This document shows positions 1 to 64,000 of a stretch of 64,000 bases of DNA, in pieces. The stretch comes from Bdellovibrionales bacterium (GTDB taxonomy: Bacteria > Bdellovibrionota > UBA1018), in the NCBI GenBank assembly GCA_016786465.1, contig JAEUWC010000030.1:248001-312000 (forward strand), written 5' to 3'. Below the pieces are notes generated by a model that worked only from the letters and a program-made list of their open reading frames with translations, ran no database searches and was not told the DNA's origin. Both the position numbers and the translations under genes were made by a program. The first letter of the stretch is position 1; each line of letters begins with the position of its first letter.

Positions 1-2
1 CC

Positions 3-200
3 GCCCCGCTGACGGGAACTGCAGTCGGGAGGACAAGTGGGGTTGTTGGGGTTGCAGGAGAAGCGCTCGATCCAGGAGTCGGGGCTGAAGATCTCTGGGT
101 CTCGGGCCTAAGTCTTGAAGAAGTGATGGGTGACTTGGGTGGCTCTCCGCCACAAGCTGCCAAAACCAAACCTAGACCCAACAGTGGACTGATTTTTTGA
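3..200 (+). CDS. C-terminal end of an upstream gene, unrecognised (partial)
   Basis: An open frame runs in from the window edge and ends with TGA at 198-200, 71 bases before the RNase R start. The 65 visible residues are rich in Gly, Ala and Pro and end in a basic, Pro-containing tail (AKTKPRPNSG). I recognise no domain. It could be the disordered end of a housekeeping protein cotranscribed with rnr, or a chance open frame; the GC-rich sequence makes chance openings likely. Confidence 0.35.
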   Translation, partial: APLTGTAVGRTSGVVGVAGEALDPGVGAEDLWVSGLSLEEVMGDLGGSPPQAAKTKPRPNSGLIF

Positions 201-271
201 ACCATAGCTGACGCAGCGGGTAACACAAGCAATGCTTAGGCTCAAGCCTTGAGTATGCTAGGTTTTCTGCA

Positions 272-2809
272 ATGGCAGATAAGCATCGGGGCGGGTTTTC
301 ATTCAAGGATCGTAGCGGCAAAGTGCATTCTATTGGAGCTCGCGGCGGCGGAGCAGCTGCCGAGGGCGCCGATAAAACGGCACCTAGCAAGGAATCCAAA
401 GGCCGAAAGGAATCCCGCGACTGGGATCGTAAAGGCCGAAAAGCGAAGGGGACCGTCGGATCACGCAGGCCCGATCGATCGGATCGTGCCGAGCGGGGCG
501 AACGGGCAGATAAGCCCAGCCGCGCAGAACGCAAAGAAAGAAACGAGCGCTTAAGTTTCGGAGACCGGCCAGTCAAGCGCGGTCGCGAAGAACGCAAAGA
601 ACGCCCCAGCTTCGGCGGGGATCGCCCGCACCGTGGGGAACGGCCGCATCGCGGGGAACGCCCACACAACGGCGAAAAAAGATTCGGAAAAAAGTTCGGC
701 GGCGAACGTGATCGTGCTCACGGCCACGGCCGTGACGATAAGAAAGCCAAGTCACCTTGGGGACCGGCACCCTGGGGAACCGAAAAGAAAGATCGTCCGG
801 AACGTCATGGGCGCCCGGATCGAAAAGAGAAATCCCATCCCTGGCACGATAAGCGCGGACAACGTCGGCGCGATCGACATGAACCATCGGAAGTCACCGC
901 CCAGACGGTCAAGGGAACGATCGACAAGAATCGAAAAGGTTTTGCTTTCCTGTGTTTTGATTCCGATCAGCTGGAAGACGCGTTCATTGCTCCACGCGAC
1001 GCCGACCGTTTTTTTCACGGCGACCGTGTTGAAGTTCGTATCGGAGAATCCGGAGACGTCATCGACATCACTGTATTGGAACATCGCTTTCGTGCTTTGG
1101 TGGGGCGTTACTTGCCTTTGCCTGCAGGCCGCGGAAAAGGTGGGTACGTCGTTTACGAAAGAAAGCGCGCGCAAGAGCGCCTTTACTGTCCCGAAGGATC
1201 CGCCACTGCTTCACAAGGCGACTGGGTTTTGGCCGAAGTCGAATTCGGCGACCAAGGGCCACTGGGAAAAGTGGTCGAAGTTTATGGGCGCGAATTACCC
1301 CCTAAAGCCGACATCGGAATGGTCGCCGGCGAATACAATCTGATCGAAATGCATTCTGACGAAGCTGATCGTGAAGCGCGTTCGTACAGCCTGGACGAAG
1401 AAGACATGAAAAGCCGGGGTCGCCAGGATTTTCGTCACATTCCTTTCATCACGATTGACGGCGAAACTGCGCGCGACTTTGACGACGCAGTTTACGTCGA
1501 ACGCGATCGAAGCGGGTATCAGCTTTGGGTCGCCATTGCCGACGTCAGTCACTATGTGAAGCCAGGTACTGCATTGGATGACGAAGCCCGGTCGCGCGGA
1601 ACTAGCGTGTACTTTCCTGAACGTGCGTTTCACATGCTTCCGCGCGCGTTGTCTGAAAACCTTTGCAGCCTTCGACCGAAAGAACCGCGATTGACGATGG
1701 TCGCGAAGATTGAAATCGATCGACACGGGCGCAAAGTGAAAACCGAAGTTTACGAAGGCCTGATCGAAAGCCGAAGGCGCGCGACTTACACTGAAATTGC
1801 GGCCGAAATGAAGCAGCACGGATCCGATACCCAGTGGGAATTCGCCCCACAGTTTGAATTGTACAAAATCTTGCGAAAGGCCCGAAACGAACGCGGGTCG
1901 ATTGATTTTGATTTGCCCGAAGCCGAAATGCGCGTGACCCCGGAAGGGGAAGTGGAATCGATCAAGATTCGAGAACGAAACGATGCTCACCGCTTGATCG
2001 AAGAATTCATGATCGCTGCCAATGAAGCCGTCACTGAATGGATGCTGGCAAGATCCTGGCCCTTCGTTTATCGGGTCCATGAAGAACCGGCAGAAAAATC
2101 CCTTCAGCGCTTCATCGATCTGGCTGAAACCGTCGGAGTGAAAGTGAAGCTGGACGCTGAAGCGGGCGAACACCTTCACCAGCAATTGAATTCAGTGATC
2201 AAAACGCTGGACGGACACCCGGCCCAGTATCTTTTGAATACAGCGATGCTTCGTTCGATGAAACAGGCGACGTATACTTCGGTGCACGGGAATCACTTTG
2301 GCTTGGCATCGGAAGGGTACACTCATTTCACTAGCCCGATTCGTCGTTACCCAGATTTGGTGGTCCACCGTCTTCTTCGTTGGGCGCTTCAGGTTGAAAA
2401 CCGTTCAAAGCCCGCCCTTTCTGAAACCGACCGCCAGGAACTTGAAAAGGAATTGGAAGATATCTGCGAACACTGTTCTTACCGCGAACGGCTGGCGTCG
2501 GACGCCGAACGCGAATCCATCAAGCTGAAACAGGTCCGAATCATGACTAAACACCTCGGGGATGATTTCGAGGGAACCATTATCGGAATGGTTGAGTCAG
2601 GTTTTTTTGTGCAGATCCCCGATCCCTATGTTGAAGGAATGGTGAACCGCGACAGCCTTCAGGATGATTTTTACGAGTTTAACGAAGATCGAATGATTTT
2701 TTATGGCAAGCGGAAGAGACGGACGTTCCGGATCGGTGATAAGGTTCGTGTACAGGCAGTGGCGGCTGACCTGGAAACCCGAACCATCGATTTTCAGTTA
2801 AAAACATGA
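272..2809 (+). CDS. rnr: Ribonuclease R, with long basic N-terminal extension
   Basis: Processive 3'-5' exoribonuclease that degrades structured RNA and takes part in mRNA and rRNA turnover and trans-translation. Residues 1-205 are a low-complexity Arg/Lys/Gly/Glu extension with short repeats such as RPHRGE. An OB/cold-shock region follows at about 208-345. The RNB catalytic domain starts near 388 and carries the magnesium-binding cluster IDGETARDFDDAV (Asp396, 402, 404, 405). A C-terminal S1 domain (EGTIIGMVESGFFVQIPDP) ends the protein. At 845 residues it is near the usual RNase R length. Its stop overlaps the next start by four bases (ATGA), so the UbiB-type gene is probably translationally coupled. 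The antisense and out-of-frame ORFs within the N-terminal part are by-products of its repetitive composition. Confidence 0.96.
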   Translation: MADKHRGGFSFKDRSGKVHSIGARGGGAAAEGADKTAPSKESKGRKESRDWDRKGRKAKGTVGSRRPDRSDRAERGERADKPSRAERKERNERLSFGDRPVKRGREERKERPSFGGDRPHRGERPHRGERPHNGEKRFGKKFGGERDRAHGHGRDDKKAKSPWGPAPWGTEKKDRPERHGRPDRKEKSHPWHDKRGQRRRDRHEPSEVTAQTVKGTIDKNRKGFAFLCFDSDQLEDAFIAPRDADRFFHGDRVEVRIGESGDVIDITVLEHRFRALVGRYLPLPAGRGKGGYVVYERKRAQERLYCPEGSATASQGDWVLAEVEFGDQGPLGKVVEVYGRELPPKADIGMVAGEYNLIEMHSDEADREARSYSLDEEDMKSRGRQDFRHIPFITIDGETARDFDDAVYVERDRSGYQLWVAIADVSHYVKPGTALDDEARSRGTSVYFPERAFHMLPRALSENLCSLRPKEPRLTMVAKIEIDRHGRKVKTEVYEGLIESRRRATYTEIAAEMKQHGSDTQWEFAPQFELYKILRKARNERGSIDFDLPEAEMRVTPEGEVESIKIRERNDAHRLIEEFMIAANEAVTEWMLARSWPFVYRVHEEPAEKSLQRFIDLAETVGVKVKLDAEAGEHLHQQLNSVIKTLDGHPAQYLLNTAMLRSMKQATYTSVHGNHFGLASEGYTHFTSPIRRYPDLVVHRLLRWALQVENRSKPALSETDRQELEKELEDICEHCSYRERLASDAERESIKLKQVRIMTKHLGDDFEGTIIGMVESGFFVQIPDPYVEGMVNRDSLQDDFYEFNEDRMIFYGKRKRRTFRIGDKVRVQAVAADLETRTIDFQLKT

Positions 2810-4476
2810 AAAATTGGATCCGAAGCGGAATCAAGATTGGCCAAGCAGTCAAGAACGTCCAGCGCCTGCGCGTGATCTTGGGTGTCTTTGCCAAGCACGG
2901 CTTTTCGGACGTCGCCGTCCGAATGAAATTGGAAAGGTACTTGCCCAGCCGTTGGGCGGTTCTGCCTGAAGCTGACCACCAGCTTAGCGTTCCTGTTCGG
3001 ATGCGCATGGCGTTTGAAGAATTGGGCCCGACCTTTGTTAAGTTGGGGCAGCTTCTTTCGACCCGCCCAGACCTGGTCCCCGAAAATTTCATCGAAGAAT
3101 TCACCAAGCTTCAAGACACCGTCCAAGAACTTCCGTTTGAAGTCGTGAAGGGCGTGGTTGAAGGACAGCTGAAACGCCCGCTTTCAGAAGCGTTCAAAAG
3201 TTTTTCAGAAAAACCCTTAGCCGCTGCCAGTATCGGCCAGGTTCACGAAGCTGTTTTATTGACCGATGAAAAAGTCGTCGTCAAAGTTCAGCGCCCCGAC
3301 ATTGATCGAATCATCCGAAATGACATCGCGCTTTTGGGATTTTTGGCGGGCCTTTTGGAAAATTACGTTCCGGAAACCCGGATCCTGCGTCCCCAAGTGA
3401 TTGTCGACGAATTTTTCCGCACATTAAACTTCGAAGTCGATTTCATCGTCGAAGCCAACAACATGGTGAAGATCGCGGAAAACATGGCGTCCTTTACGGG
3501 AATCGTGGTTCCGAAAGTCTACAAGTCCCTAAGCACGCAGAAAATCTTGGTCCAAGAACGCCTGGAAGGCGTTCGCGTCAATGATCTAAAGGCATTGGAT
3601 GCGGCGGGAATTGATCGCAAGGCGGTCGTCGCTTTGGGCGCCAAAGCTTTTTTCAAAAGCATCATGATCGACGGGCTTTTCCACGGTGACCTTCACGGCG
3701 GAAACCTTTTTGTCTTGCCCGGAAATAAACTGGGAATCATCGACTTTGGAATCGTCGGACGACTTTCTGAAAGATCGCGTGATCAGCTGGCCACGATGGT
3801 GATGGCGCTTTTGACCGAGGATTACGAAAACCTTTGCTACACGTATGCCGAACTGGGTTCAGCGGACGCATCCATCGATCTAGAAGGCTTTCAGCGCGAA
3901 GTTCGAAACGCGCTTTCGCCGTACATGGGGCTTTCGCTGGATCAGGTCAACGTCGGTCGCGTACTGATCGAAGCGACTAAGATCGCAACCAAGTATCAGG
4001 TCAAAGTTCCGGGCGACTGGATGCTGGTTTTCAAAGCGATACTGACGGTTGAAGGAATGGGTCGCACGCTGGATCCTGAATTTGACCTGATAGCGATGGG
4101 TCAGGAACTGATCCAGGATTTGGTTGCCAAACGTTACGCGCCGGAACGGGTGATTCGCGATTTGTCTTGGATCACGCGCGATACGATGGAACTTCTTCGA
4201 ATCCTTCCGCGCCAGCTTCGCTGGATGTTGAAGAAATTCAACAGCAACGACTTTGCGCTAGAAATCAAATCACCCCAGATTGAATCGCTTCGCGAAACGA
4301 TGGATCGAAATGGAAAACGGGTCAGTCACGGGATCGTGGCGGCGGGCCTTTTGATTGCTGGATCGATTTCTTTGAACTTTCACGACGAGCGAACTTTGTT
4401 CGGATACCCTTGGGTTTCCGTCGTGCTGCTGACATGCGGGGCTTATTACACTTTCCGCGTTTATTTCAGGACTTAG
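2806..4476 (+). CDS. ABC1/UbiB-family atypical kinase
   Basis: Membrane-associated atypical protein-kinase-like ATPase of the UbiB/ABC1/ADCK family, which supports biosynthesis of ubiquinone or other isoprenoid lipids. Family hallmarks are present: KLGQ (79-82), AAAS (139-142), the ATP-binding Lys160 in VVVKVQRP, HGDLHGGN (293-300) and DFG (313-315). The C-terminal ~45 residues form two hydrophobic segments separated by a short loop, as in UbiB membrane anchors. It overlaps rnr by four bases. Its 3' end overlaps the convergent phosphoesterase gene by 11 bases. No ubiquinone gene is nearby, so I do not assign the symbol ubiB firmly. Confidence 0.92.
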   Translation: MKNWIRSGIKIGQAVKNVQRLRVILGVFAKHGFSDVAVRMKLERYLPSRWAVLPEADHQLSVPVRMRMAFEELGPTFVKLGQLLSTRPDLVPENFIEEFTKLQDTVQELPFEVVKGVVEGQLKRPLSEAFKSFSEKPLAAASIGQVHEAVLLTDEKVVVKVQRPDIDRIIRNDIALLGFLAGLLENYVPETRILRPQVIVDEFFRTLNFEVDFIVEANNMVKIAENMASFTGIVVPKVYKSLSTQKILVQERLEGVRVNDLKALDAAGIDRKAVVALGAKAFFKSIMIDGLFHGDLHGGNLFVLPGNKLGIIDFGIVGRLSERSRDQLATMVMALLTEDYENLCYTYAELGSADASIDLEGFQREVRNALSPYMGLSLDQVNVGRVLIEATKIATKYQVKVPGDWMLVFKAILTVEGMGRTLDPEFDLIAMGQELIQDLVAKRYAPERVIRDLSWITRDTMELLRILPRQLRWMLKKFNSNDFALEIKSPQIESLRETMDRNGKRVSHGIVAAGLLIAGSISLNFHDERTLFGYPWVSVVLLTCGAYYTFRVYFRT

Positions 4477-5656
4477 TCAGCTGAATCAGGGTGATTTCGC
4501 CGGGGTTCATGAATCGATTGGGCGGACCCCAGTAGAAAGTCCCAGCGTTCACGTAAATTTTCATCTGGCCGTGCTGATACAAACCGGAGACATACTTTTC
4601 AAAAAGGTGAATGAAAATTGTTGCCGGAAAAAACTGTCCGGCATGCGTGTGCCCTGAAAGTTGAAGGTGGAATTCCGTGCCTTCGGTCATGCGGCAGGTC
4701 TTGGGTTGATGGGCCAATAGGACGCGAAAATCCGTTTGTGGCGCGCCCTGAAGGCAGCGCGAAGGGTTGGTCGCGTTTTCGGGATCAAAGGAGGACGCCT
4801 GTAAATCGTTCACGCCGGCGACCATCAGCTTTGCGTCGCCGATCGGTGCAATCGCGTGCGTGTTTTCCAGAACGGTAAAGCCCAGTTCTTTTTTGAAGAA
4901 CTGCATCCAAGACGGTGCGTGCCAATAATATTCGTGGTTTCCGTTGATGTAGTACTTGCCGTGTTTGGGCTTCAAGCGTTTGAAGGGTTCAAAGTGTTGC
5001 GCCAGTTGGTCGACGGTTCCGTCGACCGCATCACCCGTGAACACCAAGATGTCGGCCTGGATTTCTTCCAGTTGGCGGACCAACCCTTCGATGGTGTCCA
5101 GGTGAATCGTGGGTCCGACATGGACGTCGCTGATTTGTGCGATCGTCAAGCCTTGCAAGTCTTTGTGAAGTGCTTCGAATGGAATCTTCACCGTCTTCAC
5201 TTGGGGTTTTCGAAGCGCTTGGTAAAAGCCGACCGAAGTTCCCGTCCAGGCCAAGGCCCAAGCGCCGACGCTGGTGGAATTGCGAAGGAAGTCGCGTTTG
5301 GATTCATCCAAGGGGCCAGACTGTAAAAGCTTTTCGGCCCAGGTGCCGACGACCAGGAAAAGATCGCGAAACAGCGCCGAAAACGCCAGCATCGCGATGA
5401 AGCCCATGCCGATGTACGAATACCACTGGGTAAATCGGATCAAGACTGAATCGTTCGGGCGTCCCGTCAGTCGATAAAGAAACGGCGCAATCAGCATCGA
5501 TGCGAAAAAAGTCGCTAGCGCAATCCAAACCCCGCGCTGGGTGGGTTCGGGCCAGGTGGTGTCGGCGATCAGACGCTTTCCTACCCACCAAACGATCAGA
5601 AACGAAAAGGTCGCCATGATCGTAACGAAAACAAAAAGTCGGTACGTGTTGGACAT
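4466..5656 (-). CDS. Membrane-anchored calcineurin-like metallophosphoesterase
   Basis: Predicted dimetal phosphohydrolase of the YkuE/YaeI type, whose relatives act on lipid-linked phosphates such as UDP-diacylglucosamine-like substrates. The first ~150 residues hold four hydrophobic segments. The catalytic domain follows with ISDVH (Asp177, His179), FTGD (208-209), GNHE (239-242) and GHTHAGQ near the C terminus, which together form the full metal-ligand set. Substrate is not deducible. It converges on and overlaps the UbiB-type gene by 11 bases and is divergent from the MFS gene with 48 bases between the starts. Confidence 0.88.
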   Translation of the reverse strand: MSNTYRLFVFVTIMATFSFLIVWWVGKRLIADTTWPEPTQRGVWIALATFFASMLIAPFLYRLTGRPNDSVLIRFTQWYSYIGMGFIAMLAFSALFRDLFLVVGTWAEKLLQSGPLDESKRDFLRNSTSVGAWALAWTGTSVGFYQALRKPQVKTVKIPFEALHKDLQGLTIAQISDVHVGPTIHLDTIEGLVRQLEEIQADILVFTGDAVDGTVDQLAQHFEPFKRLKPKHGKYYINGNHEYYWHAPSWMQFFKKELGFTVLENTHAIAPIGDAKLMVAGVNDLQASSFDPENATNPSRCLQGAPQTDFRVLLAHQPKTCRMTEGTEFHLQLSGHTHAGQFFPATIFIHLFEKYVSGLYQHGQMKIYVNAGTFYWGPPNRFMNPGEITLIQLTKS

Positions 5657-5704
5657 TGGAAGAATGTACTTCCAATCAGTGGGAATAGAAATAGGATTGG
5701 TCCA

Positions 5705-6925
5705 ATGGATTCACGGAAATCGGCGCGAAAAGCGGGAATGGTTTTTATCTTTATCACCCTGGCATTGGACATGATCAGTCTGGGGATCGTGATTCCGATT
5801 CTTCCGGATGTGATTCGTCGTTTCATTCAGGATCCGAACCACGCGTCGCGGTACTTCGGATATTTCATTTCGATTTATGCAATCATGCAGTTCTTGGCTT
5901 CACCGTTTCTGGGAATGCTTTCGGACGTGAAAGGCCGTCGTCCGGTTTTGCTGGTTTCACTTTTCGTTGCCGCGATTGATCACTTGATCATGGGTTTTGC
6001 ACCGACGATGACAATTCTTTTTGTGGGCCGCGTGATTGCAAGCCTGACCGGTGCGAATGCCACAGTTGCGATGTCGTATGTTGCCGACGTCAGCACTGAC
6101 AAGAATCGCGCTCAGAATTTCGGAACCATGGGTGCTGCCTTCGGCTTGGGTTTCATCATCGGTCCGGTGATCGGCGGGTTCTTGGGCCACTTGGGTCCCC
6201 AGGTTCCTTTCATCGCATCGGCTGGGCTTCATTTTCTGAATTTTTTATTCGGGCTTTTTGTTCTTCCCGAATCGTTGGCACCGGCGGATCGGTCCAAAAT
6301 GGATTGGAAAGAAATCAATCCGTTCCGTTCGCTTTTGCGAATCCAAGGGTCGGCAGGACTTCTGGCATTGCTGGCGGTGTCTTTTCTTTTTCAACTGGCC
6401 GGGCAAACCCATCCTTCGATCTGGGCGCTTTACACGGGATACCGATTTTCATGGGGTCCAAAAGAAGTGGGCCTTTCACTGGCCGTCGTTGGGATTTGCC
6501 ATGCAGTGGTTCAGGGTGGATTGACCCGATTGATCGTTCCAAAGATCGGAGAAACGACCGCCGTACTTCTGGGTGCGGCTGGATACGGAATTTCCTACTT
6601 TCTTTACGGTGCCTGTTCGCAGGGTTGGATGATGATTGCGATCGTGGTTTTCGGATCTGCATTTTACGTCGCGCAACCTGCGCTTCAGTCGATCATCACG
6701 CGACAGGCCGGCGGCCGAGGAAAAGGCGAATTGCAGGGAATCCTAGTCAGCTTGCAAAGTCTGTCAGCAGTCTTGAATCCCATTATCGTCACGCAGCTTT
6801 TTTCGTACTTCACGGATTCTTCACACGCAGTGACACTTCCAGGCGCTCCGTACTTTTTCGCTTCGGCCATGAGCTTCGCAGGATGGGTTTTACTGATGAT
6901 GACCCGTCGAAAGTGGCAATCTTAA
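5705..6925 (+). CDS. MFS transporter, TetA-like (DHA1-type)
   Basis: A twelve-helix major facilitator superfamily exporter of 406 residues. The N terminus (LDMISLGIVIPILPDVIRRF) and the loop motif LGMLSDVKGRRPVLL (motif A: G-x3-D-x2-GRRP) match the drug/H+ antiporter 1 family that includes tetracycline exporters. Motif C-like GFIIGPVIGGFLG follows in helix 5. A ribosome site (AGGA) lies about nine bases before the ATG. The substrate cannot be inferred. An open frame on the same strand overlaps its 3' half in another frame but is merely the upstream extension of the next gene's frame. Confidence 0.9.
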   Translation: MDSRKSARKAGMVFIFITLALDMISLGIVIPILPDVIRRFIQDPNHASRYFGYFISIYAIMQFLASPFLGMLSDVKGRRPVLLVSLFVAAIDHLIMGFAPTMTILFVGRVIASLTGANATVAMSYVADVSTDKNRAQNFGTMGAAFGLGFIIGPVIGGFLGHLGPQVPFIASAGLHFLNFLFGLFVLPESLAPADRSKMDWKEINPFRSLLRIQGSAGLLALLAVSFLFQLAGQTHPSIWALYTGYRFSWGPKEVGLSLAVVGICHAVVQGGLTRLIVPKIGETTAVLLGAAGYGISYFLYGACSQGWMMIAIVVFGSAFYVAQPALQSIITRQAGGRGKGELQGILVSLQSLSAVLNPIIVTQLFSYFTDSSHAVTLPGAPYFFASAMSFAGWVLLMMTRRKWQS

Positions 6926-6952
6926 CTTTTCACCTGTGTCTTCCCCGCCACA

Positions 6953-6981
6953 TTCTTCCCCCGCACCGGATCACCTATAAT
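6953..6981 (+). promoter_or_regulatory. Probable promoter of the glycine-rich lipoprotein gene
   Basis: A perfect TATAAT at 6976-6981 stands 24 bases before the ATG at 7006. The -35 element is poor (TTCTTC at 6953-6958, 17-base spacer). A GGAGGG ribosome site lies between the presumed start site and the gene. Confidence 0.5.
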
Positions 6982-7005
6982 GAAGGAAGGTGGTCGGAGG
7001 GCATT

Positions 7006-7677
7006 ATGCACTTCACAAAATTCAGGATGAAGTTTCTTTTAGCGCCCGTTTTGGCGCTTGTTTCGTCGTGCGGTTCGGCGATGAACTGGAGCGAGAACAA
7101 TCGCACCAGTGACGGACTTTCCGGCGGCAGCGGAAATAGCCAATCGTATTTCTTTTTCGCGGATTCCAGCTTTACCATTCCGTCGGGATTTTCGACGGCC
7201 ACCGTGGAAGTCATCGGAGCCGGCGGCGGCGGTGGTGGGGGCGGCAACGGCAGTTCCAGTGCTAGCGGTGGCAAAGGGGGACGTGGCGGGTATGCGTCCA
7301 TCGATTTGGACGTGTCGACAGCTGCCGGACAAAATTGGGTGATCCAGGTTGGGGCAGGTGGTGCTGCGGGAATGGACGCGGGCTGCAACGCTTCGCCAGG
7401 AAGTGTTGGGCAGGGATCACAGGTTTCGTACACAGTGGCATCGACCTTGATTTGGAGCGTTTCAGCTTCTGGCGGAACTGGTGGCCAACCCACCATGGGC
7501 TGCAATCCGGGTGCGGATGGTTCAAACGGCGTAGGCGCAGGTGGAGACGTGAACGGCGTCAGTTCGGATTCAACGTATGGCGTCCCCGGGCAGGGGGGGC
7601 AGGCCCTAAGTTCGGCGGGTGGGACCACAGGGACAGCCGGTTCGGCTGGGTATGTGGTGATTCGGCTAACCGAATAA
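7006..7677 (+). CDS. Glycine-rich secreted lipoprotein
   Basis: A 223-residue predicted lipoprotein. A short basic N terminus and hydrophobic stretch lead to the lipobox LVSSC, followed by a Ser/Asn-rich linker and a domain of long Gly tracts (GGGGGGGG) alternating with beta-type segments (TVEVIGAGG, WVIQVGAGGA, GYVVIRL). This resembles the glycine-rich domain seen in some phage tail-tip and surface proteins, but I cannot assign a function. The start at 7006 was chosen for its GGAGGG site and TATAAT promoter; the frame is open far upstream inside the MFS gene and that part is not coding. Confidence 0.8.
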   Translation: MHFTKFRMKFLLAPVLALVSSCGSAMNWSENNRTSDGLSGGSGNSQSYFFFADSSFTIPSGFSTATVEVIGAGGGGGGGGNGSSSASGGKGGRGGYASIDLDVSTAAGQNWVIQVGAGGAAGMDAGCNASPGSVGQGSQVSYTVASTLIWSVSASGGTGGQPTMGCNPGADGSNGVGAGGDVNGVSSDSTYGVPGQGGQALSSAGGTTGTAGSAGYVVIRLTE

Positions 7678-7684
7678 TTCCGGG

Positions 7685-7713
7685 TTTACAATACCTGACA
7701 AATTTAGTATGAA
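7685..7713 (+). promoter_or_regulatory. Candidate promoter giving a near-leaderless mRNA
   Basis: TTTACA (7685-7690) is followed after 17 bases by TATGAA (7708-7713), or after 14 bases by TAGTAT. The coding ATG is at 7723, only 9-12 bases after the -10 element, and no Shine-Dalgarno sequence is present. Confidence 0.35.
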
Positions 7714-7722
7714 TAGCGACCT

Positions 7723-8514
7723 ATGGTTGCTTCATCCCTATTTTCCCGCGGTCTTGCGATGGTGATGGCTTTGGGTTTCGTACTTCAGCCTTTGGCGCTG
7801 GCTCGGGCCGAAGTTCATGAACAGGCTGATGAAATTCAGTCGATTGAAGAACTGGATTTGCAAACCCCTGAAGAATTCAGTTTGGAAGAAGCATCCCTTT
7901 TGACTTCTGAAGAGAGCCAACAGATCGCACAGGACGTGATCGCCGAAGCGCAGTTTCCCACGGCGCAATCGACCCCTGGAAAGTGCATGCCTGATTATAA
8001 AAAATGGAAGAAACGCTTGGCTTGGAAAGTCGCGTTGACCCTTCCTGTGACTGTCGCCGTAGGTTACGTCGGCGGCGCATTGATCGGTGGCGCGACCATC
8101 GCGATCGCTAAGGCTGCAGGTCACGTTTATTCATCGTTCGAAGACCTGGCTACGTTTTTTGCCGTTTTCTTTGCAGTTGCCGGCGCAACGGGTGTGACCG
8201 GCGTAGGAATCGAAGTGACGTCGGTTGGAAAATTGATTCACACCCATCAGATGATTCGTTTGCTTGAAGAATCAACCAGCACGGATGAAAAAGTCACCGC
8301 CAAGTGGCTTGAAAAATTGGAACACCGCTATCCTGAGCAAAAAGGACGCTGGACGATTGCTTCAATGAAGTCCTTGATCGCGAAGCTCGACCAATCCGGT
8401 GACATGTGCAACGGCACGCTGAAAAAGAAGCGTCCGAAGCGGGTAAAAGTTGCAGTCCGTTTGAAGAAGCGCTTGGCGATGCCGAGTGACTTGCTTCGAT
8501 GGATGGCGAAGTAG
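7723..8514 (+). CDS. Secreted/membrane protein of unknown function with a hydrophobic hairpin
   Basis: Not recognised. The 263-residue product begins with a signal peptide (to ~Ala-Arg-Ala, residue 29) and continues with an acidic Glu/Gln-rich segment. A Cys (GKCMPD) comes next, then two long Gly/Ala/Val hydrophobic stretches at roughly 105-125 and 145-170 that could form a membrane hairpin. A basic C-terminal half holds a second Cys (GDMCNG) and a Lys/Arg-rich tail. No ribosome site precedes the ATG (see the promoter entry). Its stop codon abuts the last codon of the convergent gene with no bases between. The layout is similar to that of the tandem paralogs at 15.6-18.1 kb, but I see no clear sequence similarity. 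Confidence 0.75.
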   Translation: MVASSLFSRGLAMVMALGFVLQPLALARAEVHEQADEIQSIEELDLQTPEEFSLEEASLLTSEESQQIAQDVIAEAQFPTAQSTPGKCMPDYKKWKKRLAWKVALTLPVTVAVGYVGGALIGGATIAIAKAAGHVYSSFEDLATFFAVFFAVAGATGVTGVGIEVTSVGKLIHTHQMIRLLEESTSTDEKVTAKWLEKLEHRYPEQKGRWTIASMKSLIAKLDQSGDMCNGTLKKKRPKRVKVAVRLKKRLAMPSDLLRWMAK

Positions 8515-9663
8515 TCAGCTTTTGCTTAACGATGGGCTGCAAGGCGAACGGGGTAACAGCCCACGGGCGCGAAGGTGACCATCAGTAAAAGCAGGCACCG
8601 AAATCATGTAGACTTCTTGGTTCACAACCCGGCTGAAGTCGATTTCTGGGACGGGAAGCCCGTTGATGGCGCCCAAGTGAACGTCGACCCATCCTTTGAA
8701 TGCGGTGTATTCGGCACCCATCTTCTGTTCGATCGCCCTTTGCAGGAAAGGAAGAATGTCCTTCACATCCTTTTTCATGAAATAAGCGACGTCGTTCTTC
8801 AGTTCTTCGGTGATGAACCCTGGGTATTCCAAACTGCTGTCCAAAAGAGTGAAGACGTTGTTGGTGCAGTTGTTGGTCATGATGTCGTAGGGTTCTTTGC
8901 GTCCACGGCGATCGACCGTCTGTATGGCATTGAATAACAAAGCTTCGGTTGCGCTCGAGATTCCTGGAATTCTTGAACGCGTCTTCGAGAAGTCCAATGT
9001 GTCGTACGTCAAGCGTCGGTCGTGATCGCCTTCGTGCTGCTTGCTTCGGTCTTGGATGGAATACATCCGATGAGCCAAGGCGAAGTTTTTTCCGACGGCC
9101 GAAGGAAAGAATGGAGTTTCGGGTTCGAGCGAGCTACGCGCAGCTTCAATCGAGAAGACGGCGGTCTTAACCAGTTTTGTTTTCGAAAGCATCGTTCCTG
9201 CGTCCTGATTTCCAACCAGTTCGAAACCGCCTCCGTCCTTAAAATAGAAAAGAACTTCTGTATGAACTTCCAGATTCTGGGTTTCCGGGCGCGACTTTGC
9301 CGCCCAGTGCTTCTGGGCTAATCCGATTTTTTCGATTTGCGAATTCATGGAAACGGGACGGCCGTTCTGGTCGACTTTTGCGCCACGAAGAATAGCGATG
9401 TAAAAGTTTCCTTGGTGTCGCATATTCGCGACTGCCAGCTGATCCTCGGGAATTCCCAATTTCACTTTGTCACCGGCGCTCAGCAGCATCAGCGAACGGC
9501 GTAGCTTGTTTTCTACTTTCTGCCCGGACCACTTTCCTTCGAAGGGCATCATGTCGTTTTCCTGCGTGTACTTTTGCAGGACTTCGACAGGGATCGCGGG
9601 ACCAGCGAAAGCGGTTGCCGAAAAGGCCAGAAACAATGCGAAAGTTCGAACCAGTGGTTTCAT
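8515..9663 (-). CDS. Secreted protein with a DUF4105-like Asn-Cys motif
   Basis: A 382-residue protein with a clear signal peptide cleaved near FAGP (residue 21). The middle region carries YDIMTNNCTNNVFTLLD, which resembles the 'Y-x-NC' core of DUF4105-type periplasmic domains thought to have a papain-like fold. A candidate His occurs earlier (HEGDHDRRLTYDTLDF). If the resemblance holds, it would be a periplasmic cysteine peptidase or acyltransferase; this is inference from a short motif. It is divergent from the lipoprotein gene at 9761. Confidence 0.75.
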   Translation of the reverse strand: MKPLVRTFALFLAFSATAFAGPAIPVEVLQKYTQENDMMPFEGKWSGQKVENKLRRSLMLLSAGDKVKLGIPEDQLAVANMRHQGNFYIAILRGAKVDQNGRPVSMNSQIEKIGLAQKHWAAKSRPETQNLEVHTEVLFYFKDGGGFELVGNQDAGTMLSKTKLVKTAVFSIEAARSSLEPETPFFPSAVGKNFALAHRMYSIQDRSKQHEGDHDRRLTYDTLDFSKTRSRIPGISSATEALLFNAIQTVDRRGRKEPYDIMTNNCTNNVFTLLDSSLEYPGFITEELKNDVAYFMKKDVKDILPFLQRAIEQKMGAEYTAFKGWVDVHLGAINGLPVPEIDFSRVVNQEVYMISVPAFTDGHLRARGLLPRSPCSPSLSKS

Positions 9664-9709
9664 TTTCTGATTCTATTCCCTGACGCAGCGGGTATTCAAT
9701 GCGACAAAT

Positions 9710-9736
9710 TTGACGCTCAAAAAAACGAATGATACC
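9710..9736 (+). promoter_or_regulatory. Candidate promoter, TTGACG-N15-GATACC
   Basis: TTGACG at 9710-9715 and GATACC at 9731-9736 lie 15 bases apart, 25 bases before the ATG at 9761. The same unusual arrangement (TTGAC[A/G] with GATA at 15-16 bases) occurs before 41452 and 50713. Confidence 0.35.
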
Positions 9737-9760
9737 TGTGTGTGAACGGGGGAATTTGGA

Positions 9761-10645
9761 ATGGAATCCAAAAAGAATGTGTCTGTATTTTTGGCTTTGT
9801 CGGCTTTGGCCTTTGCGCTTGCATCATGCGGTAAGGAAGACGACGAATTCGAAGCCAAGCGGCTTTGCTACGAAAAACGCGTAGCGCCCCTTCGTGACCG
9901 TGCCGCCGCGGGCGATCCCACTGCCCGCGCAAGACTTCAACCTGAATTCTTGAACCGATACGCAGAAGATTGCGGAATGACGGCCGAAGAAAAGAAAAAG
10001 GTCTTAGGATCCGAAGCAACGATCGCAACCCCACGTCCAAGTTCGACTTCAACTTCACAACCTTCGCCGAATCCAACAACCACGGCACTTCCAACGCAAG
10101 TTCAAGATGTCCCCGTTCAGGAAATGACTGCGATTTTGAAGTCAGTTCCCAATGATGGCAAATGTCGTCTTCGCTACTTTGATTCGTCAGCCGGCGCCAA
10201 CGCGGGTTACAACGTGCTTGCCGGGAATACGGTGATCCAAGCGACGGGCTTGACCTATTTCAACCAGGGAATTTCGGCGTATACGAACGCGGTTTATGAT
10301 CGCACTTGTAGCGCTGGCGCTGCCGAAAACTGCACGCTTCGGTTCAGAAGCGCAAAATCAAAATCTTTCCGCGGCTATTACGTCGCAATTGAAGGAAATG
10401 ACTTGGTCAGCACGGGTTACAGCCTGGCATCGGACGCGGTTCGCGATTTCAATCGACTGAAAGCCGCGGGAATCTGCGAATTGAAGGTCAAAGCAAACTG
10501 CAGCGTGGTCGACTTGCGACCCGGACAAACGGGTTTCGCAGTCGTAAGCGACACCAACGGTTGGATGCATGATTATCCGATGTCGCGGCAAGATGAAGCG
10601 GACTTCCAGCTGACCAAGCTTCGCGACATGGGATTTTGCAACTAA
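9761..10645 (+). CDS. Lipoprotein of unknown function with a Ser/Thr/Pro linker
   Basis: A 294-residue predicted lipoprotein with lipobox ALASC at residue ~23. An acidic and basic helical segment follows, then a Ser/Thr/Pro-rich linker (~100-125), then a C-terminal domain with several paired Cys residues (GKCRLRYF, DRTCSAGAAENC, GICELKVKANC, MGFC) that probably form disulfides. The linker-plus-Cys-rich layout suggests a surface or periplasmic binding domain, but I recognise no family. A GGGGG ribosome site precedes the ATG. It converges with the next gene with 13 bases between the stops. Confidence 0.8.
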   Translation: MESKKNVSVFLALSALAFALASCGKEDDEFEAKRLCYEKRVAPLRDRAAAGDPTARARLQPEFLNRYAEDCGMTAEEKKKVLGSEATIATPRPSSTSTSQPSPNPTTTALPTQVQDVPVQEMTAILKSVPNDGKCRLRYFDSSAGANAGYNVLAGNTVIQATGLTYFNQGISAYTNAVYDRTCSAGAAENCTLRFRSAKSKSFRGYYVAIEGNDLVSTGYSLASDAVRDFNRLKAAGICELKVKANCSVVDLRPGQTGFAVVSDTNGWMHDYPMSRQDEADFQLTKLRDMGFCN

Positions 10646-10658
10646 GACGTTTAGGTTC

Positions 10659-11762
10659 CTAGTCGACCGTCACTAGCGAACGTCCCGACTTGCGTCTTCC
10701 GCCCGTCGAGATCTTCGAAGGTTCCAGCCCCATCAGCTTTTCTAAAGTTGGGCGAATGTCGACGTGAAAGAAGCGGTCGTCTTCGGTCGCGCGAATGCCA
10801 GCCTGCTTGCGAAAGTTTTCTGAAGGTAAAACTAGCGCCCAGATATAACGTGAATCCAGCCATTCACGGCTGTGTTTTGGAAATAGCAATCCGCGACCGC
10901 GGCCGTGATCCGTCGTGACCACAATGGAAGTGTTGGCACCGTAAGATCCCATTGATTTCAAAGTATCGACCAGCTGAACAAAGCGCGAATTGAAGTCACG
11001 AAGCGTCGCCAAGTACCCAGGGTAATCTTTCTTGTGAGCGTATTCGTCGGGTTCAACAAACATCATGTAAAGGAATTTGGGTTGAAACGTCTTGAGATAA
11101 AGATGGCCCATTTCAAAGGTGTATTTGTCCCACCTTGAACCACCCCAGCGTGTTGGGCGATCGACAAGCGCTTGGGCTTGAATCGCGTCAAAGGGGGCGG
11201 ATTCTTGAGGAGTCAGACCGCGAACTGGACCAAATTCAATGCTACGCACAGCGGTCTGAGCGCCTTTTTCCAAAACCCGATCAATCAGGTCCCAAGATGC
11301 AAAGGTTGCCACTTTTTTCGGGTCTGTCTTTTCCTTCAAAATCAGTCGATCGATGACCGTTTCGTGCGGGGTGTTAGGGCATCCGTTCTCTCGGCACTTT
11401 TCTTCGAAGACCCCCGACAGGATCGACGTGTAGCCGGGTTGGCTTAGGGCGATTTTGTTCGAAATCACCATCGGACTTCTTGTTTTGCCCCACGAATCTT
11501 TCCACTTATTTCCGAAGGAAAACCCGTTCGCTTGGATGATTTTTTCAATATCGGGAATCAAGGACGATCCCTTCTTTTCGCCCGCCTTTTTGGACATCTG
11601 CACGCCTTTAAAAATTTCACGATAGCGCACCCCGTCCAAAGTGATCAAAATCACATTGCCGGATGGCGCGGTGGGCGCTGCTAGCGCGGCTTTTCCGGAA
11701 ATGAATCCGTCTAAAAATAGCAGAGCAAATAGGGCCAGGATTTTCGATTTGAAGTGATGCAT
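10659..11762 (-). CDS. Secreted alkaline-phosphatase-superfamily phosphodiesterase/sulfatase-like enzyme
   Basis: A 367-residue secreted hydrolase of the alkaline phosphatase superfamily (type I phosphodiesterase/sulfatase fold). After a signal peptide come the first metal ligand in ILITLDGVRY and a probable nucleophile Thr/Ser in SQPGYTSILSG. The distal metal ligands are EPDEYAH and TTDHGRG, with a final His near FFHVDIRPTLEKL. This set supports a working dimetal site. The substrate (phosphodiester, phosphonate or sulfate) cannot be told. It is divergent from the PLD-like gene. Confidence 0.85.
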   Translation of the reverse strand: MHHFKSKILALFALLFLDGFISGKAALAAPTAPSGNVILITLDGVRYREIFKGVQMSKKAGEKKGSSLIPDIEKIIQANGFSFGNKWKDSWGKTRSPMVISNKIALSQPGYTSILSGVFEEKCRENGCPNTPHETVIDRLILKEKTDPKKVATFASWDLIDRVLEKGAQTAVRSIEFGPVRGLTPQESAPFDAIQAQALVDRPTRWGGSRWDKYTFEMGHLYLKTFQPKFLYMMFVEPDEYAHKKDYPGYLATLRDFNSRFVQLVDTLKSMGSYGANTSIVVTTDHGRGRGLLFPKHSREWLDSRYIWALVLPSENFRKQAGIRATEDDRFFHVDIRPTLEKLMGLEPSKISTGGRRKSGRSLVTVD

Positions 11763-11920
11763 TCGGAAAAGGTTCGCATAACTTGACTAATGGCGGGGCA
11801 TATCAATTTAAAAATTCAGATTAGGAAATGGTTAGGACGCAAAACAACAGTCCGCGTCATGCCCTTTCTTCGATATGATTCTGCAAATTTTAACGAAGTT
11901 CTTCAGTGGGGGAAGAATTC

Positions 11921-13147
11921 ATGAAGCCCGTTTCAAACTTGGCCCTGATCGGACCTTTGGTTTGTGGACTTTTCGTTTCTAACTTGGCAACCGCGGGGTT
12001 TCCGAACCCGTTCCAACTTTCGTTGGAAACGGCGACGGCGTCTTTTCCAGTCGGAAGCCAGTCGAAGCTCAATCTAGGGTTCAAAGTGAATTCTCAGTCC
12101 AATTCACTTTTGGACATGATCGATGCAACCAAATCGACCCTGGATATCGAGATCTACGAGATGTCGAGCGTCACGGTTCGAAATGCAGTTTACGCCGCGC
12201 AGAAGCGGGGTGTTTCGGTACGAATCATTTATGAACCCAAGCCCGTCGGTTCTTCCTGCGACATTGTTGGCGGAGTCAGCGGTGCCGTTCAATCCAAAGA
12301 TCCGAACTGCATGGCCACTGTTTCATTTCTGAAACAGGTCGAAAAGAACGGAGGTCAAACCGTTCCTTTTAATAAGAAACTTTGTGGAACCGCGACGACT
12401 AGCTGCTTTCAACACGGCAAGATCGTTATTTCTGACAAGAAAGTAGCCTTGGTCAGCACCGGAAACTTCAATTCTTCGAACCTTTGCCTTTCTTTGGAAA
12501 AACCGTCGAAGTGCAATCGAGACTATTCCGTGGTTGTCGATGATTCGGAAATCCTGGCGGGTCTTCAGTCTTTCTTTGATCAGGATTTTGCTGCCGCACC
12601 TTTCGACCCAAAAAGTCTTTTGACCCCAAAGCTAGCGCAGAAGATGACGGTCAGCCCGATTTCAAAGCAGGCGCTGATCGACATGATCCAGTCAGCAAAG
12701 ACTTCGGTCGAAGTACAGAACCAGTACCTTCGTGATCCGGACTTGAACCAGGCTTTGATCGATGTCGCGACCCGCGGTGTGAAAGTTCAATTAATGGTCG
12801 TTTCGGCCTGCAACTTTGGAAAGCCGACAGCAAAAGATACGCAGCAGTTCAATTCGATTTACGGTGCATTTGCGCAGGCCGGAATCGACGCACGTTTCTT
12901 CACCAAGAAAATTCAGGTCAACGGATACCCGGGTTACATGCACGCCAAGGCGATCGTCGTAGACGGAAAGTACGGCTGGGTCGGTTCGATCAATGGATCG
13001 ACCACTTCGTTGGATTCAAATCGCGAATACGGGGTTTTCTTTGACGAAGCGACTTGGGTTCAGTCCCTGCAGGGTCAAATGGCATCCGATTTCACCCACC
13101 AGATGTCAGCGAATTTGCAAGAAAGCCTGACCTGCGTAAAGGACTAA
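11921..13147 (+). CDS. Secreted phospholipase D-like protein (two HKD motifs)
   Basis: A secreted PLD-superfamily hydrolase of 408 residues. A signal peptide (to ~Ala27) is followed by two HKD half-sites: HGKIVISD (His165) with GNFNSSN downstream, and HAKAIVVDG (His341) with GSINGSTTSLDSNRE downstream. Both halves are intact, as expected for one composite active site, so phosphodiesterase activity (phospholipase, nuclease or transferase) is likely. The ATG at 11921 was chosen over an in-frame GTG at 11906 because a GGGGGAAG ribosome site lies between them. Its end overlaps the convergent HExxH gene by four bases. In a predatory organism it could attack prey membranes, which is inference. Confidence 0.88.
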   Translation: MKPVSNLALIGPLVCGLFVSNLATAGFPNPFQLSLETATASFPVGSQSKLNLGFKVNSQSNSLLDMIDATKSTLDIEIYEMSSVTVRNAVYAAQKRGVSVRIIYEPKPVGSSCDIVGGVSGAVQSKDPNCMATVSFLKQVEKNGGQTVPFNKKLCGTATTSCFQHGKIVISDKKVALVSTGNFNSSNLCLSLEKPSKCNRDYSVVVDDSEILAGLQSFFDQDFAAAPFDPKSLLTPKLAQKMTVSPISKQALIDMIQSAKTSVEVQNQYLRDPDLNQALIDVATRGVKVQLMVVSACNFGKPTAKDTQQFNSIYGAFAQAGIDARFFTKKIQVNGYPGYMHAKAIVVDGKYGWVGSINGSTTSLDSNREYGVFFDEATWVQSLQGQMASDFTHQMSANLQESLTCVKD

Positions 13148-14370
13148 AGTCCTCGAGTCTGAAAGACTTCGTGGGCCTTGAGGATCTGGACCATCGGTTT
13201 TTGGCTGTTGTCCTGTATGGACTGTATGATCGCACGTTCGAAATCCAATTGGATTTCGCTGCTGCGGTCTAAGTAGGCCAGCGCACCGTAAATGATTTGA
13301 TTTCCTTCTTCGCCGAAAGATTCTTGAAGCTGATACAGCAGCGAAAATACGAAGCTTCCGGTTGCAGCCATCAGCGACCGGTCTTGATCGAATGAGAACT
13401 TAGCTTTCGACTTTGCGTTCTTGGGTAAATAGCCTTTCGCGGCTTTTTTGGTTTTCTGTGCAAGTCGAGTCAGCCCCGAAACCTGGTAGGCAAAGTAATT
13501 TGGATAGCCTTCGACAATTGAAGTTGGGCGGAAAAGCCCCAATTGTCCTTCGAAAACCAAGTGAGCAAATTCGTGATAAACGACTTCGGGAATCATCGCA
13601 GTATCGATGTACTGGGTTGCCGAAAATGGTTTTGCGAGCACGGCCAGGAACGGAATCACGACTTCGCTAATCAAAATCGATGTACCTAAGCTGACCAAGT
13701 GATTGCTCCAAACGGGTTTGATTCCGTAGGAAAGTGTTGCCCCGATCTTGACGATTTCCGGGTAAAGCAGCTGTTGAAGAATCGCTTTCTTAAAATGTCC
13801 TTGATTCAATACCGCCGTCAGTTGCTGAGTGAAGCTTGGGATTTTTTCCTTTTTTGAAGCGTAGAACCAAATTTCATTTCCCCAGGCCGGGACGTCCGTT
13901 GCTTTCATCATGTCGGATGCTGGGATGGTCAAAGAATTATTGTACTGCTTGCTTCCGTCGCGAACGAAATGGCTGACATCTGAATAGGGAAGGTCCATTT
14001 CGATTCGAATGGTCACCGGATAAGCAATCTGTGTCGCCAATGCTTGAAGTGCAGGAATTTTCTGCGAAAGGTCGTCAAAGGTCGCCCGCGCTTTTTCTAG
14101 GTGGTAGTAAACCGTAGCCGCGTGTCGGACTAGGTTGGGATCGCCATCAAATCGAACGACTCGATCGGTGTCTTTCTCTAGAATCTTAAAATGCGTACCT
14201 TCGAATGCCACTGAACTGGTCAGGTCGGTTAATTCGATCTTTTCTTCGGTTAGCCTACCTTTTTCATTACGAACTGGGACTGTGAATGTCTGCGCGGACG
14301 CGGACGCAATCGAAATCAAGGCAGTTGCAAAGGCAGCAAGGAATTTAGTTCCGAATAAGGTGTGTCTCAT
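13144..14370 (-). CDS. Secreted HExxH metallopeptidase-like protein
   Basis: A 408-residue secreted protein with a signal peptide ending near ASAQ. It carries VVYHEFAHLVFEG (HExxH at 266-270) followed ~17 residues later by VEGYPNYFAY, whose Glu could be the third zinc ligand (gluzincin pattern). A hydrophobic stretch (~235-250) lies just before the site. I do not recognise the family. The ATG at 14370 has a GAGGG site and overlaps the end of the upstream gene by 26 bases, so the two are translationally coupled; an in-frame ATG at 14415 would give an atypical N terminus. Confidence 0.82.
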   Translation of the reverse strand: MRHTLFGTKFLAAFATALISIASASAQTFTVPVRNEKGRLTEEKIELTDLTSSVAFEGTHFKILEKDTDRVVRFDGDPNLVRHAATVYYHLEKARATFDDLSQKIPALQALATQIAYPVTIRIEMDLPYSDVSHFVRDGSKQYNNSLTIPASDMMKATDVPAWGNEIWFYASKKEKIPSFTQQLTAVLNQGHFKKAILQQLLYPEIVKIGATLSYGIKPVWSNHLVSLGTSILISEVVIPFLAVLAKPFSATQYIDTAMIPEVVYHEFAHLVFEGQLGLFRPTSIVEGYPNYFAYQVSGLTRLAQKTKKAAKGYLPKNAKSKAKFSFDQDRSLMAATGSFVFSLLYQLQESFGEEGNQIIYGALAYLDRSSEIQLDFERAIIQSIQDNSQKPMVQILKAHEVFQTRGL

Positions 14371-15472
14371 TGGCCCTCGCTTTCTCCATAGTCTTGTTTC
14401 TTTCGATCGCTTCATACACCAAGGTGCCTAGGGTGATAAAAGGCGCGGTTGCAGGAATCTGGTACAGAACGACTTTTGCGGTCGACCAGGCAACCAGGCC
14501 AAGGCTTTTGACCCAATTTTTCTTGGGTTCGCGCAAGTCGCCGTAATTCATGACGACCATGAACGATTCCGGGTCAATTGCGCCGGTTAAGTAGGAAGCA
14601 AAAAGCGAATCGCCCAATGTAATCTGACGATCTGAAAAGTACGCACTTTGGGTTTTGTTCAACTGAATGTCGAATTGATTGATCGAAAGACGGAAAATGT
14701 CCGACGGGGTCAATTCGATTTCGATCGTGCCACCGGGCACCTTGGGATTCTCGAGCACAACTTTCCCCGACGTGGAAGTCATGATGTCCAAGGTTTGGTT
14801 GAACGGATCCGCCAAAAGGTTGATTTGCCCGCGATTGAAATTCAAAAGAAGGTATTCGTGAATCGAAAGTTTTCCCAGGATGGGGTGTTTGCGCTGAAAG
14901 TACTTAGGAAGAATCTTTACCAATTTTTTGTGCAGTACTTCTTGATCGGGGCTAGAAAATTTCAGCTTACGAATTTTTTCGTAATGCGCGACGTTCACCC
15001 AGTACTGGCGAAGGTTCGGAAATTTTTGAAGTTTCTTTTTATTCAATTCGACATCGTCTTGAGACACGAATTCAATCGTGTTTGATATCTTCTTGAAGAA
15101 AGTCCAGGTGACTTCGTCGATGCACTGACCTTGATGAAGGCGCTTCAGATCTTTCAGGTACTTGCCACCCCAGGCAGTTGAAACCCACGTCGGATTTTCC
15201 GAAAATTCGTCAGGGCTATAGATCCAGTCCCGATGAGCCTTCGCATGGTGAAGAACTGGCATCAGCATGTCGTGCACGGAAAGTGTTTCGCCCTTGATTG
15301 AACGATCTTTCAGTTCCTGAATGGCCTTGCCTAGGTCGGTGGCGCAGGGATTTGCTGGAGCCGCTTCAAGCGTAGACGACACCAGCAGTGCCAAGGGCAC
15401 GGCTAAGTGCACGAAGTATATTGGTTTTTTTGAGCCCCAGATTCCCATTGGCACTGGTTTAACGCAATGCAT
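14345..15472 (-). CDS. Secreted protein of unknown function, operon partner of the HExxH protein
   Basis: Not recognised. The 375-residue product has an N-terminal hydrophobic segment (IYFVHLAVPLALLVSS) that looks like a signal peptide. A long polar, Lys-rich central region follows, then a hydrophobic segment close to the C terminus (~340-360) before a charged tail. Two Cys near the mature N terminus (NPCATD and GQCIDE) may pair. It is first in a two-gene unit with the HExxH protein (26-base overlap), which suggests the two products work together, perhaps as a membrane-bound partner of the protease. A GGAG site lies ~12 bases before the ATG. Confidence 0.75.
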   Translation of the reverse strand: MHCVKPVPMGIWGSKKPIYFVHLAVPLALLVSSTLEAAPANPCATDLGKAIQELKDRSIKGETLSVHDMLMPVLHHAKAHRDWIYSPDEFSENPTWVSTAWGGKYLKDLKRLHQGQCIDEVTWTFFKKISNTIEFVSQDDVELNKKKLQKFPNLRQYWVNVAHYEKIRKLKFSSPDQEVLHKKLVKILPKYFQRKHPILGKLSIHEYLLLNFNRGQINLLADPFNQTLDIMTSTSGKVVLENPKVPGGTIEIELTPSDIFRLSINQFDIQLNKTQSAYFSDRQITLGDSLFASYLTGAIDPESFMVVMNYGDLREPKKNWVKSLGLVAWSTAKVVLYQIPATAPFITLGTLVYEAIERNKTMEKARANETHLIRN

Positions 15473-15631
15473 CTAAAATCACAACTCCAATCTTGGGGCC
15501 ATTTTGTAACCGGCTTTCGCGAGGATTCCGTGCCAGTGCGCATAAATTCGCGGTGAAGTCTGGCACATGCCTTGCTCAACGGGCCTGCAGATCTATTGAG
15601 AGAAGTTTTTTCGCACTCGGGAGGGTGGTCC

Positions 15632-16804
15632 ATGTTGCTTCGTCGTTCGTTGTCAGTCGTTTTGGTTTCTCAGCTAGTTTTAGGTTCGATCGCGCCCACG
15701 GTTCAGGCGGCACAAACTTCGGCGCCAAAAGCGTCGTTCGTTTCGATCCTAAAGAATCACCGTGCTGAACTGGAAAAGTCCGGAGCGGACCACGGGGATG
15801 TGATGAATCGATTTGCAAAAGAATTGATTGATCAAAACGTCGGCGTTGATGAAGTCAGCGGTTTCGTGAAGACCCAGCTATCATCCAAGGAATTCAAGGC
15901 CTATCAGAAGTATATGGATACGGCCCTAATGGGTCTGGACCCCAACCAGCTTTCAACTGAAGAATTTTCTCAGATTGTCGAACAAGCTTTGAAAGTAACC
16001 CAAGCGAAAGGCCTAACTTGGTCCAGCTGCACAACGATGACCGGTGGGATTGTTCTAGGAGCAGCTTCATTGATTGTTGGAATCATCGCTTTGGCTAAAG
16101 CAAAAATCGACTTTCAGGCCAAGAAGTTGATTACCCCGCAAGACCTTCAAAAGACTCGGGACGGAGAAATCAGTTCAATCAAAAGCACCTATAGTACAAA
16201 GACCACGATCCTTCGCGATCCTCAGGCCTACTATGACGGAAAAATCCAAAGCAGCTATGTCCAGATGGGGTTGAATAATCAATCGATTCAGGACTACCAG
16301 CTTCGTCGCGCGGACGCAGAAACACGTCGTTCGAACTTAGAATATGCTTATTCGCAAGCCGTGACTGAAAACGACCGTTACTATTATTCGAACGAGATCG
16401 ACAAAGTGGAGAGCCAGATCAGAAGCTACAACGACTCGATTTCGAGCCTGCAGTATAGCAACCAAACTTTGCTGAGCAATATTTCGAAGTATCAGTCCAG
16501 AAAGATTTACTATTCTGATCCAGCCGTCATCGCGGCTGAAAAAGCGGAATTGGAAGTTTGGTATCCACAGGCGCTGGCCACTGCCGAAGACAAATTTCAA
16601 GTCAGCCTAGCCAACCTAGACAAGACCAACGACTTGATTCGTGAAGACAATGAAGCACGTCGTCTAGAGATTGAGGAAAAGAACGTGGATATTGCAAAGA
16701 CCAAGAAGACCTTGGGAATTATTGCTGGCATCGGTGGGGCCGCTTCCCTGGCAGCCCTTCTGACCAGCGTGTCTAGCTGCCAGAAGTCCCGATACGGCTG
16801 GTAG
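15632..16804 (+). CDS. Coiled-coil membrane-hairpin protein, paralog A
   Basis: Not recognised, but clearly a paralog of the next gene. The 390 residues comprise a signal peptide (1-27) and an all-helical region, then the signature KGLTWSSC (Cys133) just before a hydrophobic segment (137-155). About 190 residues of Gln/Asn/Tyr/Ser-rich coiled coil follow, with the shared DPAVIAAE block. A Gly/Ala-rich second hydrophobic segment (360-382) precedes a final Cys and short basic tail. This predicts a hairpin anchored at both ends with a soluble coiled coil between. The ATG at 15632 has a GGGAGG site; the frame is open 60 bases further upstream but with no signal-peptide logic. Confidence 0.85.
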   Translation: MLLRRSLSVVLVSQLVLGSIAPTVQAAQTSAPKASFVSILKNHRAELEKSGADHGDVMNRFAKELIDQNVGVDEVSGFVKTQLSSKEFKAYQKYMDTALMGLDPNQLSTEEFSQIVEQALKVTQAKGLTWSSCTTMTGGIVLGAASLIVGIIALAKAKIDFQAKKLITPQDLQKTRDGEISSIKSTYSTKTTILRDPQAYYDGKIQSSYVQMGLNNQSIQDYQLRRADAETRRSNLEYAYSQAVTENDRYYYSNEIDKVESQIRSYNDSISSLQYSNQTLLSNISKYQSRKIYYSDPAVIAAEKAELEVWYPQALATAEDKFQVSLANLDKTNDLIREDNEARRLEIEEKNVDIAKTKKTLGIIAGIGGAASLAALLTSVSSCQKSRYGW

Positions 16805-16813
16805 TAGCGCCTA

Positions 16814-16876
16814 AAACGCAAAGGACCAAAGACTGGGATCAAAGTGACTAGTGCACTTTGATCCCAGTCTGCGTTT
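16814..16876. terminator. Perfect 17-bp hairpin between the tandem paralogs
   Basis: Arms at 16830-16846 and 16854-16870 are perfectly complementary around a 7-base loop (ACTAGTG). Outer arms AAACGC (16814-16819) and GCGTTT (16871-16876) could extend it past a 10-base bulge. No T-run follows, so it may be a processing or stabilising hairpin or a two-way terminator rather than a classic intrinsic terminator. Confidence 0.6.
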
Positions 16877-16984
16877 CAGGGTCTTAAGTTGCTGTAAAAC
16901 GAACTTGGGTCGGCACACCCCTTGCTCAGTGTTCTTCAAAACAATCAATTGCTGTTTTTGGGCAATCAAGAAGGGGTTCTTGTC

Positions 16985-18091
16985 ATGTTACGTACTTTTG
17001 TTGTTTCGGTTTTGATTCTTCAACTTTCAGGTGTCTCGGCTGTCCAAGCTGCGACCACATCTTCAGTCAAGAAGCCTTTCGAACAGGTCCTGACTGATTA
17101 TCGATACAAGCTAGAACAGTCGCAGTCGGACCGCGAAGCTTTGATGAAGTCGCTTTCGACCGATCTTTTGGATCAGGGTTACACGACAGCGGATCTAGAA
17201 GCCTTCGTCGGCAAGAAACTGTCGAAAAAGGAATACGCAGAATTTCAGAAATTTTTGAAAATCTCGCTGGCAGGAATCGAGCCTTCCCAAATGACGGCAG
17301 AAGAATTTTCGGGCGTCGTCGAACAAGCCTTAGTGGCAACGCAGCCCAAAGGCCTTACCTGGAGCAGTTGTGCAACCCGGACGTCAGGAATTGTTTTGGG
17401 CGTTGCTGCGGTGGTCTTGGGAATCATCGCGATTGCGAAAAAGAAATTGGATCTGATTACCATCGAGCAACTGAACAAAGAGCACAACCAGAAGGCTGGG
17501 CAAATTAACTTCACCTATAATGATACAAACCAGAAGTTGGATAACCCGACTGGATACTTCAATTCAAAGATCAGTGATGCCGAATCGCGGATCAATTCGA
17601 ACATGAATTCAGTCAGCTACTACCAGAATGAAATCAATAAGAATTCAAGTGCGATTTCCTGGGGCTGTTCAAGCAGTTTAGACGAAGACGAAGCTGACCG
17701 ATGCTACGACAATTTGGAATCTCTTCGACGCGAGAATCAGCATTACCAAGAAAAGATTTCCAGCCTTCAAAACGACACGATCAATCAGCTGCAGAATATT
17801 CGTCGTTATGAAGCCGAGAAGATTCGATATCAAGATCCAGCCGTCATTGCAGCAGAACGCGCTGAGCTTGAAATCTGGTATCCAGGCGCTGTTCAGGCCG
17901 AGAACGAACGTTATCAGCTGAGCTTGGCTGAAATGCCGGCGAAGAACGAAGAGATTTCGGAAAAGAACGACGAGATTCGGAAGACGAAAACCACGTTGGG
18001 GATTCTTGCGGGGTTCGGTGGAGCGGCATCACTTGCGCTGATTCTTAGCAGCCGAAGCTGCGAGTATCAGCAGCAGGCGGCGATCCGCTAA
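16985..18091 (+). CDS. Coiled-coil membrane-hairpin protein, paralog B
   Basis: Paralog of the preceding gene, 368 residues, same order of parts: signal peptide (1-23), helical region, KGLTWSSC (Cys129), hydrophobic segment (~133-150), Asn/Gln/Glu-rich coiled coil, the DPAVIAAERAELEIWYPGA block, KTKTTLGILAGFGG hydrophobic segment and a terminal Cys-containing tail. It differs by an extra Cys pair in the coiled coil (WGCSSSLDEDEADRCY). The ends are better conserved than the coiled coil, which suggests that the membrane anchors and the Cys sites matter most. The ATG at 16985 follows AAGAAGGGG; upstream in-frame codons are discarded. Confidence 0.85.
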   Translation: MLRTFVVSVLILQLSGVSAVQAATTSSVKKPFEQVLTDYRYKLEQSQSDREALMKSLSTDLLDQGYTTADLEAFVGKKLSKKEYAEFQKFLKISLAGIEPSQMTAEEFSGVVEQALVATQPKGLTWSSCATRTSGIVLGVAAVVLGIIAIAKKKLDLITIEQLNKEHNQKAGQINFTYNDTNQKLDNPTGYFNSKISDAESRINSNMNSVSYYQNEINKNSSAISWGCSSSLDEDEADRCYDNLESLRRENQHYQEKISSLQNDTINQLQNIRRYEAEKIRYQDPAVIAAERAELEIWYPGAVQAENERYQLSLAEMPAKNEEISEKNDEIRKTKTTLGILAGFGGAASLALILSSRSCEYQQQAAIR

Positions 18092-18118
18092 TAAACGGTC
18101 GTTCTTTCAGCTATTTTT

Positions 18119-18156
18119 AGGCCGGAACTGTGTCTGTTGTGACGCAGTTCCGGCCT
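18119..18156. terminator. Perfect 12-bp hairpin after paralog B
   Basis: AGGCCGGAACTG (18119-18130) pairs perfectly with CAGTTCCGGCCT (18145-18156) around a 14-base loop that can itself form a 3-bp stem. As after paralog A there is no T-run downstream. Confidence 0.55.
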
Positions 18157-18199
18157 TCGTGCATCGGGCGTAATCTATTCCTTACGGGGAATCGGGGTT

Positions 18200-19738
18200 A
18201 TGTTTCTTCCAAATAGGGTAGTTTTGGCGGTTACGCTTTTTGGCGTGATGGGTTCGAGTTGCTTTAAGCCGGACTTCAAAATCTCGACCCAATCGACTTT
18301 AGGGAGCGGAACTGAGGCTTCTCCAAGCCCGTCGCCGTCTGCGACCGCAACGCCTTCGCCAAGCCCGTCGCCGTCTGCGACCGCAACGCCTTCGCCAAGC
18401 CCGTCGCCGTCGGAAACGCCTTTTGCGTTGGCCTGCAACTGCGATTTTTACACCAATCCGACAACGCGAACCTTTGATGGCGTCACCAAAGGCGTTCAGC
18501 CGGGTCAGTCGATCTGCCTTCGGGGGGGTGGCCCATCCTATGACCAACCAATCAGTGTTGGCGTGATGTTCACCAACTTGAATGGAACGGCGTCGCAGCC
18601 GATTTTGATCAAAAACTGCGGATCCAAGTTCAAGGTCAATTACACGGGCGGATCTGCGCCTATTGAATTTTCTCGAGTCAGTTTCGTTCGCATGACCGGC
18701 TACACCTTTGCGGATGGTTCACCTGGAATTGAAACTTCGGGGGGGAATCAAGGCATTAAGGCCAGCCGCACATCGGATATCGAACTGGATCACATGTACA
18801 TTTCAAACACGACCGGCATCGGCGTGAACGTGAAGACGGATCCAACTTGCGACGTGACCACGCAACGCAAGACTGTGGATAATCCCACGGGCTTTGTGAT
18901 GAACAATGTACTTCTTCACCACTTGAAAGTTGAAAACGTGGGGCAAGAAGGCTTCTACGTCGGCAATTCACACTGGCGCTTAGGGGCGCCGCTAACCTGT
19001 AGCGGAGTTTCAGTCACAGTGATGGAACACGATGTGAACAACGCTCAGATTTACGACAACGTGATTATTAATACAGGACGCGATGGCATTCAGTTGGGAA
19101 GTGCAGTGGGTGGCGCAGTCGTGACCCGCAATTCCATTAACGGAGTCTGTTCTAGCTTGGATTTCAATTATTGCGCGTCCGGAATTCAGTTGAACCCCGG
19201 AACGATTGCCACTGTTTCTAGAAATGTGATCGTGGGCAATCCCGCTTGGGGTAACTGGGGAATTCAAACCTTAGCAACTGGCGGAACCGTGATTCACGAC
19301 AACCTAATCGTTGATCCAATCTTTGGTGGGATCATGACCAAGGATTCCGTGATCGTTCCAGGAACAGATCAGAAGATTTTCAACAACACGATCATTCGTC
19401 CGGGCCGTTATGGCGTCGATTCGGTGAATTCACAGGACATGCCGGTCATCTTTTACAATAACCTGATCGCAGGTATTCATCCGGGAACAAACGCCAGCTA
19501 CAAGTACATCAACAAACATGCGAACACGGAATTCACGGACGAAAACAACATTTATAACGACAATCTGGCAACGATTGGCTTCATGAACCCAGCTGGCGGT
19601 GATTACCGATTGTCATCGGGTTCTGCGGCCGTGAACGGCGGACGTACGATCGACGTGTCCGGGGTCGCTATCGATTTGGACGGAAATCCACGCGTCGTCG
19701 GTCCTAAGCCGGATATCGGCGCATACGAACGCCAATAG
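18200..19738 (+). CDS. Lipoprotein with right-handed parallel beta-helix
   Basis: A 512-residue predicted lipoprotein (lipobox VMGSSC). A Pro/Ser/Ala/Thr linker (~35-72) is encoded by a 36-base tandem repeat. A pectate-lyase/parallel beta-helix domain follows, with recurrent short strands and Asn/Gly turns such as NNVLLHHLKVENVGQEGFYV, NAQIYDNVIINTGRDGIQL and NGVCSSLDFN. The C-terminal motif GNPRVVGPKPDIGAYERQ is the usual end of many bacterial beta-helix surface proteins. It could bind or cleave polysaccharide; no catalytic residues are assignable. A GGGGA/GGGG site precedes the ATG. Confidence 0.88.
   Translation: MFLPNRVVLAVTLFGVMGSSCFKPDFKISTQSTLGSGTEASPSPSPSATATPSPSPSPSATATPSPSPSPSETPFALACNCDFYTNPTTRTFDGVTKGVQPGQSICLRGGGPSYDQPISVGVMFTNLNGTASQPILIKNCGSKFKVNYTGGSAPIEFSRVSFVRMTGYTFADGSPGIETSGGNQGIKASRTSDIELDHMYISNTTGIGVNVKTDPTCDVTTQRKTVDNPTGFVMNNVLLHHLKVENVGQEGFYVGNSHWRLGAPLTCSGVSVTVMEHDVNNAQIYDNVIINTGRDGIQLGSAVGGAVVTRNSINGVCSSLDFNYCASGIQLNPGTIATVSRNVIVGNPAWGNWGIQTLATGGTVIHDNLIVDPIFGGIMTKDSVIVPGTDQKIFNNTIIRPGRYGVDSVNSQDMPVIFYNNLIAGIHPGTNASYKYINKHANTEFTDENNIYNDNLATIGFMNPAGGDYRLSSGSAAVNGGRTIDVSGVAIDLDGNPRVVGPKPDIGAYERQ
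18323..18411 (+). repeat. 36-base tandem repeat, about 2.5 copies, coding a PSPSPSATAT linker
   Basis: Two identical 36-base units (18323-18358 and 18359-18394) and 17 bases of a third unit (18395-18411) sit in frame in the lipoprotein gene. Copy-number change by slippage would lengthen or shorten the linker without changing the frame. Confidence 0.9.
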
Positions 19739-19753
19739 GGTCCTTCAGAAGGT

Positions 19754-20731
19754 TCATTTTGATGCGGACGCGCCTAAAGTAGCAGGCACCTTGGATTGCT
19801 TCCAGTATTCGAAGACATCAGCTGATGTCTTTTTTGGCGTGTACCCAAACTGATCTTTCAGTGCGTGATTCAAAAGAACTGGGCGGTAACGCAGGAAATC
19901 GATTTGTTCTGGGCCATAACGAGTCAACCCAAAAAGCTTCAGGACAAAAAGGGCCGCCTTCAGAACAAAGGGCGGAATCGAAATGACGGGTTTATTCAGT
20001 CGCTTCGCAATTTCGAAAATCGTAAGGGCCCCGTCGCCCGCGACGTTGAAAATTCCTGCCTTTTTTTCTTGGATCGCCATAAGAAAAATGTCGACCAAGT
20101 CCTGGTCCCAAATAAAGACAAATGGACTTTTGGAACCTTGAATCGCGACCATGACCCTTTTTTCGAAAAGTGCCGTGATTTGATTGTTAACGGTTTTTCC
20201 CAGCACGGTTCCGATCCGAAAAACACATTGCTTCAGTTGCGGATGGCTTTTGCGGTATTCGGTCAGCATTTCTTCGACTAGGCGCTTGTGCCAAGAATAG
20301 GCGAATTCATAGTTTCCCCGCACCGGATCGGATTCTTTCAGCCAATCAGGTTGGTCGGCGTGATACCCGTACGCTGCTCCGCTGGACGAAATGATGATCT
20401 GTTGAACGCCCGCATGCACGCATGCGTCTAGGGCGTTGCGTGTTCCATCGACATCGACGCTGTATTCAAATTCGCGGCGGCTTTCTTTTCCCGGCGTGAC
20501 GATCGACGCCAAGTGGACGACGGTGTCGATGCGATTTTCTTTCAAAAGATTTGCTAGGCCTGGGTCCCGAATATCACTGATCAAGTAAGTGACGCCGGGT
20601 TGGCGCTTTTCTTCGGCTGGCTGCCGAATGTCCAAAGCCAAAATGAATTGGGCTTCGCGTGCAAGTGCTTGGACGATCTGCGTTCCGACATAGCCGTTGG
20701 CTCCGGTAATCGCAATTCTTCGATCTTTCAT
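19754..20731 (-). CDS. NAD-dependent epimerase/dehydratase family protein
   Basis: A 325-residue extended short-chain dehydrogenase (NDP-sugar epimerase-like). The N terminus carries the Rossmann motif TGANGYVG and an acidic cofactor residue in LALDIRQP, followed by VVHLAS, IIISSSGAAYG and the catalytic YSWHK. The C-terminal part (IFNVAGDGALTIFEIAKRL) is typical of this family. Substrate is unknown. The ATG at 20731 overlaps the upstream symporter stop by four bases (ATGA), so the two are coupled; in-frame codons further upstream lie inside the symporter gene. Confidence 0.88.
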   Translation of the reverse strand: MKDRRIAITGANGYVGTQIVQALAREAQFILALDIRQPAEEKRQPGVTYLISDIRDPGLANLLKENRIDTVVHLASIVTPGKESRREFEYSVDVDGTRNALDACVHAGVQQIIISSSGAAYGYHADQPDWLKESDPVRGNYEFAYSWHKRLVEEMLTEYRKSHPQLKQCVFRIGTVLGKTVNNQITALFEKRVMVAIQGSKSPFVFIWDQDLVDIFLMAIQEKKAGIFNVAGDGALTIFEIAKRLNKPVISIPPFVLKAALFVLKLFGLTRYGPEQIDFLRYRPVLLNHALKDQFGYTPKKTSADVFEYWKQSKVPATLGASASK

Positions 20732-21651
20732 GCTCGGATTCCTTTTTTCATCCAGTACGTGGAAAGTCCAAGTCCTGCGAAAATGTGCCAGACCCCCCAC
20801 CAAGCAGTGATGACCGCCATTCCGCCTAGGCCGCCAAAGAAACTAAAAATCAAAATCAAACCCAAGCCCGAATTCTGAATCCCAGTTTCGAAAGCAACTG
20901 CGCGCGAATCGCGTTCTGATAGTCCCGAAAGTCTTGCCAGCCAATAGCCACAGGCCAATGCCATCCCATTGTGGACAAATACCAGACCCGCGACCAACGG
21001 TGCATAGGCGATGAAATGCTTCCCGTTTGCGATCAATGCTCCGACAATAAAAAGTGCAAAAATGACCATCGAAGAAGTTCGCATCGGTTTCAGCAGTTTT
21101 TTCGCGGTCTTTGGATGCTTGTGTGAAAGAAAAAGTCCAAGCCCAAGTGGAACACCAATCAGAAGTGCGATTTCCAAAACCATTTTCACTGGATCCAACG
21201 AAAAGTCGGCCAGGATTGCTCGCATCCCTTCGTGACGAGATGCCCAGAAGGAAACGTTCAGCGGCATAAAGAAAAAAGCACCTAGGGTGGAAAGCGTGCT
21301 GATCGAAACCGAAAGGGCGGCGTTGCCGCCAGCGCGGTAGGTGAAGAAGTTGGAAATGTGACCTGCCGGACACGATGAAACCAAAAGCATACCCAACGCG
21401 ATCGAAGGCTGCGGTTGAATCAATTGAATCAAAAGAAAAGTTCCGGCCGGAAAAAGAAGATGGTGCGAAACCATTCCGATCAGTAAGGCCTTGGGTGTTT
21501 TCAGCGCAGCTTTGAAATCGGCAATCTTCAAATCAATGGCGATACCGAACATCACAAGCGCCAGCACTAAATTCAGCGCCATTAAACTGGTCGGGCTAAA
21601 GTTCAGGCGCACCTGATCAATCGCATGAAGCGTATTCACTGTATTTTCCAT
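20728..21651 (-). CDS. Bile acid:sodium symporter (BASS) family transporter
   Basis: An integral membrane protein of 307 residues with about nine to ten hydrophobic helices. It carries BASS-family hallmarks: LLVSSCPAGHISNFFTYRAGGNAALSV in one discontinuous helix region and FETGIQNSGLGLIL in the other. Relatives import bile acids, pantoate or organic anions with sodium. The ATG at 21651 is preferred to an in-frame TTG six bases upstream. It overlaps the epimerase gene by four bases and lies 62 bases after the SDR gene, so all three may be one transcript. Confidence 0.87.
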   Translation of the reverse strand: MENTVNTLHAIDQVRLNFSPTSLMALNLVLALVMFGIAIDLKIADFKAALKTPKALLIGMVSHHLLFPAGTFLLIQLIQPQPSIALGMLLVSSCPAGHISNFFTYRAGGNAALSVSISTLSTLGAFFFMPLNVSFWASRHEGMRAILADFSLDPVKMVLEIALLIGVPLGLGLFLSHKHPKTAKKLLKPMRTSSMVIFALFIVGALIANGKHFIAYAPLVAGLVFVHNGMALACGYWLARLSGLSERDSRAVAFETGIQNSGLGLILIFSFFGGLGGMAVITAWWGVWHIFAGLGLSTYWMKKGIRA

Positions 21652-21713
21652 GGGCAAAACTATAGCATGACGCAGTGCGTGGATTTAAGAATATCCCCTT
21701 CACCTAGGTCAAC

Positions 21714-22439
21714 TTACCAGTCCAGTCTTTCGCCGTCGCGAAAGAAGCCGCCGGAAGGACCCTTTTCATCTAAGGTTGCAGCCCAAACGATACCTGCAAT
21801 TCCTTCTTCCAACGAGCGGTCAGCGCCGGGTCCGCCCATTTCTGTACGCACCCAACCCGGGCAAACTGAATTCACTTTCAGTTTCTTGCCACCGACTTCG
21901 GCGTCCGTCACTTTGGTCAATGCGTTTACCGCTGTTTTTGAAAGTCGATAGCCTGGGTAGCCGCCTTCCATTTCAGTCAGTCCACCCATGCCCGATGAAA
22001 TATTCACGATTCTGGGGGCGTCTGATTTTTGAAGCAGCGGCATGAAGGCCTGGGTCATCCGAAAAGAACCCAAGGTATTGATATCAAAAATTTTCATCAG
22101 ATCCGTCGCCCGCGCGGTCAACAGGCTGTCACCCGATTTTTCGTTGTCTTCGATCTGATACAGTCCAGCATTGTTAATCAGGACATCCAGGTGCCCAAAC
22201 TTTTCTTGGCATTTGCGGGCTGCGGCCGCGACGGAAGTGTCACTGGTCACATCTAGATCAATGAAGTCGTGGTCTGGAAAGGACGCAAGATCTTGTTTCG
22301 AAAGTTTGGCGATTCCATCCGTTTTTCGGCTGGAAAACACGACATGGTAGCCCTTCTTCAAAAGGGCTAGTCCAGTTTGATAGCCCAAACCGTTGATTTT
22401 TCCTGCCCCGGTGATCCATGCGATTTTCTTATTTTTCAT
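21714..22439 (-). CDS. Short-chain dehydrogenase/reductase
   Basis: A classical SDR of 241 residues: cofactor motif TGAGKINGLGYQTG, DLDVTSD, NNAG, a catalytic Ser in IVNISSG, and YRLSK (YxxxK), followed by NSVCPGWVRTEM. The size is right for the family. The final strand ends GFFRDGERLDW, common in carbonyl-reductase-like SDRs. The ATG at 22439 was chosen from the Rossmann motif position; a long upstream in-frame extension overlaps the divergent gene and is rejected. Only 15 bases separate its start from that gene's start. Confidence 0.9.
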   Translation of the reverse strand: MKNKKIAWITGAGKINGLGYQTGLALLKKGYHVVFSSRKTDGIAKLSKQDLASFPDHDFIDLDVTSDTSVAAAARKCQEKFGHLDVLINNAGLYQIEDNEKSGDSLLTARATDLMKIFDINTLGSFRMTQAFMPLLQKSDAPRIVNISSGMGGLTEMEGGYPGYRLSKTAVNALTKVTDAEVGGKKLKVNSVCPGWVRTEMGGPGADRSLEEGIAGIVWAATLDEKGPSGGFFRDGERLDW

Positions 22440-22454
22440 GTTAAGGGGCATAGC

Positions 22455-22904
22455 ATGGCTGATAAACGGCGCTTCACCCTTTTTGCCCAGTTTTTGGTGG
22501 ATTCCTTTCCGAACGCGTCCCGGGTTTTCGATGTGGCCGGGGGAATGGGCGCGTTGAATGAAGCACTGACTGCAAAAGGGCGGCAGTGCCTGACCTTTGA
22601 TTTTCGCCACAAGCGTCTGGATGTTCCTTATGCCGAACGCGAATTCAAACTGACCGAACCCTGTGAAGCCGATCTGGTTGTGGGTCTTCACGCAGATGGC
22701 GCGACCCGCTTGATCATTGAATATGCGGCCCTTCACCGAATCCCCTATGCCGTCGTGCCATGCTGCAGCGACAATTCCATGCCGTACAAGCCCTGGATGC
22801 GATATCTGACTGAATTAGCCAAGAATGGCCGCTTAACCGCTCTGGAAGCGGTTCTTCCTATGGAAGGCCGGGCGCGCGTCATTTACGGTGCGCCTTTAAC
22901 CTAG
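22455..22904 (+). CDS. Small Rossmann-fold, methyltransferase-like protein
   Basis: A 149-residue protein that looks like the N-terminal part of an SAM-dependent methyltransferase: VFDVAGGMGALNEALTAKG matches motif I and CLTFDFRHKRLD the following acidic strand. ADLVVGLHADGATRLII and VVPCC resemble motif IV-V regions. It is shorter than usual methyltransferases. The catalytic role is inferred from the fold only. An AAGGGG site lies seven bases before the ATG at 22455; earlier in-frame codons belong to the divergent SDR gene. Confidence 0.78.
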   Translation: MADKRRFTLFAQFLVDSFPNASRVFDVAGGMGALNEALTAKGRQCLTFDFRHKRLDVPYAEREFKLTEPCEADLVVGLHADGATRLIIEYAALHRIPYAVVPCCSDNSMPYKPWMRYLTELAKNGRLTALEAVLPMEGRARVIYGAPLT

Positions 22905-22924
22905 ATTATTTTTCGAGCATATTC

Positions 22925-22951
22925 TTGACTGAATAACGCGTTGTGCATAAA
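22925..22951 (+). promoter_or_regulatory. Candidate promoter of the TatT-like gene
   Basis: TTGACT at 22925-22930 and CATAAA at 22946-22951 lie 15 bases apart, giving a ~60-base leader to the ATG at 23021. Confidence 0.4.
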
Positions 22952-23007
22952 CGGAGCCCATCAACAAATAACATCAACCGCTGGGCAACCAGTGGAGAGA
23001 GAGAAAA

Positions 23008-23020
23008 AAGGGGACCCCTT
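23008..23020 (+). promoter_or_regulatory. Hairpin that buries the Shine-Dalgarno directly before the start codon
   Basis: AAGGGGACCCCTT (23008-23020) ends one base before the ATG at 23021. It folds into a five-pair stem with a GAC loop, and the 5' arm is the ribosome-binding AAGGGG. Confidence 0.5.
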
Positions 23021-23830
23021 ATGAAAATGCAATTTGTTTCGTTGGCACTGGCCATCGTCACTTCGTCGGCCGCTTTCGCGGGCGACAATCAAAAGGCTTT
23101 GAACCTTCTTGCTGATGCTCAGACCGCATTCGACGGACGCATCGACCTGAAGCAAGTCGACATCGCGATCACCAAGGCGACCGATGCTGAAGCAACCGCG
23201 GACGATTTTGAAATCAAGTACGACGCGAAGGTCATTTTGGCTCGCGCACTTTATTTCAAAGGCATTCGCACTTCTGGCGATAAAGCAAAAATGGCGATCT
23301 TCGAACAATCGATGGACCGCTGCAAAGAAGCGATTCAGATCGACGTCGACAACTTCGGCGATATTTATGCTGAAGCTCATTACGTCTTCGCAATTGCTTT
23401 GGGCCGTTGGGCAGAAGCAAAGGGCGTCTTGGCTTCTTTGAGCAAAAAGAACGACCTGATCGCAGCAGCTGAAGCAGCACAAGCCCGCGTGACCCGTGAC
23501 GGAAACCCAGGCGAAGCGTACGATGCTTACGGACCAGCCCGCACTTTGGGCCGCGTTTATTTCAAGCTTCCAGGTTTCGCAGGTGGCGACCGTGGCAAGG
23601 CTTTGGCCTTGTTGGAAACCGCATACGCAAACGGAATCGAGAACGCGCTGAACATCGTTTACTTGGCTGAAGTCCTAGCAGGCGGAAGCAAGACCGATAT
23701 TGACCGCGCTAAGACCATGTTGGACACCTTGCTGGCCAACGATCCAAACACCTACAATCCAAAGCGTGTTGCAGAAACCATCGACGAATTCGTCTTGGCT
23801 CAAGACCTGCGCCGCCAACTTGGAAAGTAA
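23021..23830 (+). CDS. Secreted TPR-like protein related to TatT (TRAP T component)
   Basis: A 269-residue protein with a signal peptide ending AAFAG and an all-helical mature part. The segment YGPARTLGRVYFKLPGFAGGDRGKALALLETA closely resembles the TatT periplasmic TPR proteins of TRAP-type transporters (the '...P-GF-GGD...A' helix pair). LAEVLAGGSKTDIDRAKTMLDTLL is another repeat. No TRAP permease lies nearby, so the protein may serve a different partner. A hairpin covers its ribosome site. A terminator follows 14 bases after the stop, so it appears to be a single-gene transcript. Confidence 0.8.
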   Translation: MKMQFVSLALAIVTSSAAFAGDNQKALNLLADAQTAFDGRIDLKQVDIAITKATDAEATADDFEIKYDAKVILARALYFKGIRTSGDKAKMAIFEQSMDRCKEAIQIDVDNFGDIYAEAHYVFAIALGRWAEAKGVLASLSKKNDLIAAAEAAQARVTRDGNPGEAYDAYGPARTLGRVYFKLPGFAGGDRGKALALLETAYANGIENALNIVYLAEVLAGGSKTDIDRAKTMLDTLLANDPNTYNPKRVAETIDEFVLAQDLRRQLGK

Positions 23831-23843
23831 TCTGTAATTAAAA

Positions 23844-23884
23844 AGGGGCCGCCGCTTGAACAAAGAGGTGGCCCCTGATGTTTT
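23844..23884 (+). terminator. Rho-independent terminator of the TatT-like gene
   Basis: A ten-pair stem (AGGGGCCGCC at 23844-23853 with GGTGGCCCCT at 23867-23876, one G-T pair) with a 13-base loop is followed by GATGTTTT. Confidence 0.75.
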
Positions 23885-23923
23885 AACGTTTAACGCGCCG
23901 CAGTAAGTTAGAGAGCAGTACCC

Positions 23924-25180
23924 ATGAGAAGTTTCATGATCCGTTCCATTCTAGTTGTTTTCGCACTGGCCACCCATTCAGCGATGGCCCTGGATCTTCG
24001 GGCTCCGTTTGAATTGGAGAGCACGAAGGTTCTTCCGAAGAAAATTCGAAATCCCCGTTTCAAGAATGTTTTCACTTCGATCACCGGGCGTTTCAGCGGC
24101 GACGGAATCGAACAACCGTTGGGGCAGCGTCTAAATAAGACGGTCAGTTGGAATGACGTGATCAATGCTCAGCCCACCCAGGCCGATAAAGATTCGATCG
24201 TCGGGATTTTGAACGATGCGGGACTGACTGATCTGAACGCGTCCCCGGGGCAAACCAGCGGAGTAGTCAATACTTACGCGCAAGTCATGGCTCCGGTTCT
24301 GGCTTACGGAGTGACCGATAGCTACACCCTAGCGGTCGCTGTTCCAATCTATACGGTTCGCGTTGATTCAGACGCGGGATTCATTCGCGCAGGTCAGGGT
24401 CAACAGTTTGTTGACCAAGCCGCTAGCGTCAACGTGGAAAAGGGCAACGAAGCTGCTGGAAAACTGAACAACGCGATTCAGGAAAAGCTGAAGCGCTTGG
24501 GCTACAAGCCGATCGAGGACCAAACCTTGAATGTCTTGGGCGATCTACGTTTGGTTGGGAAGTATCTTTTCTACCAAGACGAAATCAAGACACTGACCTT
24601 GAAGCACGAAGCCACCCTTCCCACTGGAAGGACACCGGACCCAGATAACGTCCTTGCGATTCCGATTGGCGATGGTCAGTGGGACGCGGGTCTTTCCTTG
24701 ATCACGGACGTGAAACTTGCGCCGATGATTCGACTGAATGCATTCGGTGGATACATCGCACAGTTGCCGGCGACGATGACTCGGCGTCTTCCAACTTCTC
24801 CAACCGATTCTTTGTCTGCGGATAAAGAAGGCGTGATCGTTGACCTGGGGGACATCCTGGTCGGAGGAACGTCGGTGAACTACGAAGTTCAGGGTTCACC
24901 TTTTTCGATTGGCGTGGGCTATCAGTTCCAGCGCATGGCGAAAGCTTCTGTAAAAGATGGGGTCTTTGAAAGTTCGCGCTATCGCCTTTTGGAAAACGAA
25001 CTTCCGGTTCGAATTCTACATTCGGGTCTGGTGATGGCCGGATTTTCAACTGTGGACATGTACAAGCGAAAGAAGTTCATTGCGCCGATTCAAGCAAACC
25101 TGGCTTACAGCCGAGCGCTTGCGGGCGTGAACGCGACCACCAATTCCATGCTTTTGGCCGAATTGGTTTTGTTTTTCTAA
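23924..25180 (+). CDS. Outer-membrane beta-barrel protein, transporter-like
   Basis: A 418-residue protein with a signal peptide (to ~AMA, residue 22) and a mature region of amphipathic alternating strands (for example TDSYTLAVAVPIY, GDLRLVGKYLFYQ, TLTLKHEATLP, SFSIGVGYQFQ). It ends in Phe (LAELVLFF), the usual recognition signal for outer-membrane barrel insertion. It resembles barrels predicted to import aromatic compounds, but I cannot name a substrate. The adjoining lipoprotein gene starts 19 bases downstream and is probably coexpressed. Confidence 0.82.
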   Translation: MRSFMIRSILVVFALATHSAMALDLRAPFELESTKVLPKKIRNPRFKNVFTSITGRFSGDGIEQPLGQRLNKTVSWNDVINAQPTQADKDSIVGILNDAGLTDLNASPGQTSGVVNTYAQVMAPVLAYGVTDSYTLAVAVPIYTVRVDSDAGFIRAGQGQQFVDQAASVNVEKGNEAAGKLNNAIQEKLKRLGYKPIEDQTLNVLGDLRLVGKYLFYQDEIKTLTLKHEATLPTGRTPDPDNVLAIPIGDGQWDAGLSLITDVKLAPMIRLNAFGGYIAQLPATMTRRLPTSPTDSLSADKEGVIVDLGDILVGGTSVNYEVQGSPFSIGVGYQFQRMAKASVKDGVFESSRYRLLENELPVRILHSGLVMAGFSTVDMYKRKKFIAPIQANLAYSRALAGVNATTNSMLLAELVLFF

Positions 25181-25199
25181 GTCGGAAAGGGATCAGAAA

Positions 25200-26495
25200 A
25201 TGAAAACTTCAAATACGATTTTGATGACGGTTCTAATCAGTTCGGCAGCGATCCACTTTTCGGCTTGTGAGCCATTGAAAGCGGAAGCACCCAAAAATCC
25301 AATTATCGCGCCCAAGCTTCAGGAATTTCCTTTGACCGACTATTACTTGGTCAATAACAAGATGTTCTTGTGGCCGGTAGAAAGCAGCCCTGCCGTTGTG
25401 ACTGAAGCCGTTCGCATCGGTCGAGCAATCGATGATCTAGACACGGTGAGCTTTGCTTATTCGAAGGAAGAAAAGACCCTAACGACGGACCTTGCCGCTT
25501 ATCTGGCGATCAAGGAAGCGATCAAAGACATCGAAAAGAAGATCAAAACTTTGGATACCACGATCAAGGGCCGTAAGACCCTGATCGCGACCGAAGAAAA
25601 GAAGCCCATGGACAAGCAGAATCCGACGAACTTGGCCAAGTGGAAAAACGAACTGGCGAAAGCTGAACAAGACCGCGCGATCGAAGCTCAGAATCTGATC
25701 GATCAGACCCATCAGGCTGCGATCACAGGTGATCAATTGGACCCTCCGACAGTGGAATCGCCAAAAGGACCCAAGCGTGAACGCATGGAGTTTTTGGCCA
25801 ATGACCGCGTTCGTGTCGAAGCCGAAGGAACCGCAAAGGTCGATCGCATGATTCAGATCGTGGATTGGTACAAGACTCAGCCCAGTTCGATTTCGTTTCG
25901 GATGACGGCTGCAAATCCAGTGGTTGAACTAAATGGATGGGATCTAAGCGACGACGCTGGAAGCCGAAACTTTAGCAGTGAAACCGTTTCCGAAAGTGGC
26001 TTCGAAACCCCGAATCTGGGAACGATTACGAACATCACCTACACGGTTTTGGGCGGTGTGATCCGATTCAATTTGGGCGTTTTTGAAACAACCACCAAGC
26101 TGACCGGCGCGGAAAAAGCGGCGGCAGTTCAGCAGGGTTACGAAACATACGAAAAATTCTACGAACTTGAAAAAGAAGAAGTGCGTTTGACCCATGAAAT
26201 GCAATCGCTGATCAAGCGCGGAGAAATGAAGGAAGCCGACAAAGTCCGCGGACGAATTGCTGATGTTCAGCAGAAGTCGATGGCCCTTTCTTGGAATCCG
26301 GACCTTCGCGAAGTTTATTCATTTCGTGTAGCACGACATGCATATGAAAAGACTTTGACCGACGGACGTTTGTTCTTTGCCGGGGATCTGACCCGTCGGC
26401 GCAATCCCAAGGGAAGCCTTTGCGAAGGTTTAGAAAGAACCCAGCATCAGTGCATGCGAAAGGGTTCGATCAAGCTTGTAGATCGAAATAACTAA
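25200..26495 (+). CDS. Lipoprotein with long charged helices, partner of the barrel protein
   Basis: A 431-residue predicted lipoprotein (lipobox HFSAC at residue ~23). Residues ~80-165 form a Lys/Glu-rich coiled-coil-like region (KEAIKDIEKKIKTLD and similar). A beta-rich middle part follows (ISFRMTAANPVVELNGWDL, ITNITYTVLGGVIRFNLGVF), then another charged helix and a C-terminal Cys pair (SLCEGLERTQHQC). I recognise no family. An AAGGGA site sits ~9 bases before the ATG. The 19-base gap to the upstream barrel gene points to a barrel-lipoprotein pair. Confidence 0.8.
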   Translation: MKTSNTILMTVLISSAAIHFSACEPLKAEAPKNPIIAPKLQEFPLTDYYLVNNKMFLWPVESSPAVVTEAVRIGRAIDDLDTVSFAYSKEEKTLTTDLAAYLAIKEAIKDIEKKIKTLDTTIKGRKTLIATEEKKPMDKQNPTNLAKWKNELAKAEQDRAIEAQNLIDQTHQAAITGDQLDPPTVESPKGPKRERMEFLANDRVRVEAEGTAKVDRMIQIVDWYKTQPSSISFRMTAANPVVELNGWDLSDDAGSRNFSSETVSESGFETPNLGTITNITYTVLGGVIRFNLGVFETTTKLTGAEKAAAVQQGYETYEKFYELEKEEVRLTHEMQSLIKRGEMKEADKVRGRIADVQQKSMALSWNPDLREVYSFRVARHAYEKTLTDGRLFFAGDLTRRRNPKGSLCEGLERTQHQCMRKGSIKLVDRNN

Positions 26496-26519
26496 AAAAT
26501 ACAATGACTTAACCATAGT

Positions 26520-26548
26520 TTGACACGTTATGTCGGACAAGCTAGGTT
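26520..26548 (+). promoter_or_regulatory. Candidate sigma70-type promoter
   Basis: A perfect TTGACA (26520-26525) is followed after 17 bases by TAGGTT (26543-26548), 41 bases before the ATG at 26590. Confidence 0.5.
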
Positions 26549-26589
26549 CGCTCAACTTTTAGGGAATCAAAAGGGAACGGGGTCCACAA

Positions 26590-27036
26590 ATGAAGTCTTT
26601 TGTACTGATTTTTTTGGTCGTCATTGCAACTCAGATGGGTCTGACCCAGGCGGGACCGGTCAATGCCACATTGTCGCATGATGGCTTGCCTTACGACGGT
26701 ACGCTGGTCGAATTTAAGTTCGAGTTCGACACGGTTCTTAAACTTTACAACCTGGTCCAGTACGAAACTTTCTACGATCGCGTCCAAGGAAAGAAAGTGA
26801 CCCAAGGCCCAGTCACTGTTTGGGAAGGTCTAGATTGCCTAATTACTCCGCAATCGATTTATTGTTCTGCTGACGATCGCCCCAGTGACGGCGTGCTGGT
26901 GGAATACACGATTGCTTCGGATGGCGCCGGAACTTACCGCCTAGACGAAAAGACCACGGCCTGGTCCCGCCAGCTGGACAAAGAAGTCGTCCAATCCCGT
27001 GTGGTCGGCGAATACCTTAATCTTTCAACCTATTAG
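26590..27036 (+). CDS. Small secreted protein of unknown function
   Basis: A 148-residue protein with a signal peptide (MKSFVLIFLVVIATQMGLTQAG) and a mostly beta mature part. It has one Cys pair (LDCLITPQSIYC). No family recognised. It has its own promoter and a strong terminator seven bases after the stop, so it is a monocistronic unit. Confidence 0.78.
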   Translation: MKSFVLIFLVVIATQMGLTQAGPVNATLSHDGLPYDGTLVEFKFEFDTVLKLYNLVQYETFYDRVQGKKVTQGPVTVWEGLDCLITPQSIYCSADDRPSDGVLVEYTIASDGAGTYRLDEKTTAWSRQLDKEVVQSRVVGEYLNLSTY

Positions 27037-27042
27037 GCCGAT

Positions 27043-27069
27043 ACGGGTTCCATGACGAACCCGTTTTTT
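27043..27069 (+). terminator. Rho-independent terminator
   Basis: ACGGGTTC (27043-27050) pairs with GAACCCGT (27057-27064) around CATGAC, followed by six T (27064-27069). The loop holds the ATG of the small ORF at 27052. Confidence 0.85.
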
Positions 27070-27240
27070 GGCTTCCTGGCTTTTCTGGTGACCTCGACTT
27101 TAAGCATTGCGGCGCTGACCCTATCTTGGGCGCAGCAAGAACGCTCGCAAGACATCACCGACCAGGAATTGAAGACCGAATCTCGAAATCAAAAGCACAC
27201 TTCGACACATCTGAATGTGAAGCAGCGTCAGATCAATTAA
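27052..27240 (+). CDS. Possible small membrane or secreted protein, start inside a terminator
   Basis: A 62-residue frame with an N-terminal hydrophobic stretch (FFGFLAFLVTSTLSIAALTLSW) and a hydrophilic, Gln/Lys-rich tail. Third-position bases look like those of neighbouring genes. The stop overlaps the convergent gene by four bases, as real genes here often do. Against it, the ATG lies in the loop of the terminator for the preceding gene and there is no normal ribosome site. It would be made only by read-through or from an unseen promoter. Confidence 0.4.
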   Translation: MTNPFFGFLAFLVTSTLSIAALTLSWAQQERSQDITDQELKTESRNQKHTSTHLNVKQRQIN

Positions 27241-28694
27241 AATGGAACGGATATTCCGGTAGTCGTGCTGAAAAGCGAAAACCGATTCGCGGTTTCTTTA
27301 TCGGTTGCCTGGATTTTTGCGACATCAAGTGTCCAAATCATCGGTCGCTTGAACGCCTGAAAACCTAGTCCACCACCGATGGCCCATTCTAAATTGGAAG
27401 CCCGCATTTGGGTGATGCTCTTTGCGATCGGGCTGATTTTCGCATAAGCAAAGTGATTTAAATTTTTCGAAGACGGAAATCGAAGCACTGCAAAGAACTG
27501 TGGTCCGGCAAGCGAAGTCACGCCGTATTCAGTTTGACCCAGCGTCGTCCAGACGTACCACCCGCCGAAGAAGGAAATCCGCGCGCCCAAGAATCGAAAC
27601 CGGGGTGGAAGGACGTATCCCAAACGCATATTGAAACCCGCATAGTAACTTGCGGGAATACCCGCGGGGTCGCGCTTCAGTATGTAGGGATACAAGGTTG
27701 AAAAAAGATTTCCCGCAATCAGCCATTTGTCGCGCACAAGTGCGTAAGATCCCGAAAATTTCCCAGTCAAGGCCAGCTGTGAGATCGAAAGCTGCGCAAG
27801 CGGATTGGGTTCGCGGTAATCCAAATAGGAAATTCCCAGCCCCGCGTCGAAATTCCAACGCGGACCCGGGTCGCCGTAACTGATTTCAAAAGCAACAGGA
27901 AGAGTCTTCAAGCGGGCTTCAGAAAGAATGAATTTGGAAATGACCACTTTTTCGCCCGTGTTTTTCAGCGGCGGTATCCGAACTCGCCACTTCATCGAGG
28001 CAGGGCCATTCCCTGTGGCTTCCGTGCGAGTCGTCGATGCCTGGTGGGTCAAAGTGTCGATGGATGTGAACTGACTTAGATTCTTTGGGTAGACCAGTTG
28101 AATTTCAAAAACGCCAGGAGCGTTTGCAACTGGCGCACATTCAAACCGAAGGAAAAGTGGCGTGATTCCAGACATTCGGTCCATGTGAAAACTTAAGCCT
28201 GCTTGTTTGCATCGGTTGTCGGTTTTGATCCAAGGTTCGGTGGGTTCGATTGAAACCAAGTAGGAATCCTTCAAGCCAAGAAAGTTCACGTTCGGAGTGT
28301 GCGTCAGTATGGAAAGTCGGCCAGTCTTCCGATTCAGCATTTCAGCTTTGGGAAGCTGAATATCGCTTTGAGTTTCTGGCCGCAGATCGATGAAGACTGC
28401 GACCCCATCGCGGTCCCCATGAAATGGGTAAGCGATTCCCTTAAAATCTAAGTCGATAACCGCGCCGTCTTTTTTCACGATCTTGACTGAAACGGCGGAT
28501 CGGTCGGGACGAATTCTTTCTTGCGGAAGTTCAGGAAACTGCGGGGTCTTGAGATTTTGGGCAAGGCAGATGGTTGCCGCGATCAAGTTTACGAAGAATG
28601 CCGACACAACGACTAAAGTAGAAAGTCGTACAAAAGTCACAAACGCAGAAAATTCTTTAAATTCGTAGCGTTGAACCCCCTTGCATCCATGCAT
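27237..28694 (-). CDS. Large secreted protein, C-terminal half probably an outer-membrane beta barrel
   Basis: A 485-residue protein with a long N terminus leading to a hydrophobic stretch (STLVVVSAFFVNLIAATICLA) that looks like a signal peptide. The first half is beta-rich with one Cys pair (NRCKQAG, RFECAPV). The second half alternates aromatic strands (WNFDAGLGISYLDY, FSGSYALVRDKWLIAGNLF, ARISFFGGWYVW, AIGGGLGFQAF) and ends in Phe, as barrels do. A GTG at 28640 would give a more ordinary signal peptide and may be the true start. Function unknown. Confidence 0.75.
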   Translation of the reverse strand: MHGCKGVQRYEFKEFSAFVTFVRLSTLVVVSAFFVNLIAATICLAQNLKTPQFPELPQERIRPDRSAVSVKIVKKDGAVIDLDFKGIAYPFHGDRDGVAVFIDLRPETQSDIQLPKAEMLNRKTGRLSILTHTPNVNFLGLKDSYLVSIEPTEPWIKTDNRCKQAGLSFHMDRMSGITPLFLRFECAPVANAPGVFEIQLVYPKNLSQFTSIDTLTHQASTTRTEATGNGPASMKWRVRIPPLKNTGEKVVISKFILSEARLKTLPVAFEISYGDPGPRWNFDAGLGISYLDYREPNPLAQLSISQLALTGKFSGSYALVRDKWLIAGNLFSTLYPYILKRDPAGIPASYYAGFNMRLGYVLPPRFRFLGARISFFGGWYVWTTLGQTEYGVTSLAGPQFFAVLRFPSSKNLNHFAYAKISPIAKSITQMRASNLEWAIGGGLGFQAFKRPMIWTLDVAKIQATDKETANRFSLFSTTTGISVPF

Positions 28695-28788
28695 TCCGGA
28701 TCATCTTAACAGTTTGCGGTTTAAAATGACACATTTAGGGATTCCTAGAGCGATGAGAAACTTAAAGGAAGGGAAACTGCGTATCAAC

Positions 28789-31700
28789 ATGGTCTGGACT
28801 TGGGGGGTAATTTCAAAAAGCCGTTGGCTTGAGCGTGCCGTATTGGCATCGCTAGTTGCCTTCCTTGGCGTTCACGGTTCGGGTTGCGGTGTAAAAATGA
28901 AACGCGACCTAAGCCGGCTCAGTACACCCGCACTTCCAGTTACGGTTCCACCCGCTCCGATTGTTTCATTGACTTCATTCACCGGTGGACAGCGTGTCGC
29001 GGGTTCGCAAGTAGTCTCGTTGACCTGGTCGACGATTGAATCCAATCCGGCTTTGAATCCTGTGACGTTGGAATACTCGGTAAACAGCGGTTCGACCTGG
29101 ACGACGATCGCAACCGCCGAAGCAGATGATGGAACTTACAGTTGGACAACCCCGTCGATTGACTTCACTGCAATGCGCGTTCGCGTGACGGTGGTCAATG
29201 CCTTGGGCGGAGTCGGTTCGGATTCATCAGCTTCTGACTTTGAGATCGATTCGACAGGACCGACCATCACTTTGACTTCATTGTCGGGCGGCACCATCGT
29301 GGGTAACGGTACATCCCCTGCGATCACTTGGAACTGCACGGCGACCGATCTGGCGGTGAATCCGGTGGCTATTGAATATTCTAGAAACGGCGGGCCCTGG
29401 ACTAGTCTGGTCGCTGCGACACCTAACGACGGAACGCATACATGGAACGTTCCCGGTGGAGACGCGGACGGTACCACTTATCGATTTCGAATCAGTGCAG
29501 TTGACGATTTAGGAAACGTTGGAACACAGACCGGCACGAACAATACTGTCGATTCTGCAGGCCCAAGTTTCACCGCTTCATCGTTTGTGATCAACGGCGG
29601 TGCAACGACGACGAACAACAACACCTTGAGCATTTCCGTCCAAGCAGTCGATACCTTCAGCCCGGTTGAATCCATCTGTTTCAAAGATTCAAATACCGCA
29701 CCGACGGCAACAGACGCCTGCTGGGTCGCAGTGAATATTTACGGCGGCACAGCGGCAACAACCGTTAACTTGACCAGCGCAAGTTTCACGACCGAATACC
29801 TTCCCGGACTTTACGACCTTTACGTTTGGGGCAAAGACAACTTGGGTCATATTTCATCTTTGACCGCCGCTGGGGCGGGTACGAACGCGCAGGACAAACG
29901 CTCCATCACATTCGACCCTGGAATCGCTGGTGTAGTATCAGACGTGGTCGTTGCGAATACCGATACTCCGTCAAGCCCTGCGACCTACGCAGAACTGACG
30001 GCTCCCAGCGGGACTTCTGTCTATATCAAGTGGAAGATCACGGATGATGAAGCAATCCCTTCTGCAAGTGTCGCGCTGTACTACACAACGGATGAAGTAA
30101 ACTTTACGACGATCGTTACAGGACTGGATAATTCTGCCGGTGCGGGTTGCACCCTAACCGGTACGGCAACTGGATGCTATCGCTGGACCAGTGGTTCGCC
30201 GACGAATTCATACTATCGAATTCGTGTTGGCTTTACCGACGCTGATGGAATTATCACTTATGGATCGGGTTCTTTCTTGAATGCGGGCAATTTTCGCTTG
30301 ATTGCCGGAAACACGGATAACGGCTCGGGGGGATCCGCCGCGTCTTCGTTCTTTTTCACGGGTGCTGATCAAGCTAGCGGGATCCCAGACAAGAAAGTCA
30401 TGGTCGTCGCGAACGACGGATCTATTTATTTCAAAGACAAACTTCGTGGAATTTTGAAGATCGATCCCGCCACGAAGACGGTATCGACCTATATTCCACA
30501 GACGGGCACTTCGACCGGCGACGGCGGACTGGCCACTGCGGCGACCCTTCGGGACGCTGCCATGATTTCGCTTGATTATCAGAACCGACTGCTGATCTGG
30601 GATCATAACCGAATTCGTCGGGTGGACTTGGGAACGGGAATCATCACAACCTTTATTGGCGGCGGGGCATCGACGGCCGATACCGTTGCAACACCAACAA
30701 ACCTTTCGCTGGTCGCACTGACCCCGGCCCTTCGTGCCAACTATCAGTTTGGTTCGACGATGCTTCTTGACCCGCTTCCAAACGGTGATCTTTACTTTCG
30801 ATCGGAACAAAACTGGAACACGTTTTCTGTTTCCGGTGCCCGTATTCGTAAGTACACCGCTTCGACTGGACAGATCACTTCCATCTATCCATCCGGAACG
30901 GGTGCCGAAGGGGATTCGGTTCGAAACCTGGCGTTGGGCGACTTAATGGCAATTGGATTAGCGTTTGATCCAACCACTTCGGTCGTAACAACAATGGCGG
31001 CTGTAGTGGCCGATTTTTCGACAACTTATTTCAACTTTGCCGGTGTGGGTTTGAATCCGACGACCGGCGTATCGCTGGGTGCGACTGGGCCGCATCCACC
31101 GTCCTTGCATACAAGCTATTCGTACGCGATCAGCTATGTGCCCGGGCGAGATGGCAAACTTTACTTTTGGTACGGTAGACCCAATTCGGCAATTCGTGTC
31201 TACAATTCAGGAAGCAATACCTGGACAACGATCAGTGCAGGAACCAAGGGCTTTTGTGCGGACGGATCTACCGTCTTGACCTGTAATCTTCGCATAGATG
31301 ACCTTTTTGTTAGCGCGACGGGCAGAATATACCTGGTCGACAACAATATGATCCGGGTGATTGATAAGACCGGAAAGATTCAAACCATTTTTGGTCAATC
31401 GTATTTCGGCGGGAATGGTGGCCTTGCATCTTCGATTCGACTTTCCGATGCGGACTGGATTGAACAAAGAAACGACGGACGTCTGATCTTCCCCGACTAT
31501 GATTCAGAACAGCTTTGGGAAATGACCATTGGTGGAACGATCAACAAGATTGCGGGAAATGGGGTCCTAAGTGGTCCATCATATGCAGTTTTGGCAACAA
31601 ACACTGGGATGAACTACGAACAGTACTACGGTGGAATGGCGATCGATCCTGCATCTGGGGACGTCTACCTTCCTGATGGAGAAGTCAATCGACTGAATCG

Positions 31701-32421
31701 TGGTACAGGTCGTTGGGAAAACTTCATTGACGATGCGTCTGGAACTCTTTGTTACAATGATCCTGCATCCGATGGAACCGCACTGATGAAGTTTACTGGG
31801 ACGTCAAACGGTACCTATCAATGCGACGGTGCGTCTTCTTACATTATTGGATCTGACGGAACCAACTTGGTTCTGGCCATTCAAAGTTACTTCGGGGCAC
31901 AGAATCACCATCCTTTTCACAAAATCTATAGCATGGCGACAAAGGTGCAGACCCACTTTGCTGGCGGAAACATCAGCGGGATCAGCAATCCCAATACAGG
32001 TTGGTGCGCGGATGGTTCGAACGTTGACACCTGTACGAATATCATTTTGGGAAGCAGAACCCAGCGCAGTACCTGGGACGCCGCCAACACGCGTTGGTTG
32101 ATGGCCGCAAATACAAGCAACGTGATCAAGGCCTTGCCCGTCGGTGGGACAATATCGACGTACACCAGCACAACAGCTGCGCACGACATTCAGGGTTTTG
32201 CGGTACGCTTCGGAACACCTGACCAAGTCTATTACTGCAATGCCGTTGACGGTCTTCTTTATCGAAAGACGGTAGGCGGTGCGACGGTTAATCTTCCGTT
32301 CGGGACATCGTCAGTGGTTTGTAGCAGTAAAACCGTTTCATGGGACGCCGCGCGTTCGACCGTCATTTTTGGCGTGACTCAAAATGGCTTGGGCGGAGTA
32401 GCTGAATACTATGATCCATAG
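28789..32421 (+). CDS. Very large lipoprotein with Ig-like repeats and NHL-type beta propeller
   Basis: About 1210 residues. The lipobox VHGSGC lies at the end of a 33-residue signal sequence. Two or three Ig/fibronectin-like repeats follow, with recurring LTWSTIESNPALNPVTLEYSV and ITWNCTATDLAVNPVAIEYS. The rest reads as propeller blades of the NHL/SMP-30 kind (GSIYFKDKLRGILKID, NRLLIWDHNRIRRVD, GRIYLVDNNMIRVID, GRLIFPDYDSEQLWEM) with a repeated Ala-Gly-Asn-Gly pattern. It is probably a surface adhesion or recognition protein. The start is uncertain: ATG 28789 gives the best signal peptide and has a distant AAGGAAGGG, while ATG 28753 would add 12 residues. Confidence 0.83.
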   Translation: MVWTWGVISKSRWLERAVLASLVAFLGVHGSGCGVKMKRDLSRLSTPALPVTVPPAPIVSLTSFTGGQRVAGSQVVSLTWSTIESNPALNPVTLEYSVNSGSTWTTIATAEADDGTYSWTTPSIDFTAMRVRVTVVNALGGVGSDSSASDFEIDSTGPTITLTSLSGGTIVGNGTSPAITWNCTATDLAVNPVAIEYSRNGGPWTSLVAATPNDGTHTWNVPGGDADGTTYRFRISAVDDLGNVGTQTGTNNTVDSAGPSFTASSFVINGGATTTNNNTLSISVQAVDTFSPVESICFKDSNTAPTATDACWVAVNIYGGTAATTVNLTSASFTTEYLPGLYDLYVWGKDNLGHISSLTAAGAGTNAQDKRSITFDPGIAGVVSDVVVANTDTPSSPATYAELTAPSGTSVYIKWKITDDEAIPSASVALYYTTDEVNFTTIVTGLDNSAGAGCTLTGTATGCYRWTSGSPTNSYYRIRVGFTDADGIITYGSGSFLNAGNFRLIAGNTDNGSGGSAASSFFFTGADQASGIPDKKVMVVANDGSIYFKDKLRGILKIDPATKTVSTYIPQTGTSTGDGGLATAATLRDAAMISLDYQNRLLIWDHNRIRRVDLGTGIITTFIGGGASTADTVATPTNLSLVALTPALRANYQFGSTMLLDPLPNGDLYFRSEQNWNTFSVSGARIRKYTASTGQITSIYPSGTGAEGDSVRNLALGDLMAIGLAFDPTTSVVTTMAAVVADFSTTYFNFAGVGLNPTTGVSLGATGPHPPSLHTSYSYAISYVPGRDGKLYFWYGRPNSAIRVYNSGSNTWTTISAGTKGFCADGSTVLTCNLRIDDLFVSATGRIYLVDNNMIRVIDKTGKIQTIFGQSYFGGNGGLASSIRLSDADWIEQRNDGRLIFPDYDSEQLWEMTIGGTINKIAGNGVLSGPSYAVLATNTGMNYEQYYGGMAIDPASGDVYLPDGEVNRLNRGTGRWENFIDDASGTLCYNDPASDGTALMKFTGTSNGTYQCDGASSYIIGSDGTNLVLAIQSYFGAQNHHPFHKIYSMATKVQTHFAGGNISGISNPNTGWCADGSNVDTCTNIILGSRTQRSTWDAANTRWLMAANTSNVIKALPVGGTISTYTSTTAAHDIQGFAVRFGTPDQVYYCNAVDGLLYRKTVGGATVNLPFGTSSVVCSSKTVSWDAARSTVIFGVTQNGLGGVAEYYDP

Positions 32422-32434
32422 TAACGTTTGCAAC

Positions 32435-32863
32435 ATGAAGAAAAATATCTTGTTGGTGGTGGCATTGGCAGCAGTCGCAACTTTTTTTCCAAGTGTGAAT
32501 TCTTTCGCCGCAGCGGTCGATTGTGACAAAGAAGAAACTTTTCCCTTAATTTCAAAATCAGATCTGAAGAAGGAACTGGATTCGAAGGTCAAGCCGATGG
32601 TGGTCGACGTGAATAGCGAATCGCGTTTCAAAGAAGGACACGTTGGCGGAAAAGAAACTTTCCACTTCGGGACTCAGGGTAAGGAATTCAAGACTGCGCT
32701 CGAGAAAATGAAAGCTGAAAAGAAGACGGATGCATTGATTGTCGCCTATTGTGGCGGGCCTCAGTGCACGGCCTGGCATAAGGCAGCTAAGGAAGCCTGC
32801 AAAATGGGCTTTACGAACGTTAAGCATTTCAAAGACGGAATTTCGGGTTGGGAAAAGAACTAA
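32435..32863 (+). CDS. Secreted rhodanese-like protein
   Basis: A 142-residue rhodanese-domain protein with a signal peptide (MKKNILLVVALAAVATFFPSV). Family features are the DLKKELDSKVKPMVVDVNSE entry, GHVGG, and the active-site loop YCGGPQCTAW with a Cys at the usual position, ending in KHFKDGISGWEKN, a standard rhodanese end. It would act as a periplasmic sulfur transferase or a redox-related Cys protein; the second Cys in CGGPQC is suggestive of the latter. The esterase gene starts inside its 3' end (16-base overlap). Confidence 0.87.
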   Translation: MKKNILLVVALAAVATFFPSVNSFAAAVDCDKEETFPLISKSDLKKELDSKVKPMVVDVNSESRFKEGHVGGKETFHFGTQGKEFKTALEKMKAEKKTDALIVAYCGGPQCTAWHKAAKEACKMGFTNVKHFKDGISGWEKN

Positions 32864-33717
32864 AGATTCTAGCTTTACTTTCGGTTTTCTGTGCGGGGAT
32901 CGCTTTTGCAGCGCCCCCCGCACGGGATCCCGATTCGATTTACTTTCCAAAAAATTACCAAACTGAACCGAACCGGAAGTGGCCCTTGGTGGTCCTGCTT
33001 CACGGTTATAAAGTCAGCGGAAAGTTTCAAAAGAAGTACTTTCGAATTTCGCAGCAGCAGATCAATAAAAGGGGCTTCATTCTATTGATCCCTGGTACCA
33101 CGTACGATCAAAAAGGTTTCCGCTTTTGGAATGCCATGGACTATTGCTGCGATCATTTTGGTTCGGGCGTTGACGATGTGGGCTACCTTCGAGCCACGGT
33201 TCAAAAGGCAATCGCACAGTACAACGTCGATCCCTCGCGCGTGTCGGTTCTGGGACACTCGAACGGCGGTTTCATGATGCATCGAATGATCTGCGATCAT
33301 GCGGATCTTTTTTCTTCGGCAGTGAGTCTAGCTGGCGCAAGTTATCGTGATCTGAACCAGTGTAAACCTTCATCGCCAGTGGCGTTGATGATGATTCAAG
33401 GAAAGAAAGACTGGCGGGTTCCTTTTGAAGGGATGAATGAAAAGACTTTGCAAAAGCGCTTAAAGAAACGGGAAGGAATTTACCCCTATTCTTCAAACGA
33501 AGCCTTAGTCCGTTTCCCTGGGGTTGAAGAAACCACCCGATATTGGGCCCTTAAGAATGGGTGCAGCGGAAAAGATGGACCAGAACACTATCAAGACGGC
33601 TGTAAACGTGGAGCGGAAGTGGTCATGGACGTTCATCCAGCCTGGGGCCATGTGCCCCTGATTCTGCCTGGGATGCGGGACAAGATTCTGGATTTCTTGT
33701 TGTGTCATTCAAAATAG
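32848..33717 (+). CDS. Secreted alpha/beta hydrolase, LpqC/polyhydroxybutyrate depolymerase or feruloyl-esterase type
   Basis: A 289-residue secreted esterase. After a signal peptide (ILALLSVFCAGIAFA) come VVLLHGYKVSG (oxyanion region), the nucleophile GHSNGGFM and AYGH-like HPAWGHVPL with the catalytic His. WNAMDYCC and DVGYLRATV are typical of the LpqC/PHB depolymerase family. The start is a TTG at 32848 inside the rhodanese gene; no ATG or GTG is placed to give a signal peptide. Translational coupling to the rhodanese is therefore likely. Confidence 0.85.
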   Translation: MGKELKILALLSVFCAGIAFAAPPARDPDSIYFPKNYQTEPNRKWPLVVLLHGYKVSGKFQKKYFRISQQQINKRGFILLIPGTTYDQKGFRFWNAMDYCCDHFGSGVDDVGYLRATVQKAIAQYNVDPSRVSVLGHSNGGFMMHRMICDHADLFSSAVSLAGASYRDLNQCKPSSPVALMMIQGKKDWRVPFEGMNEKTLQKRLKKREGIYPYSSNEALVRFPGVEETTRYWALKNGCSGKDGPEHYQDGCKRGAEVVMDVHPAWGHVPLILPGMRDKILDFLLCHSK

Positions 33718-33718
33718 C

Positions 33719-33732
33719 GTCAGACATCTGAC
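33719..33732. promoter_or_regulatory. Inverted repeat upstream of thrA, possible operator
   Basis: GTCAGA-CA-TCTGAC, two perfect six-base arms around a two-base spacer, lies 52 bases before the thrA ATG. A TGCCA...TGGCA stem (33733-33754) and a run of eight T (33760-33767) follow. This could mark an operator, a weak terminator of the esterase, or both. Confidence 0.3.
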
Positions 33733-33784
33733 TGCCATCGTGTTTTGCCTGGCACCTGGTTTTTTTTCCCCTTAAACTGTTCTG

Positions 33785-36244
33785 ATGGCGTCTTTCCGTG
33801 TTCATAAGTTCGGAGGCACGAGTGTCGGATCTTCCGACCGCTTAAAGGCGGTTGCGGATTTGATTGCGTCCTTTCCGAAATCCCATCGCCACGTTGTGAT
33901 TGTGTCAGCGCTTTCGGGCGTGACCGACCAATTGTTGGCATTAATTGATTGCGCCAAGAAGGGGCAAAACTGGCGGGGTGATTTCGAAACCCTGAAAGCG
34001 AAACACGAAAAAGTTTTGGCAGACCTTGGGATCTCGAACGATTTTGTTTCGCGGCCAATGGCTCAGGAATTTAAAGACGCCCACGATCTTCTTCACGCTA
34101 TTTCGCTGGCCAAGACTGCTTCCAACGAACAGATCGAACTGATTTCGGGAATGGGCGAACTTTGGTCTTCAAGGATGCTGGCCGCAATTTCAGAAGGTGG
34201 CCACTGGATCGACGCCCGCCAGGTACTTGTGGTTTCGGACGGAGAACTTGGGGTTCTGGTCGATTGGCAAAAATCGAAGGCGCAACTGGATCAGATCTTT
34301 CCGAAGGGGACTGGCCCAGTCATCGTCACGGGCTTTATTGCGTCGACTGAATCCGGAATTCCAACGACGCTGAAACGAAACGGAAGTGACTATTCAGCGA
34401 CGATCTTTGCAAATCTATTGGACGCCGAAGACGTCACGATCTGGAAAGAAGTTGACGGGATCCTAAGTGCGAATCCAAAACTGGTTCCAGCTGCTCAGGT
34501 CTTGGATGAAATTTCATACGAAGAAGCGGCCGAACTGGCGTATTTCGGCGCGAAGGTCCTTCATCCCAGCACGATGGCGCCAGCGATTCGGAAGAAGATC
34601 CCCATCACCATTCGAAATTCCTTTGACCCGTCGAAACCTGGTACCAAGATTCATGGACAGGCAAAATCGAAGTACCCGGTCAAAGGATTCACGACCATTG
34701 ATCAAGTCGCATTGATCAACGTCGAAGGGACGGGAATGCTTGGCGTACCTGGGGTCGCAAGCCGCGTCTTCACTTCGCTAAAGGAAGCCGGAGTATCTGT
34801 GATTTTGATTTCGCAGGCTTCTTCCGAACACAGCATCTGTTTTGCCGTGCCGGCGGATCACGCCGAAAAAGCGCGTGTAGCGGTTCAAAAGACATTTAGA
34901 AATGAAATTCAGGAAGGGCTGATTCAAGACATCGAAAAGATCGAAGATTGCAGCATTCTTGCGATGGTAGGCGACAGAATGGTCGATCAAAAAGGGGTCG
35001 CGGCTCGGCTTTTTCGAGACCTGTCCCGCGCGGGTGTGAACATCCGTGCGATTGCGCAGGGGTCGTCAGAAAGAAATATTTCCGTCGTGATTGGGCGCAA
35101 AGATGTCCCGATGGCCCTTCAGGCCGCGCATTCAGGTTTCACGCTATCTAAGCAGGTTATGCCCTTTACTTTGATTGGGCCTGGAAACATAGGTCTGACG
35201 CTTTTGAAACAGATTCACCAACAGTTAGATGAAATCGCTGTTCGTTTTTCTGTCATTCCAAAACTGGTGGCGATTGCGTCTTCTAAAGAAATGCTTCTTT
35301 CGCATGAAGGCATGAAACTGGATTGGGACTCGACATCCTGGAAAGGTTCAAAGGGAAAACAGCCACTGGACTTGGATCTGCTTTGCGCTCATTTGGCGGC
35401 TGAAGGTCAGCCGCATCCTGTGGTGATTGATTGCACGGCTGACCAGGGAATTGCGGATCGTTACCCTTCTTTCTTGGCCAAGGGTTTTCACGTGGTGACC
35501 CCAAACAAGAAAGCCGGGAGCGGAAAACTGAAACTTTTTAAAGAAATCCAAGAACAAGCCAAAAAGAAAGCTAGACACTTCTTTTACGAAGCCACCGTGG
35601 GCGCCGGGCTTCCCATCATGACCACGCTTCAGGATCTGATTCGAACCGGGGACCGGATTCACAAAATTGAAGGAATGTTTTCAGGAACTTTGGCCTATGT
35701 CTTTTCGCAGTTTTCAGAAAATCGTGTATTTTCAGAAGTCGTTTTGGATGCGAAAGCCAAGGGGTTCACAGAACCGGATCCTCGCGATGACCTTTCAGGA
35801 AAGGATGTCGCTCGAAAGCTGGTTATTCTGGCCCGGGAAGCGGGAATGCAGCTTGAAGTGGATCAAATCGAAGTTCAAAGCTTAGTAGCACCTGAACACG
35901 AATCCCTGACAGCTGACCAATATCTACAAAAACTTCCTGAAACGGATGCGACCTGGAAGACACAGGCTCGGGAAGCCGCCAAAGCGCAGCAGACGCTACG
36001 CTACGTCGGAAGTTTGGAAGTAAAGTCAGGGAAGGTTGAAGCTTCCGTTAAACTTCGAAGCCTTCCGAATGACCACCTTCTTTCGCAGGCGAAAGGGACG
36101 GATAATGTATTTGTGTTCACCACCGATCGATATCGCAAGCAACCGCTGGTCATTCGCGGACCGGGCGCAGGTCCGGACGTCACTGCAGCCGGCGTTTTTG
36201 CGGATTTGATCCGGCTGATGACCCAGACCGGAGGCGGAATCTGA
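33785..36244 (+). CDS. thrA: Bifunctional aspartate kinase / homoserine dehydrogenase
   Basis: A fusion of 819 residues that catalyses the first and third steps from aspartate to homoserine. The kinase half starts KFGGTSVGSS (residues 8-17) and contains the aspartate-binding region TTLKRNGSDYSATIF. Two ACT regulatory domains lie at about 310-455, with VPGVASRVFTSLKEAGVSVI and KGVAARLFRDLSRAGVNIRA. The dehydrogenase half opens with FTLIGPGNIGLTLL and includes TPNKKAGSG and GMFSGTLAYVFSQF. ACT domains imply feedback control, probably by threonine. Its TGA overlaps the thrB ATG by one base (TGATG). No leader-peptide attenuator fits in the 67 bases upstream. Confidence 0.95.
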   Translation: MASFRVHKFGGTSVGSSDRLKAVADLIASFPKSHRHVVIVSALSGVTDQLLALIDCAKKGQNWRGDFETLKAKHEKVLADLGISNDFVSRPMAQEFKDAHDLLHAISLAKTASNEQIELISGMGELWSSRMLAAISEGGHWIDARQVLVVSDGELGVLVDWQKSKAQLDQIFPKGTGPVIVTGFIASTESGIPTTLKRNGSDYSATIFANLLDAEDVTIWKEVDGILSANPKLVPAAQVLDEISYEEAAELAYFGAKVLHPSTMAPAIRKKIPITIRNSFDPSKPGTKIHGQAKSKYPVKGFTTIDQVALINVEGTGMLGVPGVASRVFTSLKEAGVSVILISQASSEHSICFAVPADHAEKARVAVQKTFRNEIQEGLIQDIEKIEDCSILAMVGDRMVDQKGVAARLFRDLSRAGVNIRAIAQGSSERNISVVIGRKDVPMALQAAHSGFTLSKQVMPFTLIGPGNIGLTLLKQIHQQLDEIAVRFSVIPKLVAIASSKEMLLSHEGMKLDWDSTSWKGSKGKQPLDLDLLCAHLAAEGQPHPVVIDCTADQGIADRYPSFLAKGFHVVTPNKKAGSGKLKLFKEIQEQAKKKARHFFYEATVGAGLPIMTTLQDLIRTGDRIHKIEGMFSGTLAYVFSQFSENRVFSEVVLDAKAKGFTEPDPRDDLSGKDVARKLVILAREAGMQLEVDQIEVQSLVAPEHESLTADQYLQKLPETDATWKTQAREAAKAQQTLRYVGSLEVKSGKVEASVKLRSLPNDHLLSQAKGTDNVFVFTTDRYRKQPLVIRGPGAGPDVTAAGVFADLIRLMTQTGGGI

Positions 36245-37197
36245 TGCGTTCGTTGAAGCCGGGTTTGATCGAAGTTTCGGCGTATGCTCCGGCGACGGTG
36301 GCAAACCTAGCTGTGGGCTTTGATATTCTGGGAATGGCGATCGATGGTGCCGGCGATACGGTTACATTGACCCGGTCCCAGGAAAGCGGAATACGAATTT
36401 TGGAAGTGAAGCCTGCAACCGGCCTGACTTTAGATGCAAGTTCCAACACCGCAACCGCCGGCCTTTTGGAAATGATTTCGGATCTTGGAATTGAATCAGG
36501 TTTCGAAGTCGTGATTGAAAAAGGAATTCCGCTTTCGTCCGGAATGGGCGGATCAGCCGCATCCGCAGTCGCCGGTATCGTGGCACTGAACGCCTTTCTA
36601 GAAAGTCCGGTAACGACCAAAGAACTGATCCATTACGCGCTGATCGGTGAATCCGTTGCCAGTGGATCGCGCCACGGTGATAACGTAGTTCCCGCGCTTC
36701 TGGGAGGTCTTCAACTGACCCGTTCCGTAGACCCGGTCGAAGTCTTGGAAATTCCACTTCCTGAAGCGGTTCATTGCGTGGTCGTTCATCCGTCACATCG
36801 TGTGGACACAAAAATGGCCCGCTCAATCTTGCGAAAAGAAATGTTTCTCAAGGAACACGTGCGCGCCGCCGCAGATTTGGCCACCTTGATTCATGCCTGC
36901 CACCGTTCTGATCTGAAGTTGATCGGGAAGTGTTTGCGCGACAACTTGATCGAGCCGCAGCGAATGGAATTGATTCCGGGATTCATGTCCGTGAAAAAGG
37001 CCGCGATGGAAGCCGGGGCACTGGGCTGTTCGATTTCGGGTTCTGGCCCTTCGGTCTTTGCTTGGTTTGAAGACATGGCTTCTGCGGAAAAAGCGAAAAA
37101 CGGGATGATTGAAGCTTTCAAGGCTGCGGGGCTCAGCGCCCAAGGTGGAATATCCAAAGGTCGATGCGGAGGCGCGCGGGTGACCCGCCGTTTGTGA
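36244..37197 (+). CDS. thrB: Homoserine kinase
   Basis: A GHMP-family kinase of 317 residues that phosphorylates homoserine. Key features are YAPATVANLAVGFDILG at the N terminus (substrate region), the ATP loop GIPLSSGMGGSAASAVAG (~95-112) and SISGSGPSVFAW near the C terminus. It is the middle gene of a thrA-thrB-thrC operon, with one-base TGATG overlaps on both sides. Confidence 0.95.
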   Translation: MRSLKPGLIEVSAYAPATVANLAVGFDILGMAIDGAGDTVTLTRSQESGIRILEVKPATGLTLDASSNTATAGLLEMISDLGIESGFEVVIEKGIPLSSGMGGSAASAVAGIVALNAFLESPVTTKELIHYALIGESVASGSRHGDNVVPALLGGLQLTRSVDPVEVLEIPLPEAVHCVVVHPSHRVDTKMARSILRKEMFLKEHVRAAADLATLIHACHRSDLKLIGKCLRDNLIEPQRMELIPGFMSVKKAAMEAGALGCSISGSGPSVFAWFEDMASAEKAKNGMIEAFKAAGLSAQGGISKGRCGGARVTRRL

Positions 37198-38489
37198 TGA
37201 CCGAATCGTTGAAGTGGTTCAGCACACGCGGTTCAAGGAATCCCTTCACGACCCGTGAAACCATTTCAAGGGGGTTGGCCCCCGACGGCGGACTTTTCTT
37301 TCCTTCCCATTTTCCGCATTCAAACGAAGTTGAACTGGCGGGTTTGGATTCATTTCCGGAAATAGCAGCTTTGGTTTTAGCGCCTTACTTTCAGGGGGAT
37401 CCATTAAAGGAACAGCTTCCAGAAATCTGTCAGCAGGCCTTCAATTTTCCTTTGATTCTAAAGAAGTTGGATGCTCAGACTCGCGTGCTGGAACTTTTCC
37501 ATGGCCCAACAGCAGCGTTCAAAGATTTTGGTGCGCGCTTCCTAGCCCAAGTCCTTTCACGAATTCAGCCTAGAACGACAATCTTGGTTGCGACTTCGGG
37601 CGACACGGGCGGAGCTGTCGCTTCGGCATTTCATAAGGTCAAGGGCGTGAACGTCGTCGTTCTTTTTCCGAAAGATCGAATCAGTCCTAGGCAGAAGCAT
37701 CAGTTGACCGCCTGGGGCGACAACATTCTATCTTTGGAAATCGATGGGGATTTCGACGCTTGCCAGCGAATGGTGAAGGAATGTTTTCAAGACGAAAACC
37801 TGTCCCAGGATTTGAACCTTTCTAGTGCAAACAGCATCAATGTGGGACGGTTGCTTCCGCAAATGGCTTACTACGCGTGCGCGGGTACATGGTCGGTTCG
37901 AAGAATGGGCACGCCGCTTCAGCTTTTGATCCCATCTGGAAACTTGGGGAACGCTGTTGGGGCGCTTTGGGCGCAGCAAATGGGCTTTCCTGTTGGAAAA
38001 ATCGGAATCGTGACGAATGCGAACGAAACACTGCTTCAGTACTTTAAAACTGGCGTCTATGAACCCAGAAAGTCAGTAGCCACTTTGGCCAATGCGATGG
38101 ATGTGGGTAATCCAAGTAATTTTGAACGCCTGAAAGAAATTTTCCCAAGACTTGATTTGCTGAAGAAGAACGGAATTTCGTTTTTTTCTGTCGGTGACGA
38201 AGAAATCAGAAAGTCCATTCGGCAGACCTATGACCGATACCAAGAAATCGTCTGCCCGCACACTGCGACGGCAAGTTGGATTGCGGAAACCATCAAGCCG
38301 TTTCAACCGGTGACCTGGGTGGCTACAGCTCATGCTTCGAAGTTTGAAACAATTGTTGAACCTTCGATTGGACGGTCGGTTGAACTTGCTCCCCAACTGA
38401 AAGAAATCCTGAGCCGAAAACCCGTGTATGAAACGTTGGAATCGGATGTGGCTGCTTTGAAAAAGAAAATTCGACAGGCCTTCGGATAA
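37197..38489 (+). CDS. thrC: Threonine synthase
   Basis: A PLP enzyme of 430 residues that converts O-phosphohomoserine to threonine. The N terminus STRGSRNPFTTRETISRGLAPDGGLFFP is typical. FHGPTAAFKDFGARF holds the PLP lysine, and ATSGDTGGAVASAF and SSANSINVGRLLPQ bind phosphate and cofactor. The ATG at 37197 overlaps the thrB stop by one base, which decides the start over an in-frame ATG 33 bases upstream. A terminator follows directly. Confidence 0.95.
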   Translation: MTESLKWFSTRGSRNPFTTRETISRGLAPDGGLFFPSHFPHSNEVELAGLDSFPEIAALVLAPYFQGDPLKEQLPEICQQAFNFPLILKKLDAQTRVLELFHGPTAAFKDFGARFLAQVLSRIQPRTTILVATSGDTGGAVASAFHKVKGVNVVVLFPKDRISPRQKHQLTAWGDNILSLEIDGDFDACQRMVKECFQDENLSQDLNLSSANSINVGRLLPQMAYYACAGTWSVRRMGTPLQLLIPSGNLGNAVGALWAQQMGFPVGKIGIVTNANETLLQYFKTGVYEPRKSVATLANAMDVGNPSNFERLKEIFPRLDLLKKNGISFFSVGDEEIRKSIRQTYDRYQEIVCPHTATASWIAETIKPFQPVTWVATAHASKFETIVEPSIGRSVELAPQLKEILSRKPVYETLESDVAALKKKIRQAFG

Positions 38490-38493
38490 CGTC

Positions 38494-38523
38494 AAAAACT
38501 GCTCGATTGCTAGGCAGTTTTTT
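38494..38523 (+). terminator. Rho-independent terminator of thrABC
   Basis: AAAAACTGC (38494-38502) pairs with GCAGTTTTT (38514-38522) around an 11-base loop, ending in six T. Confidence 0.87.
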
Positions 38524-38586
38524 CCCTTAACAAATCTAAAAAGAACCACGATTTCCAGTGTTTGGACTGTAGTTAATCCGTGGATT

Positions 38587-38598
38587 GACCGATCGGTC
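38587..38598. promoter_or_regulatory. 12-base perfect palindrome before the protease gene
   Basis: GACCGATCGGTC lies ten bases before the ATG at 38608 and overlaps a TTGACC sequence. It may be an operator; palindromes of this length also arise by chance in a window this size. Confidence 0.25.
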
Positions 38599-38607
38599 CT
38601 AGGTAAA

Positions 38608-40521
38608 ATGGAAGGGATGCCATTGGCCTTAGGAAGGGCGCTTCAGCAGCAATCAAATCAGTCACAGGGCCGACGGGCCCTGGGGATTCTTATTTCCTTG
38701 ATGCTGACGCTGGCGACTTTCGGGTGCGCAAAAAAAGAAGAGCGGTCCGGGGTCTGTGTGAAAACGCTAGCCTCAGGGACCGGAGCAACGGGTTCCGGAA
38801 AAGTTTTTGCTGTCGATCCGATGGTGTCGTCTGGAAATTCTCTTTTGTCGCCGACATCGACCACGGTCGGAAATTTTTCAACTTCAGTCACTTTGCAAAA
38901 CCTGACGGGCAAGGGCGTTCTTGAAGGAAGCTTTGTCACGGTGATTGATGGGCAAAGTTGCGAATTTGACTTTAATGCCTACAGTACTTCGAACGATTTT
39001 CAGTTTGATTACTCGAACAAGGCCTTTCAGGAAGTGACCGCTTACCATGCCGGAGATCGCTTTCGGTCAGAACTGAATTCAATCAATGCCCTTTTGCCGA
39101 CCGGGTCCGAAACGATCGTGTCCAATTGCATGGACGAAGATAACGCCTATTACCAGCGCTACCAGCTTCTAGATGGTTCAATCTATGGGGAAGTTTGCTT
39201 AGGAAATTCACAGGAATCCTTTGGCGCGCATTATGCGGATGATTCCACCGTTGTGATCCATGAACTTCAACATGGAACGACTGGTAAGGCATATTCTTCG
39301 ACCGAAGACTTAAACCAGTTGTTTTACGATGAAGCAGGTTCATTGAATGAAGCGATTTCCGATTTCATGGCGATGACCTTTTTGGAACCGCAGACGACGG
39401 GCTTCGATACCCGGATTTTTAGCCGCTGGGCTTTGGGTTCCTTCTTCGGAGCCGATAGTTACAACCGTGGCGGACACAAGTGTCCGGAATACGATGCGAC
39501 TTTTCCGACTTGCTCGGGGTATGCGTTGGGAGCCGCGGGTTTTGATGCTGCTACTAACCGTGCCAGTTACGCATATCCGGATGGCCTAAGTTGGAAGTTT
39601 GCCAAGGATTTTACAGGACCAGGATTCTTGCAATCGGCATTTTATGGAAATCCGTCGCATGAACAGATTCACAACAATGCACCTTTGATGGCCGGTGCCC
39701 TTTACGACATGTACGACGGTTTGAAGGCCGAAAACGGCGGTAACCAGCAGATCGCTTTTCAGAAGTCAGCAAAGGTTGTGATTGAAGCGTTGAAGCTGGC
39801 GACAAAGCCAACTGTCAGCAATCGAACGCCCGTCACTTTCCGTTCTTTCGCATCGACGGTCAACACGACCGCCGGACTTTTGGGATACACAGCAGGCGAG
39901 CAAACGGCGATTACCAACGCGTTGACAGCGCGTGGTCTTTTGGGCGGATCAACTTTGGCGGCAAGCTGGGCTTCTGTTGGAACGGGAAGCACAGAAGCTG
40001 CCGGCGTGAAGATCGTCGACAATCCGAACACCTTGAAAAGCTGGATTGCTTCGGCCTTTGGATCAAACATGTCGGCGGTGGTCACGCACACGACCGCAAC
40101 CGGTTTGAATAATCGCCTGAATGCCGGAGAAGTCGTCGCAATCTGGTTTGATATCAAGAACGATTCGACGATCACTGCCGGTGGAATCAATGTGAAGGCC
40201 CAGTCGTTAGATCCCGACGTGACCTTTTTGGATGGTCACTACAATTACGGATATATTTCATCGACTGAAGCCCAGATCATGTATTCGAAGATCAACGGTT
40301 CTGCAATCGTGACTGCTTTAGGTACTGGAACAGGCGCTTATTCGATCAGCACTGAAAATCGGTATTTCAAAACCAATCCGTACTATGCTTCGACTTACAG
40401 AACGGCTTTGTGGATGAAGGTCAGCAGTACAGCAAGTCCGAAGACAGTTACGATTCGTTTGACTTTGACGCCATCGAATGGCGCGACCACCACGGTGGAC
40501 TTTCCGGTGACGATCTACTGA
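38608..40521 (+). CDS. Thermolysin-like (M4/M36-type) metalloprotease lipoprotein without its own propeptide
   Basis: A 637-residue predicted lipoprotein protease (lipobox ATFGC, Cys40). The zinc site is VIHELQH (His218, Glu219, His222) with the third ligand Glu248 in SLNEAISDFMAM, the classic thermolysin/fungalysin pattern. A downstream HEQIHNNAPLMAGALYDMYDGL matches the substrate-site His helix region of the family. The N-terminal ~150 residues are too short for a full FTP-PepSY propeptide. A beta-rich C-terminal domain (~480-637) follows. The next gene, seven bases downstream, encodes a PepSY/FTP-like protein. The distal ATG was kept because the N-terminal basic stretch suits a signal sequence. 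Confidence 0.85.
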   Translation: MEGMPLALGRALQQQSNQSQGRRALGILISLMLTLATFGCAKKEERSGVCVKTLASGTGATGSGKVFAVDPMVSSGNSLLSPTSTTVGNFSTSVTLQNLTGKGVLEGSFVTVIDGQSCEFDFNAYSTSNDFQFDYSNKAFQEVTAYHAGDRFRSELNSINALLPTGSETIVSNCMDEDNAYYQRYQLLDGSIYGEVCLGNSQESFGAHYADDSTVVIHELQHGTTGKAYSSTEDLNQLFYDEAGSLNEAISDFMAMTFLEPQTTGFDTRIFSRWALGSFFGADSYNRGGHKCPEYDATFPTCSGYALGAAGFDAATNRASYAYPDGLSWKFAKDFTGPGFLQSAFYGNPSHEQIHNNAPLMAGALYDMYDGLKAENGGNQQIAFQKSAKVVIEALKLATKPTVSNRTPVTFRSFASTVNTTAGLLGYTAGEQTAITNALTARGLLGGSTLAASWASVGTGSTEAAGVKIVDNPNTLKSWIASAFGSNMSAVVTHTTATGLNNRLNAGEVVAIWFDIKNDSTITAGGINVKAQSLDPDVTFLDGHYNYGYISSTEAQIMYSKINGSAIVTALGTGTGAYSISTENRYFKTNPYYASTYRTALWMKVSSTASPKTVTIRLTLTPSNGATTTVDFPVTIY

Positions 40522-40528
40522 TAAAACG

Positions 40529-41374
40529 ATGGCGAACAAAAAAGCTTTGATCATCGGCTTTTTAGTTCTTTTGGTGGTGGCCGTAGGCGCCTATTTTGTG
40601 GTGGGTCACCGTTCACCTGACCCCTTGCCTTCGATTCCACAAGCTGATCCAAGCCCGATGACCGAAGTCGCGGGTTCGCCCATTCCTTCACCGGTGATTT
40701 CACCTTCGCCCCTTTCGGAACAAGACATCAAGGCGCCTTCTAGCAAGCGGATGCAGCAGTCATTTGAAAACGTAAAGTCTAGGTATGGCGCTGACCTTCA
40801 AGCCATGTTTTCACAAGACGGACGCGTGACACAGCTTCGGGGTCGTGTGCGCCCGGACCTAAAAGGCAAAACAGGTTTTTCAACCAAGGATCCAGGGCAC
40901 GCGAAAAAGCTTGCAACCGAACTGATACAGTCCGCCCGTGACGCCTTGGGAATCACGGGGCGTTCACCCGTGGGTGATCCTTTGGTGCAGACAGGTGATA
41001 TTTCGGCGCAGGTTTACTTCAGGCAGCTGTACGAGGGTCTGGTCGTTCAGCCCCACGGAACGATTACCGTCAACCTGGGGCCGTCAGGCGAATTGATTCA
41101 ATTGGATTCGGATTATTTGCCTGGGGTTCGCGTGACCAATTGGGCATCGATTTCACCAGACCAAGCACTGGCTGCAGTTCCAAAGTTTGATGATGAAGAT
41201 TCAGAATCCGGTGGAAAGTCGACGGGCCGAATTTTGGGTGGAAGCCTAATCGTTTGGGCCGTGCCTGGCACTGAAGCTCGAAAAGCTTACGAATACTATT
41301 CCAGTGGTCGCCAAGTCATCGTCGACGCGCAGACAGGAAAAGTGATTTCGACACGCGATCGGCGGATGCAGTAA
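40529..41374 (+). CDS. Membrane-anchored PepSY/FTP-like protein, likely trans-acting propeptide of the protease
   Basis: A 281-residue protein with an N-terminal membrane helix (6-27), a Pro/Ser-rich linker (~30-70) and a domain resembling the FTP/PepSY propeptide of thermolysin-like proteases. The match covers YFRQLYEGLVVQPHGTITVNL and the PSGELIQLDSDYLPG turn, followed by DQALAAVPKF and a final YYSSGRQVIVDAQTGKVIS PepSY-type hairpin. It starts seven bases after the protease gene ends. In M4/M36 enzymes this domain is normally fused to the protease and acts as chaperone and inhibitor; here it appears as a separate chain (inference). Confidence 0.78.
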   Translation: MANKKALIIGFLVLLVVAVGAYFVVGHRSPDPLPSIPQADPSPMTEVAGSPIPSPVISPSPLSEQDIKAPSSKRMQQSFENVKSRYGADLQAMFSQDGRVTQLRGRVRPDLKGKTGFSTKDPGHAKKLATELIQSARDALGITGRSPVGDPLVQTGDISAQVYFRQLYEGLVVQPHGTITVNLGPSGELIQLDSDYLPGVRVTNWASISPDQALAAVPKFDDEDSESGGKSTGRILGGSLIVWAVPGTEARKAYEYYSSGRQVIVDAQTGKVISTRDRRMQ

Positions 41375-41414
41375 TTGCTGCAAATCACGGGGAAAACCCC
41401 AAAATGGTTTAAAT

Positions 41415-41441
41415 TTGACACATTGCATTATGATTGATAAT
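41415..41441 (+). promoter_or_regulatory. Promoter TTGACA-N15-GATAAT giving a nearly leaderless mRNA
   Basis: A perfect TTGACA (41415-41420) and GATAAT (41436-41441, five of six matches to TATAAT) lie 15 bases apart. The ATG at 41452 would be within a few bases of the start site and has no Shine-Dalgarno. Confidence 0.5.
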
Positions 41442-41451
41442 CCCAGCCCCA

Positions 41452-41928
41452 ATGAAAAATTTTATGGGGTTTTGGGTAGTGGGTTTGTGTTTATCGTCTT
41501 TTGCCTATGGGCAGGCGCTTGACTGTACGGTGTCGTCAACCAAGACGTCACTGCAGGGGGATTTCAATGGATACGAACTGAACAAGTCGCCCAGCGCAGC
41601 TTTTGAAATTTCGTACATTTCGAATCACGGAGTCGCTTTTGACGGTTGGGCTTACATCGTTTACATGCGCCACATCAGCGGCTTTATACACGCCCAAGGG
41701 GTCAACATTTTCGATTACGAAGTTGAACGTGGTTACACGATCTACCATCGAAAGAATCAAAAGATCCGAGCCAAGATGGCACGCGCAGACAGTGTTGCTG
41801 AATATGAAGCCCTGAAGGCAAAGTTGGATCCTAGCTTGGATGTGTTTGTTCCCCCGACTCATGATCTTGTCGCGGCGATGTTGCGAAAGCTCAGACCTTG
41901 CGCGGAAATTTACGGACGCGAAAAGTAA
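41452..41928 (+). CDS. Small secreted protein of unknown function
   Basis: A 158-residue protein with a signal peptide ending near SFAYGQA. The mature part contains a beta-rich region (AFEISYISNHGVAFDGWAYIVYM), a basic stretch (YHRKNQKIRAKMAR) and one Cys near each end (LDCTVSS, RPCAEIYG). No family recognised. The ATG at 41452 is preferred to an in-frame TTG at 41434 that falls within the promoter. Its end lies three bases from the convergent argS end. Confidence 0.75.
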   Translation: MKNFMGFWVVGLCLSSFAYGQALDCTVSSTKTSLQGDFNGYELNKSPSAAFEISYISNHGVAFDGWAYIVYMRHISGFIHAQGVNIFDYEVERGYTIYHRKNQKIRAKMARADSVAEYEALKAKLDPSLDVFVPPTHDLVAAMLRKLRPCAEIYGREK

Positions 41929-41931
41929 GAA

Positions 41932-43758
41932 CTACATTCGCTCGGGAACGGTGATTCCTAGCATTGTCAGGCAAAACACGATTTCGTCGTGGACCAGCTG
42001 ACAAAGTCCTAGCCACGACGCTTGTTTTGCGGAATCGGTTTCGCGAAGGATGTGGCAGTCCTTGTAAAATGTATTGAACGACTGCGAAAGGTCGTAGCCA
42101 AATTGCGCTAAGTGGTGCGGTTCGCGCCCCGTAATTGATCGCGAAAACGCATCCGGAAGCTTTACGATTTCCAGCATCAGATTTCGTTCAGTAGGAACTT
42201 GAGCGGGGACAATTGCGCCCGGATTCAAACCTGCTTCGCGCGCCTTGCGCAAAATCGATTTAATTCGGACTGCGGCGTACAAAAGGTAAGGACCCGTGAA
42301 GCCTTCAAACTGCGCAAATTTCTTCAGATCAAAAACATAGTCGGATACGCGATTGTTCTTTAGGTCAGCAAACTTCAATGTCGCCATTCCCACTAAGCGG
42401 GCGATTTCTTGAACTTCATCGACTGGGTATTCCTTCGAAACACCAAGTTCGTTCAGCTTCGACCTGGCTTCGTCATTCAGCATCTGGATCAGGTCGCGAA
42501 GCTTCAGGACTCCGCCACTTCGGGTTTTAAACGGTTTGCCATCCGTTCCATTCATCGTTCCAAAACCCAGATGTTCAAGCTGCGCGGCCTTCGCTAATCC
42601 AGTCTTTGAAGCGGCAGTGAAGACCTGCTTGAAATGCATGCTTTGGCGTTTATCGACGACGTAAAGAATCAGATCTGCCTTTTCCTGATCGACCCGATAC
42701 TGAATCGTTGCCAGGTCGCTGGTGTGGTACAAAAATCCGCCGCCGCTTTTCACCAAGATCAATGGCGGCATGCCCGGAGCCTGGCCTTCAGCAGTTTCTT
42801 CGGTGGGCGTCGCTTCTTCTTCGGAATCAGAATTCGCGACGGACTTGGATTCCGACAGCGGGATGATCAAAGCGCCTTGGCTGATTTCGGTGAAGCCGCC
42901 TTTTTTTAGCGATTCAACCATGGCCGGCATTTTATCTTCAAAAAAACTTTCGCCTAACCAGGTATCAAAAGTAATACCCATGGTCGCGTAGTCGCGCTTC
43001 AGATCAGCAACTGTTACGTTCACAAAGTGCTGCCAAAGCGCCTTGTAACCCTTGCGGCCTTTCTGAAGTTCATCGGTTACGCGAAGAACGTCGGCTTTGA
43101 ATTTTTCGTCGGTCTTAAAACGGGCGGCCGCGCGGGGGTACATTTCTTCAAGGTCCGCCAGCGTGACCGGCGATTCTGCAGGATACTGACCGGAAAACGC
43201 GGCATCAAAATAGGGAAGCGATGGGTTCTTGGCCTGGACTTCCAAAATCAACATCCCCATCGGCGAACCCCAGTCGCCTAGGTGGTTGTCGCCAACGACC
43301 GTGTTCCCGTAGAACCGGAAAATGCGCTGAAGGGAATCACCAATGATTGATGACCGAAGGTGGCCAACGTGCATGGCTTTAGCCACGTTAGGACCGCCAA
43401 AATCGATCACCGTCTTTTCAGGCTTCGAATTCTTTTCAATCCCGTAGCGAGCGTCCTTGGAAACCGCAGCCACTTCACGCGCGATGAATTCGTCGGTCAA
43501 AGTGATATTGATGAACCCAGGTCCGGCAAGCGAAAGGGATCCATCCGAAGCAGGCAATAGGGCGGGCGCCACCGCAGCGACGATCTTTTGAGCGATTTCT
43601 CGGGGGTTCTTTTTTGCAGCTTTTGCGCAAGCCAAAGCGCCATTGCATTGGAACTGGCCCAAATCTGGGCGGTCAGAAACGATGACTTCGCCATAAGCGG
43701 GATCGAACCCCAAGTCTTGGAATGCTTTTTCAAAGATGCGGGTCAGTTTCTTTTTCAT
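41932..43758 (-). CDS. argS: Arginyl-tRNA synthetase
   Basis: A class I synthetase of 608 residues. AMHVGHLRSS (HIGH motif, 130-133) follows the N-terminal domain, and KPFKTRSGGVLKLRDL stands where the KMSKS loop lies in ArgRS. The DALR anticodon-binding region is at the C terminus (FNTFYKDCHIL). An unusual acidic, low-complexity stretch (302-329, SDSEEEATPTEETAEG) interrupts the catalytic domain before PPLILVKSGGGFLYHTSDLA. Its ATG overlaps the upstream gene's stop by four bases (ATGA). Confidence 0.95.
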   Translation of the reverse strand: MKKKLTRIFEKAFQDLGFDPAYGEVIVSDRPDLGQFQCNGALACAKAAKKNPREIAQKIVAAVAPALLPASDGSLSLAGPGFINITLTDEFIAREVAAVSKDARYGIEKNSKPEKTVIDFGGPNVAKAMHVGHLRSSIIGDSLQRIFRFYGNTVVGDNHLGDWGSPMGMLILEVQAKNPSLPYFDAAFSGQYPAESPVTLADLEEMYPRAAARFKTDEKFKADVLRVTDELQKGRKGYKALWQHFVNVTVADLKRDYATMGITFDTWLGESFFEDKMPAMVESLKKGGFTEISQGALIIPLSESKSVANSDSEEEATPTEETAEGQAPGMPPLILVKSGGGFLYHTSDLATIQYRVDQEKADLILYVVDKRQSMHFKQVFTAASKTGLAKAAQLEHLGFGTMNGTDGKPFKTRSGGVLKLRDLIQMLNDEARSKLNELGVSKEYPVDEVQEIARLVGMATLKFADLKNNRVSDYVFDLKKFAQFEGFTGPYLLYAAVRIKSILRKAREAGLNPGAIVPAQVPTERNLMLEIVKLPDAFSRSITGREPHHLAQFGYDLSQSFNTFYKDCHILRETDSAKQASWLGLCQLVHDEIVFCLTMLGITVPERM

Positions 43759-44744
43759 GGAAAAAGGTGCGAAACCTTTCTTCCGGCGTGACTGGTTAGC
43801 GCTTTCTTCAAATTTTCGCGCACCTTCATGGCGTTTTCCAGATGCGGACCCGTGGGTTTGGCGTGAAACGCGATTTCATCATCCGACGCTGTGCCGGCAA
43901 ACGGCAGGGCTGTGACATCCGAAAAATCAAATTCCAACGCGCGCGCTTTTTGGATCTGAAACGCTCTTTGTGCGCGGTCAGAAAAAACCGTGTCGCCCGA
44001 ATGAACTCGATCCCAGGTTTTCACCAGCCACTGGTGCATGTGATCGGGGCTCCAGAAAGAAAGTTCGCGGTGCGGTTCAGTTTCCATCGCCCAACGGCGG
44101 GCCTGGCGAATCAGTTTCAGAAACGGAACTTTCTTGTGACCATCCAGCGCGTGTCCGCCGCCCAAGTGATCGTTGTGAATTCGAATTTTGTGCGACCAGT
44201 TTTGACGGAATTCAGTGTGGTCCAGTCCGGTGATTTCCAGAAAACTTGCGGCAAAAGCTGAACAGCCAGCGCCTTCCAGATGCAACGGCCGATTGTGAAG
44301 TCCGTACGAATGGTACCCCAGTTCGTCGACATAGGCCGAAAGGTAGTTGCATGCGCGTTTCAAGACGCTGTCGGAAACCTTCAGTGACAGAACACTGATC
44401 TTGTCGGTGCGAAACCGCTTTTCGAACTGGGCTTCGACTTCGTCGGGGTGTTCCAGCAGGCCCGGAAAATTATGAAAGAAGATTCCCAGGCCGTAATGCT
44501 TCCGAAGAATTAAATGCAATTGGTCGGACGTGTTTTCTGTCACCATCCCAGTCAGGAACTGTCGTTCTCCGGCAGAATTCACGCCTTCAATATTGACGTG
44601 ACCCAGTGGGTGAAGCGGCCGGGGCAAAAGCGAAAATCGATTCTTAAGGGCACTTAAGGCAAGGCGTCCCGGACTGGACCAGTCGGTTCCGTATGGGGAT
44701 GGGAAGAAGTAAAAATTTAGCCTGTTGGATTCGCCACTTGGCAT
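43755..44744 (-). CDS. Unknown protein cotranscribed with argS
   Basis: Not recognised. The 329-residue protein has no signal peptide. It contains HLEGAGCSAFAASFLE (a Cys-Ser within a small-residue helix) and several conserved-looking His/Asp residues: HNDHLGGGHALDGHK, WSPDHMHQWL and FDFSDVTALPF. The Cys plus HxHx arrangement might be a papain-like hydrolase site, but this is speculation. It overlaps argS by four bases. The ATG at 44744 is used; an in-frame GTG at 44765 would leave only eight bases to the divergent gene. Confidence 0.72.
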   Translation of the reverse strand: MPSGESNRLNFYFFPSPYGTDWSSPGRLALSALKNRFSLLPRPLHPLGHVNIEGVNSAGERQFLTGMVTENTSDQLHLILRKHYGLGIFFHNFPGLLEHPDEVEAQFEKRFRTDKISVLSLKVSDSVLKRACNYLSAYVDELGYHSYGLHNRPLHLEGAGCSAFAASFLEITGLDHTEFRQNWSHKIRIHNDHLGGGHALDGHKKVPFLKLIRQARRWAMETEPHRELSFWSPDHMHQWLVKTWDRVHSGDTVFSDRAQRAFQIQKARALEFDFSDVTALPFAGTASDDEIAFHAKPTGPHLENAMKVRENLKKALTSHAGRKVSHLFP

Positions 44745-44773
44745 ATACTGAGATTCCGATATCACTCAAACTT

Positions 44774-45550
44774 ATGACTCAGCAAGTCTTTGAAAAAAAA
44801 CACCATTGGTTCTTGGTCCGTGGCCTGGCCCGTGAGGCCGGTCATTGGGTTGATTTTCAGGCCCGGTTAAAGCGGGCATTTCCCCAGGCTGAAATCCATT
44901 GCTTGGACTTGGTCGGATCCGGGGTCCATCGCCATGAAACCGTACCCCTTTCAGTCGGAAAGTTCTTAGATATCAGTCGGGCCGATTTTCTAAAGGCCAA
45001 AAAAGGGTCCGAAGGCCCGGCATTCGTCCTGGGCATGAGCCTGGGCGGAATGGTGGTCATGGAATGGATTTCCAGATTCCCGGATGATTTTCAAGGCGCC
45101 GTCATGGTCAACAGCAGCGCCAAGACTTTCAGCCTTCCTTGGAAAAGGATGCATCCCAAATCCCTGTATGGGATTTTCCGGGCTTCACTTTCGCGAACTG
45201 CTGAAGAACGCGAAAAACGGGTCCTTCTGAACGTCGCTCGAAGTGAAAAAAGGCGTGCCGAAACGCTTCCGCATTGGATCAAGGTTCACGAAGAACGACC
45301 CATTTCCCGAACTGCGGCGATCCGTCAAATTCTGGCGGCTTCGCAGTTTGATCCGCAAGTTCCACCGCGGCATCCAAAAACTTTGGTGCTGTGTGGATTA
45401 GGGGACGAAATGGTCCACCCATCCTGTTCGGTCGCATTGGCAAAAGCGTGGGAAGGCGAACTTAGGAATCATCCATGGGGCGGGCATGATCTGGGTGTCG
45501 ACGATCCGGACTGGATCGTTGAACAACTGAAAACTTGGAATCCGTTATGA
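44774..45550 (+). CDS. Alpha/beta hydrolase
   Basis: A 258-residue cytosolic alpha/beta hydrolase. WFLVRGLAREAGHWVDF is the oxyanion region, GMSLGGMVVMEW carries the nucleophile Ser (GxSxG), TLVLCGLGDEMVHPS supplies the acid residue region and WGGHDLGVDDPDW the catalytic His. Substrate unknown. A TATACT stands at 44744-44749, but there is no clear ribosome site. Its stop overlaps the next ATG by four bases. The in-frame extension to 44693 overlaps the divergent gene and is rejected. Confidence 0.85.
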   Translation: MTQQVFEKKHHWFLVRGLAREAGHWVDFQARLKRAFPQAEIHCLDLVGSGVHRHETVPLSVGKFLDISRADFLKAKKGSEGPAFVLGMSLGGMVVMEWISRFPDDFQGAVMVNSSAKTFSLPWKRMHPKSLYGIFRASLSRTAEEREKRVLLNVARSEKRRAETLPHWIKVHEERPISRTAAIRQILAASQFDPQVPPRHPKTLVLCGLGDEMVHPSCSVALAKAWEGELRNHPWGGHDLGVDDPDWIVEQLKTWNPL

Positions 45551-46329
45551 ACGTACTTTTTCATTGGATCACAATCACTTCGGTTTGGGCCACGACGTTT
45601 GTGGCGGTCCCTTTTTCGCAAACCGTGAAGGAAGCTGACACCATCGTGCGTGGAAAGATCGGCGATTCACATGTGGATTGGAGCAAAGTCGCCTTGGATG
45701 GCGAAGGTTCTAAGCGCATCTACACCTATTACGAATTGAAAGTGGACGAAGTCGTGAAAGGAAATCTTTCAAATTCGAAGTCTGTGATCATTCGCCAAAT
45801 GGGGGGCGAAAAAGACGGGGTGGGGTTATCGATTCCGGGATCCGCAAAATTTTCGGCGGGTGAAGATGTGGTCGTTATGCTGGGACCCGCGCTATCGGAT
45901 CAGACCCACGATTTGATGGGACTGATGGTTGGGAAGCTTCAGGTTGTTCGCGATGAAAAGGGTCAGGAAGTCTTGAAAGGTCCGGCCGTCAGCGGTGATT
46001 TCGGTGCCGAAGGTGTCGCATTGCACGGAGATCATCGCGACCCAGCAAAAACAGAACCCGTAACTTTGGAAGGCCTTCGGCGAATCGTGAAGGAAACCGT
46101 TGGATCTGGAACGGGCCAGGTCGCCCAGGTCAAAGAAGTGGCCCCCGTTGCAGCAACGCCCGCTGCCCTTGCAAGCGCAACCCCGAACGCAGCACAGACT
46201 GCGGAAGTTGATTCGCAAGATGACGGCTGGTCGAAATTGAAAAGTCCGATGGGATTTGGACTGGTCGCCCTTTTCCTGGTCGTTCACTTTCTTCGGCGCT
46301 TGGCCGTGAAAAAGAACGGAAAAAATTAA
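45547..46329 (+). CDS. Secreted protein with a C-terminal membrane anchor and basic tail
   Basis: A 260-residue protein with an N-terminal signal segment, a beta-rich globular domain (ADTIVRGKIGDSHV, YTYYELKVDEVVKG, VIIRQMGGEKDG, GEDVVVMLGP), an Ala/Thr/Val-rich linker and a C-terminal helix (MGFGLVALFLVVHFL) ending RRLAVKKNGKN. The domain looks like those in secreted proteins that start 'ADxIVxGxV'; function unknown. The four-base overlap with the hydrolase decides the start at 45547. Its end overlaps the convergent lipoprotein by four bases. Confidence 0.78.
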   Translation: MNVLFHWITITSVWATTFVAVPFSQTVKEADTIVRGKIGDSHVDWSKVALDGEGSKRIYTYYELKVDEVVKGNLSNSKSVIIRQMGGEKDGVGLSIPGSAKFSAGEDVVVMLGPALSDQTHDLMGLMVGKLQVVRDEKGQEVLKGPAVSGDFGAEGVALHGDHRDPAKTEPVTLEGLRRIVKETVGSGTGQVAQVKEVAPVAATPAALASATPNAAQTAEVDSQDDGWSKLKSPMGFGLVALFLVVHFLRRLAVKKNGKN

Positions 46330-47474
46330 CGAATCAAATAGACCGCTGCACCTGAAAAAGCCCAAGCGCTTGGGGCGCTATTACAAACGGAAGTCCCAGC
46401 CGCGTGGGTTTTCTTTTCGACCCTTAGGCGACCTTCTGAAATCAACTGAACCAGGAAGCTGTAAGTCGAAGTTCCCAGATTTGAATCGTAACAATAAATT
46501 GAACCATCCGCGCTGATGTTTTCCGGAGCGGCGTTCAGCTTTCCTGTGGTTTGCAAAGTGAACTTTACCAAAGCGGACGGATTCAGGGCCGCAATTCGTG
46601 TTGATATGACCGCTTTCGTTTCGCCTGCATAAGGATCGCGCGCCAGAACAAAAAAATCACTGGCGGTCGGATCAGTGCCGTTAGCGGGGCTTGATTCAAG
46701 CGTCCAGCGCCCCCGCGCCGTTCCCGTTAGGTCGACCTGCATGGTTCCACACTTCGGGGATTCGGTTGTGAAAGTCGCGCCATCCCCAATCTTTGATTCC
46801 AGCTGGCTGCGAATCGGCTCAGAAAACCAGCTCCAAGGGCAAAGCGTTCCTGAACTGGGGTTTCCGTAACGGGAAGGGTTGACGTAATCAGAAACACGGC
46901 TGTCTCGCATCCCAATGTCCATTGCTGGTGAATGCGGAGGAGTCCCAGTCGTTCCCAAAGTGGAACCCGCAGATACCGAAATATTCACGCGAACTTCGCA
47001 GTTCCTGACCGTTTCGTCGACGGTGCTGTATTCACTGCAGGTCAGGGTCCCCAGTTGGCTGGAAATCGCAGGGTCTAACGAAGACAGGTGGCCCAGGTGT
47101 CCGCCGACTTCTCGGCAAACGTCGAAGTAAACGGCATAGTCAGTGTAGCCCGGACGGGTGGGTGATGTGACGTAAGTGACTTCGCGAACCGATTTGATGA
47201 TCAAGTTTCCGGGCGCCGTTACTGGAACGTTTGACGAATTCAACATGAAGCCGGTGTGGGCCTTGGGCAGTGGGCTTCCACCCACGGGTGCAAGTGTACC
47301 GATGGGTGCTAGGTACGAAATTGCCGAAGTGGGGACGGGCTGAACTGAAAAAAGATCACTGTCCGTACAAGCGGGAAGTGCTGCTTCTTCTGAATCGCCG
47401 TCGCCACGTGAACGACAAGAAGAGCTGCTGATCACTAGGGTCGAAAAAATCACCATCAAGAAAACAGGTCTCAT
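46326..47474 (-). CDS. Lipoprotein with a degenerate M23-like domain
   Basis: A 382-residue predicted lipoprotein (lipobox ISSSSC). The segment KAHTGFMLNSSNVPVTAPGN through GYTDYAVYFDVC and GGHLGHLSSLD is laid out like the lysostaphin-type M23 fold (H-T-G-x-D ... Y-A-V ... G-H-L). However, the expected ligand Asp after HTG is missing, so peptidase activity is doubtful. A Cys-rich C-terminal half follows (TLTCSEYS, VRNCEVRV, GTLCPWSW, KCGTMQVD, YCYDSNLG). It may bind peptidoglycan instead of cutting it. Confidence 0.75.
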   Translation of the reverse strand: MRPVFLMVIFSTLVISSSSCRSRGDGDSEEAALPACTDSDLFSVQPVPTSAISYLAPIGTLAPVGGSPLPKAHTGFMLNSSNVPVTAPGNLIIKSVREVTYVTSPTRPGYTDYAVYFDVCREVGGHLGHLSSLDPAISSQLGTLTCSEYSTVDETVRNCEVRVNISVSAGSTLGTTGTPPHSPAMDIGMRDSRVSDYVNPSRYGNPSSGTLCPWSWFSEPIRSQLESKIGDGATFTTESPKCGTMQVDLTGTARGRWTLESSPANGTDPTASDFFVLARDPYAGETKAVISTRIAALNPSALVKFTLQTTGKLNAAPENISADGSIYCYDSNLGTSTYSFLVQLISEGRLRVEKKTHAAGTSVCNSAPSAWAFSGAAVYLIR

Positions 47475-47665
47475 CCGCTACCGATCGTCTATGGGTATCG
47501 TTGAAAACGCAATGGCCCTGAAAAATCTGCCTATCTGTGTCCCAAAAGGCGCCCCAAATTGGCCCCAAAACGTCCTCAAAAGATCCTAAGACCAGCTCAG
47601 GGTGCCAGAAAACGCTCATGGACCCGGGCCCGGCGGTTGCATTAAACTTTGGGTAAGGGCCCGAC

Positions 47666-49558
47666 ATGATGTCAGGCTCGGAAAGCTACGGTCCAAGGAT
47701 GGATTTCTTGCGCGCTTCCGCATGGGCGTTCGCATTCTGCTTCGCCACTTCTTCGGCACACGCCTTCATCCCGTCACGCATGGGTAATGGAACCGCGATC
47801 AAACATCGCGGCACCGTCGCGCGCTTGGACCTTGCGGGAAATCCAAAGAATCAGTCGGGCCTGACCGATGCGCAAGTTTTTCAATCCTTTACACGACCAC
47901 TTCAGCGTTGGAATGAGGCTGCCAACGGTTCGGTTGAAATTCGTTATTGGCAGGGAAGCGATTCTTCAGTTTTCGAACCCAATAGCGAATACAACGGAAT
48001 TTCATCCGTCTATTTTTCTTCAAACGCCAACAGCGATCCCGGCTTGGGTTCTGGCGTGATTGGACTGACCCAGGTTTGGTACCGCCCCGACAGCGGAGAA
48101 ATCTTGGAAACCGATATGGTCTTTAACGACCAAAATTACATCTTCAGCACAAACGTCCGCGATTCCAGCCAGCCGTCTTCGGGTTTTCCAACGGGCCGAG
48201 TATTTCTGGAAAACGTTGTCACCCACGAAATGGGACACGCGTTGGGACTTTCGCATAGCCCTTCGATGCAATCGACGATGCTGTTTGTCGAAGCGTCGCA
48301 ACAAGCGTTCCTAGCTTGTGACGACAAAACAGCGATTCACCACTTGTATCCGTCGGGTGATTTCGGTTCTCGTGCCGGGATTCAGGGAAGCGTGATTTCT
48401 CAGTCAGGTGCGCCGATTTTCGGCGCCATGGTGACCGCGATTTCACGTCGTCGAGGCGTATCATTGGGGTCAGCAGTTACGGACAAATCCGGCTTCTTCA
48501 CCATTTCTTCGTTGGAACCTGACACCTATTTTCTGCTGATCGAGCCTTTCTTGGCTAGCCCGACTGTTTTGTCAGACTACTATCGGGATGTTTCGACTTT
48601 GGTTTGCAGCGGAAAATCCTTCGGACGCTTCTTACTGACTGAAGCTGACGGTCTGACTCCGCGTTCTTTTGTGGCTCAGGCCGGAGAAACCAAGCCCGTC
48701 GGCGCAATCACGGCGGTTTGCAGTGGCGGCGCTTCTTGGGAAGCGACTTTTCAAACGGCATCAGGTGCGGCTGCGTCTTCTACGGCTCCGGTCATTTACA
48801 CAGGACCCGGAACTGCGAATCCGGTCGGGGGCTTCGGATTTTCAAATGATGTCGGTCAGAATGCGACGACTTACTACAAAGTCAAAAGCGTCGCAGGTTC
48901 AGTTCGTTTTTCCGCCATCGGTTTCAGTCTGTATTCTGACCGCGGATTCCGTTTGAACCTGATCAATTCTTCGGGCGTGACGGTCGCCACTTCAGGCGCG
49001 AATCCTTCGTTCACCGGCGCATCCGGATTCCGAAACTGGGATGCGACGATCGTGAAGTCCGGCTTGCCGTTGGACGACTACACGATTCAGATCGAAGCGT
49101 TTTCGGTCGAATCGCGGGCCTATCCTGCAAGCTGGCCGTTGGGCGACCAGACTTCGTTTCTGATTCTGACAGGAAGTCTGAATGAATCTGCCGGCGCTTT
49201 GGTGTCGTCACTGCCGGAAAATCCTAGGTGTGAATCTGCGGATGCGACGACAGCGTACGTAAGTCCCGATGGCTTGCCGCCGCGAAAAGACACTTCGTTT
49301 ACGCCAAAGACCGGGTTCTGCGGAAGCGTTCGCCAAATTCATGAAAACGGTGGACGCTACACCGACAAAAAACTGCCGCCTTGGGCTTTGAAGATTCAGA
49401 CAATTGAAAGCCCAGTACTTCAGGCCCATCGTCATGCCGCCTGGTTGAATGCCATGGGCTTCTTCTTGCCTTTGCTTTTGGCGATGCTTTGGACTCGATC
49501 CCGGGCGTTCCGGGCTAGAATTCGGAATCGCTTCGCGTTACGCTTCTTTCATGACTAG
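47666..49558 (+). CDS. Secreted matrixin-like (M10) metalloprotease with C-terminal membrane anchor
   Basis: A 630-residue secreted protease. A signal peptide (to ~AHA, residue 33) is followed by an M10-type catalytic domain with TDMVFND (calcium/structural region), THEMGHALGLSHS (His187, Glu188, His191, His197) and the Met-turn MQSTMLF (Met205). A carboxypeptidase-regulatory-like beta domain lies at ~235-300 and further beta domains at ~340-520. A C-terminal helix (GFFLPLLLAMLW) ends in an Arg-rich tail. Substrate unknown; the anchor implies a cell-bound protease. AGGG lies seven bases before the ATG. Its end overlaps the next start by eight bases. Confidence 0.87.
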   Translation: MMSGSESYGPRMDFLRASAWAFAFCFATSSAHAFIPSRMGNGTAIKHRGTVARLDLAGNPKNQSGLTDAQVFQSFTRPLQRWNEAANGSVEIRYWQGSDSSVFEPNSEYNGISSVYFSSNANSDPGLGSGVIGLTQVWYRPDSGEILETDMVFNDQNYIFSTNVRDSSQPSSGFPTGRVFLENVVTHEMGHALGLSHSPSMQSTMLFVEASQQAFLACDDKTAIHHLYPSGDFGSRAGIQGSVISQSGAPIFGAMVTAISRRRGVSLGSAVTDKSGFFTISSLEPDTYFLLIEPFLASPTVLSDYYRDVSTLVCSGKSFGRFLLTEADGLTPRSFVAQAGETKPVGAITAVCSGGASWEATFQTASGAAASSTAPVIYTGPGTANPVGGFGFSNDVGQNATTYYKVKSVAGSVRFSAIGFSLYSDRGFRLNLINSSGVTVATSGANPSFTGASGFRNWDATIVKSGLPLDDYTIQIEAFSVESRAYPASWPLGDQTSFLILTGSLNESAGALVSSLPENPRCESADATTAYVSPDGLPPRKDTSFTPKTGFCGSVRQIHENGGRYTDKKLPPWALKIQTIESPVLQAHRHAAWLNAMGFFLPLLLAMLWTRSRAFRARIRNRFALRFFHD

Positions 49559-50090
49559 AAAAATCTCGACCCTCGTCTTCGTGATTTCAGCGATCGCTCT
49601 GTCCCAAATGCCGCAGGTCATAGCGGCGTTGAAACCTGAAAAGGTTTACCTTGCGGAAAATCGTCCGAAGAAAGTTTTCATCGACGATGGATTGATCACG
49701 GGCGGTGATCGAAATATTGATGCGGTGATTTTGAAAGATATTCGTCGTGCGCCAAATCAGGGTTTCGAACGGTGGGTGATCGACCTGGAAGGATTTCAAA
49801 ACGGAGAAACCGTCGCGATCCCCAGACCGCCGTACTATCAAGTCGCGGTGAACCCCGAAGAAAAGCGGATGGTTTTCACCATCTTTGGAAATCCGAAGTT
49901 CAACTTCAATTCCAAGAAAGTTTTGGCTTCATTTAGAAAAAGCCCACTTGTGTCATCGCTGGAACTCTTCCCAAAGCTTGAGGAGCAGAGCTGGACCTTT
50001 AGCGTCAATTTGAAAAAAGGGGTCCCAGTTGAGGTATTTGAACTATCAAACCCCGTTCGGATCATTGTCGATCTGAAAACCGGGAAGTAA
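49551..50090 (+). CDS. Secreted AMIN-domain-like protein
   Basis: A 179-residue protein with a signal peptide ending near VIAA. The mature part is beta-rich with GFERWVIDLEGFQNGE, EKRMVFTIFGNPKF and ELSNPVRIIVDLKTGK, which resemble the AMIN domain that places cell-wall and secretin proteins in the envelope. It overlaps the protease gene by eight bases, and the lipoprotein gene follows after 21 bases, forming a three-gene unit. Confidence 0.77.
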   Translation: MTRKISTLVFVISAIALSQMPQVIAALKPEKVYLAENRPKKVFIDDGLITGGDRNIDAVILKDIRRAPNQGFERWVIDLEGFQNGETVAIPRPPYYQVAVNPEEKRMVFTIFGNPKFNFNSKKVLASFRKSPLVSSLELFPKLEEQSWTFSVNLKKGVPVEVFELSNPVRIIVDLKTGK

Positions 50091-50111
50091 GATTGTGATA
50101 AGGAAATACCT

Positions 50112-50648
50112 ATGACCTATAAACAGATTTTATCTGGGCTTTCGATCGTTTTGATTTCTGCAGCTTTGGGTGCAGGTTGTTCGAGCGGACCCGAAGTGAA
50201 GAAGCAGGCGTACGCATCGTCGCCCAACTTTCGAACTTTTGAATACGAACTTCCGGTTGTTTGGAAGGCTTCGCTTCGTGCCTTGAAAGACAACAAGATC
50301 GTCGATCGCGAGCCTGAAGACGACAACCCGGTCGAACTTAAAAAGTTGACTGAAGCGTCGCTTGAAACCGACTGGATCTATTCGCAGTCGCGCGACAAGT
50401 ACCACGAATATAAAGTCAACGGATCACCCCGGCGTAAAGCTTTGCAGGTGCGCCTGAAATACAAGCTTTCTCTGAAGACCACGATGGGCGGCACGGAAGT
50501 CAAAGTGGGATTGAAAGAAGAATTGGAAAGATTGAAGGAAGATGGATCTTCACGTGGCTATGATTCGGTCGAAGACCCCGATTCTGGCCGTGCAGCTGAA
50601 ATTTTGGACCGTATCGGGGCCGGAATTCTTTCGGCGCCCAATATCTAG
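50112..50648 (+). CDS. Small lipoprotein, BamC/NlpB-like region
   Basis: A 178-residue predicted lipoprotein (lipobox LGAGC). The pattern FEYELPVVWKASLRALKDNKIVDREPEDDN, followed by charged beta strands (LQVRLKYKLSLKT, TEVKVGLKEELERL), resembles the helix-grip domains of BamC-like lipoproteins. The match is weak and the protein is short for BamC. It is the third gene after the M10 protease and AMIN-like genes. Confidence 0.78.
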   Translation: MTYKQILSGLSIVLISAALGAGCSSGPEVKKQAYASSPNFRTFEYELPVVWKASLRALKDNKIVDREPEDDNPVELKKLTEASLETDWIYSQSRDKYHEYKVNGSPRRKALQVRLKYKLSLKTTMGGTEVKVGLKEELERLKEDGSSRGYDSVEDPDSGRAAEILDRIGAGILSAPNI

Positions 50649-50656
50649 GGCCTAAT

Positions 50657-50675
50657 TCCCCTGAACCACAGGGGG
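50657..50675. other. Hairpin next to the promoter of the following gene
   Basis: CCCCTG (50658-50663) pairs with CAGGGG (50669-50674) around AACCA; an outer T-G pair extends it. It lies immediately before TTGACA (50677) and lacks a T-run. It could end the lipoprotein mRNA or be an operator. Confidence 0.35.
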
Positions 50676-50676
50676 C

Positions 50677-50704
50677 TTGACACATCGCGTATAACGCTGA
50701 TATC
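50677..50704 (+). promoter_or_regulatory. Promoter TTGACA-N16-GATATC giving a leaderless mRNA
   Basis: A perfect TTGACA (50677-50682) and GATATC (50699-50704) lie 16 bases apart, and the ATG is at 50713. A transcription start seven to nine bases after the -10 would fall on or just before the start codon. Confidence 0.45.
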
Positions 50705-50712
50705 GCCCTGCC

Positions 50713-51048
50713 ATGGCATCCAATCTATTGGCAGTACTGGTCTTGGCATTGATGGCTTTTTCTTCGTATGGGCAAACCCCGGCGGTCGTTAAGGGTATTG
50801 ACCAAAAAGGGACCTGCGAATTCAAAATGGCCAATACCCCATCCCCTAAGGAATCGGGATACCCCTATGTCCTTCGCGAATGGACCAGTTGGATGGAATC
50901 AGGGCGTGACGTCACGGTCGACGAATGCATTCGGACTACCCTGGAAAACCGCCGTAAAGACCCTTCCTTTCAATTTGACGACAAAGTCATGTACCGATTT
51001 AAAGTCGGTCGCAAGGTGGTCGCCAAAGGCGCTTTTTATAATCGTTAA
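50713..51048 (+). CDS. Small secreted protein of unknown function
   Basis: A 111-residue protein with a signal peptide (MASNLLAVLVLALMAFSSYGQ). A short mature part holds one Cys pair (GTCEFKM, DECIRTT) and a basic, beta-rich C terminus (DKVMYRFKVGRKVVAKGAFYN). No family recognised. No Shine-Dalgarno precedes the ATG; see the promoter entry. Confidence 0.72.
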   Translation: MASNLLAVLVLALMAFSSYGQTPAVVKGIDQKGTCEFKMANTPSPKESGYPYVLREWTSWMESGRDVTVDECIRTTLENRRKDPSFQFDDKVMYRFKVGRKVVAKGAFYNR

Positions 51049-51135
51049 CTAGCTGAAATTAAAAGAAATTAATTCCAGACTAAATAACTCATAAATTATT
51101 TGCGCATAGCGTTAAAATCCGCTAAAAGAAGCCCC

Positions 51136-51798
51136 ATGATGCGCCACTTAGTCCGCTCTATTTTGGGGCTGATTTCACTTTTTGGGTTCATGTCCCAAGC
51201 ACATGCGGTCGGGTTACCCCCTTTGGTCGCTGGACAAGATATTGTGGCGTCGGAAATCCGTGAACGCGCCTTTGGCGGTGCTGCCATTAGCCGTAAAACC
51301 AAGGATCAGGCTCGATTCCTTTGCGTTGAATACAACAGTTCAACCGGCAATTGCGCGATCTACCAATGGATCCTGCTACGCCGCCACGAAAAGGGCTATT
51401 ACGTGGTCGCAAATTCTGCCATTCGGACCCAGCCGGCGCCGGCGACTCCGGATGTGATGGCGGCTCAGCTGCTATCGACCCACGAATACGGCGAATTGGT
51501 TGTTGATCGAAAATTACTTCGCACCTTTGAAATCATTGAACTTTGGAAAACCTGCGTATTCGACAAGTGCAATATACCCGCCCCATTTGTGGTCCTAAGC
51601 ATCGCTACGGTGCCTGCACAGTTCGTGGCTGACGTGGCGACCATCCCTGCGAAATTCATCGCGAATCGCATTCACCGAATGCGCCTGAAGGGCAAGATTC
51701 GCAGATTCCTGCGTTCGATCCGAGACAATGAAAAGAATGAGGTTTTCAAGTTCGATCAGAACGTCTTTGAATACTCGATGCCGATGCTCGGAATCTAA
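51136..51798 (+). CDS. Secreted protein of unknown function
   Basis: A 220-residue protein with a signal peptide ending SQAHAV. The mature part has two Cys pairs (FLCVEYNSSTGNC and KTCVFDKCN), a hydrophobic stretch (FVVLSIATVPAQFVADVATIP) and a strongly basic helix (NRIHRMRLKGKIRRFLRSI). It may be membrane-associated. The ATG at 51136 follows AAGAAG and was preferred to an in-frame codon at 51100. Not recognised. Confidence 0.72.
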   Translation: MMRHLVRSILGLISLFGFMSQAHAVGLPPLVAGQDIVASEIRERAFGGAAISRKTKDQARFLCVEYNSSTGNCAIYQWILLRRHEKGYYVVANSAIRTQPAPATPDVMAAQLLSTHEYGELVVDRKLLRTFEIIELWKTCVFDKCNIPAPFVVLSIATVPAQFVADVATIPAKFIANRIHRMRLKGKIRRFLRSIRDNEKNEVFKFDQNVFEYSMPMLGI

Positions 51799-51801
51799 TT
51801 T

Positions 51802-51829
51802 CTTGCCAGACCTAGATTCAACACCATCT
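51802..51829 (+). promoter_or_regulatory. Candidate heat-shock (sigma32-like) promoter of lon
   Basis: CTTGCC (51802-51807) and CACCATCT (51822-51829), 14 bases apart, match four of six and six of eight positions of the sigma32 consensus (CTTGAA / CCCCATTT). A GAGGAG ribosome site (51841-51846) precedes the ATG. Confidence 0.4.
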
Positions 51830-51851
51830 TAGGGATAGGTGAGGAGCTTCT

Positions 51852-54377
51852 ATGTCAGACAACGATTCGGGCTTGGGTGAAAAAACTTCAGATGACGTGC
51901 AGGTCCGTGCGGCCGTGCCGGTGGGGTCACTGGTTCTGCCGGATCAGGTCCTGCCGCCCAATCTTTTCGTTCTTCCCATTCAATCAGCAGTCGTATTCCC
52001 GACTTTGATGGCCCCGGTATTGGTTCAGAACCCGCGCTTTGTAGCGACCGTTGAAGAAGTTGTCGCACGCAATCGAACCATCGGTCTTTTGATGACCCGG
52101 GATGACATCGAAGTCAGCGACAAGCTGAAAGAATCCGAACTTCACGATGTCGGTGTGGTCGTAAAGATTCTTAAGCGCCTGAAGATGCCCGACGGATCTG
52201 TGAATCTTCTGATTCATTCCGTAAAAAGATTCAAAGTTAAGAAATTCCTGTCCAATCAACCGCATTTCGTCGCCGACCCGGAATACCTGGATGATGTAAT
52301 TGAAAAGTCCAACGAAATGGACGCGTTTTCACGCGCCGCGATTTCACACGTTAAAAAGCTTTCGGAAGTGAATCCGTTTTTTACCGAAGAAATGCGTTTA
52401 GCCATGATCAATGCACCTAGCCCAGGCACGGTAGCTGACTTGGTCGCCTTTGCGCTGGCGCTTCCGAAGAATGATGCCCAGGACTTTTTGGAAACGCTGA
52501 ATGTGAAAGAACGTTTCGAGAAACTTTTGATCCACCTGCGGCGCGAACAGGATGTCGCAGACCTTCAAAAGAAAATTTCCGACGAAGTGAACGGAAAGAT
52601 TTCAAAACTTCAGCGCGAATTCTTTTTGAAAGAACAGCTGAAGAGCATCAAAAAAGAATTAGGTGTTGAAGAAGACGGCAAGGACAAGAATTCCAGAAGC
52701 TTTCGCGAGCGCATTGAAAAGGCAGAAATGCCCGAAGACGTGAAAAAGATCGCCTTCGAAGAGCTGGAAAAGTTCGAAACCATCAGTGAACAGTCGCCTG
52801 AACACAATATCCTTAGAAATTATTTGGAACTTCTTTGCAGTCTTCCGTGGGGAATCGAAACGGCAGACAACCTGGACTTAACCCATGCGCGCAAGATTTT
52901 GGATGCCGATCACTTTGGATTGGAAAAGGTGAAAGATCGAATCATCGAATTCTTAGCAGTGCGAAGGCTGAACAAAAGTCCCAAGGGTTCGATTATTTGT
53001 TTAGTCGGACCGCCTGGGGTGGGGAAGACTTCGATTGGTAAATCTGTAGCCCGGGCCTTGGCTCGGCACTTTTACCGCTTTTCATTGGGCGGTATGCGCG
53101 ACGAAGCCGAAATCAAGGGCCATCGCCGAACTTATGTGGGCGCACTGCCCGGAAAAGTTTTGAACGCAATGAAGCGTGCGGGAAGCAAGAATTGCGTTTT
53201 GATGTTGGATGAAATCGACAAATTGGGTGCGAGCTTTCAAGGCGATCCAGCTTCGGCCCTTTTGGAAGTTCTGGACCCCGAACAGAACCATGCGTTTTTG
53301 GATCACTATTTGGACGTGCCCTTTGACCTTTCTAAAGTTCTTTTCATTGCCACTGCAAACAACCTTCAATCGATTCCGGCCCCGCTTTTGGACCGAATGG
53401 AAATCATCGAACTGCCAGGCTACACACTTGAAGAAAAAGAAGACATCGCTACCCGCTATCTTCTACCAAAAGTCCTTCAAGAAAATGGGCTGAAGTCGGG
53501 GCAGATTCGCCTGGAAAAGGCGACCTTGAAGGCGTTGATGACGGACTATTCGCGCGAACCCGGACTTCGAACGCTTCAACAACTGATGAACAAGATCGCG
53601 CGTAAAGCGGCTGCGAAAATTGTGATCAGCCAGGAAGATCGCGCGAAGATGACCGCTAGAATCGTCATTAAACCTGACGACCTGGCCACTTGGCTTGGAC
53701 CTAAGCGTTTCTATAACGAAGTAGCGGAACGGATCACGGCCCCAGGCGTGGTGACGGGGTTGGCCTGGACAGCGATGGGTGGTGACATCCTGTTCATCGA
53801 AGCCCAGGATATTCCCGGCAACGGACAATTGAAGATCACCGGTCAGCTAGGCGAAGTGATGACCGAAAGCGCTGCCATTGCTTACAGCTACGTCAAGAAG
53901 CGGGCTGAAAAAGAACATGGCGTTGATCCGGAATTTTTCAAAAACCGCGACATTCACATTCACGTTCCCGCCGGTGCTATTCCAAAGGATGGACCATCGG
54001 CCGGGGTGACGATGGCTTCGGCGATCCTTTCCTTGATCACAGGTCGAATTTCAAAAGCTAGGATTGCAATGACCGGTGAACTTTCCTTGGTCGGCAAGGT
54101 CCTTCCCGTTGGGGGCATTAAGGAAAAGATCCTGGCTGCGAAGCGGGCAGGAATTCACACAGTCGTTCTTCCGAAGTTGAATCAGAAGGATTTGACTGAA
54201 GTGCCCGAACAAGCGCTTCAGGGAATGACGATTCATTGGGCCAGCCAAGTCGACGAAGTTTTTAGCCTGGTGTTAGAACCGGCCGCGCAGAAAAAAAAGA
54301 AGAAGTCCGGCAAGGTGATTCGAACCCATTCAAAGAATGTGCGTGATTCAAAGTCGGTCAATTTAAGGCGCGTATAA
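51852..54377 (+). CDS. lon: ATP-dependent Lon protease
   Basis: The 841-residue Lon removes damaged and regulatory proteins. The N-terminal substrate-binding domain starts at ~37 (LFVLPIQSAVVFPTLMAPV). A coiled coil (~235-285) leads to the AAA+ module with GPPGVGKTSIGK (~385) and the Walker B MLDEIDKLG. The C-terminal protease domain has PKDGPSAGVTMASA (catalytic Ser) and VGGIKEKILAAKRAGI (catalytic Lys). A basic tail (KKKKKSGKVIRTHSKNV) extends past the usual end and overlaps the convergent gene by 15 bases. GAGGAG precedes the ATG. Confidence 0.97.
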   Translation: MSDNDSGLGEKTSDDVQVRAAVPVGSLVLPDQVLPPNLFVLPIQSAVVFPTLMAPVLVQNPRFVATVEEVVARNRTIGLLMTRDDIEVSDKLKESELHDVGVVVKILKRLKMPDGSVNLLIHSVKRFKVKKFLSNQPHFVADPEYLDDVIEKSNEMDAFSRAAISHVKKLSEVNPFFTEEMRLAMINAPSPGTVADLVAFALALPKNDAQDFLETLNVKERFEKLLIHLRREQDVADLQKKISDEVNGKISKLQREFFLKEQLKSIKKELGVEEDGKDKNSRSFRERIEKAEMPEDVKKIAFEELEKFETISEQSPEHNILRNYLELLCSLPWGIETADNLDLTHARKILDADHFGLEKVKDRIIEFLAVRRLNKSPKGSIICLVGPPGVGKTSIGKSVARALARHFYRFSLGGMRDEAEIKGHRRTYVGALPGKVLNAMKRAGSKNCVLMLDEIDKLGASFQGDPASALLEVLDPEQNHAFLDHYLDVPFDLSKVLFIATANNLQSIPAPLLDRMEIIELPGYTLEEKEDIATRYLLPKVLQENGLKSGQIRLEKATLKALMTDYSREPGLRTLQQLMNKIARKAAAKIVISQEDRAKMTARIVIKPDDLATWLGPKRFYNEVAERITAPGVVTGLAWTAMGGDILFIEAQDIPGNGQLKITGQLGEVMTESAAIAYSYVKKRAEKEHGVDPEFFKNRDIHIHVPAGAIPKDGPSAGVTMASAILSLITGRISKARIAMTGELSLVGKVLPVGGIKEKILAAKRAGIHTVVLPKLNQKDLTEVPEQALQGMTIHWASQVDEVFSLVLEPAAQKKKKKSGKVIRTHSKNVRDSKSVNLRRV

Positions 54378-56183
54378 GTAAAGCGGGACCCAAAGGAAGC
54401 CGGATTCCTGGGTCATGCTTGCGCCGACATAGAAATCCATTCCGAAAAGTTTTTCCGGAATCACGGTTTCGTAAATCACTTCGCCGGCCTTTTCCATGTC
54501 CAAGCTGGCTTGGGTAAAGCGTTTTAGAACTTTGTCACGTACGATGCCGTCGGCAAAACCGAATCGGACGCCCTTTGGATCCACTACGATACTTTTCAAG
54601 TCGATCTTTTCTTTTGTGACTTTCAGTTGATCCGCAAACTTGTCGATCTTCAGGACCAAATCAAACTGAATGTCCAAGGCTCCGTGTGTCGCAAACCAAT
54701 CCCAGTCGGATCCAGGCACAGGAACTGGAACCGTGGTGGGGATGGGGTAAATGACTGGAACGGGAACGACTCTTCCACGATCCAGCTTGTATTTGGCATT
54801 GATGCGCATGACCGCACGATCAGGTCCCAAGCGACCATCCAGCAGGATGCGCGGGGCTTCATTCATCACGATGAAAAAGCCGCCACCGATCGGAATGCTT
54901 TTGTTGTAGCCGCGATCGAATGAAAGTCGCAATGCACGATTCAATAGGGCTTCATTCACGGACACCCACGCTTGGGGTGCATTCTTTCCTGTCGTCGTAA
55001 CAGATCTAGGGATTTCCGGACGTTTCGACGGAAAGCGCGAAATCGGTTGCGTCGTTACCGATGCGACCGGATCGTCAATTTGGGTTTGGGCACTGAAGTA
55101 TAGCGCTTCACTTCTCCAATCGAAGATTCGCTCGATTTCGCCAGGGAAAATTCGAAAATCAAAAGGGACATCCTTTTCGGTTTTCAGTTCTTTTGCGGGT
55201 TCACCGGGTGCCGGAAAGGCGAAAGGCTTCATGTCCAAGAAGCTGGCCAGCTTGGCTTCGGCCATTTCGTTCAGCTGTTCATGAAGTTCATTATTGATGA
55301 AACCTGCCGCTGCTGTGTGAATTGCTTTGATCAAATCGGGTTCTATTTTCTGAATTTCACGATTCAATCCCGCCTTGCTGAGCAAAATTTTCGTCGGGAC
55401 ATCGTTTGGATCGGTTGGATCCGATAACGTCAATGCAATTTCAGGTAGTTCAAGCTGTCCGAAGCGAAGATCCAGAAGAACATTCGCCAGGTTCGACCTT
55501 CCCGGGAAAAATTCGACGGAAACTTTCCCGTCTTTCGAACGCAACACGAAAGGAAGGTTGATGGTCAGGGGCGGAGAAAATGAAGGCATGACCATGCTTG
55601 GATCGTTAAGACCCAAAGGGTTCAAAAAGGCATTTGCGCGGTCTTCCACGCGAATCTTTTTCACATCGACACGGGCCGACTTGATCGAGGCCACGAATTC
55701 AAAAGCCATGCTCGCAGGACCCGAACGAAGCGTAGCGGCGGGATCCAGTTGAAAGCCCAGGCGATCGAATTGCAATTGGTATTCAAGGCCTTGGACTTTG
55801 AACGAAATCAACGGGGCTTTGACCTTAAAGCCCTTAAGCCATGCGCGAAACAGGTCACAAAAAACTTCGAAAGTTTCGGCAGCTTTTTCACCGCCTTTTC
55901 TTCCTGCCAGCATCTTTTTAATGCGCGCGACGGTGAACGGCGTCGTCAGTTTTTCAGAAATTTCGTCAACCCTACCCTGGGAAAGGTCAACGTCCATGGA
56001 TTTCAAGATTGTTTGAATCGATTGAAACAAGGTGTCCTGCCCTGACTTCGTCAGAAAGATCCCAACAGAATGGGGAATCGGCTTGGACCGAGCAGGCGGT
56101 TCCGCCTTCGCAAATTGCGAAACCGGAACCGCTGCCAGTGCTGTGCTCAGAAGCAAATGAAGAGAAAAGCGATTCAAACGCAT
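54363..56183 (-). CDS. Large secreted protein, possible TULIP/BPI-like lipid carrier 1
   Basis: A 606-residue secreted protein with a signal peptide (to ~FAKAE), not matched to a named family by me. It shares the order and spacing of several blocks with the gene at 56834: NRALRLSFDRGYNKSIPIGG versus NRTLQLSFLRGYFDNISIGD, and an ending IPEKLFGMDFYV...SGFLWVPLYLY versus IPQSFYGIPLNL...DGYIYLHFNL. Long amphipathic helices alternate with extended strands, as in tubular lipid-binding (TULIP/BPI) folds. The lipid role is inference. It follows the small secreted gene after 15 bases and overlaps lon by 15 bases. Confidence 0.75.
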   Translation of the reverse strand: MRLNRFSLHLLLSTALAAVPVSQFAKAEPPARSKPIPHSVGIFLTKSGQDTLFQSIQTILKSMDVDLSQGRVDEISEKLTTPFTVARIKKMLAGRKGGEKAAETFEVFCDLFRAWLKGFKVKAPLISFKVQGLEYQLQFDRLGFQLDPAATLRSGPASMAFEFVASIKSARVDVKKIRVEDRANAFLNPLGLNDPSMVMPSFSPPLTINLPFVLRSKDGKVSVEFFPGRSNLANVLLDLRFGQLELPEIALTLSDPTDPNDVPTKILLSKAGLNREIQKIEPDLIKAIHTAAAGFINNELHEQLNEMAEAKLASFLDMKPFAFPAPGEPAKELKTEKDVPFDFRIFPGEIERIFDWRSEALYFSAQTQIDDPVASVTTQPISRFPSKRPEIPRSVTTTGKNAPQAWVSVNEALLNRALRLSFDRGYNKSIPIGGGFFIVMNEAPRILLDGRLGPDRAVMRINAKYKLDRGRVVPVPVIYPIPTTVPVPVPGSDWDWFATHGALDIQFDLVLKIDKFADQLKVTKEKIDLKSIVVDPKGVRFGFADGIVRDKVLKRFTQASLDMEKAGEVIYETVIPEKLFGMDFYVGASMTQESGFLWVPLYLYAP

Positions 56184-56198
56184 GTAACCTACTGTTCT

Positions 56199-56789
56199 TT
56201 AGAACTTGTACATGACTGCCGAGCCGATGGTGACAAACCCTTGAGGGTCAGCCGCCAATTTGCTCATTTCATCCAGTGGGAAAAAATAGGTCGCGTCTGG
56301 GCGATACAGTTCCTGCGGAAGCGTGTCGCAGCTTTTTCCGTCCAAGCGTGGATCCTTAGGAAGGACCTTGGTTTCCGGGCTGCAGATGAACATTTCTGGA
56401 CGGTTCGACGGGTGAACAAGAACCACCAAGTGACTTGCGATGTCCGCGCCTGAACGCATGACGGTTGCAGCCTTGACTTCGATGGTTTCGGTCGTTGGGT
56501 CGACTGCCGTCACGTAAGTCGGTTGAGCAACCGCAGAACCTTCCAGCTTAAATGGCAGGACCGTGCGGGTCTTCAGATTGTGTCCCGGAACGCCGACGGC
56601 GGCTTCACGGCCAGCGACATAGAATACCGAAGCCGATTTTCCAGAGGATCCTGGTAGCTCGACGCGGATTTTTGGAACTGCGCGAGCCAGTTTCGAATTC
56701 AGTGAGCTTTGTGCCATCGCCAAGCTTCCCAGGCTTGCAAGGCCCAGGCTCAGCGCCGTCACGAATTGAGTCATCGTCTTCTTCTTCAT
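56199..56789 (-). CDS. Secreted protein between the two large paralogs
   Basis: A 196-residue protein with a signal peptide ending AMAQS. The mature beta-rich domain (KIRVELPGSSGKSASVFYVAGREAAVGVPGHN, TIEVKAATVM, HLVVLVHPSN) looks like a small-barrel or PDZ/trypsin-like strand pattern, but no catalytic residues are seen. It has one Cys pair (FICSPETK, GKSCDTL). The ATG at 56789 has GGAG eight bases upstream; a longer in-frame start is rejected. It lies in the same unit as its two large neighbours (gaps 44 and 15 bases). Confidence 0.78.
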   Translation of the reverse strand: MKKKTMTQFVTALSLGLASLGSLAMAQSSLNSKLARAVPKIRVELPGSSGKSASVFYVAGREAAVGVPGHNLKTRTVLPFKLEGSAVAQPTYVTAVDPTTETIEVKAATVMRSGADIASHLVVLVHPSNRPEMFICSPETKVLPKDPRLDGKSCDTLPQELYRPDATYFFPLDEMSKLAADPQGFVTIGSAVMYKF

Positions 56790-56833
56790 CTTTTTTCTCC
56801 TTTTATTTCCAGTTCTGACACGTTTCATAATTT

Positions 56834-58501
56834 TTAGTCCCTTAGGTTGAAGTGCAGGTAGATGTACCCGTCACTGACTTTGAAATGGTCTAGGTTAAGC
56901 GGAATCCCGTAGAACGATTGTGGGATCATCACTTCGTTTGAAAGCAAAGTTTCTGTTTCGGCCCAAGCGCGGTTGGCGGCTTCCAGTTTCTGCAGAATGG
57001 TTTTACGAACTTTCTTTTTGAAACCTAGGTTACGCAAAGAATTTGGATTGATCCAAAGTGAAGAAGTGTCGACTGAATGTTGAACCAGTTTCACTGCGTT
57101 TCCAGTCTTCTTGATCTGGACGTTCAGCTTGAAGCGCATGTGCATGGGGTTTCGGACGGCCAGGCTTCGCGTCAGGAAGTCTTTGACTTCGTAATTCGCA
57201 TCGATGGTCAATGCAACTAGGTCCGACTTCTTTCCCTGTTCCAGAATGACGGCTGGGGCAGACACCAGCTTAATGGTTTCGCCGTCACCGATCGAAATAT
57301 TGTCGAAGTATCCGCGAAGAAATGAAAGCTGAAGGGTGCGATTGACCAAGGTTTCTTTGATCGCAAAGGATAGATCTGAATTCAGCGCATCTTCGTCAAA
57401 GGCATGGTCTGCAGTTCCCTTTCGGGCTTCTGGAAGCGGCGTCTTGATTCGAATGGGGTCGTCGATGTTGGCGGAAAGGTCAGCGATGATCAGGTGATCT
57501 TTAGTGGTAGTCAGACCTGAAAGTTGAATTCCGAAGCGGTACTTTTCGTCTTTTTCATTCAATGCACCCGGCGGATCCATCGTGTCGACTTCAGGGTCGT
57601 TAGGATTGTAGCCCTGCTTCACTTCGTGGTTCATCTGTGAAGCCAGCTTTTCGTCCACGAAGGCCTTTAATGAATTCTGAAGCGCTTTCAAAAGTGAATT
57701 CTTGTGTTTGTCGATGAAGGTGCTGATTTCAGAAAAGTCCAAGCGACCTTTCGCGCTGCCCACGCCCAGGTCCACCTGCGGGGTCAGCAGTTGAACTTTC
57801 TTTGGAAGTTGAAATTCAACCGTGTCGATGTTGGTTTCTAGACTTTTAGCCACGACATCGATCGTCCGGTCTGCTGCGGACACGCCGATTTCAACCGGGA
57901 TCCGCAAATAAAAAGGATTCGTGTTTGGGACTTTTGAAAAGGCGAATTCGTTGATTCCCCAAGTACGAAGTACTGGGTTTGCCTGATCTTTCAGCCGAAT
58001 CTGGGTTGCGGAAAGTTCGAATTCTGAAAATTCCATCGAAGCGATCAGGGTCACAGATCCGTTCCCAGGATTCGCGTCCATCTTTGCCCAGTCGGGACGA
58101 ATTGAAAGGCGAGTGTCGCCGTAATACATCAGTTCGTTGATGTGGATGTTTGGGACCGAGGGCTTGAGGTCCAGTCCAATCGTCAGAAGATTGATTTTTG
58201 AAAGAAGCTTCCGGAAGGCGTCGCTTTCGGGTGATTTTTTCTTCGCGGCACTTTCCTTAAGAAAGTCGTCAAACGTGAAGTCGATTTTGTCGTAAATCCC
58301 GGCGTCGATCGCGATCCCGTTCCCGGCCAAAATCGCGCCTAGGTTTTCTTCAAAGTACTTTTGTCCCGAAGGCGAAATGGAAATCGCGACGGCTTTTTCC
58401 ATTCGGGTTGGGTGCTTTTCAGAAAAGGTAGCCCGGGCCGGGTGGGCCACAAGAATGGCAGCAAAAGTGCTGATGGCTACGCGCACGAATGGAAGTTTCA
58501 C
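56834..58501 (-). CDS. Large secreted protein, possible TULIP/BPI-like lipid carrier 2
   Basis: A 555-residue secreted protein with a signal peptide (to ~ARATF), paralogous to the gene at 54363 (see the shared blocks there). Extended amphipathic strands (IGLDLKPSVPNIHINELMYYGDTRLSI) and several long helices (KNSLLKALQNSLKAFVDEKLASQM) recur. The C-terminal IPQSFYGIPLNLDHFKVSDGYIYLH resembles the terminal strand pattern of BPI-fold proteins. Role inferred only. It is the first gene of a three-gene unit, following the rpoZ terminator. Confidence 0.75.
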   Translation of the reverse strand: MKLPFVRVAISTFAAILVAHPARATFSEKHPTRMEKAVAISISPSGQKYFEENLGAILAGNGIAIDAGIYDKIDFTFDDFLKESAAKKKSPESDAFRKLLSKINLLTIGLDLKPSVPNIHINELMYYGDTRLSIRPDWAKMDANPGNGSVTLIASMEFSEFELSATQIRLKDQANPVLRTWGINEFAFSKVPNTNPFYLRIPVEIGVSAADRTIDVVAKSLETNIDTVEFQLPKKVQLLTPQVDLGVGSAKGRLDFSEISTFIDKHKNSLLKALQNSLKAFVDEKLASQMNHEVKQGYNPNDPEVDTMDPPGALNEKDEKYRFGIQLSGLTTTKDHLIIADLSANIDDPIRIKTPLPEARKGTADHAFDEDALNSDLSFAIKETLVNRTLQLSFLRGYFDNISIGDGETIKLVSAPAVILEQGKKSDLVALTIDANYEVKDFLTRSLAVRNPMHMRFKLNVQIKKTGNAVKLVQHSVDTSSLWINPNSLRNLGFKKKVRKTILQKLEAANRAWAETETLLSNEVMIPQSFYGIPLNLDHFKVSDGYIYLHFNLRD

Positions 58502-58546
58502 GCCGGAAGAAATACAGTTTCCGACTAATTAAGTCAACTATAGAAA

Positions 58547-58573
58547 CAAAGAAAATGGGCCGATTAAGCCCAT
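58547..58573 (-). terminator. Terminator of the rpoZ transcript
   Basis: On the minus strand ATGGGC-TTAATCG-GCCCAT (58555-58573) forms a six-pair stem with a seven-base loop, followed by TTTTCTTTG. It separates rpoZ from the gene at 56834. Confidence 0.65.
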
Positions 58574-58588
58574 GATCTTATTGAACTT

Positions 58589-58816
58589 TTAGTGATCCAT
58601 GGCCGGCATTTCTTCTTCCGGCGATTCATTTTCCATCGTTGGGCGTACGGCGCCTGCTGCGATTTCCCGCAGGGCGGTAACGATGATGCGATTTTTGCTT
58701 TTCACTAGAGGGTCTGAACCCTTGTAAAGCTGGCGGGTTCTTTTGGTCGCCAGGTGGACCAATTCATACATATTATCGACGTGAGTCAGGCAATCTTCGA
58801 TGGTGACGCGTGCCAT
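58589..58816 (-). CDS. rpoZ: RNA polymerase omega subunit
   Basis: The 75-residue omega subunit assists assembly of the beta' subunit. [29 protein letters not shown] and [15 protein letters not shown] are the family signatures. The acidic tail ([12 protein letters not shown]) is a common variant. AAGGAG stands before the ATG. No gmk or spoT is adjacent here; it follows the acyl-CoA synthetase gene after 45 bases. Confidence 0.94.
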
Positions 58817-58861
58817 TTGAGCTCCTTAAAAATGAAATGAAAGTCTCTGTTACCTGTTTTT

Positions 58862-60706
58862 TTAAGACGAATAAAGTCTTTCGATCTGATCTCGGTGTTT
58901 TTCTAGAATAACTGCTCGTTTCAGCTTCAAACTAGGGGTCATTTCACCCGAAGCCACCGTAAAGTCTTGTGGAAGGACCGTAAACCGCTTGATGGATTCA
59001 AAACTGGCGACTTGCGAATTCACCGAATCAATCGACTTTTGGACCAGGGATTCAATCTTGGGGTTCTTGATCAGCTCGGAATACTCGCTAAAAAGGATCC
59101 CTTCTTGTTTGGCGTACCGAATCACGGATTCTTGATCAAGGGTGATTAACGCGGTCAGGTAATGTTTCTTGTCGCCATGAATATAGATTTGCTGAATGAA
59201 GGGCTGGGCCTTGGCTAGCTTTTCTAATTTCTGAGGGGCGACGTTTTTTCCGCCGCTGGTGACGATCAGGTCCTTCTTGCGATCGGTGATGTGAACATAG
59301 CCTTGTTGATCAATGTGTCCGACATCGCCGGTATGAAGCCAACCGTTCTGAAGCGACTTCGCTGTTTCTTCTGGGGACTTGAAATAGCCCTGAAAAACCT
59401 TTCGCGACTTGACCATGATTTCGCCGTCTTCGGCGATTCGAAGGCTGACTTCAGGCAAGGGTCGTCCGACGCTGCCAAAACGATGAAATTCGGGGGTATT
59501 GAAACAAACTGGCGCACAGGTTTCGGTCAATCCATATCCTTCTAGAACCTGAACCCCGATGATTTCAAAAAGTTCGCCTAGTTCGCGATTCAACGGGGCG
59601 CCTCCGCAGATTGCGACGCGAAGCCGGCCCCCCAGTTTCGCACGGACCGAAGCGAAAACGGTTTTCAAGGCGACGTCGTAAAGACCCTTTTCAATGGGAT
59701 TAGGCTTCTTACCGTTCCAGATTTTGTTCCAGTACGAAAACCCCAGCTTCATTGAAGCTTGGAATGCCCTTTTCTTGAAGACCGAAGCCCGTTCGGTTTG
59801 ATTTCGGATTCGAACCCAGATTTTTTCAAAAATCCGCGGGACTGCAAAAAGAATCGTCGGAGAAACTTCCTGAAGCGTAGTCGCTAAAGTTTCCATGTTT
59901 TCGGAATACACTTCCTGCCATCCGAAAACGTAAGTCGCCATCGATTCAACTTTGCCCATGATGTGCGAAAACGGAAGGAATGCGACCAGAACTTCCTTTT
60001 CAGTGGCGATGTCTTTCGCAAAAACGGCTGCGCAATCTTCAAGCGTCGACATCAAGTTGTCATGGGTCAGAAGGACGCCCTTCGGAGTTCCGGTTGTTCC
60101 CGAAGTGTAACAGATCGTGATCAAGTCTTCGGGCTTCGCTTCTTCCAAGCGTTTTTCAAAGCCCTTGGGGTCTTTCGCCAATTCGTGGCGGCCTTTGGCT
60201 TTCAATTCTTCAAATGTATGGATGCGGTGACGTTCAGAAGCAGGAAAGTCTTCGGGTCCCAATTCGGGATCCAGGACGACAATTCCTTTCAAGTCCTTTT
60301 CAGGCAGAATCTTTTCAAGCTGCTTTTGATCTTCGACAAAGATCACTTTTGAATCCGAATGTCGCACGATGTAGCTGGCTTCAGCCACGGTGCTTGACGG
60401 GTAAATGGGAACGGTAACGGCAGATGCACCTAAAATCGCCATGTCGGCCAAGGGCCATTCGTAACGGGTCGACGACAAAAGTGCGACACGGTCTGTGCTT
60501 TGTACGCCCAGCGACCGAAGGCCTTGCGAAACCAACTGACATTCGGAAAAAAATTCGCTGAAGGTCACTGGAAGCCAGGTTCGGTTCGGATGCGCGGATC
60601 CGGCTTCGCGATACTGGGTGCGGTAACTGAATCCTACGACGTTTGGGGTCGCGCGGACGCGATCCAAGAAAGTTGCTGAAATGGTCGGTCGAAGAAGAAT
60701 CGGCAC
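58862..60706 (-). CDS. Long-chain acyl-CoA synthetase (AMP-forming)
   Basis: An AMP-binding enzyme of 614 residues of the FadD15/long-chain type, activating fatty acids to acyl-CoA. Motifs are ITICYTSGTTGTPKGVLLTH (P-loop), VLEGYGLTETCAPV, HTGDVGHIDQQGYVHITDRKKDLIV (hinge and adenylate region) and SGGKNVAPQKLEKLA. The LACS-type C-terminal domain is complete. It starts three bases after smpB and lies in the same run as fadL, which supports a role in using imported fatty acids. Confidence 0.93.
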   Translation of the reverse strand: MPILLRPTISATFLDRVRATPNVVGFSYRTQYREAGSAHPNRTWLPVTFSEFFSECQLVSQGLRSLGVQSTDRVALLSSTRYEWPLADMAILGASAVTVPIYPSSTVAEASYIVRHSDSKVIFVEDQKQLEKILPEKDLKGIVVLDPELGPEDFPASERHRIHTFEELKAKGRHELAKDPKGFEKRLEEAKPEDLITICYTSGTTGTPKGVLLTHDNLMSTLEDCAAVFAKDIATEKEVLVAFLPFSHIMGKVESMATYVFGWQEVYSENMETLATTLQEVSPTILFAVPRIFEKIWVRIRNQTERASVFKKRAFQASMKLGFSYWNKIWNGKKPNPIEKGLYDVALKTVFASVRAKLGGRLRVAICGGAPLNRELGELFEIIGVQVLEGYGLTETCAPVCFNTPEFHRFGSVGRPLPEVSLRIAEDGEIMVKSRKVFQGYFKSPEETAKSLQNGWLHTGDVGHIDQQGYVHITDRKKDLIVTSGGKNVAPQKLEKLAKAQPFIQQIYIHGDKKHYLTALITLDQESVIRYAKQEGILFSEYSELIKNPKIESLVQKSIDSVNSQVASFESIKRFTVLPQDFTVASGEMTPSLKLKRAVILEKHRDQIERLYSS

Positions 60707-60709
60707 CGC

Positions 60710-61201
60710 TTAGCCCTTTCCTCGCGACTGCTTACTTTTCATGCTTTGAGCAATTTCACGGTCCTGGGACTTCTTCTTGATGTCCTGTCGTTTGTCGTAC
60801 TTCTTCTTGCCCTTGCCCAAGCCCAATTCCACTTTTGCCATTCCTTTTTTGAAGTACATCCGCATGGGAATCACAGTGATTCCGTCTTGCGTGATCGCTC
60901 CGAAAAGCTTTTCGATTTGATGCCTTTGCAAAAGAAGTTTTCTTTTGCGAAGCGGGTCATGATTCCAAATGTTCCCGTGAGAATAGGGTGCGATATGAGC
61001 GTTCGAAAGCCAAGCTTCAAGCCGTCCTGCGCCTTTTCGCCCTGAAATTTCAACGTAAGCATCGCGTAAATTCGGACTTTGCGATCGCAGACTTTTGATT
61101 TCAGTTCCTGTCAAAACCATGCCGGCTTCGACGATTTCCTGAATGAAGTAATCCGATCGTGCATTCGGATTGGTTGCGATCAGCTTTTCACCTTCAGCCA
61201 T
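60710..61201 (-). CDS. smpB: SsrA-binding protein SmpB
   Basis: The 163-residue tmRNA-binding protein rescues stalled ribosomes. ATNPNARSDYFIQEIVEAGMVLTGTEIKSLRS is the standard N-terminal half, HDPLRKRKLLLQRHQIEKLFG the RNA-binding helix, and the C-terminal tail is basic and flexible (KKYDKRQDIKKKSQDREI). The ATG at 61201 overlaps the DUF502 stop by eight bases; a TTG further upstream is rejected. RNase R, which acts with tmRNA, is also in this window but far away. Confidence 0.95.
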   Translation of the reverse strand: MAEGEKLIATNPNARSDYFIQEIVEAGMVLTGTEIKSLRSQSPNLRDAYVEISGRKGAGRLEAWLSNAHIAPYSHGNIWNHDPLRKRKLLLQRHQIEKLFGAITQDGITVIPMRMYFKKGMAKVELGLGKGKKKYDKRQDIKKKSQDREIAQSMKSKQSRGKG

Positions 61202-61850
61202 GGGTCGGTTGCGCGATTCCAAGGCTAAGGATCATTCGGAACGCTTCCTCGACTTTTAGGTGAGAATCTTTCACTTCGGATTCGTGGACCAGAAGGTGAA
61301 ATCCCGATGTGGGGTTGGGGGTCGTCGGAACGTAGACATTCAAATAACCGTCGCCCAAGGCAATTCCTTTTGCAGGTGCCGTCACAAACGCGATCGCCCA
61401 AGTTCCCTTGCGGGGGTATTCCAAATAAACGACCCGTGAAAACTGCTGACCTTTTCCCGATGCAATCGTGCGAAGCAGTTGGTCTAGCGCACTGTAAACA
61501 CTTCGAAGAACGGGAATGCGCTGAATGACTTCAGCAATCAGCGCGAAAACTTTTTTTCCTAGGTATTGCTTGGAAGTCCACCCGATCAGCGAAATCAAAA
61601 GCGCCAGAACCAGAAAGATCACGATCCCGATCAGGTAGTTGACGACGTCGGCGATCTGTTCGTGTTGAATCAGGTTTTCAGGGCGATAGTCAGATGGGAT
61701 CCATTCGCGCAGTCCCAGCACCGCGGCGCCAGCAGAAAAAACCATCCAAGCGATTACGCCCAAAGGAATGACGATCATCAGCCCTGCGATCAGATTGCTT
61801 CGTAACAGCGCGCGCAGATTGGGAAAGGGTGAAGGCTTAGGATTCCACAT
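61194..61850 (-). CDS. DUF502-family membrane protein
   Basis: A 218-residue protein of the DUF502 family, function unknown. Two hydrophobic segments near the N terminus (LIAGLMIVIPLGVIAWMVF and VVNYLIGIVIFLVLALLISLIG) are followed by RIPVLRSVYSALDQLLRTI and the signature GFHLLVHESEVKDSHLKVEEAFRMILSLG, where the family usually has 'P-T-TPNPTSG'. VYVPTTPNPTSG is present. It overlaps smpB by eight bases. ATG 61850 is preferred to a TTG one codon upstream. Confidence 0.9.
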   Translation of the reverse strand: MWNPKPSPFPNLRALLRSNLIAGLMIVIPLGVIAWMVFSAGAAVLGLREWIPSDYRPENLIQHEQIADVVNYLIGIVIFLVLALLISLIGWTSKQYLGKKVFALIAEVIQRIPVLRSVYSALDQLLRTIASGKGQQFSRVVYLEYPRKGTWAIAFVTAPAKGIALGDGYLNVYVPTTPNPTSGFHLLVHESEVKDSHLKVEEAFRMILSLGIAQPTHG

Positions 61851-61875
61851 CAAATTGGGTCTACAGTTCTGGGCG

Positions 61876-63246
61876 TTAGATCTGAAGCGTTAGGCTTAGA
61901 CCTGCCCCGAAAAGCTTACCACCGACTGTATAGCCGGGCGACCCGATCTTTGACCCAGCCGCCCCGACTTCGTTGCCCGAAGTTTTCGTCACCTTTTCCG
62001 AAACCAAAGACTGGTACTGGACGTGGAAGTCTAAGGTATATGGTGCGTCAAATTCTAGGAATTTTGCCCCGGTGAAGCCGGCGCCAGCTGAAATCGTGTG
62101 ACGGGATGGGTCGAGAAGGTTGCCTGCTCCGGAAAGGGCCCCTTGGGCGATGATTCCTGGGCGGTATGCGTATCCGCTTCGAAACGTCCACTTGGGACGC
62201 TTCCATTCCAGACCCAATCGGGGAATGACGATGTTGCGAAAATCAAAGGCGGGGTTCTTCGAAGGATTGACCACCACGATGCAGTTTGAACTGCATTCGA
62301 TGTTCATGGCTGAAGGTTCGAATTTGTCCCAAAACTGCACATCCAGCTGCGCAATGGTCGTCAGGGTGTCGGTCAGCTTCAGGGTCTGCGCCAATTCGAT
62401 GGACATGGGGTCATACGACATGGCGGCCGCAGCTTTAAGATTGAAGTCCAAAGCACCTAAGCTTCCCAGGACTCGGGCGCCTGAATTCAAAGTGAAATTG
62501 ATGTCGGATGTCCGTGGAAATCGAAAAACTAGACCTGTGGCCAGCTTCGCGCTGGGTTCCCAGGCCGCCCCTACATAAGGTTGAAGCAACGGCTTCATGC
62601 TGGCTGAAAAACGCATGGCCGAAGGATTGCTGCCCGATTGGCTTAAAAGGACGTTTCCGTTTCCGGTCAAAGAATAGGCAACTTGCCCTCCGAAACCGAC
62701 CGAAAAGCTGGAACTAAGCGACCGAGCCGCACCCAATGCAATCTGCGGTCTTTGTGTTCGCGAGCGGTGCAGGATGTATTCAGGAACGTAGGCTTCGCCT
62801 GAATCTGAATAGAACATCTGAAGCGTCGGGATGTACGCAAAGATTCCGGCGCCCCACTTCTGATTTTCACCGAAACGGTAGTTTGCCGAAAGAATGGTTC
62901 CTAGCGTGGTTTTGTAATCGTTATCGACGTTTCCGACGATTGTCGGAGTCGAAGTTCCAGTGGCATAGTCATTTGCAGTCACGACGTTGTTGATCGGATC
63001 AAACGACGGAACCAATGAAACGACGCTGAACTGAAGTTTTAATCTTTCAGTCCGGTTCGATGATCCCGACAAAAGCGCGGGATTTGAAAGCGCAGCCGTT
63101 TGGGATCCCGGTCCTTGAGCTGAAATCCCCGCCATGGCCGCAGATGAAGAACTGGCCCCGACGTTTTCCAGTAGATTGCCCCAAGCCGATGTTGTGAAAG
63201 TCAGTCCTAAATTCAGGACACCAAGCAGTCGAACCAGTTTTTCCAT
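61876..63246 (-). CDS. OmpP1/FadL-family outer-membrane transporter
   Basis: A 456-residue barrel of the FadL type, which imports long-chain fatty acids or hydrophobic compounds. After a signal peptide (to ~SAWGN), ENVGASSSSAAMAGISAQGPGSQTAALSNPA is the usual N-terminal hatch region. SIELAQTLKLTDT, FRSGYAYRPGIIAQG and NLLDPSRHTISAGAGF match the strand repeats near the C terminus. ATG 63246 has a GGGAAG site close by and overlaps the ksgA end by 34 bases; the upstream in-frame extension is rejected. Paired with the acyl-CoA synthetase, it suggests fatty-acid uptake. Confidence 0.9.
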   Translation of the reverse strand: MEKLVRLLGVLNLGLTFTTSAWGNLLENVGASSSSAAMAGISAQGPGSQTAALSNPALLSGSSNRTERLKLQFSVVSLVPSFDPINNVVTANDYATGTSTPTIVGNVDNDYKTTLGTILSANYRFGENQKWGAGIFAYIPTLQMFYSDSGEAYVPEYILHRSRTQRPQIALGAARSLSSSFSVGFGGQVAYSLTGNGNVLLSQSGSNPSAMRFSASMKPLLQPYVGAAWEPSAKLATGLVFRFPRTSDINFTLNSGARVLGSLGALDFNLKAAAAMSYDPMSIELAQTLKLTDTLTTIAQLDVQFWDKFEPSAMNIECSSNCIVVVNPSKNPAFDFRNIVIPRLGLEWKRPKWTFRSGYAYRPGIIAQGALSGAGNLLDPSRHTISAGAGFTGAKFLEFDAPYTLDFHVQYQSLVSEKVTKTSGNEVGAAGSKIGSPGYTVGGKLFGAGLSLTLQI

Positions 63247-64000
63247 TCTTCCCAGCTTAGAGCCTCGGCGCGCTTCGTGCCAGGGACCTGTGACTTTTCT
63301 AGTGCAGATTTCCATGGGCCCGTCGACGGCAACCCGCCGCGCAACATTTTGCGGCGGTGCTGAAAGGCGACGCGAAGCAGGTCTTCCCAAAGACGAGCAC
63401 CTTCTGGGTTCTTCTGGGGGTCCGTTCCCGGGATCAGGGGTTCTGACCTAGGTTCAAGTAGGATCACTTCGGATTGAACTTCTGGCGGAGGGACGAATGC
63501 GCCCGGGGCGACCGAAATCAGCTTGGATACCTTCCAAAGATTCTGGGAAAAAAGACTGAGACTTCCCCAGGCCTTGGTTCCGACTTCCGCCCGAATCCGC
63601 TGTGCGACTTCCGCTTGAAACATCAGCACCATGAATCGGATCTGATCGGGATGGTTGGCAAGTCTAGTGAAGATCGCGGTTCCAGCTGAATAGGGAAGGT
63701 TTGAAAAGACGCCGACCGGTCTGTCTGGCAGCAGAAAATTTTCCTGGGGCTGATCCATGAAATCGCCTTCGAAGATCCCCGTGATCGACGGACTTTGTTC
63801 AGATTTCCAGAAATCTACCAGTTCACGATCGCGTTCGAAAATCTTGAAGCTTTGAACCTGACCCGGCATTCGTGAAGTCAGTTCGATGGTGAATGGAAAA
63901 GTCAAAGCCCCACGGCCGGGCCCGATTTCGACAAAATCGACGATTTGGTTAGCCTTGGCTTGTTCAAAAACGGTTTCAAGGATTCTTCCGATGACCCGGG
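63213..64000 (-). CDS. rsmA: 16S rRNA dimethyladenosine transferase (N-terminal end beyond window)
   Basis: RsmA/KsgA adds methyl groups to two adenines of 16S rRNA. The frame runs in from the window edge with VEIGPGRGALT (SAM motif I), followed by SNLPYSAGTAIF (catalytic NLPY), VAPGAFVPPPEVQSEVILL and the C-terminal FQHRRKMLRGGLP. The first ~25 residues with the usual RFGQNFL motif lie outside the window, so it is partial at its 5' end only. Confidence 0.93.
   Translation of the reverse strand, partial: RVIGRILETVFEQAKANQIVDFVEIGPGRGALTFPFTIELTSRMPGQVQSFKIFERDRELVDFWKSEQSPSITGIFEGDFMDQPQENFLLPDRPVGVFSNLPYSAGTAIFTRLANHPDQIRFMVLMFQAEVAQRIRAEVGTKAWGSLSLFSQNLWKVSKLISVAPGAFVPPPEVQSEVILLEPRSEPLIPGTDPQKNPEGARLWEDLLRVAFQHRRKMLRGGLPSTGPWKSALEKSQVPGTKRAEALSWEEWKNWFDCLVS

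What the first reader, a model, noticed from the sequence alone, without database searches (positions are those of the whole stretch)
38608..41374. Thermolysin-like protease with its propeptide domain encoded as a separate membrane protein
The protease has a complete HExxH+E site but too little N-terminal sequence for an FTP-PepSY propeptide. Seven bases downstream is a membrane-anchored protein whose YFRQLYEGLVVQPHGTITVNL and VIVDAQTGKVIS segments look like exactly that domain. In known M4/M36 enzymes the propeptide is fused and acts as chaperone and inhibitor. A trans-acting, membrane-tethered version beside a lipoprotein protease would be an uncommon arrangement and could act as an immunity or activation switch.
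Basis: partly seen in the sequence, partly recalled or inferred. Interest (0 to 1): 0.65.

Follow-up and report, generated by a model that had tools for sequence, protein, structure and literature searches.

The report
Metalloprotease with a separate membrane-bound propeptide
A lineage related to predatory bacteria makes a thermolysin-like protease with no built-in propeptide (the folding aid and safety catch such enzymes normally carry at the front) and encodes that piece instead as its own membrane-anchored protein in the next gene, an arrangement kept in dozens of species.

Summary
P0001 (38608-40521) is a lipoprotein M36 (fungalysin/thermolysin clan) protease with a complete site (HELQH 218-222, E248, H355). 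A model of a homolog aligns with solved M36 enzymes "without the propeptide" from their mature residue 1 (Z 25), about 30 residues after the lipid Cys, so no propeptide is fused. P0002 (40529-41374) has a membrane helix, a 45-residue linker with 12 prolines, and a domain whose AlphaFold model matches the propeptides of vibriolysin (3nqy_A, Z 10.6) and fungalysin (4k90_B, Z 10.7). Its last residue aligns with the last residue of both cut propeptides; the C-terminus lies exactly 11 residues after the DAxxG glycine in all 20 complete family members, as in vibriolysin's propeptide. Protease and partner are adjacent in 20/20 close relatives although immediate flanks differ; 68 of 70 assessable loci, almost all Bdellovibrionota, have a membrane-anchored partner within -8..+22 nt of the protease stop. 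Most likely it is a trans-acting propeptide: a membrane-tethered steric chaperone (Lif/CpaB-like) and product-like inhibitor. Function and complex are untested; the co-fold was inconclusive (pTM 0.65). New variant of a known kind.

The parts
38608..40521 (+). P0001: lipoprotein M36-like zinc metalloprotease, 637 aa
   Evidence: ORF; Pfam Peptidase_M36 1.2e-8 over cut-off; fold of a homolog's model matches M36 7qfy/7z6t/7qp3 Z 25
38608..38727 (+). signal peptide and lipobox, lipid Cys40 (C-A-K-K)
   Evidence: sequence ...LTLATFGC; Cys40 nearly invariant in 21 homologs; lipobox pattern found in 65 of 75 loci
39259..39273 (+). HELQH zinc-binding/catalytic motif (residues 218-222)
39349..39351 (+). 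third zinc ligand Glu248 in NEAISD
   Evidence: role inferred from M4/M36 knowledge
39670..39672 (+). His355, invariant, position of the thermolysin catalytic His
   Evidence: invariant column; role inferred from M4/M36 knowledge
40015..40518 (+). C-terminal beta-sandwich domain of the protease (approximate limits)
   Evidence: beta-rich C-terminal region in the homolog's model, residues ~421-621 of the L081 protein match Ig/cohesin-like domains, Z ~7
40529..41374 (+). P0002: membrane-anchored FTP-PepSY propeptide-like protein, 281 aa
40532..40606 (+). N-terminal membrane helix of P0002 (residues 2-26), no lipobox
   Evidence: AlphaFold helix 2-26; hydropathy of the family N-termini
40607..40741 (+). 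Pro-rich disordered linker (residues 27-71; 12 Pro in 45)
   Evidence: low pLDDT; sequence
40742..41371 (+). propeptide-fold domain (residues 72-281)
   Evidence: high pLDDT over most of it; Foldseek/VIA to 5boi, 3nqy_A, 4k90_B
41012..41104 (+). FTP motif (residues 162-192)
   Evidence: Pfam FTP 0.0054; 10 of 21 family members hit FTP, best 6.5e-5
41150..41353 (+). PepSY domain (residues 208-275)
   Evidence: Pfam PepSY 5.5e-5; 7 of 21 members
41339..41371 (+). fixed-length C-terminal tail, 11 residues after Gly270 (KVISTRDRRMQ)
   Evidence: 11 residues in 20 of 20 complete family members; last residue aligns with propeptide ends 204 (3nqy_A) and 245 (4k90_B)

Best explanation
P0002 is the M36/M4 propeptide (FTP-PepSY) supplied in trans. 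SHOWN by sequence and models: the protease has no propeptide of its own; the downstream protein has the propeptide fold, a membrane helix and a proline-rich linker; the pair is conserved. INFERRED: the protease lipoprotein is exported unfolded through Sec; P0002, held in the inner membrane with its domain in the periplasm, binds the nascent enzyme as a steric chaperone, as fused propeptides do. Its C-terminus, which sits where fused propeptides are cut, lies in the active-site cleft like a cleavage product and keeps the enzyme silent. When the lipoprotein is handed on (Ala after the lipid Cys points to the outer membrane), or when P0002 is degraded, the enzyme becomes active while the chaperone stays behind. 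It thus works like the lipase foldase Lif or CpaB, but with a domain homologous to the protease family's own propeptide.
For: Pfam PepSY 5.5e-5 and FTP 0.0054 for P0002, stronger than the fused M4 propeptide of the same genome (0.05, 0.073). Family-wide FTP hits in 10/21 and PepSY in 7/21. Family profile's best PDB hits are pro-thermolysin residues 98-218 and the vibriolysin propeptide chain, E about 0.04 each. AlphaFold pLDDT 85.9; Foldseek 3nqy_A 1.7e-6 and 4k90_B 1.3e-5; VIA Z 10.6 and 10.7, residue 281 aligned to 204 and 245. C-terminus 11 residues after DAxxG in 20/20; in the 180-residue vibriolysin propeptide N177 is 8 residues after the G, so its end is also at 11. Homolog's protease model aligns with mature M36 from residue 1 (Z 25.0). 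Lipid Cys to HExxH is 178-193 residues in close homologs. Adjacency 20/20 with gaps -11 to +21 nt although the thrABC/argS flanks are never shared. 68/70 assessable loci have a partner within -8 to +22 nt. Co-occurrence in 58 genomes: 21 both, 2 protease only, 1 doubtful partner only, 34 neither; Fisher 1.6e-12, not corrected for phylogeny.
Against: No complex was shown: the co-fold of a read-through pair gave pTM 0.65 and the tool returns no interface data. P0002 misses both Pfam cut-offs, PepSY by only 0.2 bits. YpeB, a non-protease PepSY regulator, is the top Foldseek hit. Two loci (L091, L140) have an apparently intact protease and no partner, so the partner is not always needed or can be replaced. 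Cleaved versus uncleaved signal anchor was judged from sequence and model only. All genomes in the close group are metagenome assemblies.
Confidence: 0.75

Rival explanations
1. P0002 is mainly an immunity-type inhibitor, not a folding factor: the protease folds alone and P0002 protects the producer's periplasm, as emfourin does for protealysin.
For: Protealysin and its inhibitor emfourin share an operon and the inhibitor binds the active-site region (PMC9505478). Stand-alone propeptide-like proteins that are inhibitors exist for subtilases (SUB1-ProM, PMC6993865). C-terminus at the junction position. Two loci carry the protease without the partner.
Against: Fused relatives need the propeptide for folding (established for M4; own knowledge), and this enzyme lacks it entirely. 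Membrane helix plus flexible linker is the anatomy of steric foldases (PMC13381987). Tight gene spacing fits assembly of a pair.
Confidence: 0.15
2. P0002 is a YpeB/YycI-like PepSY regulator that localises or stabilises the protease or senses something in the envelope, without acting at the active site.
For: YpeB C-terminal domain is the best Foldseek hit (E 2.6e-7; VIA Z 11.3). YpeB is membrane-anchored, shares an operon with SleB, and the two depend on each other for stable incorporation (PMC6660665).
Against: The neighbour is an M36 protease lacking exactly this domain, not a SleB-type enzyme. The C-terminal end fits propeptide chains at the cut site, while YpeB aligns with higher rmsd (6.0 against 3.9-4.5).
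Confidence: 0.08
3. Adjacency is inherited synteny or coincidence, and the FTP/PepSY likeness is a generic cystatin-like fold.
For: Pfam scores below cut-off; part of the wider neighbourhood (matrixin, AMIN-like, lon) is shared by some of the relatives.
Against: Immediate flanks differ while the pair stays together. Among 75 loci found through the protease alone, 68 of 70 assessable carry the partner. Fold matches stand well above unrelated rows and name propeptides of this very clan.
Confidence: 0.02

Closest known systems
Fused FTP-PepSY propeptides of M4/M36 proteases (vibriolysin MCP-02 3NQY/3NQZ; fungalysin Mep 4K90)
   Same: Same fold (Z 10.5-10.7), same C-terminal end point, same protease clan with HExxH+E+H site
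   Different: There the propeptide is the N-terminal part of one polypeptide and is cut off; here it is a separate downstream gene product with its own membrane helix
Lipase-specific foldase Lif/LipH and CpaB (membrane-anchored steric chaperones)
   Same: Separate product encoded with the enzyme, N-terminal membrane helix, periplasmic domain; flexible linker (LipH 41 residues with 11 Pro; P0002 45 with 12) (PMC13381987, PMC4713064)
   Different: Different domains (SRPBCC predicted for CpaB), clients are T2SS substrates and not known as lipoproteins, and the domain is not the propeptide of the client's own family
YpeB with SleB (Bacillus spores)
   Same: Membrane-anchored PepSY protein in an operon with an envelope hydrolase; best Foldseek hit (PMC6660665)
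   Different: Partner is a cortex-lytic enzyme, not a metalloprotease; found in spore formers
Protealysin-emfourin operon
   Same: M4 protease gene with its inhibitor in one operon (PMC9505478)
   Different: Protealysin has a fused propeptide and emfourin is not an FTP-PepSY protein (own knowledge)
Stand-alone subtilisin propeptide-like inhibitors (MEROPS I9; SUB1-ProM)
   Same: A propeptide fold made as a separate gene product, in one case encoded next to subtilase genes (PMC6993865)
   Different: Other protease clan; those proteases keep their own propeptide; no membrane anchor (own knowledge)

Membership tests
Peptidase family M36 (Pfam PF02128) | Profile score over the curated cut-off | tested here: met
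   35 bits against 23.3; 19 of 21 homologs match at E<=1
Peptidase family M36 (Pfam PF02128) | Gluzincin site HExxH plus Glu, catalytic His, M36/M4 catalytic fold | tested here: met
   H218, E219, H222, E248, H355; Z 25.0 to 7qfy_A and 7z6t (on homolog L081)
Peptidase family M36 (Pfam PF02128) | N-terminal fused FTP-PepSY propeptide | tested here: not met
   mature residue 1 of M36 structures aligns about 30 residues after the lipid Cys in the homolog's model; Cys40 to H218 is 178 residues in P0001
FTP-PepSY propeptide domain | Pfam curated cut-offs (PepSY 24.0, FTP 21.0 bits) | tested here: not met
   23.8 and 17 bits; a true fused M4 propeptide of this genome also fails, 14.4 and 13.4 bits, so the cut-off is not decisive here
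FTP-PepSY propeptide domain | Propeptide fold ending at the maturation junction | tested here: met
   3nqy_A, 3nqz_A, 4k90_B Z 10.5-10.7, ends aligned; 11 residues after DAxxG in 20/20
FTP-PepSY propeptide domain | Chaperone and inhibitor of the catalytic domain | not testable with these tools
   needs biochemistry; co-fold inconclusive
Membrane-anchored steric foldases (Lif, CpaB) | Enzyme-adjacent gene, N-terminal membrane helix, flexible linker, periplasmic domain | tested here: met
   (topology inferred from sequence)
Membrane-anchored steric foldases (Lif, CpaB) | Homology of the chaperone domain to Lif or CpaB | tested here: inconclusive
   no Pfam or Foldseek match to them, which does not exclude it; the fold found is that of propeptides
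YpeB family | PepSY fold with membrane anchor | tested here: met
   5boi Z 11.3, rmsd 6.0; helix 2-26
YpeB family | Operon partner SleB | tested here: not met
   adjacent gene is the M36 protease

The most novel reading that the evidence does not exclude
A third class of membrane-anchored steric foldase, the first built from the client family's own propeptide, in which activation is set by sorting: the inner-membrane-held propeptide folds and silences the protease lipoprotein, and transfer of the lipoprotein to the outer membrane pulls the two apart and switches the enzyme on without any cleavage.
Probability: 0.3. Interest if true: 0.78.

Novelty: new variant of a known kind. Interest (0 to 1): 0.62.

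Why it matters
Thermolysin-clan proteases are the textbook case of an enzyme folded and held inactive by a covalently attached propeptide. Here the enzyme and propeptide are separate gene products across many Bdellovibrionota genomes, with the partner ending at the position where fused propeptides are cut. [quoted passage not shown] It makes it directly testable whether the propeptide's chaperone and inhibitor roles need covalent attachment or cleavage, and distant versions occur in cultured predators such as Bacteriovorax, in which it could be tested.

Tried and rejected
Single-sequence PDB search with either protein found nothing useful; profiles were needed. Promoter/terminator scan was at chance level and adds nothing about transcription. 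Weak matches of P0002 to DUF4245, DDE transposase and PgfA rejected as chance. The partner-only genome G046 is a 62-residue N-terminal match at E 8e-4 covering the membrane helix and linker only, not counted as a real homolog. Gap 1625 for L122 is my script picking a wrong ORF; the coordinates give -8. Distance correlation of the two families (r 0.76) was not compared with a species tree, so I do not use it. Literature searches found no description of a split M36/M4 propeptide, within an open-access library only.

Full report
OBSERVATION. The two ORFs are at the stated coordinates on the + strand: 38608-40521 (P0001, 637 aa) and 40529-41374 (P0002, 281 aa), separated by 7 nt. P0001 has a lipoprotein-type signal ending at Cys40 and an M36-type catalytic domain (Pfam Peptidase_M36 1.2e-8, 35 bits against a cut-off of 23.3). 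In an alignment of 21 homologs H218, E219, H222, E248 and H355 are invariant or nearly so. P0002 gives PepSY 5.5e-5 and FTP 0.0054, both below Pfam's curated scores but in the right order and place.

CONTROL FOR THE WEAK SCORES. The same genome holds a conventional M4 protease (contig 17; L003:277-1845, minus strand, 523 aa) with its propeptide fused at the N-terminus. Its FTP and PepSY score only 0.073 and 0.05. So P0002 is a better match to the propeptide models than a real fused propeptide from the same cell. Across the P0002 family FTP is hit in 10 and PepSY in 7 of 21 members, and the family profile's best PDB hits are the propeptide part of thermolysin's precursor and the vibriolysin propeptide chain, each at E about 0.04.

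STRUCTURE OF P0002. AlphaFold with the 21-member alignment gives mean pLDDT 85.9, with a helix at 2-26, a disordered stretch to about 71, then a well-predicted domain. Foldseek against the PDB has only three hits below 0.001: YpeB C-terminal domain (2.6e-7), vibriolysin propeptide 3nqy_A (1.7e-6) and fungalysin propeptide 4k90_B (1.3e-5). VIA-align Z values are 11.3, 10.6 and 10.7. In both propeptide alignments the last residue of P0002 (281) meets residue 204 or 245; from the chain lengths (180 residues for 3nqy_A) and from what I know of the entries, these are the last residues of the processed propeptides. In 3nqy_A the DAxxG glycine lies 8 residues before N177 of the 180-residue chain, so that propeptide ends 11 residues after the glycine. 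All 20 complete members of the P0002 family, the homologs at 19-34% identity to P0002, also end exactly 11 residues after it. The gene therefore stops where fused propeptides are cut.

NO PROPEPTIDE IN THE PROTEASE. In the model of the homolog pair L081, residues from about 21-30 after the lipid Cys align with the first mature residues of thermolysin, LasB, ProA and the M36 enzymes crystallised 'without the propeptide' (7qfy_A, 7z6t, 7qp3: Z about 25). The lipid Cys to HExxH distance is 178-193 residues in the close family and, with one outlier (L131, 144), 201-234 in the distant one, too short for a catalytic N-lobe plus an FTP-PepSY domain.

CONSERVATION OF THE PAIR. In 58 genomes of the same family, order and class, 21 have both genes, two the protease only, one a doubtful partner fragment only, 34 neither (Fisher 1.6e-12, not corrected for phylogeny). 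Of the two protease-only genomes, G024 does have a divergent partner next door (L088; profile match 95.7%, E 1e-8). In all 20 loci examined the partner follows the protease on the same strand with a gap of -11 to +21 nt. The window's immediate flanks (thrA, thrB, thrC, argS and others) occur in none of these loci, while part of a matrixin-AMIN-lon group lies near the pair in some of them.

WIDER DISTRIBUTION. A scan of one genome per species with the protease alignment returned 75 loci, nearly all titled as Bdellovibrionota or its older names. Twenty-three are close relatives; 52 are distant (about 21-36% identity over the matched part), mostly Bacteriovoracaceae and Halobacteriovorax. The distant enzymes also start close to the lipid Cys. 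Five loci end too early to tell. Of the other 70, 68 have a protein with an N-terminal hydrophobic helix starting within -8 to +22 nt of the protease stop (with one coordinate corrected by hand); L091 and L140 do not. In the Bacteriovoracia partners only the C-terminal PepSY-like part is recognisable (profile-profile 96.6%, E 5.4e-10; weak Pfam PepSY in 7 of 44), so there the propeptide has probably lost or diverged its FTP half.

HOW IT MOST LIKELY WORKS. Shown by sequence and models: a mature-form protease lipoprotein, a separate propeptide-fold protein with membrane helix and Pro-rich linker, near-constant pairing. Inferred: P0002 is fixed in the inner membrane and acts from the periplasmic side as steric chaperone for the protease and, through its C-terminus in the cleft, as inhibitor. 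The anatomy resembles that of the lipase foldase LipH, whose linker of 41 residues has 11 prolines (PMC13381987); P0002 has 12 in 45. CpaB shows that a metallopeptidase can depend on a membrane-anchored chaperone encoded just downstream (PMC4713064). Unlike these, P0002 is built from the propeptide of the client's own family. Release might come from transfer of the lipoprotein to the outer membrane or from breakdown of P0002; nothing here tells which.

LIMITS. No interaction, folding or inhibition was measured. The attempt to co-fold the pair through a read-through of L081's stop codon gave pTM 0.65 and no interface data. The membrane helix being uncleaved is judged from hydropathy and the model. 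Novelty was checked only in an open-access library.

VERDICT. A real, conserved, structurally well supported split of a thermolysin-clan protease from its propeptide. New variant of a known kind; of clear interest to people working on protease zymogens, periplasmic foldases and predatory bacteria.

Noticed in passing
window 45535-54377: A second secreted metalloprotease, matrixin-like (Pfam M10 2.4e-9, 47666-49558), sits in a group with a 264-aa membrane protein (45535), an AMIN-like protein (49449), a lipoprotein (50112) and lon (51852). Parts of this group also lie near the M36 pair in a number of relatives, in varying orientation.
   Followed up: partly
L094:2827-5928 and the equivalent upstream ORF in most L094-L145 loci: In Bacteriovoracia the protease is preceded on the same strand, often within tens of bases, by a secreted-looking protein of about 900-1300 aa with no Pfam hit in the one tested; it may be a third member of the system there.
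   Followed up: no
L003:277-1845 (minus), contig 17 of the window's genome: The same genome has an ordinary M4 protease with fused FTP-PepSY propeptide, so fused and split forms coexist.
   Followed up: partly
L091 and L140: Two proteases of the family with intact zinc motifs and no membrane-anchored partner downstream; natural tests of whether the partner is needed.
   Followed up: partly
window 54363-58501: Two large minus-strand ORFs (606 and 555 aa, 54363-56183 and 56834-58501) look alike in layout around a small secreted ORF and may be paralogs.
   Followed up: no
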